A stretch of DNA of 64,000 nucleotides. It comes from Marmoricola sp. OAE513 (GTDB lineage: Bacteria; Actinomycetota; Actinomycetes; Propionibacteriales; Nocardioidaceae). Shown here piece by piece: positions 1 to 64,000 of the stretch (position 1 is the stretch's first letter; the number at the start of each line of letters is the position of its first letter). The DNA is taken from positions 2,232,001 to 2,296,000 of the forward strand of contig NZ_JBEPOC010000001.1 of NCBI RefSeq assembly GCF_040546585.1, read 5' to 3'. The notes under the pieces are model-generated. The model saw nothing but the letters and a program-made list of their open reading frames with translations. It did not search any database and was not told the DNA's origin. The position numbers and the translations under genes are program-made.

Positions 1-740
1 CCGGTCGCGCGATCATGGCCGCCGCTGCTCCGACGCTGAAGAAGGTGTTCCTCGAGCTCGGCGGAAAATCCGCCGCGATCGCGCTCGACGACGCCGACGT
101 CGCCTCGGTCGCCGGTGCCACCGCGTTCGCCGCCTGCATCCACGCCGGCCAGGGCTGCGCGATCACCACCCGTCTGGTCGTGCCGCGCGAGAAGTACGAC
201 GAGGCCGTCCAGGTCGCCGCGGCGACGATGGAGTCGATCGGCGCCAAGGACCCGACGGACCCCGGCACGATCTGCGGGCCGGTGATCTCCGCGGTCCAGC
301 GCGACCGCGTCGAGGGCTACCTCAAGCTCGCGCTCGAGGAGGGCGGCACCTTCGCCACCGGTGGGTCGGTCATCGATCAGGACGGGTTCTGGATCCAGCC
401 GACCGTCGTCGCCGGGCTCGACAACTCCTCGCGTCTGGCGCAGGAGGAGATCTTCGGGCCGGTGCTCGTCGTCATCCCGCACGACGGGGACGACGACGCG
501 GTCCGGATCGCCAACGACTCGGCGTACGGGCTCTCGGGGTCGGTCGACTCCGGCGACCTCGCCCGCGCGAAGGCCGTGGCTGCTCGGATCCGTACCGGCA
601 CGCTCGCAGTGAACGGCGGAGTCTGGTTCAGCCCGGACGCGCCGTTCGGTGGCTACAAGCAGTCCGGCATCGGCCGGGAGATGGGCGTCGCCGGGTTCGA
701 GGAGTACCTGGAGACCAAGACCATCGCCGAACCCGCGTAG
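1..740 (+). CDS. Aldehyde dehydrogenase family protein (5' end cut by window)
   Basis: C-terminal part of an NAD(P)-dependent aldehyde dehydrogenase that oxidises an aldehyde to its acid. The reading frame is open from base 3, before the first ATG at 15, so the gene starts outside the window. The general-base Glu lies in LELGGKS (codon at 54) and the catalytic Cys in GQGC (codon at 156); EEIFGPV and FGGYKQSGIGRE are the usual C-terminal blocks. The ~245 visible residues are about half of a normal ~480-residue enzyme. It is the first gene of a same-strand catabolic operon reaching 5852. The natural substrate cannot be read from the sequence. Confidence 0.93.
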   Translation, partial: GRAIMAAAAPTLKKVFLELGGKSAAIALDDADVASVAGATAFAACIHAGQGCAITTRLVVPREKYDEAVQVAAATMESIGAKDPTDPGTICGPVISAVQRDRVEGYLKLALEEGGTFATGGSVIDQDGFWIQPTVVAGLDNSSRLAQEEIFGPVLVVIPHDGDDDAVRIANDSAYGLSGSVDSGDLARAKAVAARIRTGTLAVNGGVWFSPDAPFGGYKQSGIGREMGVAGFEEYLETKTIAEPA

Positions 741-743
741 TCG

Positions 744-792
744 GTCGTCGACCTTGCCGAGACGTCACCCGATCTCGGCAAGCTCGATCACC
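744..792. repeat. REP-like inverted repeat (GACCTTGCCGAGAC family), copy 1
   Basis: Two arms, GACCTTGCCGAGAC and ATCTCGGCAAGCTCGAT, face each other across a short loop just after the stop of the aldehyde dehydrogenase gene. The same core recurs at 1585, 5705, 17266 and 18633. It can fold as an RNA hairpin and may weaken read-through into the next gene. It belongs to a dispersed palindromic repeat family rather than to a unique terminator. Confidence 0.7.
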
Positions 793-824
793 GGAACCCT
801 CAACCAACGGACAAGGACATGAAC

Positions 825-1574
825 ATGCGTTTCGAGAACAAGGTCGTCATCGTCACCGGCGCTGCCCAGGGCATCGGCGAGGCGTACGCCAAGGCGCTCG
901 CCGCCGAGGGTGCCTCGGTCGTCGTCGCCGACCTCAACGAGGACTCCGGCAAGCAGGTCGTCGCGGCGATCGAGGAGGCCGGCGGCAAGGCCATCTTCGT
1001 CCGCACCGACGTCTCCGACGCCGAGTCCGCCAACGCGATGGCCGAGGCGACGATGTCGGCGTACGGGCGCATCGACGGCCTGATCAACAACGCGGCCATC
1101 TACGGCGACATGGCCTTCGACCTGCTGATCACGGTCGACTGGGACTACTACAAGAAGTTCATGAGCGTGAACCTCGACGGATCGCTGGTGGTGACGCGTG
1201 CGGTCTACGGCCACATGGCGAAGACCGGCGGCGGCTCCATCGTCAACCAGTCCTCGACCGCGTCGTGGCTGTACTCGGGCTTCTACGGTCTGGCCAAGGC
1301 TGCGACCAACAGCCTGACCCAGCAGCTCGCCCACGAGCTCGGCGGCCAGGGCATCCGGGTCAACGCGATCGCGCCGGGCCCGGTGGACACCGAGGCGACC
1401 CGCACCCAGGCCGGCGACGCCGCGCACGACATCGTCAAGAACAGCCTGGCAATCAAGCGGATCGGGCAGGTCGAGGACATGGTCGGCGCCGCACTGTTCC
1501 TGCTCTCCGACGAGTCGTCGTGGGTCACCGCGCAGATCCTCGCCGTCGACGGCGGTCAGGTGTTCCGCTCGTGA
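825..1574 (+). CDS. SDR family NAD(P)-dependent oxidoreductase
   Basis: Classical short-chain dehydrogenase/reductase of 249 aa with a Rossmann fold that interconverts an alcohol and a ketone. The cofactor motif is TGAAQGIG, the structural motif NNAA, the catalytic Ser lies in NQSST, and the active-site pair is Y154 and K158 in YGLAK. The ATG at 825 is preferred because AAGGA (813-817) sits seven bases before it; an upstream ATG at 819 would leave only one base of spacing. Its stop overlaps the GTG of the next gene, so the two are translationally coupled. Substrate unknown; the operon suggests an intermediate in alcohol or ketone breakdown. Confidence 0.93.
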   Translation: MRFENKVVIVTGAAQGIGEAYAKALAAEGASVVVADLNEDSGKQVVAAIEEAGGKAIFVRTDVSDAESANAMAEATMSAYGRIDGLINNAAIYGDMAFDLLITVDWDYYKKFMSVNLDGSLVVTRAVYGHMAKTGGGSIVNQSSTASWLYSGFYGLAKAATNSLTQQLAHELGGQGIRVNAIAPGPVDTEATRTQAGDAAHDIVKNSLAIKRIGQVEDMVGAALFLLSDESSWVTAQILAVDGGQVFRS

Positions 1575-2437
1575 CCTCCCCGTTGGTTGAGCCTGTCGAA
1601 ACCAGGGCCGGGTTCATCGGCCTGGGCAACATCGGCAAGCCGATGGCGCTCCGGCTCGCGGGTTGGGAGGGCGGCCTGACCGTCTTCGACCTCGCGCCCG
1701 AGCCGCTGGCCGAGGCCGAGAAGGCCGGCGCACGGGTCGCGTCGTCGGTGGGCGACCTTGCTGCCGAGTGCGGGTACATCTCGGTGATGGTGAACACCGA
1801 CGAGCAGGTGCGCGACGTGATGGGGGAGATCCTCGGTGCGGCCAAGCCGGGCACCGTAGTGGCCGTCCACTCGACCATCTCGCCGGACCTGCCGCCGCGT
1901 CTGGAGGACCTCGGGGGCCGCAACGACCTGCTGGTGGTCGACGCCCCGGTCTCCGGTGGTTCGATGGGTGCGGGGGAGGGAACGCTCGCGATCATGGTCG
2001 GCGGTACCGAGGCCGCGTTCGAGGCCGTCAGCGGACCGCTCGGGCTGATGGGCACCGAGGTCGTGCACTGCGGACCGATCGGCAGCGGCACCGCCGCGAA
2101 GCTGGCGCGCAACCTCCTGCACTTCGTCTCGTTCACCGCGACGGGCGAGGCCCTCCGGTTGGCGGAGGCAGCCGGCATCGACCTGACCGTGCTCGGCAAG
2201 GTCGTCCGGCACACCGACTCGATCACGGGTGGTCCCGGAGCGATCATGCTCCGGGACACGGCCAAGGAGATCCAGCCCGGCGACTTCTGGCTCTCGATCT
2301 TCCAGCACGTGCACGCGCTCGGCGCCAAGGACCTCTCGCACGCGATCGAGCTCGCGGACCGGTTGCACGTCGACGTACCGATGGCTCAGTTCGCGCTCGA
2401 CAACCTCGGCCCGGCACTGGGCCTCCCGAAGGAGTAG
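1571..2437 (+). CDS. NAD(P)-dependent oxidoreductase, 3-hydroxyisobutyrate dehydrogenase-like
   Basis: A 288-aa beta-hydroxyacid dehydrogenase family protein (6-phosphogluconate dehydrogenase NAD-binding fold). The N-terminal dinucleotide motif is GFIGLGNIGKPMA; the substrate motif DAPVSGGSMGAGEGTL and the catalytic-lysine region GSGTAAKLARN follow in family order. The GTG start overlaps the SDR stop as GTGA. The first residues, including LVEPVET, are encoded by a copy of the dispersed GGTTGAGCCTGTCGAAACC repeat (1585-1603), so either the repeat has been absorbed into the N terminus or the true start lies just after it. No good start codon is obvious between the repeat and the Rossmann motif. 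Exact substrate unknown. Confidence 0.88.
   Translation: MTSPLVEPVETRAGFIGLGNIGKPMALRLAGWEGGLTVFDLAPEPLAEAEKAGARVASSVGDLAAECGYISVMVNTDEQVRDVMGEILGAAKPGTVVAVHSTISPDLPPRLEDLGGRNDLLVVDAPVSGGSMGAGEGTLAIMVGGTEAAFEAVSGPLGLMGTEVVHCGPIGSGTAAKLARNLLHFVSFTATGEALRLAEAAGIDLTVLGKVVRHTDSITGGPGAIMLRDTAKEIQPGDFWLSIFQHVHALGAKDLSHAIELADRLHVDVPMAQFALDNLGPALGLPKE
1585..1603 (+). repeat. REP-like repeat translated inside a gene, copy 2
   Basis: The 19-bp sequence GGTTGAGCCTGTCGAAACC is a single arm of the dispersed repeat and lies in frame in the N terminus of the hydroxyisobutyrate-dehydrogenase-like gene, giving the peptide VEPVET. A related arm gives VEPAET in the gene ending at 5852. Confidence 0.75.
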
Positions 2438-2439
2438 TG

Positions 2440-2808
2440 ATGGGCAAGTACGACGACCTCCCCGAGACCAGGCGCCGCGGGCTGGAGAAGATGAACAAGG
2501 TCTACGGCTTCGACATGTCCGACATGGACGGTGATTTCTTCCGCTACACCGCCGACCACCTGTTCGCCGACATCTGGAGCCGACCCGGCCTCGATGACCG
2601 TGACCGTCGGCTGCTGCTCATCGGGATGCTCTGCACCCACGGCGCCCAGGACGTCCTGTCGATCCAGATCCCCGCGGCGTTCAAGGCGGGCGAGCTCGAC
2701 GAGGACCAGCTGCGCGAGATCGTCATCATGGTCTGCCACTACGCCGGCTGGCCGGTCGGTGCGCGGCTGAACAGCCTCGTCGAGGACACCATCGCGAAGG
2801 GTCGCTGA
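2440..2808 (+). CDS. Carboxymuconolactone decarboxylase (CMD) family protein
   Basis: A 122-aa AhpD/CMD-like all-helical protein. The CMD pattern is visible in RDRRLLLIGMLCTHGAQDVL and in the later helix REIVIMVCHYAGWP, where His and a small residue follow the usual layout. Members include gamma-carboxymuconolactone decarboxylases and peroxidase-like AhpD proteins. Only one Cys sits in the first motif and the CxxC of AhpD is absent, so a redox role is unlikely. It starts two bases after the preceding stop, within the same operon. Function is inferred only as a helper in ring or acid catabolism. Confidence 0.85.
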   Translation: MGKYDDLPETRRRGLEKMNKVYGFDMSDMDGDFFRYTADHLFADIWSRPGLDDRDRRLLLIGMLCTHGAQDVLSIQIPAAFKAGELDEDQLREIVIMVCHYAGWPVGARLNSLVEDTIAKGR

Positions 2809-2809
2809 G

Positions 2810-3388
2810 GTGGCCTCCGAACCCGTCACCTCGCACCTCCGGCTCGGTCTGAACCCACGTCAGGCCGAGACCGTGGAGAAGCTCCTGCTCGCGGGCGAGC
2901 AGGAGCTCGAGGAGGTCGGCCCGGAGGCGCTCACGATCCGTACCGTCGCGCAACGGGCGGGGGTGTCGCCGGCGACGGCGTACACGTACCTCGCCTCGAA
3001 GAACCACCTGTTCGCCGAGCTGTTCTGGCGCAAGATCGTGACCGACGCCGGTCCCGAGCCGGCCGGCGCGACGGCAGTCGACCGGATCCGTGTGGTCACC
3101 CGGCACTACGCCGCCATGCTCGGTCGCTCGCCGAACCTGGCCACCGCCGCGAACATCGCCCTGCTCGGGACGGATCCCGAGGTCGAGCGGCTCCGGCTGG
3201 TGATCGGCGCCGAGTTCGTGAACCGGTTCCGCGAGGCGATCGGGGAGCCGTCGGACCCGCGCGTCGTGGAAGCCCTGACCCTGGCGTTCTCCGGAGCGCT
3301 GCTGCAGGCCGGCATGGGCCTGATGACCTACGAAGAACTCTCCCAGCGGCTCGACGACGTCGTCGCCGTGATCATGGAAGGCCACTGA
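2810..3388 (+). CDS. TetR/AcrR family transcriptional regulator
   Basis: A 192-aa one-component repressor type. The N-terminal helix-turn-helix spans about residues 35-65, with IRTVAQRAGVSPATAYTYLASK as the recognition region (Tyr in place of the usual Phe near YTYLASK); the remaining ~120 residues form the ligand-binding helical domain. GTG start at 2810, two bases after the previous stop, and its own stop overlaps the P450 start as ATGA. It lies inside the operon, which suggests feedback control of the pathway by its substrate. No clear operator was identified, because the operon promoter lies outside the window. Confidence 0.93.
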   Translation: MASEPVTSHLRLGLNPRQAETVEKLLLAGEQELEEVGPEALTIRTVAQRAGVSPATAYTYLASKNHLFAELFWRKIVTDAGPEPAGATAVDRIRVVTRHYAAMLGRSPNLATAANIALLGTDPEVERLRLVIGAEFVNRFREAIGEPSDPRVVEALTLAFSGALLQAGMGLMTYEELSQRLDDVVAVIMEGH

Positions 3389-4617
3389 TGAGCACCGACG
3401 CGACCGAGGCGGCGAAGGCGGGCGGCTGCCCGATCAACTTCGACCACTACGACCACGCCCTCCAGGACGACCCGTACCCGACGTACGCGCGGATGCGGGA
3501 GGAGGCGCCGCTGTACCACAACGAGGAGCACGACTTCTGGGTGATGACGCGGCACGCGGACCTGCACCAGGCGTTCCGTGACGACACCACGTTCTCCAAC
3601 CGGATGGGCGTCTCGCTGGACCCGAGCTCGTGGAACGAGAACGCGCACTACGTGACCTCGTTCCTCGGCATGGACCCGCCGGAGCAGACCCGGCTGCGCA
3701 AGCTGGTCTCCCGCGGGTTCACCCCGAAGCGGGTGGCCGACCTCGAGCCGCGGATCACCGAGATCAGCGCGAAGTACCTCGACGCCGCGGTCGAGAAGGG
3801 CGAGTTCGACTGGATCGCAGACTTCGCCGGAAAGTTCCCGATGGACGTCATCTCCGAGATGCTCGGTGTGCCGGAGGAGGACCGCGACGAGGTGCGGCAC
3901 TACGCCGACAACCTGGTGATCCGTGAGGACGGCCTGCGCGACGTCCCGCCGGCGGGCTTCGAGGCTGCAGGCTGGCTGTTCAGCTACTACGGGAAGCTGA
4001 TCGCCGACCGGAAGGCCAACCCCACCGACGACCTCGTGAACGCGCTCATCAACGCGGAGGACGAGGGCCAGCGGATGACCGACCAGGAGCTCACCGCGTT
4101 CCTGTTCCTCATGGTCGTCGCCGGCAACGAGACCACGACCAAGCTCCTCGGCAACGCGGTCGCGAACATCTCGGCGAACCCCGACCAGCGCACCGCGGTG
4201 TTCGCCGACGCGGCGCTCGTCGAGCCGTGGATCGAGGAGACGCTGCGCTACGAGGCGTCCAGCCAGTTCCTCGGCCGTCTCACGCTCGAGGACTTCACGA
4301 TCGGCGGCGTGACCTGCCCCGCCGGCTCGAAGCTGATGTTCGCGATCGGTGCCGCCAACCACGACAGCGACGTGTTCACGAACGCCGAGCAGTTCGACAT
4401 CACCCGCGAGAAGGCCGAGCTGTCCAAGCACATCGCGTTCGGCGGCGGGCGACACTTCTGCCTGGGAGCGAACCTGGCTCGGCTCGAGGCGAACATCGCG
4501 CTGCAGCAGCTCGTCGAGCGCGTCTCGTCGATCGAGGTGTCGGGAGAGCCGAAGCGCTTCTACTCCGCGAACGTGCGGGGCTACGCCTCGCTGCCGGTGA
4601 AGGTCACGCGCCGATGA
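3388..4617 (+). CDS. Cytochrome P450
   Basis: A 409-aa soluble bacterial P450 monooxygenase. The I-helix oxygen-activation motif AGNETTT lies near residue 245, the K-helix ExxR is E284-R287 (ETLR), and the heme-binding loop is FGGGRHFCLG with the proximal cysteine at C358. No membrane anchor is present, and no ferredoxin or reductase gene is adjacent. It is coupled to the TetR gene before it and to the unknown gene after it by 1- and 4-base overlaps. The mix with alcohol and aldehyde dehydrogenases fits hydroxylation of a hydrophobic substrate followed by oxidation to an acid. Confidence 0.96.
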   Translation: MSTDATEAAKAGGCPINFDHYDHALQDDPYPTYARMREEAPLYHNEEHDFWVMTRHADLHQAFRDDTTFSNRMGVSLDPSSWNENAHYVTSFLGMDPPEQTRLRKLVSRGFTPKRVADLEPRITEISAKYLDAAVEKGEFDWIADFAGKFPMDVISEMLGVPEEDRDEVRHYADNLVIREDGLRDVPPAGFEAAGWLFSYYGKLIADRKANPTDDLVNALINAEDEGQRMTDQELTAFLFLMVVAGNETTTKLLGNAVANISANPDQRTAVFADAALVEPWIEETLRYEASSQFLGRLTLEDFTIGGVTCPAGSKLMFAIGAANHDSDVFTNAEQFDITREKAELSKHIAFGGGRHFCLGANLARLEANIALQQLVERVSSIEVSGEPKRFYSANVRGYASLPVKVTRR

Positions 4618-5852
4618 CGGCGAGCCGCTACGAGTCCCTGACCCGCGACGAGCTCGCCACGCTGGTTCCCGAGCTGCTGCTGATCGGACAGCTGATCGAC
4701 CGGTCCGGCATGGCCTGGTGCATCAGCGCTTTCGGCCGCGAGGAGATGGCGCAGGTCGCGATCGAGGAGTGGATGGGCGCCAGCCCGATCTACACGCTGC
4801 GGATGCAGAAGGCACTGAAGTACGAGGGTGTCGACATCTTCACGATCTTCAAGGGCCTTCAGCTCGACATCGGGGCGCCGCCGCAGTTCATGGACTTCCG
4901 CTACACGATCCACGACCGCTGGAACGGCGAGTTCCACCTCGACCACTGCGGTGCGCTGATGGACGTCGAGCCGATGGGGCCCGAGTACGTCCGCTCGATG
5001 TGCCACGACATCGAGGACCCGACCTTCGATGCGACCGCGGTGGCGACGAACGCCAGGGCCCAGATCCGTCCGATCCACCGGCCACCCCGGGTTCCGGCCG
5101 ACAGGAACCCGCACTGCGCGTGGACGGTCAAGATCGACGAGTCATACCCGGAAGTGTTCGAGTCCGCCGACTGCACCGCGCTGCGCGGCTCGAAGGCAGC
5201 GCTCACCGAACTGGCGCCGATCGACGAGACCGACGAGGGGCGCTCGGACTACTCCGGCGACGTCCTGGCAGACCTGGACTTCGCGGAGTTCTCGCACTCG
5301 GCGCTGGTCCGCATCGCCGACGAGGTCTGCCTGCAGATGCACCTGCTGAACCTGTCCTACCTGCGGGCGATCGACCGGCGCACCGAGACCGATCAGTACC
5401 TGGACATCGCCACCAAGCAGCTCACCGGCCTCGCCGGCATCGCGGCCGGGCGTATCCGCGCTGCGCTGAACCTGCCTGCTGACGAAACCGGTGCGCTGCG
5501 CGTCCTCGAGCTGCACCCGCTGCTGAACCCGGCGGCGTACGTGACGGCGTCGGTCGCCGACGGCACAATTCAGGTCTCGCACAGCCCCGCCCACCACGAC
5601 GGTTCCTGGATCTCCATCGTCGGCCCCGAGCGCCTCGCGCCCCTGCAGGCACTCGTGCGGGCCGTGGACCCCTACCTCGACGTCGAGGTGTCAGGTTCCC
5701 CGGTGGTCGAGCCTGCCGAGACCTGGACCTTGCGCGTCGTACGCCGCAACGAGGCGGCTGCGGAGGCCGGGGAGGTCGCGGTCACCCGGTTCAGCACGGG
5801 CGCCGCGTTCGAGTTCGAGCACCGGAAGGCATTACCGCTCATCGTGGTCTGA
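4614..5852 (+). CDS. Conserved-looking protein of unknown function, P450-linked
   Basis: A 412-aa protein that I do not recognise with confidence. It has no signal peptide or membrane segment. Residues about 95-185 carry a His/Cys-rich block (FHLDHCGALMDVEP, SMCHDIEDPTFDATA, NPHCAW) that could bind a metal or act catalytically, possibly related to the L-2-amino-thiazoline-4-carboxylate hydrolase type, but this is weak. Near the C terminus SPVVEPAETWTL includes VEPAET, encoded by a dispersed repeat (5705-5723). ATGA overlap with the P450 stop argues that it works on or with the P450 product. Confidence 0.85.
   Translation: MTASRYESLTRDELATLVPELLLIGQLIDRSGMAWCISAFGREEMAQVAIEEWMGASPIYTLRMQKALKYEGVDIFTIFKGLQLDIGAPPQFMDFRYTIHDRWNGEFHLDHCGALMDVEPMGPEYVRSMCHDIEDPTFDATAVATNARAQIRPIHRPPRVPADRNPHCAWTVKIDESYPEVFESADCTALRGSKAALTELAPIDETDEGRSDYSGDVLADLDFAEFSHSALVRIADEVCLQMHLLNLSYLRAIDRRTETDQYLDIATKQLTGLAGIAAGRIRAALNLPADETGALRVLELHPLLNPAAYVTASVADGTIQVSHSPAHHDGSWISIVGPERLAPLQALVRAVDPYLDVEVSGSPVVEPAETWTLRVVRRNEAAAEAGEVAVTRFSTGAAFEFEHRKALPLIVV
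5705..5723 (+). repeat. REP-like repeat translated inside a gene, copy 3
   Basis: GGTCGAGCCTGCCGAGACC, a single arm of the dispersed family, lies in frame near the 3' end of the 412-aa gene and encodes VEPAET, in the same phase as copy 2. Confidence 0.75.
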
Positions 5853-5870
5853 GCGCGGCGCGACGGTGCC

Positions 5871-7205
5871 TCAGGCGGAGAGCTCCTTCTCCTGCCCCAA
5901 GCGCGCGCGATCGGCGGCGGCCTGACCGCGGCCGAGGGAGTGCTCGTCGAAGCCTCCGGCGCTGCCGCGCCACGTCCCGCGGACCCCGTGCTCGACCCTC
6001 ATCTGGTCGAAGTAGTCGTGCACCTCGACCTCCTTGGCCGCCAGTGCGAGCGCCGTCGAAGCCGGGGCCAAGGGCGCAGGTGCCGCAGGCCCGGTGGGTT
6101 GCTGGGCCGCTTCCGTGCGAGCGCGGGCGGCGCGTTGTGCGTCGGCCAGGCGCTCGCCGATGCGGTCGGTCCACCCGTCGTAGAACGCAGCGCGAGCAGT
6201 CTGGCCGTGCACGGGCCGGTGCGCTCCGGAGCGCAGGTAGGCATCGGCGTCGGCGACCATCTGGACGACGAGCACGGCGTAGAGCGCCTTGGTCACGTCG
6301 ATGTCGCCCTGGAACCCGTACAGGGTGACCCCGGTGTTGTCACCGCGGATCGTGCAGCGCAGGTCGTTGGCTCTGCTGATCGCGAGGATGAGCTCGATGA
6401 AGCGCACGTTGCTCCGCTGGTTGCGGTGCCCGAGACGCACGGACTCGAAGGTCGGCGTTGCCCGGCCGGCTTCTGCCTTCTCGTGGGCGGCGCGAGCCAC
6501 CGCCAGCTCGATCGAGTGCACCGCGGCCAGCTCTTGCGCCTTGGAGAAGAACGTCTCGCGTTCGGCCTCGGTCCCGGCGCCCTCGGCGTGGCGGAGGATC
6601 TTCCCGACCTTCGCGAGCATGCCGTCGTCGTTGCCGGGTCGACGGTCGAGGCCGACCTGGTCGTACGCCTCGCGCAGCATCGCCGCGGTTTCGGCCCAGC
6701 CGAGGTCCTCGACGAGGCGGACGAACGTCGCCCGGAAGCCTTCGCCGTGGGAGTCGATGATGGTCCCGTCGACGCCGGTGTTCAGGTGGTGGGCCAGCTC
6801 GTGCAGCACGACCATGCCGCGCAGGGCCCACGAGCCTCCGCGCTCGCGTCGCGGCAGGTAGATCATGCCGTCGCGGTACGTGGCCTTCCGCCAGCCCGTG
6901 TGGGCCACGACGGTGACGTCGCGCTGCTCTCGACCCCGGTAGCGGGTCCCGAAAGCACGGGTCTGCCCCCGCAGGCGCTCGAGGACCTGCTCGGTGAAGC
7001 GGGTGACGTCCTCCGGGCGGGTGAACCGGGGCTCGGTCTCAGGGGTGTAGGTCATCGTGCGCGCCTCGCCGTCCCGGCGCACGCTCACCTGCACCTCGCC
7101 GGTCGCAGGATCGGCGGCATCGAGCCACGCCAGGACCATGTCCTCGGCGTCGTACGTCGTCTTCCGGTCAGGGTCCTCCACCCGGACCACGATGCCAGAG
7201 GGCAC
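5871..7205 (-). CDS. DUF2786 / zincin-like metalloprotein
   Basis: A 444-aa two-domain protein. The N-terminal half has a zinc-metallohydrolase signature HELAHH at residues 135-140 (TIGR04338-like), and the second half, from about residue 190 (MLAKVGKILRHAEG), matches the DUF2786 pattern seen in phage-related and chromosomal actinobacterial proteins. The tail of about 60 residues is Ala-rich, polar and probably flexible. GTG start at 7205. It lies on the opposite strand to the P450 operon with 18 bases between the stops. It reads away from the tRNA unit and follows its terminator. Biological role unknown. Confidence 0.85.
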   Translation of the reverse strand: MPSGIVVRVEDPDRKTTYDAEDMVLAWLDAADPATGEVQVSVRRDGEARTMTYTPETEPRFTRPEDVTRFTEQVLERLRGQTRAFGTRYRGREQRDVTVVAHTGWRKATYRDGMIYLPRRERGGSWALRGMVVLHELAHHLNTGVDGTIIDSHGEGFRATFVRLVEDLGWAETAAMLREAYDQVGLDRRPGNDDGMLAKVGKILRHAEGAGTEAERETFFSKAQELAAVHSIELAVARAAHEKAEAGRATPTFESVRLGHRNQRSNVRFIELILAISRANDLRCTIRGDNTGVTLYGFQGDIDVTKALYAVLVVQMVADADAYLRSGAHRPVHGQTARAAFYDGWTDRIGERLADAQRAARARTEAAQQPTGPAAPAPLAPASTALALAAKEVEVHDYFDQMRVEHGVRGTWRGSAGGFDEHSLGRGQAAADRARLGQEKELSA

Positions 7206-7230
7206 CGACAGCGCCAGCGCAGGAACGCAA

Positions 7231-7260
7231 CGAAGCCCGGACCTGGTGGTCCGGGCTTCG
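7231..7260 (-). terminator. Intrinsic terminator of the tRNA-Glu/tRNA-Asp unit
   Basis: A perfect 13-bp stem (CGAAGCCCGGACC with its complement) closes a 4-base loop. It lies 7 bases beyond the tRNA-Asp 3' end on the transcribed strand and is followed by a short T-rich TTGCGTT. Confidence 0.85.
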
Positions 7261-7267
7261 TTCTCTG

Positions 7268-7341
7268 CGACCCCGACGGGACTCGAACCCGCGGCCTCCG
7301 CCGTGACAGGGCGGCGCGCTAACCAACTGCGCTACGGGGCC
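7268..7341 (-). tRNA. tRNA-Asp (GTC)
   Basis: A 74-nt cloverleaf on the minus strand. The acceptor stem GGCCCCG pairs with CGGGGTC, the anticodon loop is CTGTCAC with anticodon GTC, and the T arm contains GGTTCGAGTCC. CCA is not encoded. It lies downstream of tRNA-Glu and ahead of the terminator, so both are probably processed from one transcript. Confidence 0.96.
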
Positions 7342-7416
7342 TGGCTTGTGACTTCGAGTGGATCTGTTTTCGAAGCCACGGAATGTTAACGCACGAAGGT
7401 GCTGCGCTCCCAATCG

Positions 7417-7489
7417 CACCCCCAACGGGATTCGAACCCGTGCTACCGCCGTGAAAGGGCGACGTCCTAGGCCACTAGACGATGGGGGC
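7417..7489 (-). tRNA. tRNA-Glu (TTC)
   Basis: A 73-nt cloverleaf on the minus strand. The acceptor stem is GCCCCCA with TGGGGGT (a G-U first pair), the anticodon loop is CTTTCAC with anticodon TTC, and the T arm is GGTTCGAATCC. CCA is not encoded. It is the first gene of the two-tRNA unit. Confidence 0.96.
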
Positions 7490-7524
7490 CTCGTCCGGAC
7501 TGCCGAGGCGTTCCGAACCGACTC

Positions 7525-7554
7525 AGCATAGGGCTCCGGCAGAGGGCCGACCAA
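7525..7554 (-). promoter_or_regulatory. Promoter of the tRNA-Glu/tRNA-Asp unit
   Basis: On the minus strand TTGGTC (7554-7549) and TATGCT (7530-7525) are spaced by 18 bases and match primary-sigma -35 and -10 boxes. The predicted start lies about 30 bases before tRNA-Glu. The rest of the 7490-7716 gap shows no gene. Confidence 0.6.
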
Positions 7555-7716
7555 ATCGGTCCAGGCCCCCGCGAGCGGTTGTCTCATTCGCTGAACAGAA
7601 CCTTTAACGCGGCAGACACGGCGGCTCAACGGCGGTCGGCGAACCTGGGTCCGGCCTCGGCCAGACGCCGTTGCTGCCCTGTGCAGCGGCGTCCCGTTCT
7701 ACCTCAGGAGTTCCCC

Positions 7717-10700
7717 TTGCAGCTCACATCTCGTCCGTGGCGCGCGCTCGCAGCCACCCTCTCCGCGGGTCTGGTCGCCGGCACCTTCGCCGCGTTCACG
7801 ATCTCGCCTGCCGTCGCCGTCGACTCGAACTCGGGGGACAACTTCACCGTCGAGAAGGTCCCCGGCGGCTACGAGGTCACCGTCGAGCTCGACAAGCCGC
7901 TCCCGATCCGCGACGACGCGCCCTCGCTCGAGGCCGACGGCAAGAGCCTCGGCATCGCGAAGGAGTCGAAGGACGGCAAGGAGCTCTCCCTGGTCACCAC
8001 CGACGCCTCTGTCCTGAGCGCCGAGACCATCGAGGCCGGCTGGGCGAGCCAGCCCCCGGGCGTGAGCACCTCCAGGGCTCTGACCGACGTGCCGGAGAGC
8101 GCAGCGGCAGCCATCGACGAGGACCCCACCTCGATCGGCAGCTACGAGTGGACCGAGGCGACGTACAACTTCGGCGCCCAGTCCATCCCGATGGCGGGCA
8201 TCGGTGGCATCCGCGGCGAGCTCCAGGGCAAGATCTACCTGCCCGACAGCGGCGGCGCCCGCCCGACCGTGATCCTGCTGCACGGGCGGCACACGTCCTG
8301 CAGCCAGGGCACGGCCAACCCGAACCGCTGGCCGTGCGGCGCGAACCAGATCAACGTCCCCAGCTACAAGGGGTACGACGGCACCGGCCGCGCGCTGGCC
8401 AGCCACGGCTACGCGGTGGTCTCGATCGCGGCGAACGCGATCAACGCCAACGATGCCCAGCTCACCCTCGACAACGGTGCTCTCGCCCGTGGCCAGCTGA
8501 TCCTGGACAGCATCGCGATGCTCGACAAGGCGTCCAAGAACCAGAACCCGACCTACCACGACGCCCAGTTCGACAAGGACGTCACGCTCGCCGAGGCTCT
8601 CGGTTCCGCGAAGGACCCGAACGACCCGGCCGATGCCGACACCCCCGACGAGACCTTGACGCCTGCGCAGCTCGTCGGACGCTTCGACCTGACGAACATC
8701 GGCGTCATGGGCCACTCCCGCGGTGGTGAGGGCGCGACCGCTGCGGTCACCCTCAACCAGGCGCTGCCGACGCCGTGGGGCATCACCTCGGTGCTGCCGT
8801 TGGCTCCCGTCGACTTCGGCCGGATGACGGTCGCGGACATCCCGATGCAGGTGATCCTCCCGTACTGCGACGGTGACGTCTCGAACCAGCAGGGCCAGCA
8901 CATGATCGACGACAGCCGCTACGCGTTCGGCGACGACGTGCTGCGCTCCGCGGTGTGGGTGATGGGGGCGAACCACAACTTCTTCAACACCCGCTGGACG
9001 CCGGCGAAGTACCCGTACTCGACCAGCGACGACTGGAGCAACAGCACGACCCGGACCAACGACACCATCTGCGGCACGGCCCCTGCGGTCGCGGCGACGT
9101 CGATCCGGCTCACGCCCGACCAGCAGTACCAGGTCGGCACGGCGTGGATGGCCGGCTGGTTCCGGATGACGATGGGCGGCGAGAACCAGTTCCTGCCGTT
9201 GTTCGACGGCTCGGGTGCGGTGCCCACCACCGTCCCGCGTGACGTCCGCAGCTTCTCGACGGCTCCGGCCAGCAAGCGGAACACGATCACCACGTTCGAG
9301 TCGACCAGCTCGCTGATCCGGACCGTCGGCACGGCAACGGCGACCCCGTGCGCCAGCCTGGCAGGGCGCACCGTGCCGGTCGACCTGGCGTACTGCGCCA
9401 CCACCTCGGCGAGCGCGATGGTGCCGCACTGGACGCCCGCCAGCTTCGGCGGCAACGTCCCGGCGACGCCGATGACCCGGATGGCGTGGACCGGCAGCAC
9501 CGGCGAGGTTCGCGTGACGGTCCCGGCCGGCAAGCGCGACCAGAGCGGCTACCAGCGGCTCTCGGTCAAGGTCGCCGCCGACGAGTCGGTCACCACCGGC
9601 ACCGACGTGACGCTGACGGTCAAGGACGGCGCCGGTGCGAGCTACAGCTCGCTGGTCTCCGCGCTGAACCCGTTCGCGGTCACCCGCTTCCCGACCTCGG
9701 CGAACTCGACCACCCTGAAGAAGGTCGTGCTCTCCCAGGTCAACGTCCCGGTCACCACCCTGGCGACGGCGGGTCTGAACGTGAGCGACATCCGCGAGGT
9801 CTCCTTCAAGGCGGCCACGGGGGCCGATGCCCTCGCCACCGGCGCGGTGCTGCTCTCGGACCTCGCCTTCGAGAGCTCCTCGGTCGGCACTGCCGTGGTC
9901 AAGAAGGAGGCGACGCTGAACGTGGCTCCGACCGTGGTGGAGGAGGGCAACGGCCCGGGGACGGCGGACGTCGCGGTCTTCCGTGAGGGCTCGACCAGCG
10001 GCACGGCGGTCGGGTGGGTCTCGGTGCTCGGCTCGGCCACGGGTCGCGGGGGCATCCTGCTGGAGAAGGTCGCCTTCGCACCGGGTGAGACCTGCAAGGT
10101 CGTCACGGCCCCGATCCTCGGTGACGCAGCGACCAGCACGTCGAACTCGACCCTGGTCAAGACGACCGTGATCAACACGAGCGGGGCGGTCATGGGCGAC
10201 AAGGCCTTCACCAACGTCACCGTCCGGGAGGACGATGGCGTCACGGGCAGCGCAACCGCTCTGCCGCCTGCAGGCGTCCAGGGCAACCCGTGCGCGGAGA
10301 AGGCAGCGGCGGCCACCCCGACCGCGCTCAGCTTCTCCGACACCACCCCGGCACCCGGTCAGCAGATCACCGTGACCGGTTCGGGCTACCGACCCGGTGA
10401 GGGCGTCACGTTCTCCGTCGCCGGTACGCCGGTCGGGGTCGGGGTCGCCAACGCCTCCGGTGTCGTCGAGCTCCCGCTGACCCTGGCGGCGGACGCGGCG
10501 TACGGTCCGACGACGATCAGCTCGGTCGGTGCCGGCTCGGCCCTGACCGGCACGGGAAGCGTGACGGTGCTGGCCACGACGACGACGTCGCTGGAGCTCG
10601 CCCCGTCGGCGCCGAAGATCAAGCAGGCGGTCACGCTGACGGCCACGGTGGAGGGTGACGAGACGGCCGGCACGGTCCAGTTCTTCGACGGGGCCACCCT

Positions 10701-11718
10701 GCTGGGGTCGGCGCCGACGGTGGACGGGGTCGCGACCTTCAGCAAGCCGTCCGGGTTCCTGGCGGGTACCCACGACCTCGTGGCGAAGTTCGGTGCCACT
10801 GCCACCGCACAGGCCTCGGAGTCAGGTCCGGTGTCGATCACCCTGGTGAAGGGCGCGGCACCGATCGTGATGGCGATCTCCACCGACGCCTCGACGTACG
10901 GGACCGCGGTGACCGGCCAGGTCTCCGTCGGTGCCGTCGGCGCAGCCGAGGTGACGGTCAAGTACGGCACCTCCACGGTGGTCGTGCCGCTGACCAACGG
11001 CTCCGCCGGCTTCACGTTGCCGGCGACGCTGGCGCCGGGCAGCTACACGGTGACGGCGCAGTACCTCGGCTCCGACGAGCTCGAGGCCAGCCCGGTCGCA
11101 TCGGCACCGCTGACGGTGTCGAAGAAGCCGACCACGCTGCTGATGGCGACCTCGCGGACGTCCTCGACGTTCGGGACGGTGGTCACCGGTCAGGTCTCGG
11201 TGAGCGAGAGCTCGGCGAGCTCGGTCACGGTGAAGTACGGCAGCACGACCACGGTCGTGCCGCTGGCCAACGGGGCCGGGAAGTTCTCGTTGCCGGCCAC
11301 GCTGGCGCCGGGCAGCTACACCGTGACGGCCCAGTTCCTCGGCACGAGCGTGCTGGAGGCCAGCGCCATCGCCTCGGCACCCCTCGTGGTGGGCAAGCGG
11401 CCGACCTCGGTGGGCGTCAGCGGACCGTCGACGGCCAAGGGCGGCAAGTCGCTGACCGTGACCTTCGCGGTCGCGGGCTCGGTGGCGGGCACCTACCCGG
11501 CCGGTGACCTGAAGATCTACCAGTCGGTCGGCGGCGGGGCGTACAAGCTGGTCTCGACCAGGACCCTGACCCAGACGAGCAAGGGGATCGTGAAGCTCAC
11601 GACGACCGCACCCGCGTCGGGCAAGGACCTGCGCTACAAGGCCACGTACGTCGGCAACGCGTCCTTCGCCGGCTCGTCCAGCGGCGTGAAGACGGTGGTG
11701 GTCAGCAAGAAGAAGTAG
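7717..11718 (+). CDS. Secreted alpha/beta hydrolase with C-terminal Ig-like repeats
   Basis: A 1333-aa exported protein. I choose TTG 7717 because AGGAG lies six bases upstream and the next residues form a Sec signal peptide (RPWRALAATLSAGLVAG, cleavage near AVA-VDS); longer in-frame starts upstream lack this. A dienelactone-hydrolase-like alpha/beta fold follows, with oxyanion region ILLHGRHT and nucleophile S334 in GHSRGG. After a beta-rich middle, from about residue 870 come Big-type immunoglobulin-like modules, the last ones near-duplicates (LAPGSYTVTAQ occurs twice). Probably a wall-attached or secreted esterase or lipase. No sortase motif is seen. Confidence 0.9.
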   Translation: MQLTSRPWRALAATLSAGLVAGTFAAFTISPAVAVDSNSGDNFTVEKVPGGYEVTVELDKPLPIRDDAPSLEADGKSLGIAKESKDGKELSLVTTDASVLSAETIEAGWASQPPGVSTSRALTDVPESAAAAIDEDPTSIGSYEWTEATYNFGAQSIPMAGIGGIRGELQGKIYLPDSGGARPTVILLHGRHTSCSQGTANPNRWPCGANQINVPSYKGYDGTGRALASHGYAVVSIAANAINANDAQLTLDNGALARGQLILDSIAMLDKASKNQNPTYHDAQFDKDVTLAEALGSAKDPNDPADADTPDETLTPAQLVGRFDLTNIGVMGHSRGGEGATAAVTLNQALPTPWGITSVLPLAPVDFGRMTVADIPMQVILPYCDGDVSNQQGQHMIDDSRYAFGDDVLRSAVWVMGANHNFFNTRWTPAKYPYSTSDDWSNSTTRTNDTICGTAPAVAATSIRLTPDQQYQVGTAWMAGWFRMTMGGENQFLPLFDGSGAVPTTVPRDVRSFSTAPASKRNTITTFESTSSLIRTVGTATATPCASLAGRTVPVDLAYCATTSASAMVPHWTPASFGGNVPATPMTRMAWTGSTGEVRVTVPAGKRDQSGYQRLSVKVAADESVTTGTDVTLTVKDGAGASYSSLVSALNPFAVTRFPTSANSTTLKKVVLSQVNVPVTTLATAGLNVSDIREVSFKAATGADALATGAVLLSDLAFESSSVGTAVVKKEATLNVAPTVVEEGNGPGTADVAVFREGSTSGTAVGWVSVLGSATGRGGILLEKVAFAPGETCKVVTAPILGDAATSTSNSTLVKTTVINTSGAVMGDKAFTNVTVREDDGVTGSATALPPAGVQGNPCAEKAAAATPTALSFSDTTPAPGQQITVTGSGYRPGEGVTFSVAGTPVGVGVANASGVVELPLTLAADAAYGPTTISSVGAGSALTGTGSVTVLATTTTSLELAPSAPKIKQAVTLTATVEGDETAGTVQFFDGATLLGSAPTVDGVATFSKPSGFLAGTHDLVAKFGATATAQASESGPVSITLVKGAAPIVMAISTDASTYGTAVTGQVSVGAVGAAEVTVKYGTSTVVVPLTNGSAGFTLPATLAPGSYTVTAQYLGSDELEASPVASAPLTVSKKPTTLLMATSRTSSTFGTVVTGQVSVSESSASSVTVKYGSTTTVVPLANGAGKFSLPATLAPGSYTVTAQFLGTSVLEASAIASAPLVVGKRPTSVGVSGPSTAKGGKSLTVTFAVAGSVAGTYPAGDLKIYQSVGGGAYKLVSTRTLTQTSKGIVKLTTTAPASGKDLRYKATYVGNASFAGSSSGVKTVVVSKKK

Positions 11719-11777
11719 GCACCGCAGGACACGACGGGCTCACGGCGCTGCCGTGGGTCCGTCGTCCTGTTCGGTGC
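11719..11777. terminator. Bidirectional hairpin terminator
   Basis: Between two convergent genes, AGGAC-ACGACGG-CTCACGG pairs with CCGTGGG-CCGTCGTCCT, and the outer GCACCG/CGGTGC arms extend the stem. It probably serves both the hydrolase gene and the zincin gene at 11780. Confidence 0.75.
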
Positions 11778-11779
11778 GC

Positions 11780-12127
11780 TCAGCCCCAGCCGAGCTCGTG
11801 CAGCTGCTCGTCGTCGATGCCGAAGTGGTGGGCGATCTCGTGGACCACGGTGATCTCGATCTCCTCGGCGAGCTCCGCGACGTCGCGGCACATCCGCAGC
11901 AGCGGGCCGCGGAAAACGAAGACCTGGTCGGGGGCGAAGAACGTGTAGTTGCCGTCGCGCTCGGTCAGCGGCGTGCCGACGTACAGACCGAGCAGGGTCG
12001 GGTCGTCGGGCGGAGGCTCGTCCTCGACCAGGACGACGACGTTGTCCATCAGCCTTGCCAGGCCCTCGGGGATCGCGTCGAGCGCCTCGGCGACCAGCTC
12101 GTCGAAGGCGTCCTCGGAGATCTCCAC
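11780..12127 (-). CDS. Metallopeptidase (zincin-1) family protein
   Basis: A 115-aa small zincin-like protein (family formerly DUF1025). The zinc signature HEIAHHFGI has H96, E97 and H100 near the C terminus, and the core LARLMDNVVVLVEDEPP is the usual N-terminal block. GTG start at 12127; longer in-frame readings run into unrelated sequence. There is no signal peptide, so it acts in the cytoplasm. Substrate unknown; family members are common single-copy genes in actinobacteria. Confidence 0.92.
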   Translation of the reverse strand: MEISEDAFDELVAEALDAIPEGLARLMDNVVVLVEDEPPPDDPTLLGLYVGTPLTERDGNYTFFAPDQVFVFRGPLLRMCRDVAELAEEIEITVVHEIAHHFGIDDEQLHELGWG

Positions 12128-12230
12128 GCGCGTCAGCCTAGGTGGCAGGACCCAGCGGCTACCGATTCGCGACACAACGGACACGTGCGCGTAACAGACA
12201 CTTCGTACCGTCGACGGATGCGAGCTCACC

Positions 12231-13706
12231 ATGCATGACGCCATCAGCCGTGCGCTGCACGACCGACCGGAGTCCGAGGGTCTCGGGACGACTCCGGCCC
12301 TCGAGGGCCTACGTCGTCGTTCGCTCGCCTCGGCCGACGTGCTCGCCCCGTCCTTGGCGGCGACCAAGCCGGCTGCGACCGCGCTGGTGGTCCCGGTCGT
12401 CGTCACCGCCTTCGTCGGACCGGGCGCCTGGCTCAGTGTCGTCCTCGCGGTGCTGGCCGCGCTGCTGCTGCGTCGGGTGATCGACGAATTCACCTCGCGC
12501 GTGGTGACGTCGGGGTCCCTCTACACCTTCGTGGTCCGTGGTCTCGGGGCGTTCGCGGGACTCATGTGCGCGGTGGCGATGCTGCTCGCCTACGCGTTCG
12601 CGAGCGGCTACGCACTGACCAACGCTGGTCTGACCGCGCGCTCGCTGGCTGCTCAGGACATGGGGGTGACCGGACCGTTCGAGCTGGGTGACGTCCTGGT
12701 GGTCGTCGCGATCGGTCTGGGCTGCGGGCTCCTCCTGATCCGGCGTGTCAGCACGTTCACCGCGACCACCCTGGTGATCCAGATCGTCACCGTCGCCTCC
12801 GTGCTGGTCCTCGTCGTCGCCGTCCTCGCGGCGGGTCCCGGACTGGCCGAGCCGTTCTCCCTGGAGGGTGCCGACCCGCTCAGGATCGCCGGCGGGGCGA
12901 GCATCGTGCTCGCCATGCTCGTCGGCTTCGAGTGCTCGGCGTCGCACGGTGCCGAGGCCTCCCGTCCGTTCCGTTCCGTCCCCCGCGCGATGACGTCCTC
13001 CCTGCTGCTCACCGGCGCGCTCAGCCTCCTCACCACGCTGGTCCTGACGGCGGACCCGGCCGCGATGCTCGACGCCCTGCACCAGTCGGTCCGGATGGAG
13101 GCAATCTGGTTCCCCGAGGGCGGGGCCACCGTGACGACCCTGTTCCGGGTCGTTCGGATCCTCAGCCTGATCGCCTGCATCCTCGCCATCTGGGCCGCGA
13201 TGACCCGGTTGGTCTTCACCCTCGCCCTCGAGGGTGCGTTGCCCCCGGCGCTGCGGCGGACCCACGACCGGCACCACTCGCCGTACCTGGCAGTGCTCTG
13301 GACGTCGCCGCTCGTCATCGCCCCCGGCGCGTTCCTGGTGGCCGCCGACCACCCGCGACAGACGGTGCTGGCCAGCCTCCTGGACACCTCGGGCCTGGTG
13401 ATGCTGGTGGCCTACCTGCTGGTCTGCCTCGCTGTACCGGTCTTCCTGCACCGGCTCAACGAGGTCAGTGCGCCGGCGTTGATCGCCTCCGCCCTGGGCG
13501 TGGTCGTCGTGCTCGGCGCGATGGCTTGCAACATCTGGCTCCAGGGCGAGCGCGGAGACACGGCCATGGTCGCGGTCGTCGCCCTGGTCGTCGTCCCGGT
13601 CGCCATCGGCTGGTACCGGGCACTGCTGCGTCGGCGTCCGGCTGCCCTGCGCAGGATGGGCGTGCACGACCAGTCGATCGCCGCGGACGCCTGGAGCGCC
13701 TCGTGA
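12231..13706 (+). CDS. APC-type amino acid permease
   Basis: A 491-aa integral membrane protein with about 12 hydrophobic segments. The APC-superfamily layout is visible: a first helix with VVVTAFVGPGAWLSVVLA, the SGSLYTFV stretch (consensus usually GSxYxx), and a long series of helices up to residue ~470. Likely takes up an amino acid or polyamine by cation symport. It is coupled by GTGA overlap to a small IclR-type HTH gene, suggesting local control of this transporter. The exact substrate is not inferable. Confidence 0.88.
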   Translation: MHDAISRALHDRPESEGLGTTPALEGLRRRSLASADVLAPSLAATKPAATALVVPVVVTAFVGPGAWLSVVLAVLAALLLRRVIDEFTSRVVTSGSLYTFVVRGLGAFAGLMCAVAMLLAYAFASGYALTNAGLTARSLAAQDMGVTGPFELGDVLVVVAIGLGCGLLLIRRVSTFTATTLVIQIVTVASVLVLVVAVLAAGPGLAEPFSLEGADPLRIAGGASIVLAMLVGFECSASHGAEASRPFRSVPRAMTSSLLLTGALSLLTTLVLTADPAAMLDALHQSVRMEAIWFPEGGATVTTLFRVVRILSLIACILAIWAAMTRLVFTLALEGALPPALRRTHDRHHSPYLAVLWTSPLVIAPGAFLVAADHPRQTVLASLLDTSGLVMLVAYLLVCLAVPVFLHRLNEVSAPALIASALGVVVVLGAMACNIWLQGERGDTAMVAVVALVVVPVAIGWYRALLRRRPAALRRMGVHDQSIAADAWSAS

Positions 13707-13978
13707 CGACCAGCCAGGAACACGTCTTCGACGGGCGCCAGCCCTCGGCGGTCAGCAACGCACTCTCGATCCTGCACGTCGTCGCGGCAGCTCCGCCGGG
13801 GATCACGGCGAAGGAGATCCACCAGTCGTTGCAGATGCCCCGGGCGACGGTCTACCGGATCATCAAGCACCTCGTCGCCGAGGAGTTCCTGGTGCGGAGC
13901 CAGGACCTGCACGGGTTCGCGCTCGGGAGCCGGATGAGGGAGTTCTCCCGCAACGCCGCCCAGCACCTCCGTGCCTGA
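13703..13978 (+). CDS. IclR-type helix-turn-helix protein, DNA-binding domain only
   Basis: A 91-aa protein made up almost solely of an IclR N-terminal winged helix (AVSNALSILHVVAAAPPGIT, then the recognition segment QMPRATVYRIIKHLVAEEFL and the wing). IclR regulators normally have ~250 aa with a ligand-binding domain, which is absent here. The stop is clean and no IclR effector domain continues in any frame before the crcB genes, so this is a single-domain regulator or an old truncation. GTG start overlaps the permease stop. Confidence 0.82.
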   Translation: MTTSQEHVFDGRQPSAVSNALSILHVVAAAPPGITAKEIHQSLQMPRATVYRIIKHLVAEEFLVRSQDLHGFALGSRMREFSRNAAQHLRA

Positions 13979-13999
13979 GCGTCCTGCCCGGACCGGCGT

Positions 14000-14323
14000 T
14001 CAGCTCAAGTGGTACCCGAGCCAGGCCGCACCGGAGCAGGCGACCACGGTGGCCACGGCGTAGAGCGCGCCCCGACGACCCCCACGGTCGACGGACTGGA
14101 CCGCCACCGCCGAGTACGTCGTGAACGCACCGCAGAAACCAGTGCCCAGGAGCAGCATCGCGTTGCCGTCAGCACCGAGGCCGACCAGCGCGCCGAGCAG
14201 CGTGGAGCCGAGCACGTTCACCGTCAGGGTGCCCCAGGGCGTCGTACCGTCGAGGAGGCGCGCTGCCAGGAGTCGCGCGGGTGCGCCGACGGCCGCGCCG
14301 AGGGCGACCAGCAGCGCGCTCAC
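14000..14323 (-). CDS. crcB: Fluoride channel subunit CrcB/FluC (second copy)
   Basis: A 107-aa four-helix membrane protein that exports fluoride. Family motifs are GAPARLLAARLL at the first helix end, TLTVNVLGSTLLG, and the channel break GFCGAFTTYSA. GTG start overlaps the stop of the other crcB gene. FluC channels are dimers; Gram-positive pairs encoded side by side often form heterodimers, which the coupled overlap here fits. Confidence 0.93.
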   Translation of the reverse strand: MSALLVALGAAVGAPARLLAARLLDGTTPWGTLTVNVLGSTLLGALVGLGADGNAMLLLGTGFCGAFTTYSAVAVQSVDRGGRRGALYAVATVVACSGAAWLGYHLS

Positions 14324-14706
14324 ACCTCGGTCCGCGGAGCCATCCGGTCCACCAGAACGACCGCCGCGAGAGCGGCGAGCAGGGTGCCGCCGGCGTACAG
14401 GACCGCGAGCACGGCGCCGTCGTGCTCGAGCAGCACGACGCTCTGCTCCGAGGCCGCTGACATCGTCGTGAAGCCGCCGAGGATCCCGGTGCCGAGGAAC
14501 ACCCCGAGCCACGGCGTACGCCGGACGACGGTGAACGCCCCGACCGCGGCGAGCAGGGCGCTCCCGACGACGTTGATGCCGAACGTCGTCCAGGGGAACC
14601 CGCTGGCGATCGGCAACCACTCGGTCAGTCCGTACCGGGCGAGCGACCCGATCACCCCGCCTGCGGCAGCCGCTGCGAGAGCTGCGGGGAGTCGTGCTTC
14701 GGTCAC
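14320..14706 (-). CDS. crcB: Fluoride channel subunit CrcB/FluC (first copy)
   Basis: A 128-aa membrane protein of the same family with GGVIGSLARYGL, TFGINVVGSALL and GILGGFTTMSA. The third-helix break has Met where most homologues have Phe or Tyr. Its GTG start overlaps the stop of the anti-sigma-type ATPase gene and its own stop overlaps the other crcB start, so all three are co-transcribed. I found no fluoride riboswitch before the unit; the gene order (regulator first, then channels) is unusual. Confidence 0.93.
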   Translation of the reverse strand: MTEARLPAALAAAAAGGVIGSLARYGLTEWLPIASGFPWTTFGINVVGSALLAAVGAFTVVRRTPWLGVFLGTGILGGFTTMSAASEQSVVLLEHDGAVLAVLYAGGTLLAALAAVVLVDRMAPRTEV

Positions 14707-15662
14707 GAGACCTCTTGCCGGGGGGTGAGGCGGGTGGGCCCGTGCCACGGGAGCGGCTGGTGGCCGCTGCTCTGCCGGTGGAACTCGCCGAGGTACCACC
14801 GCTGGAGCGACATCAGGGCCGGCGGTGGTCGCATCGCCAGCAGGCTGTCGTCAGCGAAGTCGCGGTAGATGTCGTCGAGCAGGGCGCTGACCCTCGCCAT
14901 TGAGGAAGGAGCCGTTGCGGGGATCGAGTAGCTGAGGTCGACCGTCTCGGCGCCCTTCTCCATCGAGATCTCCAGCTCCTCCAAGCCGACCACCTGCCGG
15001 CGCTCGTGCTCGATCTGGAGGAAGACGTCCGCGAACTCCACAGCGATCGGGTAGCGCTCGGGTTCGCTCATCGAGAGCAGTCGGAGCTCACGGCCGAGCT
15101 CGTTGAAGTGCAGGCGGAGGTGCGAGAACAGCTCGACCGGCATGTTCAGCAGGCGGAGGTGGAACATGGTGCCGGGATCGGCGTGCTGGTCCGGGCGGGC
15201 GGCCAGGGCCTCGTCCATGTCGAACAGCTCGCCCTCGGCGGGCTGTTCCCGGGGGTCGGCACTCGGCTCGAACCAGACGACCTTGCCCATCCCGCGCGGA
15301 TCGATGTCCGCGCCCCAGCGCAGGGCATAGCTGGCCACCAGGTCAAGACCCCGCCCGACCGTGGACCAGGAGAAGTCGTCGTCCAGGTCGATGTCGGTGC
15401 TGGAGTGCCGCTGCTGCGGCGGGACCATCGACTGATCGGTCACCTCGATGCGCGGGTGGTCGACGGTGCCGCGGACGTGGACGGTCATCGGCGGGTCCGC
15501 GTGCAGGATCGCGTTGGTGACGAGCTCGGAGACGGCGAGGCGCGCACTGTCGGCGAGCTCGGGGCGACCGATCTCCTCGAGCACACCGGTCACCCAGTCA
15601 CGCGCCAACCTGACGGAAGGCGGGCTGGCGGGCAGAGCCAGGGTTCGCTTGTTCCAGGGCAC
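14703..15662 (-). CDS. Anti-sigma-factor-type ATP-binding protein (HATPase) with C-terminal extension
   Basis: A 319-aa protein whose first ~150 residues are an RsbW/SpoIIAB-like GHKL ATPase domain: LALPASPPSVRLARDWV, then the N box RLAVSELVTNAILHA and the G1/G2 region VGRGLDLVASYALRWG. GTG 15662 has GGAG eight bases upstream and puts the N terminus where the family begins; the open frame continues upstream to 15818 but would overlap the ndh start. The remaining ~170 residues are helical and match no domain I recognise. Likely controls a sigma factor by phosphorylating or binding partners. Confidence 0.85.
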   Translation of the reverse strand: MPWNKRTLALPASPPSVRLARDWVTGVLEEIGRPELADSARLAVSELVTNAILHADPPMTVHVRGTVDHPRIEVTDQSMVPPQQRHSSTDIDLDDDFSWSTVGRGLDLVASYALRWGADIDPRGMGKVVWFEPSADPREQPAEGELFDMDEALAARPDQHADPGTMFHLRLLNMPVELFSHLRLHFNELGRELRLLSMSEPERYPIAVEFADVFLQIEHERRQVVGLEELEISMEKGAETVDLSYSIPATAPSSMARVSALLDDIYRDFADDSLLAMRPPPALMSLQRWYLGEFHRQSSGHQPLPWHGPTRLTPRQEVS

Positions 15663-15816
15663 AGATAGGACTCCGAGGTCGGGGACGGTCTCCAGGGCAG
15701 ATGCCCATCCCTCCGACTCGATCAAACCACATCCGAGAACAGGTTTCACGGACCGTGTGACGGACCAGACGTCCTGAGAATTGTGGCCCTGAGCGGGATA
15801 GCGGGACAATGGAGAC

Positions 15817-17259
15817 ATGGCTCAGAAGACGGAGAACCAGCGCCATCGCGTCGTCGTGGTCGGGTCCGGCTTCGGCGGTCTGTTCGGCACCAAGGCACTG
15901 CGCCGCTCGGACGTCGACGTCACGATGATCGCGAAGACGACCCACCACCTTTTCCAGCCGCTGCTCTACCAGGTCGCCACCGGCATCCTGTCGGAGGGCG
16001 AGATCGCCCCGGCGACCCGCGAGGTGCTCGCGCGCCAGAAGAACGCGACCGTGCTCCTGGGCGAGGTCACCGACGTCGACCTGACCGCCCGGACGGTCAC
16101 CTCCAACGTGCTCGGTCGCGAGCTGGTGACGCCGTACGACTCGCTGATCGTCGCCGCGGGCGCCGGTCAGTCGTACTTCGGCAACGACCACTTCTCGCGC
16201 TTCGCCCCCGGCATGAAGAGCATCGACGACGCCCTGGAGCTGCGCGGCCGGATCTTCGGTGCGTTCGAGCTCGCCGAGGTGATGGCGGCCCGGGGCCAGG
16301 ACATCGACCACCTGCTCACCTTCGTCGTCGTCGGCGCCGGTCCGACCGGCGTCGAGATGGCCGGCCAGATCGCCGAGGTCGCGCACAAGACCCTCAAGAA
16401 GGACTTCCGCTCGATCAACACCCGCAAGGCGCGCGTGATCCTCCTCGACGCCGCGCCGCAGGTGCTGCCGCCGTTCGGCGCCAAGCTGGGCGCCTGGACC
16501 GAGAAGAAGCTCGACGGCATCGGCGTCGAGGTCCAGCTCGGGGCCATGGTCGTGGCCGTCGACGAGCGCGGGCTCGAGGTCCAGGACCGTGACGGCACCC
16601 GCCGCCGGATCGAGGCCGTGACCAAGGTGTGGGCCGCAGGCGTCCAGGCGAGCCCGCTCGGCAAGACGCTCTCGGAGCAGACCGGCGCCTCTCTCGACCG
16701 AGCCGGACGGATCGCGGTGAACCCGGACCTGACCCTGCCGGGTCACCCCGAGGTCTTCGTGGTCGGCGACATGATCTCCCTGGACAACCTCCCCGGTGTC
16801 GCCCAGGTCGCGATCCAGGGAGCCCAGTACGCCGCCCGCGAGATCGACGGTCGGGTCCGGGGCAAGGCCCCGCAGGCGGCCTTCAAGTACTTCGACAAGG
16901 GCAGCATGGCGACGATCTCGCGATTCAGCGCTGTCGCCACGGTCGGGAAGCTCCGCATCACCGGGTTCGTCGCCTGGCTGATGTGGCTGGCCGTGCACCT
17001 CTTCTACATCACCGGGTTCAAGAACCAGGTCACGGCGCTGCTGCACTGGGCGGTCACCTTCATCGGCAACGACCGTTCCGAGCGGACCGCGACCGAGCAG
17101 CAGATCTTCGCCCGGGAGGCGATCGGTCGGCTCGAGGGCGGCACGAGCGTCCTGGTCAGCGAGCCGTCGTCCGCCCCCACGCGCGAGGAGCTCGAGGCGA
17201 AGGCGAGCGAAGAGGTCCGGCTCACGGACTCCAACGAGCGCGGCAAGGCGACCGTCTAG
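15817..17259 (+). CDS. ndh: NAD(P)/FAD-dependent oxidoreductase, type II NADH dehydrogenase
   Basis: A 480-aa non-proton-pumping NADH:quinone oxidoreductase. The FAD motif is VVVVGSGFGGLFG near residue 13-25, the NAD motif FVVVGAGPTGVEMAG near 170-184, and the FAD-site ATG-like VFVVGDM near 315. The C-terminal region (GFVAWLMWLAVHLFYITGF) is a hydrophobic membrane-association helix typical of NDH-2 in actinobacteria. Length fits the family. Feeds electrons from NADH to menaquinone. It is a single transcription unit, divergent from the ATPase gene. Confidence 0.93.
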   Translation: MAQKTENQRHRVVVVGSGFGGLFGTKALRRSDVDVTMIAKTTHHLFQPLLYQVATGILSEGEIAPATREVLARQKNATVLLGEVTDVDLTARTVTSNVLGRELVTPYDSLIVAAGAGQSYFGNDHFSRFAPGMKSIDDALELRGRIFGAFELAEVMAARGQDIDHLLTFVVVGAGPTGVEMAGQIAEVAHKTLKKDFRSINTRKARVILLDAAPQVLPPFGAKLGAWTEKKLDGIGVEVQLGAMVVAVDERGLEVQDRDGTRRRIEAVTKVWAAGVQASPLGKTLSEQTGASLDRAGRIAVNPDLTLPGHPEVFVVGDMISLDNLPGVAQVAIQGAQYAAREIDGRVRGKAPQAAFKYFDKGSMATISRFSAVATVGKLRITGFVAWLMWLAVHLFYITGFKNQVTALLHWAVTFIGNDRSERTATEQQIFAREAIGRLEGGTSVLVSEPSSAPTREELEAKASEEVRLTDSNERGKATV

Positions 17260-17265
17260 TTTCCG

Positions 17266-17331
17266 ATCGTCGAGCTTGCCGAGACGTGGTGACCTCGCTG
17301 CGCACGTCACGACATCTCGGCAGGCTCGATG
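17266..17331. repeat. REP-like inverted repeat between convergent genes, copy 4
   Basis: Left arm GTCGAGCTTGCCGAGAC, right arm ATCTCGGCAGGCTCGAT, loop of about 30 bases. It sits between the converging ndh and thioesterase genes and can act as a two-way transcription stop. Confidence 0.75.
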
Positions 17332-17337
17332 ACCGAG

Positions 17338-18018
17338 CTATTCGTACTGCGGCGGGGTCTCCCCGCTCTCGGCGAGCTGCTCGCGGGCCCACCGGGGCAG
17401 GATGAACAGGCCCTCCGCCTCGACCGTCACCTCGCCCTCGGCGTCGCGCAGCTCGCCCTTGACGATCGTCTTGATGCCGGCGCTGGAGTCGACCCACGCC
17501 GACGCGCTGCACGCACCGAGCGCGGTGGGCTTGCGGTAGCGCAGGGTCAGCGTCCCGGTCATGCCCGGCGTCCCTCCAGCGGCGGCGGCCTCGCCGAAGA
17601 TCTGGTCGAGCACCAGCGCGAGCACGCCGCCGTGCACCTTGCCCGGAGGGCCTTCGTACAGGGCGTTGAGGAAGAACTCCGAGGAGGCTCCGCCCTTCAC
17701 CCGGTCCTGGACGATCGTCAACGGGGGAGCGATCGCGTTGCGAAGTCCGACCACCGTGTTGCCGTAACCACGGACCCGGCTGTTGTTCGTGACGACCACC
17801 CCGAAGTTGCCGGGGATCATCTCGGTCTCGAGCTTCGCGGTGAGCGCCTTGACCGCGGCAGTCGCCTCCTCGACGGCGTCGTAGTCCACGGTGGTGCGCA
17901 GGGCGACCTCGTTGAGGCGCCGGAGCGCGTCGGTCAGCCGGCCGTAGACGGCCTGCTCCTCGGCGAACTCCTCGTCGGTCATGTCGACGGTGCGGTACTC
18001 GAACGGGGGTTGGCTCAT
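17338..18018 (-). CDS. PaaI/4HBT-family hotdog thioesterase
   Basis: A 226-aa acyl-CoA thioesterase-like protein. The hotdog core is in the second half: KVHGGVLALVLDQIFGE carries the HGG and Asp of the PaaI active site, followed by the strands TGTLTLRYRKP. The N-terminal ~100 residues are helical and precede the fold. It hydrolyses or sequesters acyl-CoA intermediates, probably in lipid or steroid catabolism. A KstR-like palindrome lies 12 bases before its ATG, in the gap shared with the Ddn-like gene. Confidence 0.88.
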   Translation of the reverse strand: MSQPPFEYRTVDMTDEEFAEEQAVYGRLTDALRRLNEVALRTTVDYDAVEEATAAVKALTAKLETEMIPGNFGVVVTNNSRVRGYGNTVVGLRNAIAPPLTIVQDRVKGGASSEFFLNALYEGPPGKVHGGVLALVLDQIFGEAAAAGGTPGMTGTLTLRYRKPTALGACSASAWVDSSAGIKTIVKGELRDAEGEVTVEAEGLFILPRWAREQLAESGETPPQYE

Positions 18019-18029
18019 GCCAATCAGAC

Positions 18030-18043
18030 TAGAACGAGTTCCA
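18030..18043. promoter_or_regulatory. KstR-like operator palindrome (TAGAACGAGTTCCA)
   Basis: The 14-mer fits TNNAACNNGTTNNA, the published KstR box for cholesterol-gene repression in mycobacteria and rhodococci. It lies between the divergent thioesterase and Ddn-like genes. Near-identical sites occur at 22490 and 26948. Confidence 0.7.
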
Positions 18044-18119
18044 GTTTTGCGGAACGGATCAGGGGGTGAGCCTGGGCACCCTCTTCCTTGCGGCCCCCGG
18101 GGTGGTCGATGATCGGACG

Positions 18120-18644
18120 ATGACCTCCCGCGTGCCCGCCAGCGACCCGACCCGCGAGAAGAACAGGCGGGAGAAGGTCGGCGCCAAGCTTGCCGAGCTC
18201 CGTCCGGTGACCTGGTACCTGGTGCACCTCGGGCGCGTCATCGACCCGTTTCTCATGAAGGTCAGCAACGGTCGGATCAACAGCACGGGTACCAACCAGG
18301 TCGTCGTGCTGACCCACACCGGTCGCAAGTCCGGCCTGGAGCGCACCACGCCGCTCGTGTACTTCACCGACGGCGACGACGTCATCCTGATCGCCTCCAA
18401 GGGCGGGGCCCCGGAGAACCCGATCTGGTACCTGAACATCACCGCGAACCCGGAGGTCCAGCTGCACGTGGGCCCTGACGGGGGTCGCTACCGTGCGCGC
18501 ACGGCCGAGGGTGCCGAACGCGACCGGCTGTGGAACCTCGCCGTGACGCTCTACCGCGGTTACGCCGGGTACGCCGAGCGCACCGACCGCGAGATCCCGG
18601 TCGTGATCTGCTCGCCGTCGCCGGAGCCGGGCGGTCGAGCGTAG
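18120..18644 (+). CDS. Deazaflavin (F420)-dependent nitroreductase family protein (Ddn-like)
   Basis: A 174-aa split-barrel protein of the DUF385/Ddn family, which uses F420H2. The family block VLTHTGRKSGLERTTPLVYF lies at about residues 60-80 and IASKGGAPENPIWYLNI at about 90-110, the latter binding cofactor phosphate. ATG 18120 is chosen; an in-frame GTG at 18066 would add 18 residues without homology. Its stop codon TAG lies inside a dispersed repeat arm. Divergent from the thioesterase across the KstR-like site, so both may be co-regulated. Confidence 0.9.
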   Translation: MTSRVPASDPTREKNRREKVGAKLAELRPVTWYLVHLGRVIDPFLMKVSNGRINSTGTNQVVVLTHTGRKSGLERTTPLVYFTDGDDVILIASKGGAPENPIWYLNITANPEVQLHVGPDGGRYRARTAEGAERDRLWNLAVTLYRGYAGYAERTDREIPVVICSPSPEPGGRA

Positions 18645-18685
18645 TCGAGACCTGATCTTCCGGGTGATCTCGACTGCGCTCGATC
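18633..18685. repeat. REP-like inverted repeat supplying a stop codon, copy 5
   Basis: GGTCGAGCGTAGTCGAGACC pairs with GATCTCGACTGCGCTCGATC. The left arm lies across the 3' end of the Ddn-like gene and its GTAG contains that gene's TAG stop. It separates two convergent genes and may terminate both. Confidence 0.75.
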
Positions 18686-18706
18686 AGCCGTGCAGACTGC
18701 GCTGGA

Positions 18707-19972
18707 TCAGACGTTGATCGCCCCGACGGACTCCGGGGCGAAGCCGGGGAACACCGCCGCGGTGGACGCGCCGAGGCGCTTCGTCACGACCTCGGAGAGC
18801 ACGCTGCGATAGTCGGTCGTCACCGGCAGGTCCGCATCCAGGCTGTTCGTCAGCGACGGCATCGAGCCGTAGTAGCCGCCCTTCACCCCGGCGCCGAGCA
18901 GGAACATCACGTTGCCGTGACCGTGGTCGAGGCCGTAGTTCGCGTTCTCCTTCACCCGTCGGCCGAACTCCGAGATCGTCACGACCGTCACCTTGTCGCC
19001 GAGGCTTCCGAGGTCCTGGAAGAAGGCGGCGAGTCCCGAGGCGAGCTGGCTGCTCGCGTCGACCATCCGGCCCCAGTCCAGGGTGCCGAGGTCGGTGTGC
19101 ATGTCCCAGCCGCCGTCGTGGTCGACGGCGATAACGTCGGTGCCGACGTTGGACCGGATGATCCGCGCGGCCGCCCGGAGAGCCTGCCCGAGGTCGTCGC
19201 TCGGGTAGTCCGCCCCGTTGGCCGGTGTCTTCGAGGACTTCGCCACCGGCTGGAAGTCCGCGATGGTGCTGAGTGCCGAGCGGGCGCCTGAGCCCATGGC
19301 GCCACCCGCGCCGGCCCACATGGTCTGCATCGACCTGCGTCGCCGGTCAGCGGTGTCCCACTGGTCGTCGCCGGCCAACGAGATGGCGTCGACCGAGGCC
19401 GCGGTCACCGTGGGCTGCGGTCCGTACAGCGCGGTGATCGGCACCGACATGCCCATCCCAATCGCCTGCAGCGGGTGCCGGTAGTCGTCCTGGCCGATGA
19501 GCCGGTTGATCCACCCGACGCGCGCGGCCGAACCCGGATCTGCGTCCTCGAGCTCCTCCATCGCCGAGAAGTGCGAGCGGTTCGGAGCCGGTAGGCCGGT
19601 CGCGTGGACCGCTGCGATCTTGCCTGCCTGCCACATCGGCAGCAGCGGAGCCAGCTTCGGGTGCAGACCGAAGGTGTCGTTGCGGGCGAGCAGCGATGCC
19701 TTGGGGATCGCGATCCGCGGACGTGCCGCGTAGTACGCCGGGTCTGCGTGCGGCACGACCAACGACAGGCCGTCGGCGGCTCCGCGCAGCGACAGCAGCA
19801 CCAGCACGTTCCCCGCCTTCCGGGTGGCGCCGTACGACGCCTGCAGGAAGGTGCCGCCGAAGAGGGAGGTAGCCATGCCGACGCCCGCGGCGGTGATTCC
19901 GCCCTTGAGCAGGCCGCGGCGGGACATCCCCGAGAGCTCGGTGCAGCAGTCGATGGTCGTCATGGTGGTCAC
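18707..19972 (-). CDS. DUF1501 family protein with Tat signal
   Basis: A 421-aa exported protein. The twin-arginine motif SRRGLLKG lies at about residues 17-24 and is followed by a hydrophobic stretch ending near ASYGA. Family blocks include LVLLSLRGAADGLSL, LPAPNRSHF and DHDGGWDMHTDLG, which resemble sulfatase/alkaline-phosphatase-fold metal sites, and ISEFGRRVKENAN. GTG 19972 overlaps the DUF1800 stop; an ATG at 19963 is possible. DUF1501 and DUF1800 genes are routinely paired, and the products probably act together outside the membrane. Substrate unknown. Confidence 0.92.
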   Translation of the reverse strand: MTTMTTIDCCTELSGMSRRGLLKGGITAAGVGMATSLFGGTFLQASYGATRKAGNVLVLLSLRGAADGLSLVVPHADPAYYAARPRIAIPKASLLARNDTFGLHPKLAPLLPMWQAGKIAAVHATGLPAPNRSHFSAMEELEDADPGSAARVGWINRLIGQDDYRHPLQAIGMGMSVPITALYGPQPTVTAASVDAISLAGDDQWDTADRRRRSMQTMWAGAGGAMGSGARSALSTIADFQPVAKSSKTPANGADYPSDDLGQALRAAARIIRSNVGTDVIAVDHDGGWDMHTDLGTLDWGRMVDASSQLASGLAAFFQDLGSLGDKVTVVTISEFGRRVKENANYGLDHGHGNVMFLLGAGVKGGYYGSMPSLTNSLDADLPVTTDYRSVLSEVVTKRLGASTAAVFPGFAPESVGAINV

Positions 19973-21489
19973 CGTCCGATGTGCAGGGGGTTGTCGAGGA
20001 AGACCGTGAGCAGGCGCGGCATCTGCCACCTCACCAGGTCGTGCTTGGCGGTGATGGTCGCGGCTGCAGGGATGCCTGTCGCCTGGCTCGCGACCTTGAG
20101 CAGGAACGGGGTCGAAGGTCGCCCGAGGATGCTGCGGGACAGGTGGTCGACCAGCGCGTCGAAGCGCAGAGATGCCTTCGGCAGCCATCCTGAAGGCTTC
20201 TTGTAGGACGCTCCCTTGTCGGGCCACCAGCCTCCCGACATCGTGTAGTGCACCTCGAAGGACGAGAGCATCCGGGACACGGAGGTCCACGCCGAGGCGA
20301 CGTCCGGCCGGCCGTCGGGACGTGGCCAGCCGAACGGCGTCATCCCGATCTGGTTGGCCTGCCAGAGGATCGCGTTCGCCGCGGCCTCGTCGGTCGTCGG
20401 CCGGGTGATCTTCACGCCCAGAGCCCGGTACGTCGCGATCACGTCCTCTTCCGGCGTCCGGGTCTTCTTGCCGGCCGAGGCCTTGAACTCGGCGCTCGCG
20501 ACCAGGGCCTTGAGCACCGGTGCGATCGCGGTGTCGTTGGCCAGGTAGACGCTGGCGAGGTGCTCGACCAGTCCGTTGCTCGGGGCGTCGGAGACGAAGT
20601 GGACGGCGAGCTTGCGGGCGAGCCGGCGGGCCGTGGACGGGTGCCGGGCCAGGTAGTCGAGGTAGGCCTTCGTCACTGCGCGCCCGTCGGAAGAGGTGTT
20701 GGCGTGCGAGAACCCGAGCACCTTGACCGGACCTGTCCAGTGCGCTGCCGGGTTGTAGGCCGCGACCCAGGTGTTCCAGAGGTCCACCCGCCACCCGGTG
20801 AGGATCCGGGCCGAGCTCTTCACGTCGTCCTCGGTGTAGCCGGCCTCGCGTCCGACCGTGTGCAGCTCGAGGAGCTCGCGGCCCTGGTTCTCGTTGGGGG
20901 CGGACTTGGTCGAGGTGGCGTTGCCCAGGAACGCACCCATCGCCGGGTCGGTGCTGACGGCGTTCAGGAGCTCGTCGAACTTGCCGAGGGCGAGCCGGCG
21001 GATCAGCCGGCCGTACTCCTGGCGGTAGGCACCGGTCTGGCCGCCGTCGGTCGGGACGTGGAAGTGGTGCTCCCAGAAGTTCGCCATCGTCTCGAGGACC
21101 TGACGCTCCGACCCGATCCGTCGGATCATCGACCAGGCCTGGTAGTGCGCGTTGGCCTCCCAGACGTTCTCCGTGCCGGCGTAGTGGCGCGCGATCGTAG
21201 TCAGCGCGGGAGCGAGGTTCGAGGACCACCAGGTCGCCGAGGAGTCGTAGAAGGTGTCCGGGAGGGAGGCCGGGCTCAGCTGCTTGGCGAACCACTTGTC
21301 GATGCCGCCGGACCTGGTCACTTCGGCTCCGAGGCCGGGGGTCCAGCCGCCGGTGAACCGGTTGACCACCAGCAGCGCGCGGGCGTCGAGGACCTTGGTG
21401 GCCGGATAGGTCTTCGCGACCTTCTTGGCCTTTTTCTTCTTCTTCTTTTTCTTGGTCGCCGTCCGTGGCGAGATCTGCAGGACCGTCAT
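19969..21489 (-). CDS. DUF1800 family protein
   Basis: A 506-aa protein of unknown role. Family blocks are ARALLVVNRFTGGWTPG, VLETMANFWEHHFHV, NENQGRELLELHTVG and, near the C terminus, GMTPFGWPRPDG. Residues 13-20 are eight consecutive lysines in a Lys-rich N terminus, unusual beside the family's normal helical start; no signal peptide is visible, so export may depend on its DUF1501 partner. GGAG lies ten bases before the ATG. Coupled to the DUF1501 gene by a GTGA overlap. Confidence 0.92.
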   Translation of the reverse strand: MTVLQISPRTATKKKKKKKKAKKVAKTYPATKVLDARALLVVNRFTGGWTPGLGAEVTRSGGIDKWFAKQLSPASLPDTFYDSSATWWSSNLAPALTTIARHYAGTENVWEANAHYQAWSMIRRIGSERQVLETMANFWEHHFHVPTDGGQTGAYRQEYGRLIRRLALGKFDELLNAVSTDPAMGAFLGNATSTKSAPNENQGRELLELHTVGREAGYTEDDVKSSARILTGWRVDLWNTWVAAYNPAAHWTGPVKVLGFSHANTSSDGRAVTKAYLDYLARHPSTARRLARKLAVHFVSDAPSNGLVEHLASVYLANDTAIAPVLKALVASAEFKASAGKKTRTPEEDVIATYRALGVKITRPTTDEAAANAILWQANQIGMTPFGWPRPDGRPDVASAWTSVSRMLSSFEVHYTMSGGWWPDKGASYKKPSGWLPKASLRFDALVDHLSRSILGRPSTPFLLKVASQATGIPAAATITAKHDLVRWQMPRLLTVFLDNPLHIGR

Positions 21490-21590
21490 GGTGCTGGGTC
21501 TCCGTTGGCTGGGAGTGTCGTATTCGGGACCATCGGCCCTCCCCGACCCGACCTGAGCGGTTCTCCGACTTTTCTGAGAGGGTCTGCGGC

Positions 21591-22472
21591 ATGGAGATCG
21601 GTGTCGCACTTCCGCAGATGGCCCCCGGCTACGGACCGGGCACGACCTTGGACTGGGCGCGAGGCATCGACGCCGGTCCGTTCTCGAGCGTCTCCGCGGG
21701 GGAGCGGGTCACCTTCTCCAACCCGGAGATGGTCGCCACCCTCGGCGCGTGCGCGGCGGCCACGGAGCGGGTGCGGATCTTCGCCAACCTGTGGGTGCTG
21801 CCGCCCCTGTCGATGCCGATGGTCGCCCAGCAGATCGGCACGCTCGACCACCTCGCCCCGGGGCGCCTCGAGGTCGCGGTCGGGGTCGGCGGCCGCGAGC
21901 ACGACTACCGCGCTCTGGGCAGCGAGTTCAAGGGGCGCCACCAGCGCCTCGACGACAAGGTCGCCGAGCTCAAGAGCCTGCTGGCGGGCGAGCCGCCGTT
22001 CGAGGGGGCCGCGCCGGTCGGACCTGCCGTCACGCGGCAACCGCGCATCCTGGCAGGGGCGATGGGGCCGAAGTCGATGGCACGGGCGGCCCGCTGGGCC
22101 GATGGCATCAGCGGGTTCAGCATCGCCGGTGACGCGGCGGAGATCTCCCGCGGCAACGCCCTCGCCGACTCCTGCTGGGCCGAGGCCGGCCGGAGCGAGG
22201 TGCCGCACAAGGTCAGTGGCTGCTTCTTCGCCCTCGGCGTGGACGACTCCGCCGAGCAGCTGCACGCGTTCACCGCCCGCTACCTCGGGTTCCTGGGCGA
22301 CGAGCTCGCCGAGGCGATCGCCGGCACCGCCCGGGCCTCGAGCGCCGCGGTGCTGAACGAGATCCTCGACGGTGCCGAGGCAGCCGGCTGCGACGAGTTC
22401 ATCCTGGTCCCGGCCACGACCGACCTGCGTTGCCTGGACGCAGCAGCGGAGCTGGTGGCGGCGAGGTCTTGA
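21591..22472 (+). CDS. LLM class F420-dependent oxidoreductase
   Basis: A 293-aa TIM-barrel oxidoreductase of the luciferase-like family that uses coenzyme F420. Early strand EIGVALPQMAPGYGPG, ATERVRIFANLWVLP, and the barrel region GRLEVAVGVGGREHDY are typical. ATG at 21591 fits the family N terminus and excludes an upstream open stretch that overlaps the DUF1800 leader. Immediately followed by a KstR-like operator and the DapB-like gene, so it sits at the left edge of the lipid-catabolism genes. Substrate unknown. Confidence 0.9.
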   Translation: MEIGVALPQMAPGYGPGTTLDWARGIDAGPFSSVSAGERVTFSNPEMVATLGACAAATERVRIFANLWVLPPLSMPMVAQQIGTLDHLAPGRLEVAVGVGGREHDYRALGSEFKGRHQRLDDKVAELKSLLAGEPPFEGAAPVGPAVTRQPRILAGAMGPKSMARAARWADGISGFSIAGDAAEISRGNALADSCWAEAGRSEVPHKVSGCFFALGVDDSAEQLHAFTARYLGFLGDELAEAIAGTARASSAAVLNEILDGAEAAGCDEFILVPATTDLRCLDAAAELVAARS

Positions 22473-22489
22473 CGTCACCCCCCGTTTAC

Positions 22490-22503
22490 TAGAACGTGTT
22501 CTA
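22490..22503. promoter_or_regulatory. KstR-like operator palindrome (TAGAACGTGTTCTA)
   Basis: A perfect 14-bp palindrome fitting TNNAACNNGTTNNA. It ends one base before the ATG of the DapB-like gene, so a bound repressor would block initiation of a leaderless or very short-leader transcript. Confidence 0.78.
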
Positions 22504-22504
22504 C

Positions 22505-23560
22505 ATGACGTTGCGCGTGATTCAGTGGGCCACCGGCGGTGTCGGTCAGGCCGCGATCGGTCAGATCCTGCTCCACCCGGACCTCGAGCTGGTCGGGTGC
22601 TGGGTGCACTCGGAGTCCAAGGCGGGCAAGGACGTCGGCGAGATCCTCGGCACCGACCCGATCGGCGTGATCGCCACCAACAGCATGGAGGAGATCCTGG
22701 CGCTGGACGCCGACTGCGTCCTGTACTCGCCGCTGATGCCGAACCCCAAGGAGGTCGCGGCGCTGCTGAAGTCGGGCAAGAACGTCGTCACCCCGCTCGG
22801 CTGGTTCTGGCCGACCGAGGAGGAGCGCGCGCGCATGGAGCCGCACGCGATCGCCGGCGGCGTCACCCTGCACGGCACCGGGATCGACCCGGGCGGCGCG
22901 ACCGAGCAGCAGCCGCTCTTCTTCTCCGGTCTGTCCTCGGCGATCACCTACGTGCGCGGCGAGGAGTACTCCGACATCCGCACCTACAACGCCCCGGACG
23001 TGGTGCGGCACATCATGGGCTTCGGGCAGTCGCCGGAGGAGGCGATGAACGGTCCGATGCTCTCGCTGCTCGCCAACGGGTTCGAGCAGTCGGTGCAGAT
23101 GTGCCTCGACACCCTCGGGTTCGCCGAGGCCGAGATCCGCTCCGAGCGGCACGTGGCGGTCGCCACCGCACCGATCGACTCGCCTATCGGCACGATCGAG
23201 CCGGGGCAGGTCGCCGCCCAGCAGTTCGCCTGGGAGGCGTTCGTCGGAGACACCAAGGTGGTCCGCGTGGCGGTCAACTGGCTGATGGGTGATGAGCACC
23301 TGGACCCGCCGTGGAAGTACGGACCGGACGGCGTCCGGTTCGAGGTCGAGGTCAAGGGCGACCCGGACGCCTTCGTGGTGATCCACGGTTGGCACCCGAC
23401 GTCGGTCGCCGCCGGCCTGGTGCGCAACCCGGGCATCGTGGTCACGGCCGCGCACTGCGTGAACTCGATCCCCTACGTGTGTGCTGCCGAGCCGGGCATC
23501 CTGACCTTCGTCGACATGCCGCTCGTCGCCGGCCGCGCGCACCCGGACCTGGCCCGGTAG
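22505..23560 (+). CDS. NAD(P)-binding dihydrodipicolinate-reductase-like dehydrogenase
   Basis: A 351-aa oxidoreductase with an N-terminal Rossmann domain (IQWATGGVGQAAIGQIL) of the DapB/2,4-diaminopentanoate dehydrogenase type. The C-terminal half carries LHGTGIDPGGATEQ and HIMGFGQSPEEAM as seen in the actinobacterial amine-dehydrogenase-like group. Start ATG 22505 lies next to a KstR-like operator with no Shine-Dalgarno possible in the palindrome, so translation is probably leaderless. Forms an operon with the esterase at 23565. Role in steroid or fatty-acid side-chain breakdown is inferred. Confidence 0.83.
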   Translation: MTLRVIQWATGGVGQAAIGQILLHPDLELVGCWVHSESKAGKDVGEILGTDPIGVIATNSMEEILALDADCVLYSPLMPNPKEVAALLKSGKNVVTPLGWFWPTEEERARMEPHAIAGGVTLHGTGIDPGGATEQQPLFFSGLSSAITYVRGEEYSDIRTYNAPDVVRHIMGFGQSPEEAMNGPMLSLLANGFEQSVQMCLDTLGFAEAEIRSERHVAVATAPIDSPIGTIEPGQVAAQQFAWEAFVGDTKVVRVAVNWLMGDEHLDPPWKYGPDGVRFEVEVKGDPDAFVVIHGWHPTSVAAGLVRNPGIVVTAAHCVNSIPYVCAAEPGILTFVDMPLVAGRAHPDLAR

Positions 23561-23564
23561 ACCG

Positions 23565-24488
23565 ATGGACGCGTCCGCGTTCCCGAACCTCGACCCCCAG
23601 CTGCGGCCGCTGGTCGAGATGCTGCCGGACACGATGTCGGCCTTCGACGACATCCCTGCTGCGCGCGAGATGTTCCAGAATTTCTTGCCCGCGGGACCGG
23701 CGCCCGGGGAGGACCAGCTCGACATCGCCGACGCCGATGTCAACGGCGTCCCGGTTCGGGTCTACCGGCCGCGCGGAGTCGCCGGCGACCTGCCGGGGAT
23801 CCTGTACCTGCACGGCGGCGGCTTCTGCATCGGCGACATCGACACCGAGCACGCCGGCGCCGTCCTGGTCGCGAACACCGTCGGTGCGGTCGTCGTGAAC
23901 GTCGACTACCGGCTCGCGCCCGAGCACCCGTACCCGGCGGGTCTGGACGACTGCTACGCAGCACTGAAGTACCTGGCCGGCCTCGACGGGGTCGACGCGA
24001 GTCGTCTCGCCGTGCACGGGCAGAGCGCCGGCGGCGGCCTTGCTGCGGCGACGGCGTTGGTGGCACGCGACCGTGGCGGTCCCGCGCTGGCCTTCCAGTC
24101 GCTCGGCATCCCCGAGCTCGACGACCGTCTCGAGACGCCGTCGATGAAGGCGTTCGACGGCACCCCGATGTGGAGCCGGGTCCAGGCGGTCAAGTCCTGG
24201 GAGTACTACCTCGGCGGCAAGCCCGCGGACGCGTACGCGGCGCCGGCCAGGATGGACGACCTCTCGGGTCTTCCGGCGGCGTACGTCTCGACCTGCGAGT
24301 ACGACCCGCTGCGCGACGAGGGCCTCACCTACGCCCTGCGGCTGCTTCAGGCGGGTGTCTCGGTCGAGGTGCACCAGTTCCCCGGCACGTTCCACGGGGC
24401 CCAGCTCGTCCAGGACGCTGACGTGGTGAAGCGGATGGTCGCGGAGAACCTGGACGCGCTCCAGCGCGCCCTGCACCCGGCGGTCTGA
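23565..24488 (+). CDS. Alpha/beta hydrolase, hormone-sensitive lipase family
   Basis: A 307-aa cytoplasmic esterase. The oxyanion motif HGGGFCIG lies near residue 85, the nucleophile in GQSAGG near 150, and the acid and histidine in CEYDPLRDEG and GTFHGA near the end. The product is a carboxylester hydrolase acting on a medium-chain or ring ester. It starts five bases after the DapB-like stop and is convergent with the flavin monooxygenase gene, giving a plausible oxygenation-then-hydrolysis pair. Confidence 0.93.
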   Translation: MDASAFPNLDPQLRPLVEMLPDTMSAFDDIPAAREMFQNFLPAGPAPGEDQLDIADADVNGVPVRVYRPRGVAGDLPGILYLHGGGFCIGDIDTEHAGAVLVANTVGAVVVNVDYRLAPEHPYPAGLDDCYAALKYLAGLDGVDASRLAVHGQSAGGGLAAATALVARDRGGPALAFQSLGIPELDDRLETPSMKAFDGTPMWSRVQAVKSWEYYLGGKPADAYAAPARMDDLSGLPAAYVSTCEYDPLRDEGLTYALRLLQAGVSVEVHQFPGTFHGAQLVQDADVVKRMVAENLDALQRALHPAV

Positions 24489-24493
24489 GGCGC

Positions 24494-25804
24494 CTAACCA
24501 GCAGCCCGCGCCTCGCCCGCCTCGATCTCCTTCAGCAGGTCGACGACGTACCGGCCGAAGTCGATCTGGATCGTGTGCCGCGGGGCGTCGTAGTACTGCG
24601 CGGTGTGCTCGGCCTGGTCGGCCTCCATGATGCGCACCTGCTCCTCGACGCTCGGCAGCTCGTAGGTGCCGGTGAGCAGTCGGGCGAGCAGCTTGGACTG
24701 CTGCTCGGCGAGGTTCACGATCGTCGGCGAGGACTGCGCCAGGCCCAGGTAGTAGAGGTGGTCGTGGCCGGGCTTGATCATCCGCTTGAACAGCGGGTAC
24801 TGGTGATCGGAGTCCGGGTGCAGGTCGGCTTCGGAGTCGCCGAAGAAGGGGAACTTCATGTCGTAGCCGGTCGCGCAGATGACCACGTCGGCCTCGACCG
24901 AGGTGCCGTCGGTCAGGTGCACGGTGTGGCCGTCGAATCCCTTGATGGCGGCCAGGAAGTGGATGTCACCGGACCCGGCCTTGGTCAGGAAGTCGGCGCT
25001 CACCGAGGGGTGCGCCGAGAGCGGCTCGTGATCGGGCTCGGGCAGGCCGTAGTTGCTCATCGACCCGACCAGCTCCTTGATCAGCGCTCGGCCGGCAGCC
25101 AGGCCGACTTCCCGGGGGATGTCCGGCGGAGCCATCACCTTGTCGGCGGCGATGCCGTTGCGGTACTTGGGCAGCACCCAGACGCCGCGGCGTGCGGACA
25201 CGTAGAGCTTCTCGGCCATCCACCGGCTCGAGAGCTCCGAGGCGATGTCCATCGCCGAGTTCCCCATGCCGACCACGATGACCCGCTTGCCCCGCATCTC
25301 GACCGGCTCGAACGGGTTGATGTAGGCGTGGCTGTGGATCAGGTCGCCCGCGAAGGTGCCCTCGTACTCGGGGAACCTTGGGCTCCAGTGGTGTCCGTTC
25401 GCCACGACGAGGTCGGTGTAGGACCGGGTCTCGCCGGTCGAGAGCGTGACGTCCCAGCCGACGTCGGTGCGCACGGCCTGCTCGACACCGGTGTTGAACT
25501 CGATCTTGTCGCGCAGGCCGAAGTGGTCGACGTACGCCTTGAAGTAGTCGTGGATCAGCGTGTGGTGCGGGAAGTCCGGGTAGTCCGCGGGCGCCGGGAA
25601 GTCCTCGAACTGCAGCCGCGCCGTCGAGGTGTCGATGTGCAGCGACTCGTAGACGGCCGAGCGCCCGTTCGGGTTCTTGAAGTACCAGTTGCCGCCCACC
25701 TCGTCGGCCAGCTCGAACTGGTCGTACTCGATGCCGAACTCCTTCAGGCGCTTGGCAGTGGTGATCCCGGAGCAGCCGGCTCCGATGATGCAGACCTTGG
25801 TCAC
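24494..25804 (-). CDS. Flavin-containing monooxygenase (FMO-type)
   Basis: A 436-aa class B flavoprotein monooxygenase. FAD motif IIGAGCSGITTAK at residues 5-17, FMO identity motif FAGDLIHSHAY (FxGxxxHxxxY/F) near 145-155, NADPH motif VVGMGNSAMDIASE near 180, and the late ATGYD motif. The tryptophan of Baeyer-Villiger enzymes is absent at the identity motif, favouring an FMO. GTG 25804 overlaps the stop of the serine hydrolase gene, so both form an operon downstream of the KstR-like site at 26948. Confidence 0.92.
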   Translation of the reverse strand: MTKVCIIGAGCSGITTAKRLKEFGIEYDQFELADEVGGNWYFKNPNGRSAVYESLHIDTSTARLQFEDFPAPADYPDFPHHTLIHDYFKAYVDHFGLRDKIEFNTGVEQAVRTDVGWDVTLSTGETRSYTDLVVANGHHWSPRFPEYEGTFAGDLIHSHAYINPFEPVEMRGKRVIVVGMGNSAMDIASELSSRWMAEKLYVSARRGVWVLPKYRNGIAADKVMAPPDIPREVGLAAGRALIKELVGSMSNYGLPEPDHEPLSAHPSVSADFLTKAGSGDIHFLAAIKGFDGHTVHLTDGTSVEADVVICATGYDMKFPFFGDSEADLHPDSDHQYPLFKRMIKPGHDHLYYLGLAQSSPTIVNLAEQQSKLLARLLTGTYELPSVEEQVRIMEADQAEHTAQYYDAPRHTIQIDFGRYVVDLLKEIEAGEARAAG

Positions 25805-26937
25805 GAGAGCTCCTTGACGCAGTCGAAAGCGGTGGTCACGTAGGTGTCGGTGCGCGGTGAGGCGACCATGTGGTCGGCCAGCTTGTTCTCGGCGTACGCG
25901 AAGGTGGTGCGGGTGTCGAGGTCGTTGACGACGATCGCGCCGCCGTACCCGGTCCACCAGCAGACCCGCCCCTCGTGGATGGCGGGCGCGGACGGCATCT
26001 GGAGCGCGTAGCCCACGCCGAACTTCACCGGCACGCTGAGCAGCTGGTCGACGCCCTCGGCCTGGACCTCGAAGATCCGGTCGATGGTCGCCGGCGACAG
26101 CAACCGTACGCCGTTCACCTCGCCGCCGTGCGAGACGAGCGCCTGCGCCAGCGCGATGCCGCGCGCGTTGCCGTGCCCGCCCGCGCCGCCGACAGCACCC
26201 CTGCGCCACGCGGGGGTGTTGCACACGGCCTCCGGCAGCAGCAACGGGTTCATGATCGTGCGGATCAGGAAGTGGTCCGGACCCAGCACGCTGTAGTCGA
26301 TGTTCGAGGGCGGCGGGTTGCTGAGGTCGGCACACAGGTCGAGCTCGTCGTCGGGCACGCCCAACCGGAAGCCGCCGCCGAGCGGCGCCATGATGTCGTC
26401 GTGCAGGATGTCGGCGACCGACCGGCCGGTCGCGCCGCGCACGACCCCGTCGAGAAGGTGTCCGTGGCACACGATCTGGTACGCCGGCGCGGTGCCTGCT
26501 TCGTACCAAGCCGGCTGGTCGACGAGGGTGGCCTCCGACGCCGGCAGGTCCAGGATGTCCTCGACGCTGACCTGGGCGCCCCAGCCGGGGATCCCGCTGG
26601 TGTGCCCGAGCAGGTGCCGGACAAGGGTCTTCTCCTTGCCGTGGGCACCGAACTCGGGCCAGTACTCGATCACGGGTGCGTCGAGGTCGATGAAGCCCGC
26701 CTCGACCTGGGTCAGCAGGGCGAGAGCCGCCATCGTCTTCGTGACCGACCAGACCTGGGTGATCGTGTCGCGGGCCCAGGGGACCCCGGGGCGTGCCTCG
26801 CCGCCCCAGAGGTCGACGACGAGCTCGCCGTCGTGGACGACGGCGAGGCTGGCGCCGCGGTCGGTCCCGTCGGCGAGGTTGCGCTCGAGAAGGTCGTGGA
26901 GGGGGCTGAACGCGTCAGCGCAGGTTCCTTCGATCAC
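25801..26937 (-). CDS. Serine hydrolase, beta-lactamase/EstB family
   Basis: A 378-aa class C beta-lactamase-like esterase. The nucleophile motif SxxK is SVTK near residue 65, with the block LLGHTSGIPGW after it and WWTGYGG near the C terminus, where KTG is replaced. No signal peptide is seen, so it is a cytoplasmic esterase rather than an antibiotic-hydrolysing enzyme. ATG 26937 lies 11 bases from the KstR-like site. It probably hydrolyses an ester intermediate of the same pathway as the monooxygenase. Confidence 0.92.
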   Translation of the reverse strand: MIEGTCADAFSPLHDLLERNLADGTDRGASLAVVHDGELVVDLWGGEARPGVPWARDTITQVWSVTKTMAALALLTQVEAGFIDLDAPVIEYWPEFGAHGKEKTLVRHLLGHTSGIPGWGAQVSVEDILDLPASEATLVDQPAWYEAGTAPAYQIVCHGHLLDGVVRGATGRSVADILHDDIMAPLGGGFRLGVPDDELDLCADLSNPPPSNIDYSVLGPDHFLIRTIMNPLLLPEAVCNTPAWRRGAVGGAGGHGNARGIALAQALVSHGGEVNGVRLLSPATIDRIFEVQAEGVDQLLSVPVKFGVGYALQMPSAPAIHEGRVCWWTGYGGAIVVNDLDTRTTFAYAENKLADHMVASPRTDTYVTTAFDCVKELS

Positions 26938-26947
26938 CGGGTCACTT

Positions 26948-26961
26948 TAGAACGTGTTCTC
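26948..26961. promoter_or_regulatory. KstR-like operator palindrome (TAGAACGTGTTCTC)
   Basis: Matches the site at 22490 in 13 of 14 bases and the first 13 positions of TNNAACNNGTTNNA. It lies between the divergent serine-hydrolase operon and the lipoprotein/dehalogenase pair, so it could control both. Confidence 0.72.
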
Positions 26962-26990
26962 GTCCGGGGGAACGAACTAGGCTCGCTCGC

Positions 26991-27581
26991 GTGAATCGTT
27001 CGCTCGCACTGCCGGTCGTCGCCGTCCTGTCCCTCGCCCTGCTCGGGGGCTGCGGAGGGGACCACGGGGACGCGAAGAAGCCGTCCATTCGGAAGTCGGC
27101 TGCTGACGACGAGGGCCGCAACGTCCTGGAGCTGACCAAGGGCAGCACCGTGACCGTCGCCGCGCCGAGCGCGAAGGGCGTGGTGTCGTCGAGGACGCCG
27201 GTGTCGCTGGAGTTCCGCGACCTCGAGTGCGCGGCCAACCTGCCCGGGGTCGGCTTCGACAAGAAGTACCGGAACATCGACCTGGTCGCGCCGAAGGGCA
27301 AGCAGCTGTGCTTGGTCGAGCTCGCCGTGACCAACATCGGCGACCGGAAGAACTTCTTCAGCTCGCGTGGCATCGCCAGGCTCCGCACCGACGAAGGCGA
27401 GTTCGCCCAGACCGACCAGACCTACGACTACCAGGGCATCGCCGACGCCCGGGGCACCCAGCTCGCCTCGACCTCGGACCTGATCAGACCAGGTAAGACC
27501 AAGTCCGACTTCGCGGTCTACGAGATCCCCGCGAAGGCCGAGCCGCAGGCGGTCGTCTACGACATCGTCACGGTCGACTGA
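26991..27581 (+). CDS. DUF4352-type lipoprotein
   Basis: A 196-aa exported lipoprotein. The lipobox LLGGCGG follows a hydrophobic signal (LALPVVAVLSLALLGGC), with lipidation expected at Cys 19 or 20. Residues ~35-195 show a beta-rich, DUF4352-like core (LCLVELAVTNIGDRKNFF, VYEIP) seen in extracytoplasmic telomeric-repeat-binding-factor-2-fold proteins. GTG start; the stop is one base from the dehalogenase start. Role unknown. The link to the dehalogenase is by position only. Confidence 0.85.
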   Translation: MNRSLALPVVAVLSLALLGGCGGDHGDAKKPSIRKSAADDEGRNVLELTKGSTVTVAAPSAKGVVSSRTPVSLEFRDLECAANLPGVGFDKKYRNIDLVAPKGKQLCLVELAVTNIGDRKNFFSSRGIARLRTDEGEFAQTDQTYDYQGIADARGTQLASTSDLIRPGKTKSDFAVYEIPAKAEPQAVVYDIVTVD

Positions 27582-27582
27582 G

Positions 27583-28539
27583 GTGGAGATCGTCCGGACA
27601 CCGGAGGAACGGTTCGCCGACCTGCCGGGCTACCGGTTCGCGGCGCACTACGCCGACGTCGTCGCCGAGGACCTGGACCCGGTCCGGATGCACTACGTGG
27701 ACGAGGGGCCCGCAGACGGCCCCGTCGCGCTGCTGCTGCACGGCCAACCGACGTGGTCCTACCTCTACCGGCACGTGATCCCGGTGCTCGTCGGGCGCGG
27801 CGTGCGGGTGATCGCTCCGGACCTGATCGGGTTCGGGCGCTCGGACAAGCCGACCCGCGGTCCGGACTACACGCTGGCCCGGCACATCGGCTGGGTCACC
27901 AGTCTCGTCACCGGCCTCGACCTGCAGCGGATCACCCTGGTCGCGCAGGACTGGGGCGGGCCGATCGGCTTCAGCGTGCTGGCCGCGGACCCCGACCGGT
28001 TCGCGAGCGTCGTCGCTGCCAACACGATCCTGCACACCGCGGACCCGGCGCTGGAGGATCGGCTCAACTGGGCCGTCCACGGCACGGGTGAGACACGCGT
28101 CGTGCTCGAGGAGGCGCTGGTCGACTACCTCCTGTACACCCAGCGGGCACCGGAGCTGCAGGCCAGCCTGTTCGTCGGGGCGACTGCCACAACGCCGTTG
28201 GCACCCGAGGTGCTGGCGGCCTACGACGCCCCGTTCCCGGGGGAGGAGTACTCAGCCGGTCTGCGGCAGATGACCGCGCTGCTGCCGCTCACCCGCAACG
28301 ACCCCGGAGCCCGGATCGGCCGTCGGACCATGCGCGTGCTGGAGACGTTCGAGCGGCCCTTCGTGACGGCGTACTCGGACGGTGACCCGGCGACGCGTGG
28401 CTGGGAGAAGATCTTCGCGGAGCGGGTCCCGGGGGCACGGGGCGAGACGCACCGCACGATCACCGGCGCCGGTCACTTCCTCCAGGAAGAAGCCGGCGAC
28501 CAGCTCGCCGCGGTGATCGCCGAGGTGGCCCTGCGCTGA
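27583..28539 (+). CDS. Haloalkane dehalogenase-like alpha/beta hydrolase
   Basis: A 318-aa enzyme of the HLD-I type that hydrolyses carbon-halogen bonds. HGQPTWSYLYR (residues ~50-60) is the oxyanion motif and AQDWGG gives the aspartate nucleophile and a halide-binding Trp; GAGHFLQEEAG carries the catalytic His. In DhlA-like enzymes the oxyanion motif is HGEP; the Gln here is a departure at the second halide/oxyanion position. It is 1 base after the lipoprotein stop. Could also be an epoxide or ester hydrolase relative. Confidence 0.85.
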   Translation: MEIVRTPEERFADLPGYRFAAHYADVVAEDLDPVRMHYVDEGPADGPVALLLHGQPTWSYLYRHVIPVLVGRGVRVIAPDLIGFGRSDKPTRGPDYTLARHIGWVTSLVTGLDLQRITLVAQDWGGPIGFSVLAADPDRFASVVAANTILHTADPALEDRLNWAVHGTGETRVVLEEALVDYLLYTQRAPELQASLFVGATATTPLAPEVLAAYDAPFPGEEYSAGLRQMTALLPLTRNDPGARIGRRTMRVLETFERPFVTAYSDGDPATRGWEKIFAERVPGARGETHRTITGAGHFLQEEAGDQLAAVIAEVALR

Positions 28540-28541
28540 GC

Positions 28542-28992
28542 TCAGGCCGCCGCGTCCGCCTCGGCAGCGGCCTTCAGCTTCACCATCGTCCGCGCGAGCG
28601 CCTTCTTCGTGCGCGCACCGAACAGCCCGTGCAGCACCCGCCTCCCGACCGCGTTGTAGTGGGACAGGTCCCAGGTCTCCGTCACCGCGGTGCCGCCGTC
28701 AGCGGTCGGGGTGAGCTCGTAGCGCCACCGGTGCAGGCCCCATGTGCCGCCACGCGATCAGCGCGTCCTGCTCGAACTCGACGACCTTGTTCTGGATCCG
28801 GTACGGCGCGCCCATCTTCATCTTCATGCCGAACCGCGATCCGAGCACGAGCCTGTCCGGGCCGGACACGGAGTCGCGCACGGTGCCGGAGCCGTCGATC
28901 CGGGAGTGCTGGCGGGGGTCGGAGAGGATCGCGAAGACGACCGCAGCAGGAGCAGCGATCGTGGTGGACGCGGATTCGTTGAGGTCGGCCAT
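28542..28992 (-). pseudogene. SRPBCC family protein with a one-base frameshift
   Basis: A START/SRPBCC hydrophobic-ligand-binding fold of about 150 aa. From the ATG at 28992 the frame reads STTIAAPAAVVFAILSDP to HMGP, where a run of four C (28738-28741 on the plus strand) shifts it into a short wrong end. Reading three C restores HMGLHRWRYELTPTADGG and runs cleanly to a stop at 28542. The 451-nt span is one more than a multiple of three. Either a genuine pseudogene or a homopolymer error. The family includes polyketide cyclase and Toxin_10-like proteins that bind lipids. Confidence 0.85.
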
Positions 28993-29015
28993 GGCTGCAG
29001 CCTAGGTGGACCCGG

Positions 29016-29945
29016 TCACCGAGCGCTCGGGATCACCACGCTGGACCCGGATCCCGGCCAGCAGCTGAAGCCGGCCGGGAGCTGGCGGCCGTCGTCGATG
29101 AGGTCGAGGCACTTGGACACCAGGACGTTCGGGTCCTTCGACAGCGAGTCCGCGAGGGCCTTGTTGGCCTCGGCGAGCCGCTGGTTGGTGATCTTCTTCT
29201 GCTCCGCGACCCGGGTGGCGGCCACCTCGAGCTGGAGCTGGTTGATCTTCTGCTGGGTACCTTCGGAGAGACGGATGTAGGAGATGGTGATCGACTTGAT
29301 GTCGACCTGCGGCTTGTCGTCGTCGGACACCGCGCGGAGGAGGCCGTCCATCTTCGTCGAGACCTCGGTGCTGAACTTCTGGAGGTCCGGGGCGGTGTTC
29401 GAGACCGGTTGCGTGCCGGTGTTGAGCAGCGGGTTGAAGGTCGAGAAGACCGAGGCCAGTGCTGAGGTGAGCTGCGTCCGCACCAGAGCGTCGTTGACGT
29501 TCTCGTTGATGTCCTTGTCGGAGTTGCGGTAGTCGGCGTAGATGTCGTCGGCGGCGTCCTGGTTGATCCGCGACCGGATCACGACCGAGACGCACGCCGT
29601 CGATCCGTCTCCGATGCGGACGCTGATGCAGTCGCCCTCGCCGGTGAACTTCTGGGTCGTGATCGTGCCGTCGATGTCGGTGACCTTCTGCCACGGCGCC
29701 TTCAGGTGCAGGCCGTTGCCCAAGGTGCGACCCGACGGCTTGCCGAACGTCGTGACGACACCGGCATTGCGGGTGCCGACGACCGTGAAGGAGGCGAGCC
29801 CGACGCAGAGCAGCGCCAGCACGACGAGTCCGGCGGACGCTGCGCGCAGCGTCCGCTTGGTGCCCTTGGAGTCGGTCCAGCTGACCGGGAGGACGAGGAC
29901 CGCTCCGATCACGGCGATCAGCGCGAGGATGAGGATGCCGGGCAT
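29016..29945 (-). CDS. SPFH domain (band 7/stomatin-prohibitin) membrane protein
   Basis: A 309-aa protein with two N-terminal hydrophobic segments (LILALIAVIGAVLVL and AGLVVLALLCVGLASFTVV), then an SPFH domain from VGTRNAGVVTTFGKP to about residue 240. A helical tail (LQLEVAATRVAEQKKITNQR) is of the kind that oligomerises, and the C terminus is LPAGFSCWPG. Its function is likely membrane microdomain scaffolding. The ATG at 29945 lies 31 bases downstream of tRNA-Lys on the same strand, so some read-through from the tRNA promoter is possible. Confidence 0.9.
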   Translation of the reverse strand: MPGILILALIAVIGAVLVLPVSWTDSKGTKRTLRAASAGLVVLALLCVGLASFTVVGTRNAGVVTTFGKPSGRTLGNGLHLKAPWQKVTDIDGTITTQKFTGEGDCISVRIGDGSTACVSVVIRSRINQDAADDIYADYRNSDKDINENVNDALVRTQLTSALASVFSTFNPLLNTGTQPVSNTAPDLQKFSTEVSTKMDGLLRAVSDDDKPQVDIKSITISYIRLSEGTQQKINQLQLEVAATRVAEQKKITNQRLAEANKALADSLSKDPNVLVSKCLDLIDDGRQLPAGFSCWPGSGSSVVIPSAR

Positions 29946-29976
29946 GGGAGAACCTCCGTCGGTGGGGTGAACGGGG

Positions 29977-30049
29977 TGGGCCCCCAGGGGATCGAACCCT
30001 GAACCCGCGGATTAAAAGTCCGCTGCTCTGCCAATTGAGCTAGAGGCCC
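29977..30049 (-). tRNA. tRNA-Lys (TTT)
   Basis: A 73-nt cloverleaf on the minus strand. Acceptor GGGCCTC pairs with GGGGCCC, the anticodon loop CTTTTAA gives anticodon TTT, and the T arm is GGTTCGATCC. CCA is not encoded. An upstream CATACT at 30085-30080 may be the -10 box. Confidence 0.95.
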
Positions 30050-30098
30050 GAGACGCCCGGTCGGAGCGCGTCCGGGGAAAGTATGGCGCACCGCGTGC

Positions 30099-30743
30099 TC
30101 AGGGGGCCGACGAGGTTTCCCGCCCGGCCAGGATCGCGGCCACCGCGTCGCGAAGATCGTCCACGACGTCGCGGGCCGGGGCGGGCCGCGACGGCGTCCC
30201 GACGTTGGCGCGCACGAACGCGAGGTCGCCGAGTACCCGGAAGCACATCGAGGTCGCCTCGGCCATCCGGAAGCGGACGGTCGAGCGTCTCAGGCCCGGC
30301 TGGATGCGTTGCAGGATCACACCCATCCGCTGTGCCTGCGGGGCGAAGGTCTCGTTGAGCAGCTGCCACCCAGGCTCACGGTGGCTGCGCACGATCCGGT
30401 CGACGAGGCGGATCCAGGCGTCCTCTCCGCGCAGGGCCAACGCTGCCACGGGCTCGACGATCGCCGCGGCGAGGAGGTCGACGTCGGGAGCATCCGAGCT
30501 CTCGAGAGACGCGAGCCTGTCCTCCCGCTCGCTGCGGATCGCGTCGCTACGGGCGTGGATCAGCGCTGCGAGCAGGGCGTCCTTGGAGCCGAAGTGGTAG
30601 TTGATGGCTCCGACGTTGGTGCCGGCCTCGGCCATCAGGGTGCGCAGGGACGTCGCCTCGATGCCACGTTCGGCGAACACCCGCTCGGCGGTGTCGAGCA
30701 GGAGGTCTCGTTGGGTACGTCGTTGGCTCGGCTCGGCGCTCAC
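30099..30743 (-). CDS. TetR/AcrR family transcriptional regulator
   Basis: A 214-aa repressor type. HTH at about residues 25-55: SLRTLMAEAGTNVGAINYHF, with the recognition motif INYHFGSKDALLAA; the effector-binding region shows the TetR_C DUF1956-like helices. GTG start at 30743. Divergent from the molybdopterin oxidoreductase gene across a perfect 26-bp palindrome, so it very probably autoregulates and controls that enzyme. Confidence 0.93.
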   Translation of the reverse strand: MSAEPSQRRTQRDLLLDTAERVFAERGIEATSLRTLMAEAGTNVGAINYHFGSKDALLAALIHARSDAIRSEREDRLASLESSDAPDVDLLAAAIVEPVAALALRGEDAWIRLVDRIVRSHREPGWQLLNETFAPQAQRMGVILQRIQPGLRRSTVRFRMAEATSMCFRVLGDLAFVRANVGTPSRPAPARDVVDDLRDAVAAILAGRETSSAP

Positions 30744-30773
30744 GGTTCCGGACCCTACACCGGACGAAACGAG

Positions 30774-30799
30774 GCAATTCCATCACGTGATGGAATTGC
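30774..30799. promoter_or_regulatory. Perfect 26-bp palindromic operator
   Basis: The half-site GCAATTCCATCAC is followed immediately by its exact reverse complement. It lies 30 bases from the TetR start and 16 from the oxidoreductase start, the expected place for the TetR operator of this divergent pair. Confidence 0.85.
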
Positions 30800-30815
30800 T
30801 GTGTATCCTCCGAGC

Positions 30816-33053
30816 ATGGACGAGCTCCCCGTGATCGTGCACCGCCGTACCTGTCCGCTCTGCGAAGCCATGTGCGGGCTCAACGTCCACGTGCGGGGCG
30901 ACCAGGTCGAACGAATCACCCCGGACCCCGACGACGTGTGGTCGAAGGGACACATCTGTCCCAAGGGCACCACTCTCGGAGCGCTCCACCACGACCCCGA
31001 CCGCTTGCGCCGACCAGTGGTCAAGCAGCCCGACGGTTCGTTCAAGGAGGTCTCCTACGCCGAGGCCTACGCCCGGGTGGACGAGCTCCTCGGGCCGGTG
31101 ATCGCCGAGCACGGCATCGAGGCCGTGACGGCGTACGTCGGCAACCCGCTCGCGCACGCGCTCGACCTCAGCCGGTACGTCGGCATCCTCATCGGGATGT
31201 CCGGCATCCCGATGATCTACTCGCCGGGCGTCGTGGACCAGTGGCCCAAGAACGTCGGGGCGCACCTGATGTACGGAGGGATGTGGAAGATCCCGGTGCC
31301 CGATCTGCAGCGCACCGACCTGTTCGTGATCATGGGGGCCAACCCGCAGGCTTCGCAGGGATCGCTGCTGTCCTGCCCGGACATCATGGGTGAGATCGGC
31401 GCGATCCAGAAGCGGGGCGGCCGGGTCGTCGTGGTGGACCCCCGGCGTACGGGGACGGCAGCGAAGGCCAGCGAGTGGGTGCCGATCGTGCCGGGCACGG
31501 ATGCCGCGTTCCTGATGGCCGTCGTGCAGGTTCTCTTCGCCGAGGGGTTGGTGAACCCGGGTCACGTCGAGCAGCACCTGGACGGGGGTCAGGCGTCCCT
31601 CGACGAGCTCGGTGTGCTGGTGGCGTCGTGGACGCCGGAGCGGGTCGAGGAGGTCACGGGGGTGGCGGCCGACCGGATCCGCGGGCTCGCTCGGGAGCTC
31701 GCGGGTACGGAGCGGGCCGTGCTCTACGGGCGCATCGGTCTGTGCAACCAGGAGTTCGGGACGTTGGCGAGCTGGCTGGTCGACGTCGTCAACATCCTCA
31801 CCGGCCACTTCGACGTCGAGGGCGGGTCGATGTTCCCGCTGCCCGCGGCCTGGACCGTCAGCGACCTGCCGATGCCCGAGCTCGAGAACGGCGTCCCCAA
31901 CTTCGGTCGCTGGCGCAGTCGCGTGCGTGGCGCCCCTGAGGTCCTCGGACACGTCCCGGTGTCCTGCCTGCACGAGGAGATCTCGACGCCGGGCAAGGGG
32001 CAGATCAAGGCGCTGTTCACCGTGGCGGGGAACCCGGTCCTGTCCTCGCCCGAGGGTGACCGGCTCGACTCTGCTCTGCCCGGGCTCGACGCGATGATCA
32101 GCGTCGACCTCTGGATCAACGAGACGACCCGGCACGCGGACGTGATCTTCCCGGGGCTCTCGGCCCTGGAGTCCGCGCACTTCGACGACATGATCTGGAT
32201 GTTCGCGGTCCGCAGCGGCGCGAAGTTCTCGCCGGCGGTCTTCGATCCGGTCGAGGAGCGGCCGGGGGAGTGGGAGATCCTGATCCGCCTCGCGGGCGCC
32301 TGCCTCGGGACTCCGATGGCCGACTTCGACGTGGTGGCGATCGACGACGGGTTCTTCGACGTGCTCGCGATGGCGCACGGGGTCGACGGAGCCGCTGCCC
32401 GCGAGCACTACACCGAGGGCGGACCGATGCGCCTGCTCGACCTGCAGATCAGGTCGGGACCCTTCGGCGACCGGTACGGCGAGAACCCGGACGGGCTGAC
32501 GCTCGCGAAGGTGCAGGAGCACCCCGAGGGCATCGACCTCGGTCCGATGCGGCCGCGGATCGCCGACGTGCTCGACACCGCCAACGGCAAGCTGCTGCTC
32601 GCGCCGGCGTACATCACCGACGACCTGACGCGGCTCGAGGAGCGGATGTCGCGCGGCCGGCCCGAGCTGGTTCTGATCAACCGTCGGCACCTGCGTTCCA
32701 ACAACTCCTGGCTGCACAACGTCCCGAGCCTGATGAAGGGCAGCAACCAGTGCACCTTGCTGATGAATCCGACCGATGCGGCGAGCCGGGGGCTGTCCGA
32801 GGGTGATCTGGTTCGCGTGACCTCGGAGAGCGGTTCGATCGAGCTGCCGCTGGAGCTCGACGACGGCATCCTGGCCGGGGTGGTGTCGACGCCGCACGGC
32901 TGGGGCCACGGCAAGGACGGCGCCCGGCTCGAGGTCGCTGCAGGGCGACCGGGCGTGAACACCAACGTGCTCTCCCCGGGGCGGTTGGTCGACGCGCCCT
33001 CCGGCAACGCGATGGTCAACGGCTTCGAGGTCTCGGTCCGCGCCGCGACCTAG
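30816..33053 (+). CDS. Molybdopterin oxidoreductase family protein
   Basis: A 745-aa DMSO-reductase-type molybdoenzyme. The N terminus binds a [4Fe-4S] cluster through C13, C16, C20 and C48 (CPLCEAMC ... KGHICPKG). Further blocks are NPQASQGSLL, VVVVDPRRTGTA and, near the C terminus, HLRSNNSWLHN and TPHGWGHGKDG, all cofactor-site regions. It has no Tat signal, so it is a cytoplasmic enzyme, possibly formate-dehydrogenase- or assimilatory-type. No partner subunit adjoins. Probably controlled by the divergent TetR protein. Substrate unknown. Confidence 0.92.
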   Translation: MDELPVIVHRRTCPLCEAMCGLNVHVRGDQVERITPDPDDVWSKGHICPKGTTLGALHHDPDRLRRPVVKQPDGSFKEVSYAEAYARVDELLGPVIAEHGIEAVTAYVGNPLAHALDLSRYVGILIGMSGIPMIYSPGVVDQWPKNVGAHLMYGGMWKIPVPDLQRTDLFVIMGANPQASQGSLLSCPDIMGEIGAIQKRGGRVVVVDPRRTGTAAKASEWVPIVPGTDAAFLMAVVQVLFAEGLVNPGHVEQHLDGGQASLDELGVLVASWTPERVEEVTGVAADRIRGLARELAGTERAVLYGRIGLCNQEFGTLASWLVDVVNILTGHFDVEGGSMFPLPAAWTVSDLPMPELENGVPNFGRWRSRVRGAPEVLGHVPVSCLHEEISTPGKGQIKALFTVAGNPVLSSPEGDRLDSALPGLDAMISVDLWINETTRHADVIFPGLSALESAHFDDMIWMFAVRSGAKFSPAVFDPVEERPGEWEILIRLAGACLGTPMADFDVVAIDDGFFDVLAMAHGVDGAAAREHYTEGGPMRLLDLQIRSGPFGDRYGENPDGLTLAKVQEHPEGIDLGPMRPRIADVLDTANGKLLLAPAYITDDLTRLEERMSRGRPELVLINRRHLRSNNSWLHNVPSLMKGSNQCTLLMNPTDAASRGLSEGDLVRVTSESGSIELPLELDDGILAGVVSTPHGWGHGKDGARLEVAAGRPGVNTNVLSPGRLVDAPSGNAMVNGFEVSVRAAT

Positions 33054-33076
33054 GAGGAGCGTGCGAGGCTGGACCG

Positions 33077-33766
33077 GTGAAGAGGATCGGTCTGCTCGGC
33101 GGGATGAGCTGGGAGAGCAGTGCGGAGTACTACCGGTTGCTCAACGTGCTGGTGCGGGAGCGGCTCGGGGGTCTGCACTCGGCCGATCTCGTCCTGGTCT
33201 CGGTGGACTTCGCCGCTATCGAGTCGATGCAGGTCGAGGGCCGCTGGGAGGAGGCTGGGCGGGTGCTCGCCGGCGCTGCTGCCCAGCTCGAAGCGGCCGG
33301 GGCGGAGGTGGTCCTGCTCTGCACGAACACGATGCACAAGGTCGCCGGCGCGGTGGAGACGGCCGTGTCCGTCCCGTTCCTCCACCTCGCCGACGCGACA
33401 GCGCGGGCCGCGCTGTCCCTGGGGTTGGAGCGGGTCGGGCTGCTGGGGACCGCGTTCACCATGGAGCAGGGTTTCTACGTCGACAGGCTGGTCTCCCACG
33501 GCCTGGACGTCGTCGTACCCGAGGCTGAGGACCGGGACCTGGTGCACCGGGTGATCTACGACGAGCTCTGTCTCGGCGTCGTCCGCGAGGAGTCGCGGGC
33601 GGCGTACGTGGAGGTCGTCGGGCGCCTCGTGGACCGAGGTTGCGAGGGGGTCGTCCTGGGCTGCACGGAGATCGAGCTGATGATCGGTGCGCACGAGTTC
33701 TCGGTGCCGGTTCTCCCCACGACCCGCCTGCATGCGGAGGCCGCCGTGAGCTTCGCCCTGGCGTGA
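33077..33766 (+). CDS. Aspartate/glutamate racemase family protein
   Basis: A 229-aa cofactor-independent racemase fold. The first motif KRIGLLGGMSWESSAEYY opens the N-terminal domain; the two catalytic cysteines are in LLCTNTMH and VLGCTEIEL, at about residues 88 and 196. It interconverts L- and D-amino or hydroxy acids, aspartate being the commonest. GTG start at 33077, 23 bases after the molybdoenzyme gene, so an operon is likely. The connection between racemase and molybdoenzyme is not understood. Confidence 0.93.
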   Translation: MKRIGLLGGMSWESSAEYYRLLNVLVRERLGGLHSADLVLVSVDFAAIESMQVEGRWEEAGRVLAGAAAQLEAAGAEVVLLCTNTMHKVAGAVETAVSVPFLHLADATARAALSLGLERVGLLGTAFTMEQGFYVDRLVSHGLDVVVPEAEDRDLVHRVIYDELCLGVVREESRAAYVEVVGRLVDRGCEGVVLGCTEIELMIGAHEFSVPVLPTTRLHAEAAVSFALA

Positions 33767-33779
33767 CCGCGGCGGAGGG

Positions 33780-36700
33780 TCAGGCCTGGCTGCGGTAGTG
33801 CTCGACGATCGCCACGAACTGCTCGGGGTCGACTGTCGCCGGGGTGATCGTGTGCGGCTTGCCGGCCTCGTCCTTGAGGACGGCCTTCCACGCGCGTGAG
33901 TCGATCTTGCCGCTCATGTCGATCTGGGTGGCCGGGTCCTTGAGGTCCCAGCTGACCGCGTCCGAACCCCGCGAGATCTCCAATGTTCCGTTGCTGATCG
34001 AGACGATCGCAGGCGTCCAGTTGAGCAGGGCCCACCAGGTCGCCATCGCCAGCAGGAGGAGGCCGCCCGCAGCGATGAGCGCCGTCGAACCGCCTGCGGA
34101 GACGGCCCAGCCGACCGCGACGACCGCGCCGACCGCGAAGATCACGAACAGGGTGCCGAACAGGTAGCTCAGGGTGCCGCCGGGACGGAACTCGACGAAG
34201 CGCGGGATCGGTTCCGTGGACTTCGCCGGGGTGGAGGCGGATGCTTCCTCGGGCTGTGCGGCCGGCTCGGGCTCGTTGTCGACGTCGAGCTCGTCCTCGG
34301 GCTCGTTCTCGATCTCGGGCTCGGTCTCGGGGTCGACCAGTGCTTCGTGCGCGTCCTCCGGCTCGGCCTCGGGTTCCGGCTCGAGCTCGTTCTCGGGCTC
34401 GTTCTCGACCTCGACCTCGGGCTCGGTCTCGGCCTCGCCGTCGCTGACGGCGGGGATGATGCCGCTGTCGAGGGGGTCGGTCCACTCCTCCTCCACTGCG
34501 GCGTCCTCGAGGTCACCGAGCGTGGTGACCATCGTGTCGTCGTGCGTGAAGTCCTCGATCTCGGCCGGCTCGTAGACGAGCTCGTCGACGCCCTCCTCGT
34601 CCGCGGTCTCCGGCTCAGCCTCGTCCTCGGCCTCAGGTTCTGCCAGGTCGTCGGTCTCGTCCGCGACCTCGGGCTCGGCCGGGGCGTGAGCCTCGTCCTC
34701 GACCTCGGGCTCGGCCGGGGTCTCAGCCTCGTCCTCGACCTCGTCGGTGACGTCCAGCTCCGGCTCGTCGGCTACGAACTGGTCGACGAACTCGTCAGCC
34801 GGATGTTCTGCCTCCGAGTCGTCGGACTCGGGGACCGGCGCGGTGACGGCTCCGGTCCCGGTGGCGGGGACGACCGCGCGCTTGGAGGCAGGTACCGGAA
34901 CTCCGGTGATGTCGGCAAGGGCCGCAGTCGCTGCTCCGCGGGCCGGTGCGGTCGGCGCGACGGCGCGGGCGGACCGCTCCGAGGCCTGGCGCTCCCACTC
35001 GGCACGCTCGTCGGCGATGCGCTGCTTCTCGGCACGCTGCGCGGCGATGCGCTCCTGCTGCTCACGCATCGCCGTGGCGCGACGCTCCTCGCGCTCGAGC
35101 GCGGCGAGCCGCTTCTGCTCGGCCTCCTCGGCCTCGCGGCGCTCCTTCTCCGCAAGGATCTCGGCGCGTCGGGCAGCAATGATGGCGAGTCGCTTGGCCT
35201 CGGCCTCTGCCGCGGCCAGGCGGGCCGCCTCGGCAGCCGTCGCCGCTGCGGTCTCGGCGGCGATCCTCTCAGCCTCCGCGCGCTCGGCGGCCAGGCGCTC
35301 CTCCTCGGCCCGGATCGCGGCCAGACGGTCGGTCTCGGCCTTCTCCGCTGCAGCCTGTTCCGCCGCGAGACGGGTGGCCTCGGCATGCTCGGCCTCGAGG
35401 CGCTCGAGCTCGGCGGCCTCGATCGCGGCGCGCTCGGCCTCGATGGCTGCACGTTCGAGGCGCTCCGCCTCAGCCTGCTGGGCGGCGACGCGGTCACGCT
35501 CGATCCGTACCGCTTCGGACAGCTCGGCGGCGAGCCGGCGCTCCTCTGCCTTGATGGCGATCTGCCGGACGCGCTCGGCCTCCTCGGCCTCGAGACGCTC
35601 GATCTCCAGACGCTCCAGCTCGAGTCGCTGGGCCTCGAGACGGGCTGCCTCGATCCGCTCGGCCTCGAGCCGCTCGGCCTCCAGGCGCTCTTCCTCGGCC
35701 TTGATGGCGGCCAGGCGCTCGGCCTCGAGACGGGCGGCCTCCAGCCGGTCGGCCTCGGCCTGCTGGGCAGCGGCTTGCTCGACGGCGATCCGTTCAGCCT
35801 CCGCACGCTCCGCTTCGAGTCGCTCCTCCTCCAGACGGATGGCCTCGAGCCGGTCGGCCTCGGCCTGCTGGGCAGCGGCTTGCTCGGCGGCGATCCGCTC
35901 GCGCTCCTCGGACTCCGCTGCGAGACGTGCTTCCTCGGCAGCGATGGCCGCGAGGCGCACGGATTCCAGACGCTCGGCCTCGGCCTCCTGGGCGGTGATC
36001 CGCTCGGCCTCGATGCGTGCGGCCTCAACGGCTTCCGCGACGAGGCGCTTCTTCTCGGCCTTGAGCTCCGCGAGCTGCAACCCCTCGAGACGGCCGGCTT
36101 CAGCCTCCTGCGCGGTGATGCGCTCGGTCTCGATGCGGATCGCCTCGGCGGCCTCGTCACGGAGCCAGGTCTGGTGGGCCTCGATGGCGGCGATCCGTGC
36201 GGCCTCGAGCCGAACCTCCTCGGCGAGCTGCGCGTCGGCGCGCTCCTTCTCGATCCGAGCAGCTTCCTCGGCTTCAGCCTGCAGGCGAGCCTCTTCTGCC
36301 TTGATCGCGGCGATCCGTGCCGCCTCGGCGCGACGCTCCTCCTCGAGCTCGCGCTCGATCCGCTCCTCCTCGAGGCGCTTGGCCTCCGCGGCCTCAGCGG
36401 CGATTCGTTCCTGCTCGGCCTGGAGGGCCGCGCGCCGCTCCTTCTCGCGCTGGATCGCCTCCTCGCGGGCCCTTTCGAGCCGCTCCTTCTCGAGGCGCGC
36501 GCGCTCTGCCTCCTCGGCGGCGCGGCGCTCCTCCTCCGCGCGCAGCGCTGCCAGACGAGCAGCCTCGCGCCGCTGGGCCGCTTCCCGGATGGCCTGGAGA
36601 CGTTGCCGCTCGGCAGCTTCGGCAGCGAGCCTGTCCGCCTCGATCTTCTCAGCCGCCTTGCGGGCAGCCTCCGCGCGAACCGCAGCCAGACGCTCGGCCT

Positions 36701-38562
36701 CGAGACGGGCGGCCTCCTCCGCGGCGATCCGCTCGTCCCTCGAGGCGCTTGGCCTCGGCCTCCTCGGCCGCCTTCAGCTCGGCGGCGAGGCGAAGGGCCT
36801 CGGCCTTCTCTGCCGCGATCCGGTCGCGCTCGGCCTTCTCGGCGGCCTTGGCTGCGGCGGCGATGCGCTTCTGCTCCTCGGCCAGGCGCTGCTTCTCCGC
36901 CTGGTCGGCGGCCAGACGCTCGGCCTCGATCCGGTCCGTCTCGGCCTTCTCGATCGCGAGCCGTTCGGCCTCGGCCTCGTCGGCGATCCGCTGAATCTCT
37001 GCCAGCCGCGCGGCTTCGGCTTCCATGGCCTGACGCTGAGCCTCGGCGAGGCGCTCGGCCTCGGCGCGCTCCTCGGCGAGGCGCGCTGCCTCCTGCTCGT
37101 CGGCGATCCGCTGGATCTCGGCCAGGCGAGCGGCCTCGGCCTCGTTCGCCAGGCGAGCCTCCTCGGCAAGACGTGCTGCCTCAGCCTGCTCGGCAGCAAG
37201 GCGCGCTACCTCGGCCTCGGCGGCAAGACGCTCTTCCTCGGCCAGCCGGGCTGCCTCAGCCTCGTCGGCCAGTCTCTGCTCCTCGGCGATCCGGGCTGCC
37301 TCGGCCTCCTCGGCAGCGGCTCGTGCAGCCTCCGCCTCCGCGAGCCGCTGCGCCTCGGCCTCCTCGGCGGCAACGCGAGCGGCTTCCTCCGCGGCGAGTC
37401 GTTCGGCTTCGGCGGCGAGGCGCTCGGCCTCAGCAGCAAGGCGTTCGACCTCCGCCTGCTCGGCCGCGACGCGAGCGGCTTCTTCGGCAGCGAGTCGTTC
37501 TGCTTCTGCCTGCTCGGCGGCGATCCGGGCGGCTTCGGCCTCCTCGGCCAGGCGCTGTTCCTCGGCGAGCCGGGCGGCTTCGGCCTCCTCGGCCAGGCGC
37601 TGCTGCTCCGCCATACGCTGCGCCTCGGCCTCCTCAGCGGCACGACGAGCTTCCTCGGCCTGCTCGGCCGCGACCCTGGCTACCTCCGCAGCGCGACGCT
37701 CGTCGGCCAACCGGGCAGCCTCGGCTTCTTCCGCCGCCGCGCGCTCGTCGTTCAGGCGCTGCTGCTCGTCGCGCTCCGCAGCGAGTCGCTCGTCGTCGGC
37801 CCGGGTGATGTCCGCGGCAGCGACGTCCAACGGGTTCGGTGCGACGTCGTCCTCCAGGTAGGACCCCAGGAAGTCGACCGGAGGTTCGGTGCGCGACTCG
37901 GCCGTCTCCGGTACGGGTACCTCGGTCGCGTTCTCCTTGCGGCGTCGACCGCCGGAGCCGCGTCTCGGGGTCGGCGGCTCGACGGGGATCGGGACGCTGT
38001 TGGTCAGCGGGTCGACCTCGGGTTCGACATCGCGGATCGCCGGGATCTCACCGGTCGCCCACGGCTCCATCGAGAAGGTGTCGTCAGCGAGGTCGTCAGC
38101 CCAGGTCGTGACCCGGGGGAGGTCCACTCCGGAGGCGGTCAGCGGGGAGTCGTCGACGCCGTCCGTGGCCGTCACCTCGCCGGGATCCGCGGCCGGCTCG
38201 GTGGGGGCCTTCGCGGGGAAATCCGGCAGGTCGAGGTCGTCGGCCGGGCTGAATGTCGCGGCCGGCGCGGTGTCCTTGCCCTTGCGACGGCCGAACCTGC
38301 GGCGCTTGGCGGGGTCTTCCTCCAGGGTGCCGAAGCCTGCGCCGTCCTCGATCGACGTACGCAGGACGGCGAGCGGGTCGTAGGCATCAGGGAGCGCGAC
38401 CGGGGTGATCGAACCGGTCCCGGTGTCGTCGCCGGCGTTCTCGAGGTCGTCGAAGGCGATCCGCAGCGGATCGATCACGTCGTCGCCGGATGTGGCGCCG
38501 TCCGTGGGGCTGCTGGGCTCCTCGTCAGGGTTGACGGAGCCTGCGCGGCGACCACGTGCCAC
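33780..38562 (-). CDS. Giant coiled-coil membrane protein, frameshifted
   Basis: Joined across one extra base, the gene encodes about 1593 aa. The N-terminal ~250 residues are acidic and low-complexity. Residues ~255-1194 are almost wholly Ala/Glu/Arg/Leu-rich helical repeats (RLAEEAEAARLAEEQ-like units). A Glu/Pro-rich acidic stalk (~1247-1454) follows. Two membrane helices (~1459-1512) include LFVIFAVGAVVAVGWAV, and an ~80-residue globular tail (LEISRGSDAVSWDL) resembles a PH-like fold. The frame is intact from 38562 to the CCC at 36737-36739, then continues one frame over with no stop to 33780. A Scy/FilP-like cytoskeletal role or a wall-spanning rod are alternatives. Confidence 0.78.
35743..35886 (-). 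repeat. Direct repeat within the coiled-coil gene, 35-codon period
   Basis: A 39-base segment starting AGCCGGTCGGCCTCGGCC recurs at 35743-35781 and 35848-35886, spaced 105 bases (35 codons). It encodes QAAAQQAEADRLE twice and points to recent tandem duplication within the helix. Confidence 0.85.
36737..36739 (-). other. Frameshift point in the giant coiled-coil gene
   Basis: Deleting one base from the CCC run turns KRLEGRADRR into KRLEDERIAAEEAA and joins two open frames. The downstream frame from 36736 to 36080 has no stop and no ATG, GTG or TTG, so it cannot start by itself until a TTG at 36080. Confidence 0.85.
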
Positions 38563-38975
38563 GACCCACCCCTTCCCTGTACCGGCCAGGCCGGTGAGCG
38601 GTGCTCACCAGCAACCTGAACCCTTGCATGTTTGACCATCGAATGCCGCACTTCGCAACGAATTGTCGCACTCGGATTTCCCCATTGTGCCCACGAACCG
38701 CGGACCGAATCGAGCCGTCGTACCGCCCTGCTGAGGGAACGCCGGTCCAATCCTGGGCGAACAATCTTCTCCACAGGCTCCGCGAGGGGTGACAGAACGC
38801 GCTGAGTTGGTAGGCTCGTGCACGCAGGTGCAAGTTCCAGCGGTACACAACGCAGTTGGAGTTTGTGATCCAACGGCGTTTCTTCTCTTTGCGAGGCGGG
38901 ACGACGTATTCACCGCATCTGTGTGAAGAGGCACCGAGGTGGTCGTCTCTCGCCCCAATAAGGAGAAAAACCAGC
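38563..38975. promoter_or_regulatory. Intergenic region between the coiled-coil gene and the cold-shock gene
   Basis: No gene seen. It holds two hairpins near the coiled-coil gene (ACCGGC/GCCGGT at 38581-38595; GGTGAGC/GCTCACC at 38593-38609), an imperfect direct repeat (CGAATGCCGCACT at 38640 and CGAATTGTCGCACT at 38659), and a hairpin GTTGGA/TCCAAC at 38855-38874 in the csp leader. Divergent promoters are expected here. Confidence 0.6.
38789..38816 (+). promoter_or_regulatory. Putative promoter of the cold-shock gene
   Basis: GTGACA at 38789-38794 and TAGGCT at 38811-38816 are 16 bases apart. The predicted start near 38823 would give a leader of about 150 nt, typical of cold-shock mRNAs whose 5' structure controls translation. 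Confidence 0.5.
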
Positions 38976-39179
38976 ATGGCTCAGGGCACCGTTAAGTGGT
39001 TCAACGCAGAAAAGGGCTTCGGCTTCATCGCTCAGGAGAACGGCGGCGACGACGTCTTCGTTCACTACTCCGCGATCCAGTCGAACGGCTACAAGTCGCT
39101 CGATGAGAACCAGAAGGTCGAGTTCGACGTCACGCAGGGCCCGAAGGGCCCGCAGGCGGAGAACGTTCGCCCGCTCTGA
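38976..39179 (+). CDS. cspA: Cold-shock protein (CspA family)
   Basis: A 67-aa single cold-shock domain that binds single-stranded RNA and DNA. The RNP1 motif is KGFGFIAQ and the RNP2-like motif [15 protein letters not shown] at 38960-38965 sits ten bases before the ATG. A long leader and the strong terminator at 39204 show it is monocistronic and probably highly expressed. Base composition and codon use fit a housekeeping gene. Confidence 0.97.
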
Positions 39180-39203
39180 TCGAGTAACCCCGATCATCCA
39201 GTT

Positions 39204-39237
39204 CTGAGGGCTTCGACCGTTTGGTCGGAGCCCTCAG
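39204..39237 (+). terminator. Strong hairpin terminator of the cold-shock gene
   Basis: A 15-bp stem CTGAGGGCTTCGACC with one mismatch closes a GTTT loop, 24 bases after the csp stop. There is no T-tail, as usual for actinobacterial I-shaped terminators. Confidence 0.85.
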
Positions 39238-39295
39238 GCAATTCGGGCTAGTTTCGTCCCAGGGCATCCGCCCTCGAGGATCCGGGAGGTCAGTG

Positions 39296-39442
39296 GTGAG
39301 CAGCGACCCGTTCGACATCGAGCTCGAGGACTCCGACCTGCTCGACGAGGTCGAGCTGACCACCACCCTGATCGCCGCTGCGAACCAGTCGACCGGCCCT
39401 CTGACGGCCGAGGAGATCGACCGGTTGCTCGGTCTCGGCTGA
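39296..39442 (+). CDS. Small conserved-type protein (48 aa)
   Basis: A 48-aa soluble acidic protein that ends TAEEIDRLLGLG. The start GTG at 39296 follows a strong GGGAGG by six bases; a second GTG at 39293 is closer. It is acidic and helical, with DPFDIELEDSDLLDEVEL in the first half. Similar short proteins occur near cold-shock or phosphate genes of actinobacteria, in my recollection; function unknown. Too short to reach by eye from homology alone, but the RBS and codon use support it. Confidence 0.7.
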   Translation: MSSDPFDIELEDSDLLDEVELTTTLIAAANQSTGPLTAEEIDRLLGLG

Positions 39443-39536
39443 GGCCCGAGGGCCGGCTGCCTGTGATTCAGGTAACCACCCGGCCCGCCCCTCCCGCTCA
39501 GGGGCCCGGTTAGTCGACCCTGGGTAGCGCTCCGGC

Positions 39537-39567
39537 TTGCGTTGCCGCCATGATCACCACCTAGCAT
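39537..39567 (+). promoter_or_regulatory. Putative promoter of the DUF47/PiT genes
   Basis: TTGCGT (39537-39542) and TAGCAT (39562-39567) with a 19-base spacer precede the GTG at 39604. No PHO-box repeat is seen here, so this pair may be constitutive. Confidence 0.4.
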
Positions 39568-39603
39568 GTGTGCCGTTCCGATCCTGCTCTCCTGGAGTTC
39601 ACT

Positions 39604-40221
39604 GTGGCGTTCAGCTTCAAGCCTGTAGACACCGCGTTCTACACGCTGCTCACCGCTCAGGCGGTACACCTCGTCGACGGCGCCGCGCTCCTCGCGGAGC
39701 TTCTCGACGAGGGCAAGGACCGTGCTGATCTCGCCGCCCGCATGCGCGAGGCCGAGCACCAGGCGGACGAGACCACCCACGAGGTCGTACGCCGGGTGAA
39801 CAGCACCTTCGTCACGCCGTTCGACCGCGAGGACATCTACGCGCTGTCGTCGGTGCTGGACGACGTCATGGACTACATGGAGGAGGCCGTCGACCTGGTG
39901 CTCCTCTACGAGGTCGACCACCTCCCCGAGGGTGTGACCGAGCAGATCGAGGTGCTGCAGCGCTGCGCCGAGGTGACCGCCGAGTCCATGCCCCGGCTGC
40001 AGAGCCTGAAGGACCTCGAGGAGTACTGGATCGAGATCAACCGGCTCGAGAACACCGGTGACAAGAGCTACCGGCGCATCCTGGCCAAGCTGTTCAGCGG
40101 TCAGTACGAGGCGCTCGAGGTCATGAAGCTCAAGGACATCGTCGACTCCCTGGAGCACGCGATCGACGGGTTCGAGAAGGTCGCGAACATCGTTGAGCAG
40201 ATCTACGTCAAGGAGTCCTGA
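39604..40221 (+). CDS. DUF47 family protein, PhoU-like phosphate transport accessory
   Basis: A 205-aa all-helical protein of the DUF47/PhoU-like fold, paired with PiT transporters. Acidic helices include HQADETTHEVVRRVNSTFV and REDIYALSSVLDDVMDYMEE, which in PhoU relatives coordinate metal clusters. GTG 39604 follows GGAG by six bases. The stop is three bases before the PiT start, so the products work as a transporter with a regulatory accessory protein. Confidence 0.92.
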   Translation: MAFSFKPVDTAFYTLLTAQAVHLVDGAALLAELLDEGKDRADLAARMREAEHQADETTHEVVRRVNSTFVTPFDREDIYALSSVLDDVMDYMEEAVDLVLLYEVDHLPEGVTEQIEVLQRCAEVTAESMPRLQSLKDLEEYWIEINRLENTGDKSYRRILAKLFSGQYEALEVMKLKDIVDSLEHAIDGFEKVANIVEQIYVKES

Positions 40222-40224
40222 GCG

Positions 40225-41247
40225 GTGACGCTTGCCATCGTCATCGCGGTGGTGGTCGTTGCTCTCGTCTTCGACTACACGAACGGCTTCCACGACGCCG
40301 CCAACGCGATCGCCACCTCGGTCTCGACGCGCGCCCTGACGCCGCGGGTCGCGCTGACGCTGGCGGCGATCATGAACTTCGTCGGCGCGCTCCTGGGTCA
40401 GGAGATCGCGAACACCGTCAAGGACGTGGTCGACGTACCGGACAGCACGCACGGTCTGATCATCGTGATGGCCGGCCTGCTCGGCGCCATCACCTGGAAC
40501 CTGATCACCTGGTACTTCGGCCTGCCGTCGTCCTCGTCGCACGCCCTGATCGGTGGCCTCGTCGGCTCGGCGCTCATTGCCAGCGTCTTCACCGACAACG
40601 GCATCTCGGTGCACTGGGCGAAGATCCTGGAGAAGGTCGTCATCCCGATGGTCGCCTCGCCGCTGTTCGGCTTCGCGTTCGCCTTCGTGGTGATGCTCTC
40701 GATCATGTGGATCTTCCGTCGCCGCAGCCCGCACAAGGTCTTCCGCGGCTTCCGCCTCGCCCAGACGTTCTCGGCCGCAGCGCTCGCCCTGGGTCACGGC
40801 CTCCAGGACGCCCAGAAGACGATGGGCGTCATCTTCCTGGCCCTCATCACGGCGTACCCCGCGACGTACGCCGACGGCGACCTCCCGCTCTGGGTCATCC
40901 TCGCCGCCGCGACCGCCATCTCCGCCGGCACGTACGCCGGTGGCTTCCGGATCATGCGCACCCTCGGCCGGAAGATCATCCACCTCGACCCGGCCCGCGG
41001 CTTCGCAGCCGAGGCAGTCGGCGCGAGCGTCCTCTACACGACCGCCTTCGTCTTCCACGCCCCGATCTCCACCACCCACACGATCACCTCCGCGATCATG
41101 GGTTCCGGCGCCACCAAGCGCTTCTCCTCCGTCCGCTGGGGCGTCGCCCGCACCATCCTCACCGCCTGGGTCCTCACCTTCCCCGCCGCCGGCGCCGCCG
41201 CCGCCGCGGTGTACCTGGTGCTGAAGTTCGTGTTCCAGCTGCCGTAG
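40225..41247 (+). CDS. pitA: PiT family inorganic phosphate transporter
   Basis: A 340-aa integral membrane phosphate (or metal-phosphate) symporter. Family motifs are FDYTNGFHDAANAIATSVSTRAL near the N terminus and GLPSSSSHALIGGLVG near 110, with the mirror motif SVSTTHTITSAIMGSGATKR near 280. About ten hydrophobic segments. Low-affinity uptake, unlike the high-affinity Pst system at 42393-46403. GTG start. PitA or a close homologue; symbol given by family. Confidence 0.9.
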   Translation: MTLAIVIAVVVVALVFDYTNGFHDAANAIATSVSTRALTPRVALTLAAIMNFVGALLGQEIANTVKDVVDVPDSTHGLIIVMAGLLGAITWNLITWYFGLPSSSSHALIGGLVGSALIASVFTDNGISVHWAKILEKVVIPMVASPLFGFAFAFVVMLSIMWIFRRRSPHKVFRGFRLAQTFSAAALALGHGLQDAQKTMGVIFLALITAYPATYADGDLPLWVILAAATAISAGTYAGGFRIMRTLGRKIIHLDPARGFAAEAVGASVLYTTAFVFHAPISTTHTITSAIMGSGATKRFSSVRWGVARTILTAWVLTFPAAGAAAAAVYLVLKFVFQLP

Positions 41248-41293
41248 GTCCGCCGGTTCTGGGTCTGGGGTCCAGCCTCGGGTCGCCTGGGGG

Positions 41294-41356
41294 CCTGCAA
41301 ATGTCGCGCCCGGGGCTGGTGGGGCGATCGGCACGCTCGCCATCCACATTCGCAGG
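41294..41356. repeat. Inverted repeat with TGCAAATGTCG arms, copy A
   Basis: CCTGCAAATGTCG faces CCACATTCGCAGG across about 37 bases. The same arms occur at 42289-42353 and 57701-57769. This copy lies before the AbiEi-like gene and copy B lies across its end. Confidence 0.7.
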
Positions 41357-41428
41357 GGTGGGGGCGGTTGTACCCAGCCCCAGCCCCGGCCCGAACACGC
41401 CACCCCCGAACCGGACAACCATCCGCGG

Positions 41429-42322
41429 ATGGATCTGACAGGGCACATGCGAGCACTGGGCGGCGTCGGGCAGTGGGCGGACCTGGTCGCGCGGTACGGG
41501 CGGACCGAGGTCGAGCGGGCGATTGCGCGCGGGAGCATCGAGAGGGTCGGACGGGGTCGGTACGTCACGTCGACCCTGAGCGATGCGCGGAAGGCGGCGA
41601 GCGCCGTACGGGGGGTGCTCTCGATGCGCAGTGCTGCGCAGCACCACGGATGGGCTCAGCGTCAGGTGCCGAAGCTGCCCGATGTCACGGTTCCGCGCAA
41701 CAGGCGGGTCGAGCCGTCGGAGCGCGGCATCGTCGTACCGCACTGGTCCGACCTTCCGCCCGGCGATGTGAACGGCGGCGTGACCACGCGGAGTCGGACG
41801 CTCGTCGACTGCATGCGCATGCTCCCGCTGGAGGAGTCGCTCCCCATCGTCGAGAGCGCGCTGCGGGTCGGAGACATCTCCCACGCTGCGCTCCGATCAC
41901 TCGCCGACCGGATGCGTGGTCGCGGCCGGGCACGGGCGCGCGCGCTCGCCGAGCTGGCGAGCAGCCGTACGGCGAACGCCTACGAGTCCGTGCTGCACGC
42001 GCTCGCGTCCACGGTGCCCGGGCTCAACGTCGTGCCGCAGCTGACGGTGCAGCTCCCGAGCGGCAAGAAGGTGTGGCCGGACTTCACCGACCCCGAGCTC
42101 GGGATCATCATCGAGGCGGAGAGCTTCGAGTGGCACGGCGAACGTGCGGCGCTGACCCGCGACTGCGAGCGGTACAACGCGTTCGCACTGCTGGGCATGG
42201 TGCTCGTCCGGTTCAGCTGGTCGCAGGTGATGTTCCGGCCGGCGTACGTGCTGAGGGTGCTGGCGGATGCGGTGGCGACTGCCCGGAGACATGCGAATGT
42301 CGGTGGAGGTGTTGCTGGGTAG
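41429..42322 (+). CDS. AbiEi-type N-terminal domain fused to a DUF559-like nuclease domain
   Basis: A 297-aa protein. Residues ~10-60 look like the winged-helix AbiEi antitoxin-type domain (RGSIERVGRGRYVTS); residues ~190-280 look like a Vsr/PD-(D/E)xK fold: WPDFTDPELGIIIEAES gives D, then E and E, before the variable region VLVRFSWSQVMFRPAYVL. No AbiEii or toxin partner adjoins. Its last residues (RRHANV) are encoded by repeat copy B, and copy A lies 73 bases before the start. Possibly a stand-alone defence nuclease carried between repeats. Confidence 0.8.
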   Translation: MDLTGHMRALGGVGQWADLVARYGRTEVERAIARGSIERVGRGRYVTSTLSDARKAASAVRGVLSMRSAAQHHGWAQRQVPKLPDVTVPRNRRVEPSERGIVVPHWSDLPPGDVNGGVTTRSRTLVDCMRMLPLEESLPIVESALRVGDISHAALRSLADRMRGRGRARARALAELASSRTANAYESVLHALASTVPGLNVVPQLTVQLPSGKKVWPDFTDPELGIIIEAESFEWHGERAALTRDCERYNAFALLGMVLVRFSWSQVMFRPAYVLRVLADAVATARRHANVGGGVAG

Positions 42323-42353
42323 CCGAACGGCCCCGTGCGCCACATTCGCAGGT
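42289..42353. repeat. Inverted repeat with TGCGAATGTCG arms, copy B
   Basis: ACATGCGAATGTCGG faces GCCACATTCGCAGGTG. The left arm overlaps the last codons of the AbiEi-like gene. The element resembles copies A and C. Confidence 0.7.
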
Positions 42354-42392
42354 GTGGGCGCGCCGGGGCCGCAGGACCAGAAGCCGAAGGAC

Positions 42393-43172
42393 CTACCCGA
42401 ACCGGCCGGAGATGTAGGCCTCGGTGGCCTCCTCGTCCGGGACGCTGAAGATCTTCTTGGTGGGGTTCATCTCGATCAGGCGGCCGGGCTTGCCGGTGGC
42501 GGCGAGGTTGAAGAAGGCGGTGTCCTCGGAGACTCGGGCGGCCTGCTGCATGTTGTGGGTCACGATGACGATCGTGTACTGCTCCTTGAGCTCGTGGATC
42601 AGGTCCTCGATGGCCGAGGTCGAGATCGGGTCGAGGGCGGAGCAGGGCTCGTCCATGAGCAGGATCTGCGGTTCGACGGCGATGGCGCGGGCGATGCAGA
42701 GGCGCTGCTGCTGGCCACCCGAGAGGCCCATGCCGGGCTTGCTGAGCCGGTCCTTGACCTCGTTCCAGAGGTTGGCTCCGCGCAGGGCCTTTTCGACGAC
42801 GGCCTCGGCGTCGGACTTCGAGAGCTTCTTGTTGTTCAGGCGCAGACCGGCGAGCACGTTCTCGGCGATGGACATCGTCGGGAACGGGTTCGGGCGCTGG
42901 AAGACCATGCCGATCATCCGGCGGACCTCGACCGGGTCGATGTTCGGGTCGTAGAGCGACTGTCCGTCAACGAGGACCTTGCCCTCGACGCGGGCGCCGG
43001 GGATGACCTCGTGCATCCGGTTCAGGGTCCTGAGGAAGGTGGACTTGCCGCAGCCCGAGGGTCCGATCAGCGCGGTCACCGAGCGCGCCGTGATCGTCAT
43101 GTTGACGCCCTCGACGGCGAGGAAGTCCCCGTAGTAGATGTTGAGGTCAGAGACGTCGATGCTCTTGGCCAT
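42393..43172 (-). CDS. pstB: Phosphate ABC transporter ATP-binding protein PstB
   Basis: A 259-aa ABC ATPase. Walker A is GPSGCGKST at about residues 37-45, the signature LSGGQQQRL near 150, Walker B ILLMDEP near 170, and the switch His in VTHNM. It energises phosphate import by PstA and PstC. Last gene of the pst cluster, 22 bases after the pstA stop. Confidence 0.97.
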
Positions 43173-43194
43173 GAGTTCGTTTCCTTCTTAGCTT

Positions 43195-44277
43195 CTAGTG
43201 GCCGGTCTTCGGCGCGAAGATCTTCCCGACGATGCGGGCGACGAGGTTCAGCAGCATCACGATCACGATCAGGACGAACGCGCCGCCCCACGCGACCTCG
43301 ACACCGGGCAGCATGTCGTGGCCGGGCTTCGGGACGCCAGGGTTGGCGTTCTGCGTGAAGATCAGCACCGGCAGGGTGGTCATCCGGTCGCTGAAGACGT
43401 TCCAGTTCGTCTGGGTGGTCAGACCCGCGATGATCAGCAGCGGCGCGGTCTCGCCGACGACGCGAGCGATCGCGAGCGTGACACCGGAGACGATGCCGCC
43501 GAGCGCGGTCGGCAGGACCACCTTGGCGATGGTGCGCCACTTCGGCACACCAAGGGCGTACGACGCCTCGCGCAGGTCCGAGGGCACCAGGCGCAGCATC
43601 TCCTCGGTGGCCCGGACGACGATCGGGATCATCAGCAGCGCGAGCGCGACCGACCCGCCGAAGCCCATCCGGACCGACGGCCCGAAGATCAGCGAGAACA
43701 GCGCGAACGCGAACAGGCCGGCCACGATCGAGGGGATACCCGTCATCACGTCGACCAGGAAGGTGATGACGCGCGCGAGCCGGCCCTTGTTGCCGTACTC
43801 GACGAGGTAGATCGCGGAGAAGATGCCGATCGGTACGGCGAGCAGCGCGGCGAACAGCGTGATCAGCAGCGTGCCGATCAGCGCGTGGTAGATGCCGATC
43901 GGCTGGCTCAGGCTCGTCCGGAACATCGAGGTGCCCAGGAAGGTGCCGTTGATCTGCGGCGCACCCTTGGAGATCACCGTCCAGATCAGGGACAGCAGCG
44001 GGACCAGCGCGATGATGAACGCCGTCCACACGAGGTTCGTCATGTTGCGGTCGACGGCAGCCCGGCGACCCTCGACGGCGTAGGACCAGCTGGGGAGCGC
44101 GACCAGGAACGCGATCGCGGCCACGGCGATCCAGCCGGCGACGCCCCAGTCGAGGGTCAGCATGACCAGCGCGCCGAGCGCGATCGCTAAGCCGGCCGTC
44201 AGCAGCGGGGCCCACCGGGGGAGTCGCGGACGGGCCAGGCCGAGCGGCGTGGCCGGGGCGAGGACAGCGGTGCTCAT
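43195..44277 (-). CDS. pstA: Phosphate ABC transporter permease PstA
   Basis: A 360-aa membrane permease with six core helices after an N-terminal cytoplasmic segment with two extra helices, typical of actinobacterial PstA. The EAA-like cytoplasmic loop EASYALGVPKWRTIAKVVLPTALGG is the PstB-docking site. Its ATG overlaps the pstC stop by four bases. Confidence 0.95.
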   Translation of the reverse strand: MSTAVLAPATPLGLARPRLPRWAPLLTAGLAIALGALVMLTLDWGVAGWIAVAAIAFLVALPSWSYAVEGRRAAVDRNMTNLVWTAFIIALVPLLSLIWTVISKGAPQINGTFLGTSMFRTSLSQPIGIYHALIGTLLITLFAALLAVPIGIFSAIYLVEYGNKGRLARVITFLVDVMTGIPSIVAGLFAFALFSLIFGPSVRMGFGGSVALALLMIPIVVRATEEMLRLVPSDLREASYALGVPKWRTIAKVVLPTALGGIVSGVTLAIARVVGETAPLLIIAGLTTQTNWNVFSDRMTTLPVLIFTQNANPGVPKPGHDMLPGVEVAWGGAFVLIVIVMLLNLVARIVGKIFAPKTGH

Positions 44278-45230
44278 GCGTTCAGCTTCCGTTCGCTACG
44301 GCCGATGACCCAGCGGGCGGCGAAGTTCACCGCGAAGGTCACCAGGAACAGCACCAGGCCGGTCGCGATCAGGACCTCGACCTTGGCCGGGGTGCCTTCC
44401 TTGTAGTTCGACGCGATGTTCGAGGCGATGCTGGCGGGGTTGGACGTGCTGATCAGGTTCAGCGTGATGCCGCCGCTGGCCGAGAGGATCATGGCGACGG
44501 CCATCGTCTCGCCGAGCGCGCGACCGAGGCCGAGCATCACCGCGGAGACCATGCCCGAGCGGGCGTAGGGGAAGACCGACAGGCGGATCATCTCCCAGCG
44601 GGTCGCGCCGAGGGCCAGGGCGGCCTCCTCGTTGAGGCGCGGGGTCTGCATGAAGATCTCGCGGGTGATCGCGGTGATGATCGGCAGGATCATGATCGCG
44701 AGCACGATGCCCGCGGTGAGGATGGTGCGACCGGTCGTCGACGGCGGCCCGGCGAAGAACGGGATCCAGCTCGCGTGCTCGTAGAGCCAGTTGTAGACCG
44801 GCGCGATCTTGACGGCCAGGACGCTGATGCCCCAGAGGCCGAAGACCACGCTCGGTACGGCGGCGAGCAGGTCGATCAGGTAGCCGGCGGTGACCGCGAC
44901 CGGTCGCGGCGCGTAGTGGCTGATCACCAGGGCGATCCCGAACGCCAGCGGAGCGGCGACGAGCACCGCGATCGTGGCGGCGAGCACGGTGCCGTAGAGC
45001 AGCGGCCACACGTACCCGAGGAAGTTGGTGGAGTCCGGACCGTAGAACGACGCGTCCTGGCTCAGGCCGGGGAAGCCCTCGATGAACAGGAACAGGAAGA
45101 CTCCAGCGAGGGCGATCACGATCGTGATCGCGGCGCTGCGCGAGAGACCGGCGAAGATGCGGTCGCCGATCCGACGTACGGGTGCCGAGCTCGTCGGGGG
45201 CGACGGCTTCTCGACTTCAGTCATGGCCAC
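44274..45230 (-). CDS. pstC: Phosphate ABC transporter permease PstC
   Basis: A 318-aa membrane permease with six helices. The EAA-like loop is EAALALGATRWEMIRLSVFPYA, where PstB binds. GTG 45230 is favoured by GAAGGA ten bases upstream; ATG 45224 lacks a usable ribosome site. It lies after a hairpin that separates pstS from pstC, and overlaps pstA. Confidence 0.95.
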   Translation of the reverse strand: MAMTEVEKPSPPTSSAPVRRIGDRIFAGLSRSAAITIVIALAGVFLFLFIEGFPGLSQDASFYGPDSTNFLGYVWPLLYGTVLAATIAVLVAAPLAFGIALVISHYAPRPVAVTAGYLIDLLAAVPSVVFGLWGISVLAVKIAPVYNWLYEHASWIPFFAGPPSTTGRTILTAGIVLAIMILPIITAITREIFMQTPRLNEEAALALGATRWEMIRLSVFPYARSGMVSAVMLGLGRALGETMAVAMILSASGGITLNLISTSNPASIASNIASNYKEGTPAKVEVLIATGLVLFLVTFAVNFAARWVIGRSERKLNA

Positions 45231-45257
45231 GGGGTTAGTTCCTTCGGGAGAACCGGC

Positions 45258-45293
45258 GGTGCGTGCGGCGGGCCTGAGCCCGTCGCACGCACC
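45258..45293 (-). terminator. Intercistronic hairpin between pstS and pstC
   Basis: A 16-bp stem GGTGCGTGCG(G/A)CGGGC closes a CTGA loop in the 72-base gap. It probably stops part of the transcripts so that the abundant binding protein PstS is made in excess of the permease. Confidence 0.75.
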
Positions 45294-45302
45294 CGGGTTT
45301 GC

Positions 45303-46403
45303 TTACTTCGCGGCGATCTTGTCGACGATCGACTGGGCCTTGGCGGCCACCTCGGCGTCGAGCGGGGCGGAACCGGCGTTCTCCTTGGCGGCGGCCTGGC
45401 CGTCCTCGGAGACCGCGTAGCTCAGGTAGCCCTTGACGAGCGCGGCGTCGTTCTCGTTGTCGTAGTGCTGGCAGGCGATCAGGTACGACAGCAGGACGAC
45501 GGGGTAGGCGCCGGCCTCGGTGGTCGTCCGGTCGAGCGCCACGGCCATGTCCACATCGGGGCGTCCCTCGGCGGCGGGCGAGATCGCGACGACCTTGGCA
45601 GCGCCCTCTGCGGAGGGGGCGGTGTAGGTGTCGCCGACCTTCACGCTGACGACCGACAGGTCGCCGACCTGGCTCTCGTCGGCGTACCCGATCGTGCCCT
45701 TGCCGTTGGTGATCGCGGCGATGACACCGGAGGTGCCCTCGGCGGCCTCGCCACCCTTGACCGGGAACGCGTCGGCGGCCTCGTACTTCCACGCACCGTC
45801 GCCGGCCTTGCCGAGGTAGTCGGTGAAGTTCTTGGTCGTACCCGAGTCGTCACCGCGGTGGACCGGGCTGATTGCGGTGGCCGGGAGCTTGGCGTCCGGG
45901 TTCTGCGCGACGATGGCCGGGTCGTTCCACTTGGTGATCTTGTTGTCGAAGATCTGGGCGATCGTCTTGGCGTCCAGGTTCAGCGCGTCGACGCCGTCGA
46001 GGTTGAAGGCAACCGCGATCGGGGACACGTACGCCGGGACCTCGATCGGGTCCTCGCCGCCGCAACGCTCCTTGGCGGCGCTGAGCTCGCCCTCGTCGTC
46101 GTTCAGGGCGGAGTCGGAACCGGCGAACAGCACGCCCTTGGCGATGAACTGCTTGCGACCGTCGCCGGAGCCCAGCGGGTCGTAGGTCACGGTGACGCCC
46201 TCGTTGAGGCCCTGGAACCCGACGGACCAGGCCTCCTGCGCCTTCTCCTGGGAGGAGGCGCCGGCGCCGGCGAGCTTGCCGCTCAGGTCCCCGGCAGCGG
46301 CGCCGCCGTCGGAGGCGTTGTCGCCACAAGCGGCGAGCGAGAGCCCGAGGGTGAGCGCCGCGATGCTGGGTGCTGCGATGCGGCGGATGGCGGTGCTGTT
46401 CAC
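45303..46403 (-). CDS. pstS: Phosphate ABC transporter substrate-binding lipoprotein PstS
   Basis: A 366-aa exported lipoprotein. Signal sequence ends in the lipobox LSLAACG, with the modified Cys at about residue 26. Phosphate-binding loops GAGASSQEKAQ and the RGDDSGTT region bind Pi with high affinity. First gene of pstSCAB; a PHO-box tandem lies 75 bases upstream. Confidence 0.96.
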   Translation of the reverse strand: MNSTAIRRIAAPSIAALTLGLSLAACGDNASDGGAAAGDLSGKLAGAGASSQEKAQEAWSVGFQGLNEGVTVTYDPLGSGDGRKQFIAKGVLFAGSDSALNDDEGELSAAKERCGGEDPIEVPAYVSPIAVAFNLDGVDALNLDAKTIAQIFDNKITKWNDPAIVAQNPDAKLPATAISPVHRGDDSGTTKNFTDYLGKAGDGAWKYEAADAFPVKGGEAAEGTSGVIAAITNGKGTIGYADESQVGDLSVVSVKVGDTYTAPSAEGAAKVVAISPAAEGRPDVDMAVALDRTTTEAGAYPVVLLSYLIACQHYDNENDAALVKGYLSYAVSEDGQAAAKENAGSAPLDAEVAAKAQSIVDKIAAK

Positions 46404-46477
46404 GTCTATCTCCTGTTGTTCAGCGACTTGTCACGGCCGAACGTAGGAAGAGGAAGTGACGCGCCCGGACGACGCAG

Positions 46478-46495
46478 GTGAACGCAAGGTGAACG
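46478..46495 (-). promoter_or_regulatory. PHO box (PhoP operator) upstream of pstS
   Basis: On the transcribed strand GTTCACC-TTGC-GTTCACC forms two direct repeats with an exact 11-base period, matching the Streptomyces PHO-box unit. It lies 75 bases before the pstS start. A third GTTCACC-type half occurs at 46533-46539 and two more in the opposite orientation at 46559-46576. Confidence 0.85.
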
Positions 46496-46577
46496 GGAGG
46501 CCGCCATTTACCCCCGGCTGAGCGTGAGAACGGGTGAACGAGACGCGGGTCACTCGCTGTTCACCTGGAGTTACCGC

Positions 46578-47459
46578 TCACCTGACCTGGTAGCGCTCGG
46601 TCGCGACGACCCGCCCTTTGCGGTGGTGGCAGACCACCATCTCGCCCGGCGCCAGCGGTTCCTCGGAGACCCCGAGCCGCTCCAGGATCTCGGGCAGCAC
46701 CGGGCGGTGGCTGCACAGCACGGCGCTCTCCTTCGAGGCGAGCAGGCCGGCGACGGCCGACGCTACGGTCACCGGCGTCGAGTCCTCCTCGTTGAGGCCG
46801 GGGGACGCCTCGATGGGCAGCACCTGGTCCGCGGCGTACGGCGAGACCGTGCGCAGGCAGCGCAGGCTGTCCGAGGAGACCACCCGGGAGACCCCGTACG
46901 CCGACAGCACCGGGATCAGGCTGCGGCCCTGGACCCGTCCCACGGCGGTCAACGGGCGTTCGTCGTCGGTGCCGTTCCACGTCGCGCGCTTGATCGCGCG
47001 GGCGTGCCGCAGGACGACCAGGGTCGAGGTGCGCTTGCGCCGGCGTACGGCCTCTTCGAGGAGCTCGACGTCATCGCTGTAGGTGAGACGGGCGCGGGCC
47101 TTGTCCAGGTCGAACCAGGCGACCTGGTCGATCTCGTCGTTGGCGGCGTACCCGGAGACGTCGGCGTCACCGAGGACCCGGCCGATCCAGTAGTGCACGG
47201 TCTTCAGCCGTCCGCCGGAGACCCGGTACAGCTGCGGCGTCAGCGGTCGGCCGAGCCTGATCTCGACACCGGTCTCCTCCAGCACCTCGCGGACCGCGGT
47301 GGCGGTGATGTGCTCGCCGGGGTCCTGCTTGCCCTTCGGCCAGGACCAGTCGTCGTACTTGGGTCGGTGGACCAGCAGCACCTCGCCGCCGCCGTTCTTG
47401 CGGACCACCACGGCCCCGGCCGCAGTGACGTCGGTTGACTCCGGGTCCTTGGGGGCCAT
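46578..47459 (-). CDS. mutT1: Nudix hydrolase/histidine-phosphatase fusion, MutT1-type
   Basis: A 293-aa two-domain protein. The Nudix box spans residues 43-65 (GKQDPGEH ... REVLEETG). A SixA/histidine-phosphatase domain follows from about 143, with the phospho-His motif RHARAIKR at residues 151-158. The domain order is that of mycobacterial MutT1, which sanitises 8-oxo-GTP and hydrolyses Ap4A-like molecules. In mycobacteria mutT1 is the neighbour of ppk; here DUF3352 and a small membrane gene lie between them. Confidence 0.92.
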   Translation of the reverse strand: MAPKDPESTDVTAAGAVVVRKNGGGEVLLVHRPKYDDWSWPKGKQDPGEHITATAVREVLEETGVEIRLGRPLTPQLYRVSGGRLKTVHYWIGRVLGDADVSGYAANDEIDQVAWFDLDKARARLTYSDDVELLEEAVRRRKRTSTLVVLRHARAIKRATWNGTDDERPLTAVGRVQGRSLIPVLSAYGVSRVVSSDSLRCLRTVSPYAADQVLPIEASPGLNEEDSTPVTVASAVAGLLASKESAVLCSHRPVLPEILERLGVSEEPLAPGEMVVCHHRKGRVVATERYQVR

Positions 47460-47500
47460 GCGGATAGTGTCACCGGCAGTCGAGCATTGGGGAAGTCAGC

Positions 47501-48616
47501 GTGGGCAAACGTGGACGTGTCGTTTCACTCGTCGCGGCGGGTGTGGTCCTGGTTGCTGTCCTCGGCACGGTCCTGTTCGGCGGCCCGGGCGAGAAGATCG
47601 CCTCCAAGGTGGGGATCGAGCCGCTGCTGCGGGGTGACGAGACCGGTCTGCGGGCCGCGCTCGACGTGGTCCCGAACGACACGAAGCGACTCTCGTTCAC
47701 CGACTGGCAGGCCGTGCGCAAGGCGCTCGGTGCGAAGTTCGGCGACGATCCGGAGCGCGCCGACATCGAGGCGATGACGAGCAAGGCGTACGACACGGAC
47801 TTCTCCGCGGTCTCCAGCATCGACGAGGCAGCGGCTGCGCTGCAGGAGAACTTCGGGTTCTCGCCGGCGACGATGAGCTGGGAGGCGTTCGCCCAGAGCG
47901 ACGACGGCGCGACGATGGTCGTACGGATGCCCGACGACTTCGACCTCGGCAAGGTCAAGGGGCGGCTGGCGGACCTCGGTTTCAAGAAGCCGAAGGACGA
48001 CGACGGTGTCTGGGACGGCGGGGTGGACCTGACGGCGGCGATCGACCCGACCATCACCCCCGAGCTGCAGTACGTCGCCGTCCTCGAGGACGAGCACCTC
48101 ATCGTCACCAGTGACGGGCTGGAGTACGCGAAGAAGGTCGTGCAGGTCGCGCTCGGCAACAAGGACTCCCTCGGTGACCTCGAGTCCGCGCGCGACGTCG
48201 TGGAGCCGTTGGACGAACCGGCGGCGGCGATGCTGTGGTCGCGCGACTTCGCCTGCGCCGACCTCTCGATGGGCACAGCCGACGCGGAGCGTCAGGAGGA
48301 GGGTGACGCGCTGGTCGCCAGGGCCGGCAAGATCTCGCCGCTGTCCGGGCTGGTGATGGCGATGGCGCCGGACCGCACGCTCACGGTCGCGCAGCAGTTC
48401 GAGGACGACGACCAGGCGAGGTCCAACCTGCGTCCGCGCGCGAAGCTCGCTGTCGGCGAGGCCGTGGGGCGCGGCGGATCGTTCAACGACGACTTCAGGC
48501 TGACGTCGTCGCGGACCGAGGGCGCCACCGTGCTGCTGACGCTGGAGCCGCGGACGGACCCCGGCTACGTGCTGTCGGCACTCGACAGCGGACCAGTGCT
48601 GTTCGCGACCTGCTAG
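47501..48616 (+). CDS. DUF3352-like membrane-anchored protein
   Basis: A 371-aa protein with an N-terminal membrane segment (VVSLVAAGVVLVAVLGTVLFG) and a large extracytoplasmic region. Two similar beta/alpha modules are visible around ADIEAMTSKAYDTDFSAVSS and VVVRMPDDFDLGKVKGRL. GTG start, divergent from mutT1. Function unknown; members are common in actinobacteria. There is no lipobox. Confidence 0.82.
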   Translation: MGKRGRVVSLVAAGVVLVAVLGTVLFGGPGEKIASKVGIEPLLRGDETGLRAALDVVPNDTKRLSFTDWQAVRKALGAKFGDDPERADIEAMTSKAYDTDFSAVSSIDEAAAALQENFGFSPATMSWEAFAQSDDGATMVVRMPDDFDLGKVKGRLADLGFKKPKDDDGVWDGGVDLTAAIDPTITPELQYVAVLEDEHLIVTSDGLEYAKKVVQVALGNKDSLGDLESARDVVEPLDEPAAAMLWSRDFACADLSMGTADAERQEEGDALVARAGKISPLSGLVMAMAPDRTLTVAQQFEDDDQARSNLRPRAKLAVGEAVGRGGSFNDDFRLTSSRTEGATVLLTLEPRTDPGYVLSALDSGPVLFATC

Positions 48617-48617
48617 G

Positions 48618-48869
48618 TCAGTTCATCGACGAGTACACGACCGCGCCGAGCACGAACCCGGCGATGGTGCCGATGACCGCCACGGTCATCGCGATCTTCG
48701 CGAGCGGCTCGCCCTTGTTCAGCGCGATGGCCGCCAGAACGATGGCGGCGATGCCGAACAGGATGGGGATGAAGAGCACGGCGACGGCACCGAACACGAT
48801 CGCGAGGATCGAGAACAGGTTGCTGGTGCGGGTCCCGCTGCTCGGAGGTGCTCCGTGGGTAGTGGTCAT
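48618..48869 (-). CDS. Small DUF4190-like membrane protein
   Basis: An 83-aa protein with two helices (LFSILAIVFGAVAVLFIPIL and IAMTVAVIGTIAGFVLGAVV) joined by LNKGEPL, and a short polar N terminus. Family members are often small unknown proteins with DUF4190-like folds. The stop lies one base from the DUF3352 stop in a convergent arrangement. Role unknown. Confidence 0.8.
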   Translation of the reverse strand: MTTTHGAPPSSGTRTSNLFSILAIVFGAVAVLFIPILFGIAAIVLAAIALNKGEPLAKIAMTVAVIGTIAGFVLGAVVYSSMN

Positions 48870-48905
48870 GCGAGGGCAGTACCCCGAACACCCCGGAAGA
48901 TGCGC

Positions 48906-51071
48906 TCAGCGCTTGCGGCGGGCCTTCACGAGCACGTCGTGCATGCTCACCAGCGGCGCGTCCCCGGTCTGCTCGACAGCAGTCCAGGCACCGTCGCGTC
49001 CCAGCGTCCAGGCGGCAGTGCCCGGGTCGAAGGCCAGGTCGAGCACCGAGCCGACCTCGGCCACGAGATCGACGTCGGGGAGCTTCACCAGCACCTCGAC
49101 GCGCCGGTCAAGGTTGCGGTGCATCATGTCGGCCGAGCCGAGGTAGGCCTCCGGCTCCCCGCCGTTCTCGAACCAGAAGATCCGGCTGTGCTCCAGGAAG
49201 CGTCCGAGGACCGAGCGCACCCGGATCGTCTCGCTCAGGCCCGGGACTCCGGGCCGGACCGAGCAGATCCCGCGGATCAGCAGGTCGACCGGGACCCCGG
49301 CGCGCGAGGCCCGGTAGAGCTCGTCGATCACGGCTTCGTCGACCACCGAGTTCGCCTTGATCCGCACCCGCGCCGGGCGGCCCGCCTGGTGGTGCGCGAC
49401 CTCGGCACGGATCCGCTCGATCAGGCCGGAGCGCACCGAGTCCGGCGCCACCATGATCTGGTCGTAGCGGGCGTTGCGCGACCAGCCGGAGAGGTTGTTG
49501 AAGAGGTGCGCGATGTCCTCGCCGATCGCCTCGTCGGTGGTCAGCAGCCCGAAGTCCTCGTACATCCGCGCGGTCTTGGGGTTGTAGTTGCCCGTGCCGA
49601 TGTGGGTGTAGCGCTTGATCCCGTCGGGCTCCTCGCGCACCACCATCGCGAGCTTGCAGTGCGTCTTGAGCCCGACGATGCCGTAGACGACGTGGCAGCC
49701 GGCCTGCTCGAGCTTGCGGGCCCAGCGGATGTTGGCCTGCTCGTCGAAGCGCGCCTTGATCTCGACGATCACCAGCACCTGCTTGCCGGCCTCGGCCGCA
49801 TCCACGAGGGCGTCGATGATCGGTGAGTCTCCCGAGGTCCGGTAGAGGGTCTGCTTGATGGCGAGCACGTGCGGGTCGGCAGCTGCCTGCTCGATGAAGC
49901 GCTGCACCGAGGTGCTGAAGGAGTCGTACGGGTGGTGCAGCAGGACGTCGGAGCGTCCGACCGCCTTGAAGATGTCGACCGGCGACGCCGACTCGACCGG
50001 CGCGAGCAGCCGGTGCGTCGAGGGCAGGAACGTGTCGAACCTGAGGTCGGCACGGTCGAGATCGGCGATGTCGTGCAGGCCGCGCAGGTCCAGCGGGCCG
50101 GGCAGCCGCACCACCTCCTCCTCGCGGACGCCGAGCTCGGAGACGAGCAGGTTGAGAACCCGCTCGTCGATCGTCTCCTCCACCTCCAGGCGCACCGGCG
50201 GGCCGAAGCGTCGGCGCAGCAGCTCCTTCTCCAGGGCCTTCAGGAGGTTCTCGGCGTCGTCCTCCTCCACCTCGAGGTCCTCGTTGCGGGTGACCCGGAA
50301 GGTGTGCACGGCCTTGACGTCCATGCCCGGGAAGAGGCGCTTGAGGTGCTCACCGATCACGTCCTCGAGCGGCACGAAGCGCTGGTTGCCCAGCGGGACG
50401 AAGCGGCTGAAGATCTGCGGCACCTTGACCCGGGCGAAGTGCTCCTTGCCCGTCTTCGGGTTCGCGACCAGGACGGCCAGGTTGAGCGAGAGCCCGGAGA
50501 TGTAGGGGAACGGGTGCGCAGGGTCGACGGCCAGCGGCGTGAGCACCGGGAAGACGCGCTCCTTGAAGATCTTCTTGCACTCGCGCTGCTCGTCGCGGTC
50601 GAGGTCCTCCCAGCGCACCAGCTGGATGTCCTCGGCAGCCAGCGCCGGGATCAGCTGCTCCCGGAAGACCCCGGCGTGCCGGGCCATCAGGACCGAGGCT
50701 TCCGCCCAGATCTGCTGCAGCACCTCCTTCGGCATCAGGCCGGAGGCGGACCGGACGGCGACGCCCGCCGCGATCCGGCGCTTGAGACCGGCGACGCGGA
50801 CCATGAAGAACTCGTCGAGGTTGCTGGTGAAGATCGCCAGGAAGCGTGCCCGTTCGAGCAGGGGAGTGCTGGGGTTCTCGGCCAGCTCGAGCACGCGCTG
50901 GTTGAAGCGCAGCCAGGACAGCTCGCGGTCGAGGAACCGGTCGTCGAACTCCCCGGTGTCGAGGTCGTCGAGCTCCGGCTCGTACGGCGGGTCGACGTCG
51001 AAGGGAACCACGTGCAGCGCCGACTCCAGCGGCCCCTCGTCGGCGTCCGAGACGTGGGTGTCGATGCTCAT
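48906..51071 (-). CDS. ppk: Polyphosphate kinase 1
   Basis: A 721-aa enzyme that reversibly polymerises ATP gamma-phosphate into polyphosphate. Blocks in order: [54 protein letters not shown], the autophosphorylation region [16 protein letters not shown], and [18 protein letters not shown] 51071 gives the family N terminus. A PHO-box tandem sits 22 bases upstream. It supplies a phosphate reserve that complements pst and PiT uptake. Confidence 0.97.
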
Positions 51072-51092
51072 CGGAAAAGTGTCCCATCCACA

Positions 51093-51110
51093 GGTGAACA
51101 AACGGTGACG
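51093..51110 (-). promoter_or_regulatory. PHO box (PhoP operator) upstream of ppk
   Basis: The transcribed strand reads CGTCACC-GTTT-GTTCACC, an exact 11-base period with one repeat unit degenerate. It lies 22 bases from the ppk ATG, the same box type as before pstS. Confidence 0.75.
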
Positions 51111-51135
51111 AGATCTTCTGGCGTAGGTTTGCCGC

Positions 51136-52191
51136 ATGCCCTCCTCCCTGCAGACCAAGGTCGAGACCGTCGTGCTCCGCGCCGCGATGGGACTCCCCGA
51201 GAAGGTCCAGCGGCTCCTGCTCGGCAAGCCCGTGGTCCTCGACGGCCAGACGCTGGCGGTCGAGACGCAGATGCTGCTCAAGCTCCAGGACCTGACCCAC
51301 CAGCCACCCCTCGGGGTCGGCATGAGCGCGGCCGAGGCACGACCGGTCACGGTGACCCAGGCGCAGATGGTCGCCGGCCACCAGCCGATCGGCGCTCTCC
51401 GGGAGCTGGTGGTCGACGGCGCCGAGGGCCCGATCGCGGCCCGGCTGTACATCCCCTCCTCGCGCGTCGGCGCTGACCCGGTCCCGACGCTGATGTTCAT
51501 CCACGGTGGTGGCATGGCTCTCGGCGACCTCGACAGCCACGACGGCGCCTGCCGCGCGCTCGCCGAGAGGTCGGGCGTCCAGGTGCTCTCGATCGACTAC
51601 CGGCTGGCTCCCGAGCACCCGTACCCCGCCGCGGTCGAGGACTGCTTCGCGGCGTACCAGTGGATGGTGAAGAACGCGGACGCGCTGAACGCGGACCCCG
51701 ACCGGCTCGCGGTCGGCGGCGACTCGGCCGGCGGCCTGCTCTCGGTGACGACGGCGATCCAGGCCGCCGAGGCAGGCCTCCCGATGGCCTTCCAGCTGCT
51801 GATCTACCCGGCCGTCGACTTCCAGAACCGGTCGCGCAGCCAAGAGCTGTTCGGTCCGCGCAGGTTCTTCCTGACCGACGACGGCATGGACCAGTTCACC
51901 GCCTGGTACTTCCCGGACCCCGCTCGCAAGGCGGACCCGCTCGGCTCGCCGGGGTGCCGCACCGAGCTCCCCGCGGGACTCGCGCCGGCCCACGTCGTCA
52001 CGGCCGGGTTCGACCCGCTCCGCGACGAGGGCGAGGCCTACGCGAAGCTGCTCGCGGACCACGGGGTCGCCGTGACGACCAAGCGGTACCCGTCGATGAT
52101 CCACGGGTTCTTCAACATCGTCGGTCTCGGTCGCGAGGCGCGCTCGTACGCCGCTGAGATCGCCGACCGGTTGCGCGAGGCGCTGGCCTGA
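51136..52191 (+). CDS. Alpha/beta hydrolase, hormone-sensitive lipase family
   Basis: A 351-aa esterase. The oxyanion motif is [11 protein letters not shown] near residue 120, the nucleophile GDSAGG near 195, and the Asp/His of the triad in FDPLRDEGE and MIHGFF. The N-terminal ~60-residue cap is helical. Divergent from ppk and convergent with mshD; not obviously tied to phosphate control, since the PHO box reads the other way. A palindrome CTGACCGC/GCGGTCAG spans both stops. Confidence 0.93.
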
Positions 52192-52200
52192 CCGCTGCGG

Positions 52201-53091
52201 TCAGAGGGTGGCGCCGCGGTACTGCACCTCGGTCCGCAGCGTGGTGAACCCCTGCCGGTCGTAGACCGCGATGGCCGGGGTGTTGTCGCCGTCGACGTAC
52301 AGGATGACCTCGCCGACCCCCCGGTCGGCGAGGTACCGCAGACCGACGTTCGTCAGGACGCCGCCGAGGCCGCGTCCGGCTGCCTTCGGGTTGGTCGCGA
52401 CCACGTAGACCTCGCCGTACGGCGGGTCCTCGTCCACGTGCACCTTGGTCCAGTGAAAACCGAGGATGGTCTTGTCGCTCGGGTCCTCGGGGACCGCGAG
52501 GAACAGGCCCTCGGCGTCGAACCAGGCTTCGTTGACCCGCTCGCGGAAGTCCTCGGAGGTCATGTGTCCCTGCTCGGGGTGCCGGGCGAAGGCGTGCGCG
52601 TTGACCGCGAGGAACTCGGGCTCGTCGGACGGCTCGAAGGTGCGGATGACGATGCCCTCGGGAACCACGGCCTCGGCCAGCGGCAAGGAGGTCGGCCGGC
52701 TCATGATCCGCAGCTCGCGCTCGCGGGGGATGCCGAGGCGCTCGGCGATCTTCGCGGCGGCGGGGTGGTCGGAGTGCGACCACGCCTCGACCCTGGAGGT
52801 GCCGGCCAGCGCCAACCGCGCCAGCTCGAGTCCGACCCCCTGGCCGCGGGAGTCCGGGTGCACGGCGAGGTCCAGGATCTGCCCGTGCAGCAGCGCGAAA
52901 CCGCCGTCACCGAGCCAGAGGGACGCGTCGCGCAAGCCCCGGTACTTCAGCTGCAGGCACGCCTGCTCGTTGAGGGTGATGACGCCGTCGGCCACGTCGC
53001 AGGCCTCGGCGATCCGCCGGACCTCGGCTGCCGGACCGGTGCCGCTGGTGCTGTCAAAGTCTGCGGGATCGATCTGGCGGATACGACTCAC
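52201..53091 (-). CDS. mshD: Mycothiol synthase (tandem GNAT acetyltransferase)
   Basis: A 296-aa protein of two GNAT acetyltransferase domains. The acetyl-CoA motif of the first is [19 protein letters not shown] and of the second [17 protein letters not shown], with HTKV-type strands. It makes mycothiol from Cys-GlcN-Ins using acetyl-CoA. GTG 53091 overlaps the stop of the response regulator as GTGA. The glnR-mshD order is the mycobacterial one. Confidence 0.93.
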
Positions 53092-53807
53092 GGTGCTGGC
53101 ACGTCCTCGAGTTCTCGGCTCTTGTCCTTGGGGGGCAGTACGAAGCGGTAGCCGACGTTGCGGACGGTCCCGATCAGCGACTCGTTCTCGGGTCCGAGCT
53201 TGGCGCGCAACCGTCGTACGTGCACGTCGACCGTACGCGTTCCCCCGAAGTAGTCGTAGCCCCAGACCTCCTGGAGCAGCTGCTCGCGGGTGAAGACGCG
53301 CCCCGGGTGCTGCACCAGGTACTTGAGGAGCTCGAACTCCTTGAAGGTCAGGTCGAGCGTGCGGCGTCCGAGCTTCGCGGTGTAGGTCGCCTCGTCGACG
53401 ACGACCTCGCCCCCGCGGATGATGTGCGCCTCGGGGTCGTTCGGGTCGCGGGAGGCGTCCTGGCGGCCGAGCGCGATCCGGATCCGGGCGTCGATCTCGG
53501 CAGGGCCGGCGGTGACCAGCAGGACGTCGTCGATGCCCCAGTCGGCCGCGACGACGGCGAGGCCGCCCTCGGTGAGTACGAGCAGGACGGGCTGGTCCGA
53601 GCCGGTGGTGCGGATCAGCCGGCACAGGTCCCGCGCGTGCGCCAGGTCGCGGCGGCCGTCGATGAGGACCAGGTCGGAGTCGGGCGCCTCCAGCAGGGCG
53701 CTTCCCTCGGCGGGGAGGATCTTCACCTGGTGGGGGAGCAGGGCCAGGCCCGGGAGCACCTCGGCGGAAGGCTGCAAGGCGCTCGTCAGCAGTAGCAGGG
53801 TGCTCAT
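53088..53807 (-). CDS. glnR: GlnR-type response regulator (OmpR family)
   Basis: A 239-aa regulator with an N-terminal receiver-like domain and a C-terminal winged helix ([19 protein letters not shown], then the recognition helix [15 protein letters not shown]). The receiver lacks the full acidic pocket; D50 (VLIDGRR) is the conserved Asp of GlnR, which acts without a kinase. GlnR controls nitrogen uptake and assimilation, and interacts with phosphate control in some actinobacteria. Order with mshD supports the name. Confidence 0.82.
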
Positions 53808-53872
53808 GGTGAGTGCACTCCTCCCTCTGACTCAGTGTCGCTGGGATGGGCCGATACGTGAGGATATCCGTT

Positions 53873-54175
53873 ATGGAGACCACTTCGGGACCAGTTCCGC
53901 CTGGCGTCGGTCAGATCACACTGCGGTACTGGGCTTCTGCCAAGGCTCTGGCAGGCGTGGGCGAGGAGCAGGTGGCGGTCACCGGACCGGTGACGCTGGC
54001 CTGGCTGATCGAGGACGCGGTGTCCCGCCTGGGGGCCGGTTCGCGCCTGGAGAAGGTGCTCGACACCTGCTCGGTGCTGCTCGGCGACGAGCCGGTCGGC
54101 ACCCGGGACCGGGCGTCCGTGGAGGTCTCGCCGGGCCAGGCCGTCGAGTTCCTGCCGCCGTTCGCGGGAGGGTGA
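53873..54175 (+). CDS. MoaD/ThiS-family ubiquitin-like sulfur carrier
   Basis: A 100-aa beta-grasp protein that ends in GG (PPFAGG), the di-glycine needed for thiocarboxylation. The N-terminal strand ITLRYWASAKALAG is the MoaD pattern. ATG 53873 is favoured; an earlier in-frame ATG at 53846 adds a divergent leader. Divergent from glnR and six genes away from any visible molybdopterin gene. Could feed molybdopterin synthase for the molybdoenzyme at 30816. Confidence 0.85.
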   Translation: METTSGPVPPGVGQITLRYWASAKALAGVGEEQVAVTGPVTLAWLIEDAVSRLGAGSRLEKVLDTCSVLLGDEPVGTRDRASVEVSPGQAVEFLPPFAGG

Positions 54176-54233
54176 TCCCTATGTCGAGTGATCCGGTCGG
54201 GAATGTTTCCCGCGCTGCGGCGTTGGACACTCC

Positions 54234-54680
54234 ATGAGCACCGGCGCCTGGTTCCTTCTCGCGACCTTGGCCGTCGCGGGCGCCTTCGGGATCTTCCGAG
54301 CGCTCACCGACGGCAGGTTCACCGGGACGAAGAAGATCCGCGGGAGCGAGACGGTCGAGGCCACGGGCGAGGTCGCCTCGGTGCTGGCCGGTACGCCGTG
54401 GGAGGGCGAGCTCGGCGAGCGGTACACGCTGCTCCAGTTCTCCTCCGCCTTCTGCGCCCCGTGCCGGGCGACCAGGAGGATCCTCGAGGACGTGGCGCAC
54501 ATCGTCCCGGGAGTCGCCCACCTCGAGGTCGACGCGGAGCACCACCTCGACGTCGTACGACGTCTGGGCATCCTGCGCACCCCGACCACGCTGATCCTGG
54601 ACGGGTCTGGATCGGAGATCACCCGGGCGACCGGCGCGCCCACCAAGCAGCAGGTCCTCGGCGCCCTCGCGCCTGCCTGA
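54234..54680 (+). CDS. Membrane-anchored thioredoxin-like protein
   Basis: A 148-aa protein with an N-terminal membrane segment (AWFLLATLAVAGAFGIF) and a thioredoxin fold. The redox motif is CAPC (residues ~81-84) in FSSAFCAPCR, and the cis-Pro motif is LRTPTTL. It is thus a surface or membrane-side disulfide oxidoreductase. Thioredoxin-type genes neighbour glnR-mshD in mycobacteria as well. Confidence 0.88.
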   Translation: MSTGAWFLLATLAVAGAFGIFRALTDGRFTGTKKIRGSETVEATGEVASVLAGTPWEGELGERYTLLQFSSAFCAPCRATRRILEDVAHIVPGVAHLEVDAEHHLDVVRRLGILRTPTTLILDGSGSEITRATGAPTKQQVLGALAPA

Positions 54681-54744
54681 CCTGTCGCCCGTCTCACACC
54701 CGACCACATTCTCCGAACGCGGCAGGTGGACCGGTCGGTTCGGC

Positions 54745-54750
54745 TAGTCT
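54745..54750 (+). promoter_or_regulatory. Possible -10 box before the acyl carrier protein gene
   Basis: TAGTCT fits an actinobacterial TAnnnT -10 box and would start a transcript about 40 bases before the ATG at 54795. No good -35 box was found. Confidence 0.35.
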
Positions 54751-54794
54751 CACGACGACTTCCTGTACCTCTCACAGAACCGGATTGCCACGCC

Positions 54795-55037
54795 ATGAGC
54801 ACCGACCCCGCCGCCGTCGAGAAGACGATCTCCGAGTTCCTGACCCGGGTCGAGAAGATGCCGGCGAGCCTGTCACCCGAGCTCTCGCTGTACGCCGACG
54901 GCATCGGCCTGGACTCCCTGGAGACCGCCGAGCTGTCCGCGATCCTCGAGGACGAGCTCGGCTCGGACCCGTTCGCGGAGGGCGACATGCCGGAGACCGT
55001 CGGCGACATCCTCGCGTTCTACGCTGCGAGCGCCTGA
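54795..55037 (+). CDS. Acyl carrier protein
   Basis: An 80-aa ACP. The phosphopantetheine-attachment serine is S41 in GLDSLETAEL (DSL). It carries acyl chains as thioesters. It is directly coupled to an FabG-like SDR (no gap), a pairing that suggests a dedicated acyl-group pathway for surface glycans rather than bulk fatty acids. ATG 54795 is used; a longer upstream reading has no ACP similarity. Confidence 0.93.
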   Translation: MSTDPAAVEKTISEFLTRVEKMPASLSPELSLYADGIGLDSLETAELSAILEDELGSDPFAEGDMPETVGDILAFYAASA

Positions 55038-55781
55038 GTGAGCACGGCTGAGCCGCGCGTCGTCATCGTCACGGGCGGCAGCCGGGGTCTCGGCGCCGGG
55101 ATCGTCCGCTCGTACCTCGAGTCCGGGGACCTGGTCGCCACCTGCGCCCGCTCGATCACGCCCGAGGTCGAGGGCTGGATGAGCGACCCGGCCACCAAGG
55201 ACCGGTTCCTGTGGATGCCGGCCGACCTGGCCAAGGCCGAGGACGCGAACGCCTTCGTCAAGGCGGTCGTCGCGCAGTGGAAGCAGATCGACGTCCTCAT
55301 CAACAACGCCGGTGTCGCTCGCGACGGGATCCACTCGATGTTCTCCGACGACGACATCGACACCGTTGTCGACCTGAACATCAAGGGCACGCTGTACGTG
55401 TCCCGTGCCGTCGCCAAGCGCATGCTCGCCCGCCGCAGCGGCAGCATCGTGAACATCTCCTCCATCGTCGGGTTGTCCGGCTACCGCGGGTTGGCGACGT
55501 ACAGCGCGACCAAGGCGGCTCTCGACGGTCTGACCCGGGCACTGTCCCGCGAGCTCGGCTCGCGCGGCATCGTCGTCAACGGCATCGCGCCGGGCTACCT
55601 GAAGACCGAGATGAGCCACGGTCTCGACGCCGACCAGCTCAACCAGATCGTCCGCCGCACGCCGGCCGGTCGTCTGGGAGACCCGGAGGACATCGCTCGG
55701 GTCTGCCAGTTCCTCACCGCGCCTGGCAACGGGTACCTGACCGGACAGGTGATCGTGGTCGACGGCGGACTGACCTCCTGA
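55038..55781 (+). CDS. FabG-like SDR (3-oxoacyl-ACP reductase type)
   Basis: A 247-aa short-chain dehydrogenase. The cofactor motif TGGSRGLGAG, structural motif NNAGVARDG, catalytic Ser in NISSIVG, and Y/K in YSATKAAL follow FabG. GTG start directly follows the ACP stop. Probably reduces an ACP-bound ketoacyl group, or a sugar ketone. Overlaps the methyltransferase start by one base. Confidence 0.9.
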   Translation: MSTAEPRVVIVTGGSRGLGAGIVRSYLESGDLVATCARSITPEVEGWMSDPATKDRFLWMPADLAKAEDANAFVKAVVAQWKQIDVLINNAGVARDGIHSMFSDDDIDTVVDLNIKGTLYVSRAVAKRMLARRSGSIVNISSIVGLSGYRGLATYSATKAALDGLTRALSRELGSRGIVVNGIAPGYLKTEMSHGLDADQLNQIVRRTPAGRLGDPEDIARVCQFLTAPGNGYLTGQVIVVDGGLTS

Positions 55782-56494
55782 TGTCGCTCAAGGGCAAGGT
55801 GCTCAACTCCGCCCTGATGGCGGCGTACAAGCGTGGCTTCGAGATCCGCCGGCACCCGGCGGCGCGTCGGCACAAGCTGATCACCGCGCGCGGGGTCGAC
55901 CTGGTGCTCGACGTGGGTGGCGCGGACGGCGGCTTCGGACGGGCATTGCGCCAGTTCGGGTACGCCGGCCGGATCGTCTCCTTCGAGCCGCTCGCGCACT
56001 CCTACGCCGAGCTGTCCGAGGCGATCGCGGGCGATCCGCGCTGGACCGCCCGCAACCACGCGCTCGGCGACGTCGCGGGCGAGGCCCAGATCAACGTGGC
56101 GAGCAACAGCACCAGCAGCTCGTTGCTGCCGATGCAGGACTCCCACCGCGAGGCCGAGCCCAACGTCGACATCGTGCGCACCGAGACGATCCGGGTCGAG
56201 CGGCTCGACGACGTCGCGCCGGAGTTCCTCGGCACCGACGACACCGTGTACCTCAAGGTCGATACCCAGGGCTTCGAGCGCCAGGTGCTCGCCGGTGGAC
56301 CGGACGTCCTCGCTCGCAGCGTCGGGCTCCAGCTCGAGCTCTCCTTCGTCTCCCTCTACGAAGGGGGCATGCTGGCGAACGAGGCGATCTCGCTGGCCTA
56401 CGACGCCGGCTTCCACCTCGAGGTCATCGAGCAGGGATGGGCCTCGGCCACCGGGCAGATGCTGCAGGCGGACGGGATCTTCTTCCGCTCCTGA
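55781..56494 (+). CDS. FkbM family methyltransferase
   Basis: A 237-aa SAM-dependent methyltransferase. Motif I is DLVLDVGGADGGFGRAL (a variant with GADGG), the FkbM core includes SFEPLAHSY and the signature DDTVYLKVDTQGFERQVL. It O-methylates a sugar or polyol. Follows the SDR with one shared base, inside the surface-glycan cluster. Confidence 0.92.
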   Translation: MSLKGKVLNSALMAAYKRGFEIRRHPAARRHKLITARGVDLVLDVGGADGGFGRALRQFGYAGRIVSFEPLAHSYAELSEAIAGDPRWTARNHALGDVAGEAQINVASNSTSSSLLPMQDSHREAEPNVDIVRTETIRVERLDDVAPEFLGTDDTVYLKVDTQGFERQVLAGGPDVLARSVGLQLELSFVSLYEGGMLANEAISLAYDAGFHLEVIEQGWASATGQMLQADGIFFRS

Positions 56495-56624
56495 GGAGGG
56501 CCGACAAGTTCTCCTGGATGAAACATCCCGGACGCCGTGATCCGGTATCGTCCGTGTCGCGGGGGGACTCGGAAGAATGCCCCTCGTTGATTTCCGGCAC
56601 GGGGGTGCAAGGAGCTTCACCAGC

Positions 56625-57623
56625 ATGACTTCCTCCTCTCCTGCTCCGGCGTTGAAGCAGCGCGTCGCGCGCGTCGTACCGGCGAGCATCGTCGGCCTGC
56701 TCGACGGTTTCCTCTTCGGCATCCGAAAGCGCCGGATCCGCGCCGCGCAGTGGTTCTTCGGGCTGTTCGGCTACAACATCGTGAAGAAGGCCGACTACTA
56801 CTCGGTGCTGCCGGTGCTCTCCGAGATCGAGGCCACCCGCGAGCGCTGGGAGAAGCCGAGCGCGCTGACCGGCGTCGAGATCAACGTCGCGGTCCTGGAG
56901 AAGAACCTGGCCACCCTCGCCGACAGCTGGGAAGACGAGTTCGTCAGCGTCACCGGCGACTACCTCGCCAACACCCGCAAGGGGTTCGGTCCGGGATACC
57001 CGCAGTTCGATGCGCGCACGCTCTACTACACGCTGCGGGAGAACAAGCCGAAGCGCTACCTCGAGATCGGCTCCGGTCTCTCGACGTACTACACCAGCCT
57101 GGCTGCGGAGAAGAACGCCGCCGAGGGCTCGCCGCTGAAGATCACCTGCATCGAGCCGTACCCGTTCGACGCGCTGCGGACGATCGAGGGCTTCGAGCTC
57201 GTCGAGGGCTTCGTGCAGGACGTGCCGCTGGAGCGCTTCGAGGAGCTCGAGGCGGGGGACGTGCTGTTCATCGACTCCTCGCACGCGCTGAAGATCGACA
57301 GCGACGTCGCGTTCCTCTTCATGGAGGCGCTGCCGCGGGTGAAGCCGGGCGTGATCGTGCACATCCACGACATCCACTTCCCCTACAACCACCCCTACCC
57401 GGCCGACTACTGGCTCTTCGGCGAGCGGTGGCCGGTGTACTGGCAGGAGGTCATGCTCGTCCAGGCCTTCCTGGCCTTCAACGAGTCCTTCGAGGTGCAG
57501 CTCTCCACGCCGCTGCTGCGCCACCACAACGAGGACTTCCTCATCGAGCGCTTCGCCGACTACACGCCGGTCGCCCAGGATCTGAACCCGCCGTCCTCGC
57601 TCTGGCTGCAGCGCACCAAGTAG
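56625..57623 (+). CDS. Class I SAM-dependent methyltransferase (Methyltransf_24-like)
   Basis: A 332-aa protein. The SAM motif YLEIGSGLSTYYTSLA lies near residues 145-160, with ITCIEPYPFDALR for the ribose-binding acid and VLFIDSSHALK and VHIHDIHFPY in later strands. AAGGAG ten bases before ATG 56625 sets the start; an ATG at 56577 would add 16 residues without an RBS. A second methyltransferase in the glycan cluster; acceptor unknown. Confidence 0.9.
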   Translation: MTSSSPAPALKQRVARVVPASIVGLLDGFLFGIRKRRIRAAQWFFGLFGYNIVKKADYYSVLPVLSEIEATRERWEKPSALTGVEINVAVLEKNLATLADSWEDEFVSVTGDYLANTRKGFGPGYPQFDARTLYYTLRENKPKRYLEIGSGLSTYYTSLAAEKNAAEGSPLKITCIEPYPFDALRTIEGFELVEGFVQDVPLERFEELEAGDVLFIDSSHALKIDSDVAFLFMEALPRVKPGVIVHIHDIHFPYNHPYPADYWLFGERWPVYWQEVMLVQAFLAFNESFEVQLSTPLLRHHNEDFLIERFADYTPVAQDLNPPSSLWLQRTK

Positions 57624-57700
57624 ATCGACCCCGCGGACCCCGGTGGCCCTCGGGCGGGCCGGGGTCCCGTGCTTCTCGGGACGTGCTCCGGCGCCGGGAG

Positions 57701-57769
57701 GCATGCGAATGTCGCCGGTGTGCCCACCGGGAGCACCACCAGCACCACTCGTGACATTTGCAGGCGCCC
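57701..57769. repeat. Inverted repeat with TGCGAATGTCG arms, copy C
   Basis: GCATGCGAATGTCGCCGG faces GTGACATTTGCAGGC in the 182-base gap between the convergent methyltransferase and SGNH genes. Copies A and B flank the AbiEi-like gene. Confidence 0.72.
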
Positions 57770-57805
57770 AGGCGTTCCCGGGCCGGTACGCCGTCCCGGC
57801 CCGCC

Positions 57806-58609
57806 TCAGTCGGTGGGCTGCAGCCGCGGGTACTGCTTGGCCCAGGCCCGGATCTCGTCGGCGATCTCCTCGCCGATGGCCTGGTGCACGGGGCCGGTGT
57901 AGTGGAAGCCGTCGGCGTTGGGCTCGATGCCGGGAGTCGCCCGCTCGGCGATCTCCGGGATCGGGACCAGGATGATCTCGGGGTTGTCGTAATCGGCGAC
58001 CAGACGGTGCAGCATCGCGTTCATCTTCACGGTGCGGGCGCTCATGCCGGGGAACCAGTCCTGGCCGCGCTTGCCGGTGGGCAGGAACTCGAACAGCATG
58101 ATCAGCGGCTCGCCGACCTTGCGGCTCTTGTCGATGTAGCTGCGCAGCTCGGTCTCGACCTTGCGGACGCGGCCGTCGAAGAACCTCGCACCGACCCGGC
58201 GGTCGAGCGCGGCTTGCAGCTTGGCGAGCGAGACCCAGAACTTCCGCAGCAGCTGCTTGCGGTAGAACGTGCGGATCCTGCCGGGGCGGGCGCGGAAGGA
58301 GTTGGCGTGCCGCTCGAGCCAACGCGGCAGGAACAGGTGGATCACCTCGTAGTAGCCGTAGCTGAGGATGATCACGTCGGGGGACCAGGCCTTGACCTGC
58401 TGCTCCCAGGTCTTGAACGCGTGCGCGGCCGGCTCGCTGGCCACCGCGGCGGTCCAGACGTCGGCGCCGTGGCCGGAAGCGAGCAGAGACTCCTCGATCA
58501 CCCGGGCGAAGATGAAGTCCTCCCGCCGCTGCGGGAACTCGGAGATGTCGTGCATCAGCGAGGCGCCCTTCACCAGGACTCGGATCGGCAACGGTCGAGC
58601 GGCGGTCAT
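57806..58609 (-). CDS. SGNH/GDSL-type hydrolase
   Basis: A 267-aa hydrolase. The nucleophile block is VLVKGASLM near residue 12 (GxS) and the Asp-His block is DGFHYTGP near 240. A helical insert (residues ~95-155) is Arg/Lys-rich. It may deacylate or transacylate a sugar. Its paralogue lies next to it, about one third identical by eye. It has no signal peptide, so it acts inside. Confidence 0.85.
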   Translation of the reverse strand: MTAARPLPIRVLVKGASLMHDISEFPQRREDFIFARVIEESLLASGHGADVWTAAVASEPAAHAFKTWEQQVKAWSPDVIILSYGYYEVIHLFLPRWLERHANSFRARPGRIRTFYRKQLLRKFWVSLAKLQAALDRRVGARFFDGRVRKVETELRSYIDKSRKVGEPLIMLFEFLPTGKRGQDWFPGMSARTVKMNAMLHRLVADYDNPEIILVPIPEIAERATPGIEPNADGFHYTGPVHQAIGEEIADEIRAWAKQYPRLQPTD

Positions 58610-58662
58610 CGGGAACTCACTCCAGGGATCCGAGAGACGGGCGAGGTCCCAGATTACCGGCG

Positions 58663-59469
58663 TCAGGAGGCCCGGTCGGGCGGAATCGGGTCGAACCGTC
58701 GGTCGATCTCGGCGGCGATCCAGTTCCCGATGCTGCGTCGCATCCGCGGTGTGTAGTGCATCCCGTCCGGCACCGGGTCCTCCGGCGGGTTCAGCGCCGC
58801 TGCGAGCTCGCCGACCGGCACGAGGACGACCCCGGGGTCGTCGAGCGTCTCGAGCATCTCGACCAGCGCCTTGTTCATCGTGTCGATGCGTGACTGCATC
58901 CCGGGGAACCAGCCGCCGGCGCGTCCGCCTGGTCCGAGGAGGGACAGCACGAAGACCAGCGGGCTGCCTGCGGCGCGGCTCCTGGTACGCCGGATCAGCA
59001 GGCTGTAGTTCTTGGCGATCCGCTGCGCGCGCCACCGGAAGACGCGGTCCGCCAGGTGGCCGTCGACGACGCGCTGCATCTGCGCCAGCACCTTCCACAG
59101 CGGTCGGACCAGGTATCCGCGGAACCGCGTGCGCACCGGCCCGGTCCGGCCGTTGTAGGTGTTCACGTAGCGCTCGAGCCAGTGCGGCAGCAGCGAGTGG
59201 ATGCACTCGTAGTACGCGTAGCCGTAGACCACGACGTCCGGGCAGCCGGCCATCACCTGCGCCTCCCAGGTGTTGAACGCCTTCCGGGTCGGTTCCCCGG
59301 CGACACCACGGTTGTCGATCTCGCACGGACGGCCGCGGTCGAGCAAGCCGTTCTGGATCCACCGCGGGAAGGTGTACTCACCGGGCGCGCCGTCGCGCTC
59401 GGGCGTCATCACGACCAGCGACGACCCCTTGACGAGCACCCGGACCGGGTACGGCAGTGGTGCAGGCAT
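58663..59469 (-). CDS. SGNH/GDSL-type hydrolase, tandem paralogue
   Basis: A 268-aa paralogue of the upstream-lying neighbour, with VLVKGSSLV near residue 12 and DGMHYTPRM near 240. Shared blocks include FPRWIQNGLLDRGR versus IFARVIEESLLASG, and YGYAYYE versus LSYGYYE. A duplication that has since diverged; the pair could act on two acylated sugars or form a heterodimer. Confidence 0.85.
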   Translation of the reverse strand: MPAPLPYPVRVLVKGSSLVVMTPERDGAPGEYTFPRWIQNGLLDRGRPCEIDNRGVAGEPTRKAFNTWEAQVMAGCPDVVVYGYAYYECIHSLLPHWLERYVNTYNGRTGPVRTRFRGYLVRPLWKVLAQMQRVVDGHLADRVFRWRAQRIAKNYSLLIRRTRSRAAGSPLVFVLSLLGPGGRAGGWFPGMQSRIDTMNKALVEMLETLDDPGVVLVPVGELAAALNPPEDPVPDGMHYTPRMRRSIGNWIAAEIDRRFDPIPPDRAS

Positions 59470-59508
59470 TGCTAGATCCCCCGATCTGAACGGCCCGGCG
59501 TTGTCGGG

Positions 59509-60483
59509 CTAGCGGTCGAGCAGGCGCTCGACTTCCTTCCGGTCGGAGTCGACCATGAGCCGGGCCAGGTCCAGCGCGGTGGTCTGGGCCTTCCAACCGA
59601 GGTCGGTGAACGCGCGCGAGGAGTCCCCGATGAGGGCATCGACCTCGGAGGGCCGCTCGAACCCGTCGTTGTACTTCACGTGGTCGCGCCACTCGAGCCC
59701 GGCGTGACTGAAGGCGGCCTCGCAGAAGTCGCGCACGGTGTACCCGATGCCGGTGGCCAGCACGTAGTCGGACGGCTCGTCGGCCTGCAGCATCCGCCAC
59801 ATGCCCTCGACGTACTCCGGCGCGAAACCCCAGTCGCGCACGGCGTCCAGGTTGCCGAGCTCGACGTGCTCCTGGATCCCGGCCGAGATCGCGGCGACCG
59901 CCTTGGTGATCTTGCGGGTCACGAAGTTCTCGCCCCGGCGCGGGGACTCGTGGTTGAAGAGGATTCCGGAGACCGCGAACAGGCCGTACGCCTCGCGGTA
60001 GTTCACCGTCACCCAGTGCGCCTGCAGCTTCGAAGCCCCGTACGGCGAGCGCGGGTGGAACTTGGACTCCTCGTTCTGCGGCGGCGCCGTCGAGCCGAAC
60101 ATCTCGGAGGTGGAGGCCTGGTAGAAGCGGCAGTCCAGTCCGGCCGCCCGGATCGCCTCGAGCAGGTTGAGGGTTCCGATGGAGTTCGTCGACGCCGTGT
60201 AGTCCGGCATCTCGAAGGACACCTTGACGTGGCTCTGCGCGCCGAGGTTGTAGACCTCGTCCGGGCGGTGGTCGCGGATCAGGTTGACCAGGCCGACACC
60301 GTCGGTCAGGTCGCCGTAGTGGAGGCGCAGCGCCGGGTTCTTGTGCAGGTGGTCGATCCGGCCGCGGTTCATCGAGGACGACCGGCGGACCAGGCCGTGG
60401 ACCTCGTAGCCCTTCTCGAGGAGGAGCTCGGCGAGGTAGGAGCCGTCCTGGCCCGTGATGCCCGTGATGAGTGCGCGCTTCAT
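59509..60483 (-). CDS. gmd: GDP-mannose 4,6-dehydratase
   Basis: A 324-aa SDR-extended enzyme that converts GDP-mannose to GDP-4-keto-6-deoxymannose, precursor of fucose and related deoxysugars. NAD motif [15 protein letters not shown], catalytic Tyr/Lys in [10 protein letters not shown], and GMD marker [17 protein letters not shown]. It stands divergent from the epimerase-like gene, so GDP-mannose feeds both branches. Confidence 0.97.
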
Positions 60484-60693
60484 GATTGGCGCAGCCTATC
60501 CGTTCTCCGACGCCCTCGGACCGGCATGCCAGGGATGGCCTACGCTCCCGGTGACGCCGGGAGGTGGCGCGCTGGTCGGTTGCCGGATTCGCCTGCGCCG
60601 TACCAGCCGGCTCAGTAAGGTTGTCGCGCCGGTCCAGTCCACTCTTCTCGGGCCGGGCACCCACATCTTTTGGTGATCTCAGGAGGATCCGCT

Positions 60694-61671
60694 GTGAGCA
60701 AGGTTGATGTACTGGTCGCTGGTGGTGGCGGCTTCATCGGGGGACATCTCGTTGCCGATCTGCTGAGCCAGGGCCTGACGGTCCGCTCCGTCGACGTGAA
60801 GCCGATGGAGGAGTGGTACCAGGTCCACGAGGGCGTCGAGAACGTCGTCGCCGACCTGTCCAAGCTGGACAACGCCCAGGAGGCGACCGCGGGGGCCGAC
60901 GAGGTCTACCTGCTCGCGGCCGACATGGGCGGCATGGGCTTCATCGAGAACAACAAGGCCCTCTGCATGCTGACCGTGCTGACCAGCACGCACCTGCTCG
61001 AGGCTGCGCGCGACCAGAACGTCCAGCGCCTCTTCTTCTCCTCCTCCGCGTGCGTGTACGCCGCCGGCAAGCAGACCGACCCCAACGTCACCGCGCTGGT
61101 CGAGGCGGACGCGTACCCGGCCATGCCGGAGGACGGCTACGGCTGGGAGAAGCTCTTCACCGAGCGGATGTGCCGCCACTTCGAGGAGGACTTCGGTCTG
61201 ACCACGAGGGTGGCGCGCTACCACAACGTCTACGGCCCGAACGGCACCTGGACCGGTGGCCGCGAGAAGGCGCCTGCCGCGACCTGTCGCAAGATCGCCA
61301 CCGCCGCCATCACCGGCAACCACACGATCGACATCTGGGGCGACGGCGAGCAGACGCGCTCGTTCATGTACATCGACGACTGCGTCAAGGGATCCCAGAT
61401 GATCCTCAAGGGCGACAGCAACGAGCCGGTGAACCTCGGCTCGGACGAGCTCGTCACGATCAACCAGCTCGTCGACATCGTCGAGAACATCGCCGGGATC
61501 AAGTGCGAGCGGAACTACGACCTCACCGCCCCGCAGGGCGTCCGGGGCCGTAACTCCGACAACACCCTGATCAAGGAGATCTACGACTGGGCTCCGTCGA
61601 TCACCCTGGCGGACGGCCTCGCGAAGACCTACGCCTGGGTCTACGACGAGGTCAAGCGCTCGCTTGGCTGA
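60694..61671 (+). CDS. GDP-mannose 3,5-epimerase-like NAD-dependent epimerase
   Basis: A 325-aa extended SDR. The NAD motif is GGGGFIGG, the GME-type motif ADMGGMGFIENNK, catalytic YGWEK near residue 150, and the late block GPNGTWTGGREKAPAA is close to plant GDP-mannose 3,5-epimerase. AGGAGG at 60681 sets the GTG start at 60694. It probably yields GDP-L-galactose or another GDP-hexose for the surface glycan. Other dehydratase/epimerase specificities are possible. Confidence 0.88.
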   Translation: MSKVDVLVAGGGGFIGGHLVADLLSQGLTVRSVDVKPMEEWYQVHEGVENVVADLSKLDNAQEATAGADEVYLLAADMGGMGFIENNKALCMLTVLTSTHLLEAARDQNVQRLFFSSSACVYAAGKQTDPNVTALVEADAYPAMPEDGYGWEKLFTERMCRHFEEDFGLTTRVARYHNVYGPNGTWTGGREKAPAATCRKIATAAITGNHTIDIWGDGEQTRSFMYIDDCVKGSQMILKGDSNEPVNLGSDELVTINQLVDIVENIAGIKCERNYDLTAPQGVRGRNSDNTLIKEIYDWAPSITLADGLAKTYAWVYDEVKRSLG

Positions 61672-61680
61672 GCACAGCTG

Positions 61681-62871
61681 ATGCGGCTCCTCATCCACGA
61701 CTTCTCAGGTCACCCGTTCCAGGTGGAGCTGAGCCGTGAGCTGGCCCGGCGCGGCCACCAGGTCACCCACTCCTACTGCCCTGCCTGGGTCTCGGGGAAG
61801 GGCCGTCTGGAGGCGGAGCCCGGCGACACCCTGGTCATCGAGCCGGTGGGTCCGAGCGAGCCGATCGCGAAGGACGCCTTCGTGAAGCGGGTCGTCACCG
61901 AGTCGCTCCTCGGCTGGCAGCTGCTCCGCCAGGTCCGTCGTACGAAGGCGGACGTGGCGATGCTGTCGAACGCGCAGATCCCCACGCTGGTGGTCTTCGC
62001 GCTCGGCATGATGCTCCTGCGCAAGCCGTGGGTGCTCTGGCACCAGGACGTGTACGCCGTCGCGATCAAGGCCTTCGCCGGCGAGAAGCTCGGGCGCGGG
62101 TTCCGCCTCGTCGCGGCGCTGTTCACCATCGCCGAGCGCTGGGTGTCGCGCCGCGCTGCTGCCGTGGTGGTCATCGCCGACTCGTTCGTCGACGTCCACC
62201 GCGAGTGGGGCACCGCGCACAAGACCACGGTGATCCCCAACTGGGCACCCCTGGACGAGATCTTCCCGGTCGACCGGCACAACGCCTGGTCGGCCGAGCA
62301 GCAACTCGACGACACCCGCACCCTGCTCTACTCGGGCACGCTCGGCCTGAAGCACAACCCCGCCCTGCTCGTCGGCGTCGCCGCGGCCGTCCGCGACGCC
62401 GGCACGCCGGTGCACCTGGTCGTGGTGAACGAGGGTCCGGCCGAGGCGGTCCTGCGCGACGAGGCCGCTCGCCTCGACGTCCCGCTCACGCTGCTGCCGT
62501 TCCAGCCCTACGAGCGGCTCTCGGAAGTGCTCGGCAGTGGCGACATCCTGGTGGTCCTGCTCGAGCAGGACGCCGGCGCGTTCTCGGTGCCGTCCAAGAC
62601 GTTGTCCTACCTCTGCGCCGGCAGGCCGGTGCTGGGGTTCATGCCGGCTGAGAACTTGGCCTCGCAGCTCGTCAACGACGTCGAGGGCTGCGTACTCCCG
62701 CCGAACGAGGGTTCATTGCCCGCCGCCGCGGCCTGGGCCGCCTCGGTCCTGGCCGATGACGAGGAGCTGGCCCGGTTGGGCAAGCAGTCCCGGGCGCTGG
62801 CTGAGCGCGAGTTCGCGCTCGAGGGGTGCGGGAATCGCTTCGAGGAGATCTTGGTCCGCGTAACGTCTTGA
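61681..62871 (+). CDS. Glycosyltransferase family 4
   Basis: A 396-aa GT-B glycosyltransferase. The N-terminal domain opens RLLIHDFSGHPFQVELSR, and the C-terminal domain has YSGTLGLKHNP and the nucleotide-sugar block DAGAFSVPSKTLSYLCAGRPVL (EX7E type). Transfers a sugar, likely from a GDP-sugar made by the preceding genes, onto a lipid-linked or wall glycan. Nine bases after the epimerase stop, so one operon. Confidence 0.92.
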   Translation: MRLLIHDFSGHPFQVELSRELARRGHQVTHSYCPAWVSGKGRLEAEPGDTLVIEPVGPSEPIAKDAFVKRVVTESLLGWQLLRQVRRTKADVAMLSNAQIPTLVVFALGMMLLRKPWVLWHQDVYAVAIKAFAGEKLGRGFRLVAALFTIAERWVSRRAAAVVVIADSFVDVHREWGTAHKTTVIPNWAPLDEIFPVDRHNAWSAEQQLDDTRTLLYSGTLGLKHNPALLVGVAAAVRDAGTPVHLVVVNEGPAEAVLRDEAARLDVPLTLLPFQPYERLSEVLGSGDILVVLLEQDAGAFSVPSKTLSYLCAGRPVLGFMPAENLASQLVNDVEGCVLPPNEGSLPAAAAWAASVLADDEELARLGKQSRALAEREFALEGCGNRFEEILVRVTS

Positions 62872-62931
62872 ATCGTGGACTGTCGTCTCACGATGCAAGA
62901 ACTCGGTTTCCGGGGCGTTGTCCGTTCCGCC

Positions 62932-62937
62932 TAGGCT
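62932..62937 (+). promoter_or_regulatory. -10 box of the leaderless leader-peptide transcript
   Basis: TAGGCT lies six bases before the ATG at 62944, the spacing expected when transcription starts on the A of the start codon. No convincing -35 box is seen. Confidence 0.6.
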
Positions 62938-62943
62938 GATGCC

Positions 62944-63021
62944 ATGTTCTCGACCATGCTGACGAAGCGCCGTGCAGTGGACCACTGCCGCGTGCACTCG
63001 GCACTGTGTCCGTCGTTCTGA
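62944..63021 (+). CDS. Cysteine-responsive leader peptide (25 aa)
   Basis: A 25-codon open frame whose peptide ends CRVHSALCPSF and has two Cys codons near the end, preceded by KRRAVDH. In mycobacteria, leaderless peptides with Cys codons sit upstream of DUF4395/sulfurtransferase operons and attenuate them according to cysteine supply; the same gene order follows here. An internal ATG at 62956 could also be used. Confidence 0.75.
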   Translation: MFSTMLTKRRAVDHCRVHSALCPSF

Positions 63022-63086
63022 CGGGACGCCCCAGCCTCTTCAGCGGCAGTCGTAGAACAGGACTGTCCGGGCCTGACCAGCCCGCC

Positions 63087-63105
63087 GCGATCGTTGCGCG
63101 ATCGC
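63087..63105 (+). promoter_or_regulatory. Hairpin in the sulfur-operon leader
   Basis: GCGATCG pairs with CGATCGC across a five-base loop, between the leader peptide and DUF4395. It may take part in attenuation, though alternative structures in the 63022-63160 region were not calculated. Confidence 0.5.
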
Positions 63106-63160
63106 ACGGCTCCGCGTCCCGCCGCCGACCGGCCCGTCAGTCCACGTCAGGAGAAAACCC

Positions 63161-63670
63161 ATGAGCACCACCCCGAACGAGATCGATCCGCGTGGTCCGC
63201 GGTTCACCGCGGGTGTCACCCTCGTGCTGTTCGCGGCCGTCCTGCTGACGGCCCCGAGCACCGCAGCCGTCGTGCTGCTCGCCGTCCAGACGGCGTTCTT
63301 CGCGATCGGCGCCGGCAGGGGCGTGCAGTTCACGCCCACGGCGTACGTCTTCAAGAAGCTGATCCGTCCGCGGCTCTCGGCGCCCTCGCACCTGGAGGAC
63401 GCACGGCCGCCGCGGTTCGCCCAGACCGTGGGCCTGGTGTTCACGGTGGTCGCCCTCGGCGGCTTCCTGGCTGACCTCGACACCCTCGGGTTCGTCTTCT
63501 CGGCCTTCGCCCTGGCAGCAGCGTTCCTGAACTCCGTGTTCGGGTTCTGCCTCGGGTGCGAGATGTACCTCCTGATCCAGCGCCTGAGGCAGGGCGCATC
63601 CCGCAACACCCACGCATCAACCCACGACTCCACCAATGCAGCAGCGAACAAGGAAGAAGTAACCGCATGA
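63161..63670 (+). CDS. DUF4395 membrane protein
   Basis: A 169-aa protein with about four helices (VTLVLFAAVLLTAPSTAAVV and others) and a CxxC pair in FGFCLGCEMY near residue 130. A polar Lys/His/Asn tail of ~25 residues ends in EEVTA. It precedes a thiosulfate sulfurtransferase in actinobacterial sulfur operons; a role in handling reactive sulfur or cysteine metabolism is plausible. AGGAG is well placed. It overlaps the next gene by ATGA. Confidence 0.9.
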   Translation: MSTTPNEIDPRGPRFTAGVTLVLFAAVLLTAPSTAAVVLLAVQTAFFAIGAGRGVQFTPTAYVFKKLIRPRLSAPSHLEDARPPRFAQTVGLVFTVVALGGFLADLDTLGFVFSAFALAAAFLNSVFGFCLGCEMYLLIQRLRQGASRNTHASTHDSTNAAANKEEVTA

Positions 63671-64000
63671 GCCGCGAATCCGCACTCGTCACCGCCGACT
63701 GGGTGGCCGAGAACCTCGACAACCCGTCGGTCGTCCTGATCGAGGTCGACGAGGACACCACGTCCTACGACCGCAGCCACATCCGTGGCGCGATCAAGCT
63801 CGACTGGACCACCGACCTCCAGGACCAGGTCCGTCGCGACTTCGTCTCGAAGTCCCAGTTCGAGGCGCTGCTGTCCGAGAAGGGCGTCAGCAACGACCAC
63901 ACCGTCGTCCTGTACGGCGGCAACAACAACTGGTTCGCCGCGTACGCGTACTGGTACTTCAAGCTCTACGGCCACGAGGACGTCAAGCTGCTCGACGGCG
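63667..64000 (+). CDS. Thiosulfate sulfurtransferase (rhodanese), 3' end cut by window
   Basis: The first 111 residues of a two-domain rhodanese: VTADWVAENLDNPSVVLIEVDED, then SYDRSHIRGAIKLDW, VSKSQFEALLSEKGVSNDHTVVLYGG. The catalytic-cysteine domain lies beyond the window. In mycobacteria this position holds cysA2/sseA-type enzymes that move sulfane sulfur. It is translationally coupled to DUF4395. Confidence 0.92.
   Translation, partial: MSRESALVTADWVAENLDNPSVVLIEVDEDTTSYDRSHIRGAIKLDWTTDLQDQVRRDFVSKSQFEALLSEKGVSNDHTVVLYGGNNNWFAAYAYWYFKLYGHEDVKLLDG

Follow-up and report, generated by a model that had tools for sequence, protein, structure and literature searches.

A giant helical-rod protein of Marmoricola with a predicted C-terminal membrane hairpin, encoded by a gene most likely split by an assembly indel

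In bacterial PHb proteins, an intracellular PH-like domain accompanies membrane helices; DUF2244 has two N-terminal membrane helices, as does DUF1200, and apparently lacks strand beta-1 (PMC2817789, excerpt). Proteins of the DivIVA/GpsB/FilP/Scy group carry an RGYDxxEVD motif ahead of the first coil, and two of them, FilP and Scy, are Ala-rich and have stretches of hendecads (PMC9858780, excerpt). Intermediate-filament-like rod proteins were surveyed in 26 genomes, including Nocardioides sp. JS614, and transmembrane segments disqualified candidates (PMC2680258, excerpt). The golgins giantin, golgin-84 and CASP have a C-terminal transmembrane anchor and a long rod reaching into the cytoplasm (PMC4707255, excerpt).

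We analysed a locus of Marmoricola sp. OAE513 lying in a window of 64,000 nucleotides (the whole stretch of DNA analysed). Its sequence, once two frames are joined as the gene requires, reads as a single protein of about 1593 residues (Table 1). Membrane helices and a probable PH-like domain, both predicted here, are common to this protein and to DUF2244 (PF10003), bPH_2/DUF304 (PF03703) and DUF1200. In contrast to PHb proteins, it has an N-terminal extension of ~1,400 residues, nothing of the kind being part of their descriptions in the excerpt of PMC2817789. Like the intermediate-filament-like proteins, as the excerpt of PMC2680258 defines them, it has a head and a tail separated by a rod longer than 80 residues (about 945 here, judged by composition), but its predicted hairpin is of the kind excluded there; since that survey required the absence of transmembrane segments, proteins of the present plan would have been left out. 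Tail-anchored golgins, as excerpted, are alike in plan only, and are eukaryotic.

Table 1. Features of the locus and its neighbourhood (window coordinates)
Feature	Position	Strand	Basis and remarks
Whole gene	38562 to 33780	minus	two frames abutting at about 36736-36738
N-terminal part, frame 1	36739..38562	-	GTG start 38562; codon scan and L018 alignment
C-terminal part, frame 2	33780..36735	-	stop codon 33780-33782; codon scan and L018 alignment
Coding-frame change	36736..36738	-	Viterbi frame scan and alignment to L018; readable relatives single-frame across the site
Acidic N-terminal region	37813..38562	-	alignment A6; invariant columns including IDPLRxA, DPL, PRVTT, FLGxYL
Rod, about 945 residues	34959..37812	-	composition; 30-36% Ala, 25% Glu, 13-16% Arg; limits approximate
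Low-complexity Ala/Pro linker and acidic stalk	34227..34958	-	translation
Two predicted membrane helices	34020..34175	-	residues 18-44 and 47-69 within the C-terminal 148; AlphaFold2; membrane location from hydrophobic sequence
Probable PH-like domain	33786..34007	-	six strands and C-terminal helix; AlphaFold2 models, Foldseek
Cold-shock protein gene, divergent neighbour	38976..39179	+	Pfam CSD; conserved neighbour in genus
Conserved short acidic ORF, 48 aa	39296..39442	+	no Pfam match
PhoU_div/DUF47	39568-40221	+	conserved neighbour
PHO4-family phosphate transporter	40225-41247	+	conserved neighbour

Frame 1 is open for 637 codons, from the GTG at 38562 to a stop at 36649, and frame 2 for 997 codons, from 36773 to the stop at 33780, the two overlapping by ~120 bases. 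The pattern of GC by codon position shifts phase between about 36912 and 36762, and a codon-usage Viterbi scan placed the boundary at 36736-36738. The two frames correspond to the two halves of one intact homologue, L018, with the seam at one residue: residues 1-608 of frame 1 align with L018 50-649 (62% identity), and residues 14-994 of frame 2 with L018 651-1648 (67% identity). Together, the frame scan, the GC pattern and this alignment bear out the joined frame of ~1593 residues, with a rod of ~940, that an earlier sequence-only reading had proposed. Its order of parts (acidic N terminus, Ala/Glu/Arg helix, acidic stalk, membrane helices, small C-terminal domain) is likewise reproduced by translation and models. 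The same reading held that no start codons lie downstream of the shift; this is so for the first 231 codons of frame 2, but ten ATG, GTG or TTG codons occur from 36080 on.

The split is most likely a single-base assembly indel, to judge from the sequences of relatives and of the assembly itself. All six rod-bearing homologues of the genus readable end to end (L015, L017, L018, L019, L020 and L021, of which L017 is near-identical to L015) are unbroken; three more were left out, L016 for N runs and L022 and L024 for contig ends. The sequence-only reading had named an intact homologue in related genomes as what to look for, and reads confirming the extra base together with homologues split at the same place, or no intact relative, as what would speak against it. 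Intact homologues were indeed found, the 6/6 readable ones running in one frame, and this intactness in relatives makes an assembly error the most likely cause of the one-base split. We rejected programmed ribosomal frameshifting, which would yield the full protein plus a short form, because the readable homologues are unbroken: two long open frames with a ~120-base overlap would suit it, but six rod-bearing homologues are single-frame at the site and L018 aligns residue for residue on either side of it, which leaves this explanation a nearly negligible probability.

An assembly indel is also the most likely cause because the same assembly splits other recognisable genes, namely single-copy hisD and two more in the 464 kb sampled. 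hisD lies in two frames covering model positions 1-341 and 340-393, and an OYE-family enzyme and a TIGR00900-like transporter are each split at consecutive model positions; of all these pieces, only the large hisD piece exceeds its model's cut-off. No family spanned the two pieces of a further pair (L096), and no shared DNA motif was seen by eye at the frame switches. The scan behind these cases produced a list of about 60 candidates, for the most part ordinary genes lying side by side; four pairs (8 pieces) from it were examined, L101 and L106 being among the others. It found 60/60 simulated single-base deletions (segments of >900 bases, at least 300 bases from their ends), and listed the break in the window once a short intergenic state was allowed between segments, an earlier version having missed it. 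Alternatively, the frame change could be a real, recent mutation that broke the gene and left a soluble N-terminal fragment of 637 residues. The change is present in the sequence as given, and some genus members lack the rod, so its loss may be tolerated. However, there is no further decay, frame 2 keeping its coding pattern over 997 open codons, and other genes, including single-copy hisD, are broken likewise in the same assembly; we consider a real break improbable.

We modelled the C-terminal module with AlphaFold2 on 30 sequences, which gave a hairpin followed by six strands and a helix (pLDDT 88.9). Foldseek returned PH, PTB or FERM-F3 folds in most of the 50 PDB matches listed (judged from their titles and the known folds of those proteins), with probability up to 1.00 and a best E of 0.010, none passing E 0.001. 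The small C-terminal domain of the sequence-only reading is probably PH-like; it is modelled with six strands and a helix, where a PHb domain has two sheets of seven strands and a helix at its C terminus. The membrane helices, predicted as a two-helix hairpin from the models and hydrophobic sequence, lie at the far C-terminal end, as that reading had it.

Neither Pfam nor NCBIfam has a family that covers the protein; neither frame matched any Pfam family at E ≤ 1, and the Pfam bPH families gave no match above cut-off. DUF2244 (PF10003) was matched by 2/30 members of the module at E ≤ 0.1 (best E 0.0031, curated cut-off not reached) and is not listed for the window's own C terminus. Comparison by hhalign with ten bPH_2 (PF03703) proteins gave a partial match of 88% over the hairpin and domain start; for bPH_6 (PF10756) the values were 54% (A4) and 6% (A2), a weak profile match for which bPH_6 membership was set aside. 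Both families are absent among the Pfam matches listed. A PDB sequence search yielded a single irrelevant match (E 1.8), and the in-frame C terminus had no match when searched against plasmids and phages. In the neighbourhood, an Rfam search of 28000-44000 at gathering threshold found tRNA only. CrsL, whose gene lies in a crsL-otsA operon (PMC12709188, excerpt), was weighed as a possible relative of the 48-residue acidic ORF and set aside.

The rod consists of 5-residue units with a 40-residue super-repeat, its repeat lengths being 5, 10, 15, 25 and 40 residues. In frame 2, identity was 0.341 at lags divisible by 5 and 0.156 at other lags, with 200 shuffles at ≤0.203; the pentad effect was weak in frame 1 (0.264 versus 0.223, shuffle maximum 0.243). 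Apolar residues gave no heptad signal near 3.5 above 60 shuffles in eight genus rod segments, the apolar maximum at 3.505 in L015 and L017 being inside the shuffle range. An I/L/V peak at 3.61-3.64 exceeded all 60 shuffles in only two of the eight segments (L015 and L019), and that of L020 lies elsewhere. The long Ala/Glu/Arg helix of the sequence-only reading thus stands, whereas the coiled coil that it proposed needs qualifying: with a pentad build and a heptad signal not above shuffles, the rod could be a discontinuous or non-heptad coiled coil. Forty residues make 11 turns at 3.636; this would be an unusual helical rod, which can be made and measured.

The C-terminal module occurs in 22/24 genomes of the genus (own included, paralogues not separated) and in 63/197 of the family sample. 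Judged by sequence, the module is widely conserved and the preceding part varies in kind and length. Ahead of it stands a pentad rod in the window and L015-L021; in another genus, six of seven sequences have a heptad coil at this place (peaks 3.500-3.525; L081 is the exception). L023 has a rod-free Pro/Glu/Ala frame of 2380 codons, and short members of the genus have frames of only 337-533 codons (L076-L078, L090, L091), so not every member can require a long reach. Spacers in other genera may have independent origins. At the other end, N-terminal blocks are invariant in the seven sequences of alignment A6. Searched with tblastn (E ≤ 1e-5), the N-terminal region has relatives among genus loci only in L015-L020; L021, L023, all short members and the other genera gave no match. 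Conservation of both ends is therefore limited to rod-bearing members, among which the N-terminal motifs, by these alignments, are conserved.

An Ala-rich helical rod of such great length, found in an actinobacterium, could suggest a polar cytoskeletal protein that forms filaments and functions in the manner of Scy, FilP or DivIVA, with membrane helices added; FilP and Scy are Ala-rich too, with the hendecad stretches described in the excerpt of PMC9858780. The likeness to DivIVA, Wag31, FilP and Scy lies in the long helical rod in actinobacteria and, for FilP and Scy, in Ala-richness. The present protein differs in its pentad-built repeat, in a predicted C-terminal hairpin as anchor and in having no RGYD: neither RGYD nor GYD..EV was found in any of 16 sequences scanned (both window frames and 14 relatives). 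We rejected membership of the DivIVA/FilP/Scy group, as both this motif and a Pfam match for either frame are absent, in agreement with the earlier claim that the architecture differs from these proteins. The genome has separate DivIVA-family matches elsewhere (three, two of them over cut-off), and L023 dispenses with the rod. A cytoskeletal protein of this kind thus seems unlikely.

Our best guess is that the protein is a tail-anchored cytoplasmic tether or scaffold. Reading the sequence, we would place both ends in the cytoplasm; the hairpin and PH-like domain would anchor the tail, the N-terminal motifs would bind a putative partner, and the rod would project up to about 140 nm inward, if fully extended, and set the reach. 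TolA is an envelope-spanning helix protein, and a long Ala/Glu-rich helix adjoining membrane helices might suggest that the rod lies outside the cytoplasm in the same manner. By eye, however, no hydrophobic stretch is seen in the N terminus (MARGRRAGSV...), where an arginine-rich start is followed by acidic sequence; such stretches are confined to the C-terminal end, and 140 nm would exceed any wall space; an extracytoplasmic rod is highly improbable. To the cytoplasmic reading as a whole (one protein of ~1593 residues, cut by what is most likely an assembly indel and acting as a membrane tether or scaffold whose rod sets the reach) we give an even chance.

More tentatively, the protein may represent a Nocardioidaceae class of membrane tethers with a conserved tail anchor, an exchangeable reach element and far-end docking motifs kept among rod-bearing members, a counterpart of tail-anchored golgins by convergence. 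The reach element might take the form of a straight helix built on pentads, of a heptad coiled coil, or of a disordered chain some 2,000 residues long. We hold such a class to be doubtful, and slightly more so because the N-terminal motifs were found only in rod-bearing relatives. Very long membrane-anchored rods may be missing from lists of rod proteins, as the survey excerpted from PMC2680258 barred membrane segments. A tail anchor of constant fold with a changing front part would be a natural experiment on which of reach, stiffness and sequence is under selection.

The gene for the giant rod protein lies on the minus strand in two frames (coordinates in the table). GC content by codon position shifts phase between about 36912 and 36762, and a Viterbi scan of codon usage, with long ORFs of this genome as training set, put the frame boundary at 36736-36738, inside the 36730-36745 stretch where the sequence-only reading had placed a one-base shift. 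Its further claim, that no start codons lie downstream of the shift, held for the first 231 codons of frame 2; beyond them we found ten start-type codons. Residues 1-608 of frame 1 align with residues 50-649 of L018, the closest relative found, and residues 14-994 of frame 2 with its residues 651-1648. Judged by this collinear alignment, the two halves are parts of one gene.

The sequence-only reading had suggested a search of related genomes for an intact homologue. All six rod-bearing loci of the genus that are readable from start to stop (L015, L017, L018, L019, L020 and L021) have the gene in one frame; L016 (N runs) and L022 and L024 (contig ends) were left out of this count. Since L015 and L017 are near-identical, the six amount to about five independent cases. 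We also scanned 464 kb of the same genome (the window and 20 stretches of 20 kb) for frame switches, with a procedure that recovered all 60 of the single-base deletions simulated in segments longer than 900 bases. The scan gave some 60 candidates, most of them ordinary neighbouring genes. Four pairs that abut with no nearby stop were examined: in three of them the two pieces fall at consecutive positions of one model, for hisD, an OYE-family enzyme and a TIGR00900-like transporter respectively, and no family spanned the fourth. The large hisD piece was the only one to pass its model cut-off; hisD is single-copy in the genome, its two frames covering model positions 1-341 and 340-393. Because the same assembly has several such breaks, an assembly indel is the simplest reason for the split of the rod gene, and in our judgement the most likely one; with lower probability the split is a real mutation in the strain. 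The genome record may need polishing.

Coordinates of the rod gene, its neighbourhood and the frame switches and modules found elsewhere
Feature	Position	Remark
Frame 1, start	38562, window minus strand	GTG; 637 codons
Frame 2, end	33780, window minus strand	997 codons open
Cold-shock gene leader	38840-38975, window	candidate temperature-responsive RNA leader
Inverted repeat	39205-39245, window	conserved; directly after cold-shock gene
Short acidic ORF	39296-39442, window	48 residues; between cold-shock gene and PhoU_div
hisD frame switch	own-genome stretch L095, about 17470-17495 (contig G000:C1, about 317,500)	pieces abut
OYE-family enzyme frame switch	own-genome stretch L098, about 18001-18027	pieces abut
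TIGR00900-like transporter frame switch	own-genome stretch L105, about 1742-1747	pieces abut
Frame switch without family match across it	own-genome stretch L096, about 13003	pieces abut
Second module of own genome	L089 (G000:C1:384630-385013)	208-codon frame, no rod
Long frame with C-terminal module	genus locus L023, 7823-14962	2380 codons

The protein begins with about 250 acidic residues, in which IDPLRxA, DPL, PRVTT and FLGxYL are invariant columns in an alignment of seven sequences; four of these sequences have in full a longer block, around PRVTTWADDLADDTF and EPWATGEIP. The rod that follows, of about 945 residues, is about one third Ala and a quarter Glu, plus Arg, with one and two Pro/Gly residues in the two parts analysed, and leads through an Ala/Pro linker to an acidic stalk. 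In the AlphaFold2 prediction the C terminus has two hydrophobic helices, followed by a small domain with six strands and a single helix (pLDDT 86.9 with 11 sequences, 88.9 with 30). Most of the 50 listed Foldseek matches have PH, PTB or FERM-F3 folds, which we take from their titles and general knowledge of those proteins; their probabilities reach 1.00, but the best E-values are 0.010 and 0.018. The modelled domain is likely PH-like. Neither frame matched Pfam or NCBIfam at E <= 1, the C terminus gave matches below cut-off only, and the DUF2244 test on the module did not reach the cut-off. PMC2817789 describes DUF2244 as intracellular and as resembling DUF1200 in its two N-terminal membrane helices, with strand beta-1 apparently missing, which fits our hairpin and six-strand model.

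The rod has a five-residue periodicity. Residue identity in frame 2 was 0.341 at lags divisible by 5 versus 0.156 at other lags, and never exceeded 0.203 at the former in 200 shuffles; frame 1 gave 0.264 versus 0.223, with shuffles reaching 0.243. Lag 40 was best in frame 2, L015, L018, L019 and L020; for frame 1 the best lag was 15 and for L021 it was 10. By eye, the 40-residue unit of L019 reads as 15+15+10. Seven of eight genus segments, L020 being the exception, had an I/L/V peak at 3.61-3.64 residues per turn (above all 60 shuffles in L015 and L019 only), near the value of 3.63 that PMC9858780 gives for an undistorted helix. No heptad signal rose above shuffles in the eight segments; six of seven sequences of another genus (L082-L086 and L088, not L081) peaked at 3.500-3.525. 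A mid-rod tryptophan (EAHESWLRDEA and similar) is common to the window, L015, L018 and L019.

Of the 24 genus genomes, 22 carry the C-terminal module (counted without separating paralogues), as do 63 of 197 in the family sample and 37 of 196 in the order sample; in the last of these, three matches outside the family span the hairpin and little more. In L082-L084, loci of another genus (G028, G190, G207), a module protein of about 1500 residues has a second copy of the module directly behind it, encoded in a frame of 265-523 codons; the module may therefore act in pairs. In 15 of the 18 genus loci for which flanks were retrieved, the module gene is followed in turn by the cold-shock gene, the short acidic ORF and PhoU_div; the remaining three (L022, L024, L092) run into a contig end on that side. 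About 3 kb lie ahead of PhoU_div in five of the 15 (L074, L076-L078, L090). The cold-shock gene and its leader, the latter over about 130 bases, are strongly conserved in seven genomes. The leader matched no Rfam family at gathering threshold, and the acidic ORF had no Pfam match; the inverted repeat is perhaps the cold-shock gene's terminator. The neighbourhood says little about the function of the rod protein.

What precedes the module varies. L023 has no rod by the composition test and, in its place, a Pro/Glu/Ala/Thr-rich stretch that is probably disordered; our reading is that the kind of element placed before the module can be exchanged. The N-terminal region of the window's rod protein matched L015-L020 among the genus loci, and had no match in L021, L023, the short members or other genera (both at E <= 1e-5). 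L021 carries the N-terminal blocks in part once aligned, and similar DPL motifs are seen by eye in L023. The motifs support a common gene among rod-bearing members only.

We found no paper describing this rod protein in an open-access library; a survey of bacterial rod proteins excluded by design those with transmembrane segments (PMC2680258). We regard the protein as a rod anchored in the membrane, unusual in its repeat and belonging to an uncharacterised family. As no hydrophobic stretch was seen by eye ahead of the hairpin, we infer that the N terminus, rod and PH-like domain would be cytoplasmic, with the hairpin in the membrane. The tail (hairpin and PH-like domain) would hold the membrane, the rod at full extension would reach about 140 nm (945 residues x 0.15 nm), and the motifs at its far end would bind a putative partner. 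Golgins with C-terminal transmembrane anchors share this plan of tail anchor and long rod (PMC4707255), by analogy and not by relationship. Among other functional readings, the chief competitor is a polar scaffold that forms filaments. Judging from short rod-free members of the genus, not every member needs a long reach. A conserved tail anchor and conserved N-terminal motifs with a long rod between them suggest that the protein may serve as a tether or scaffold.
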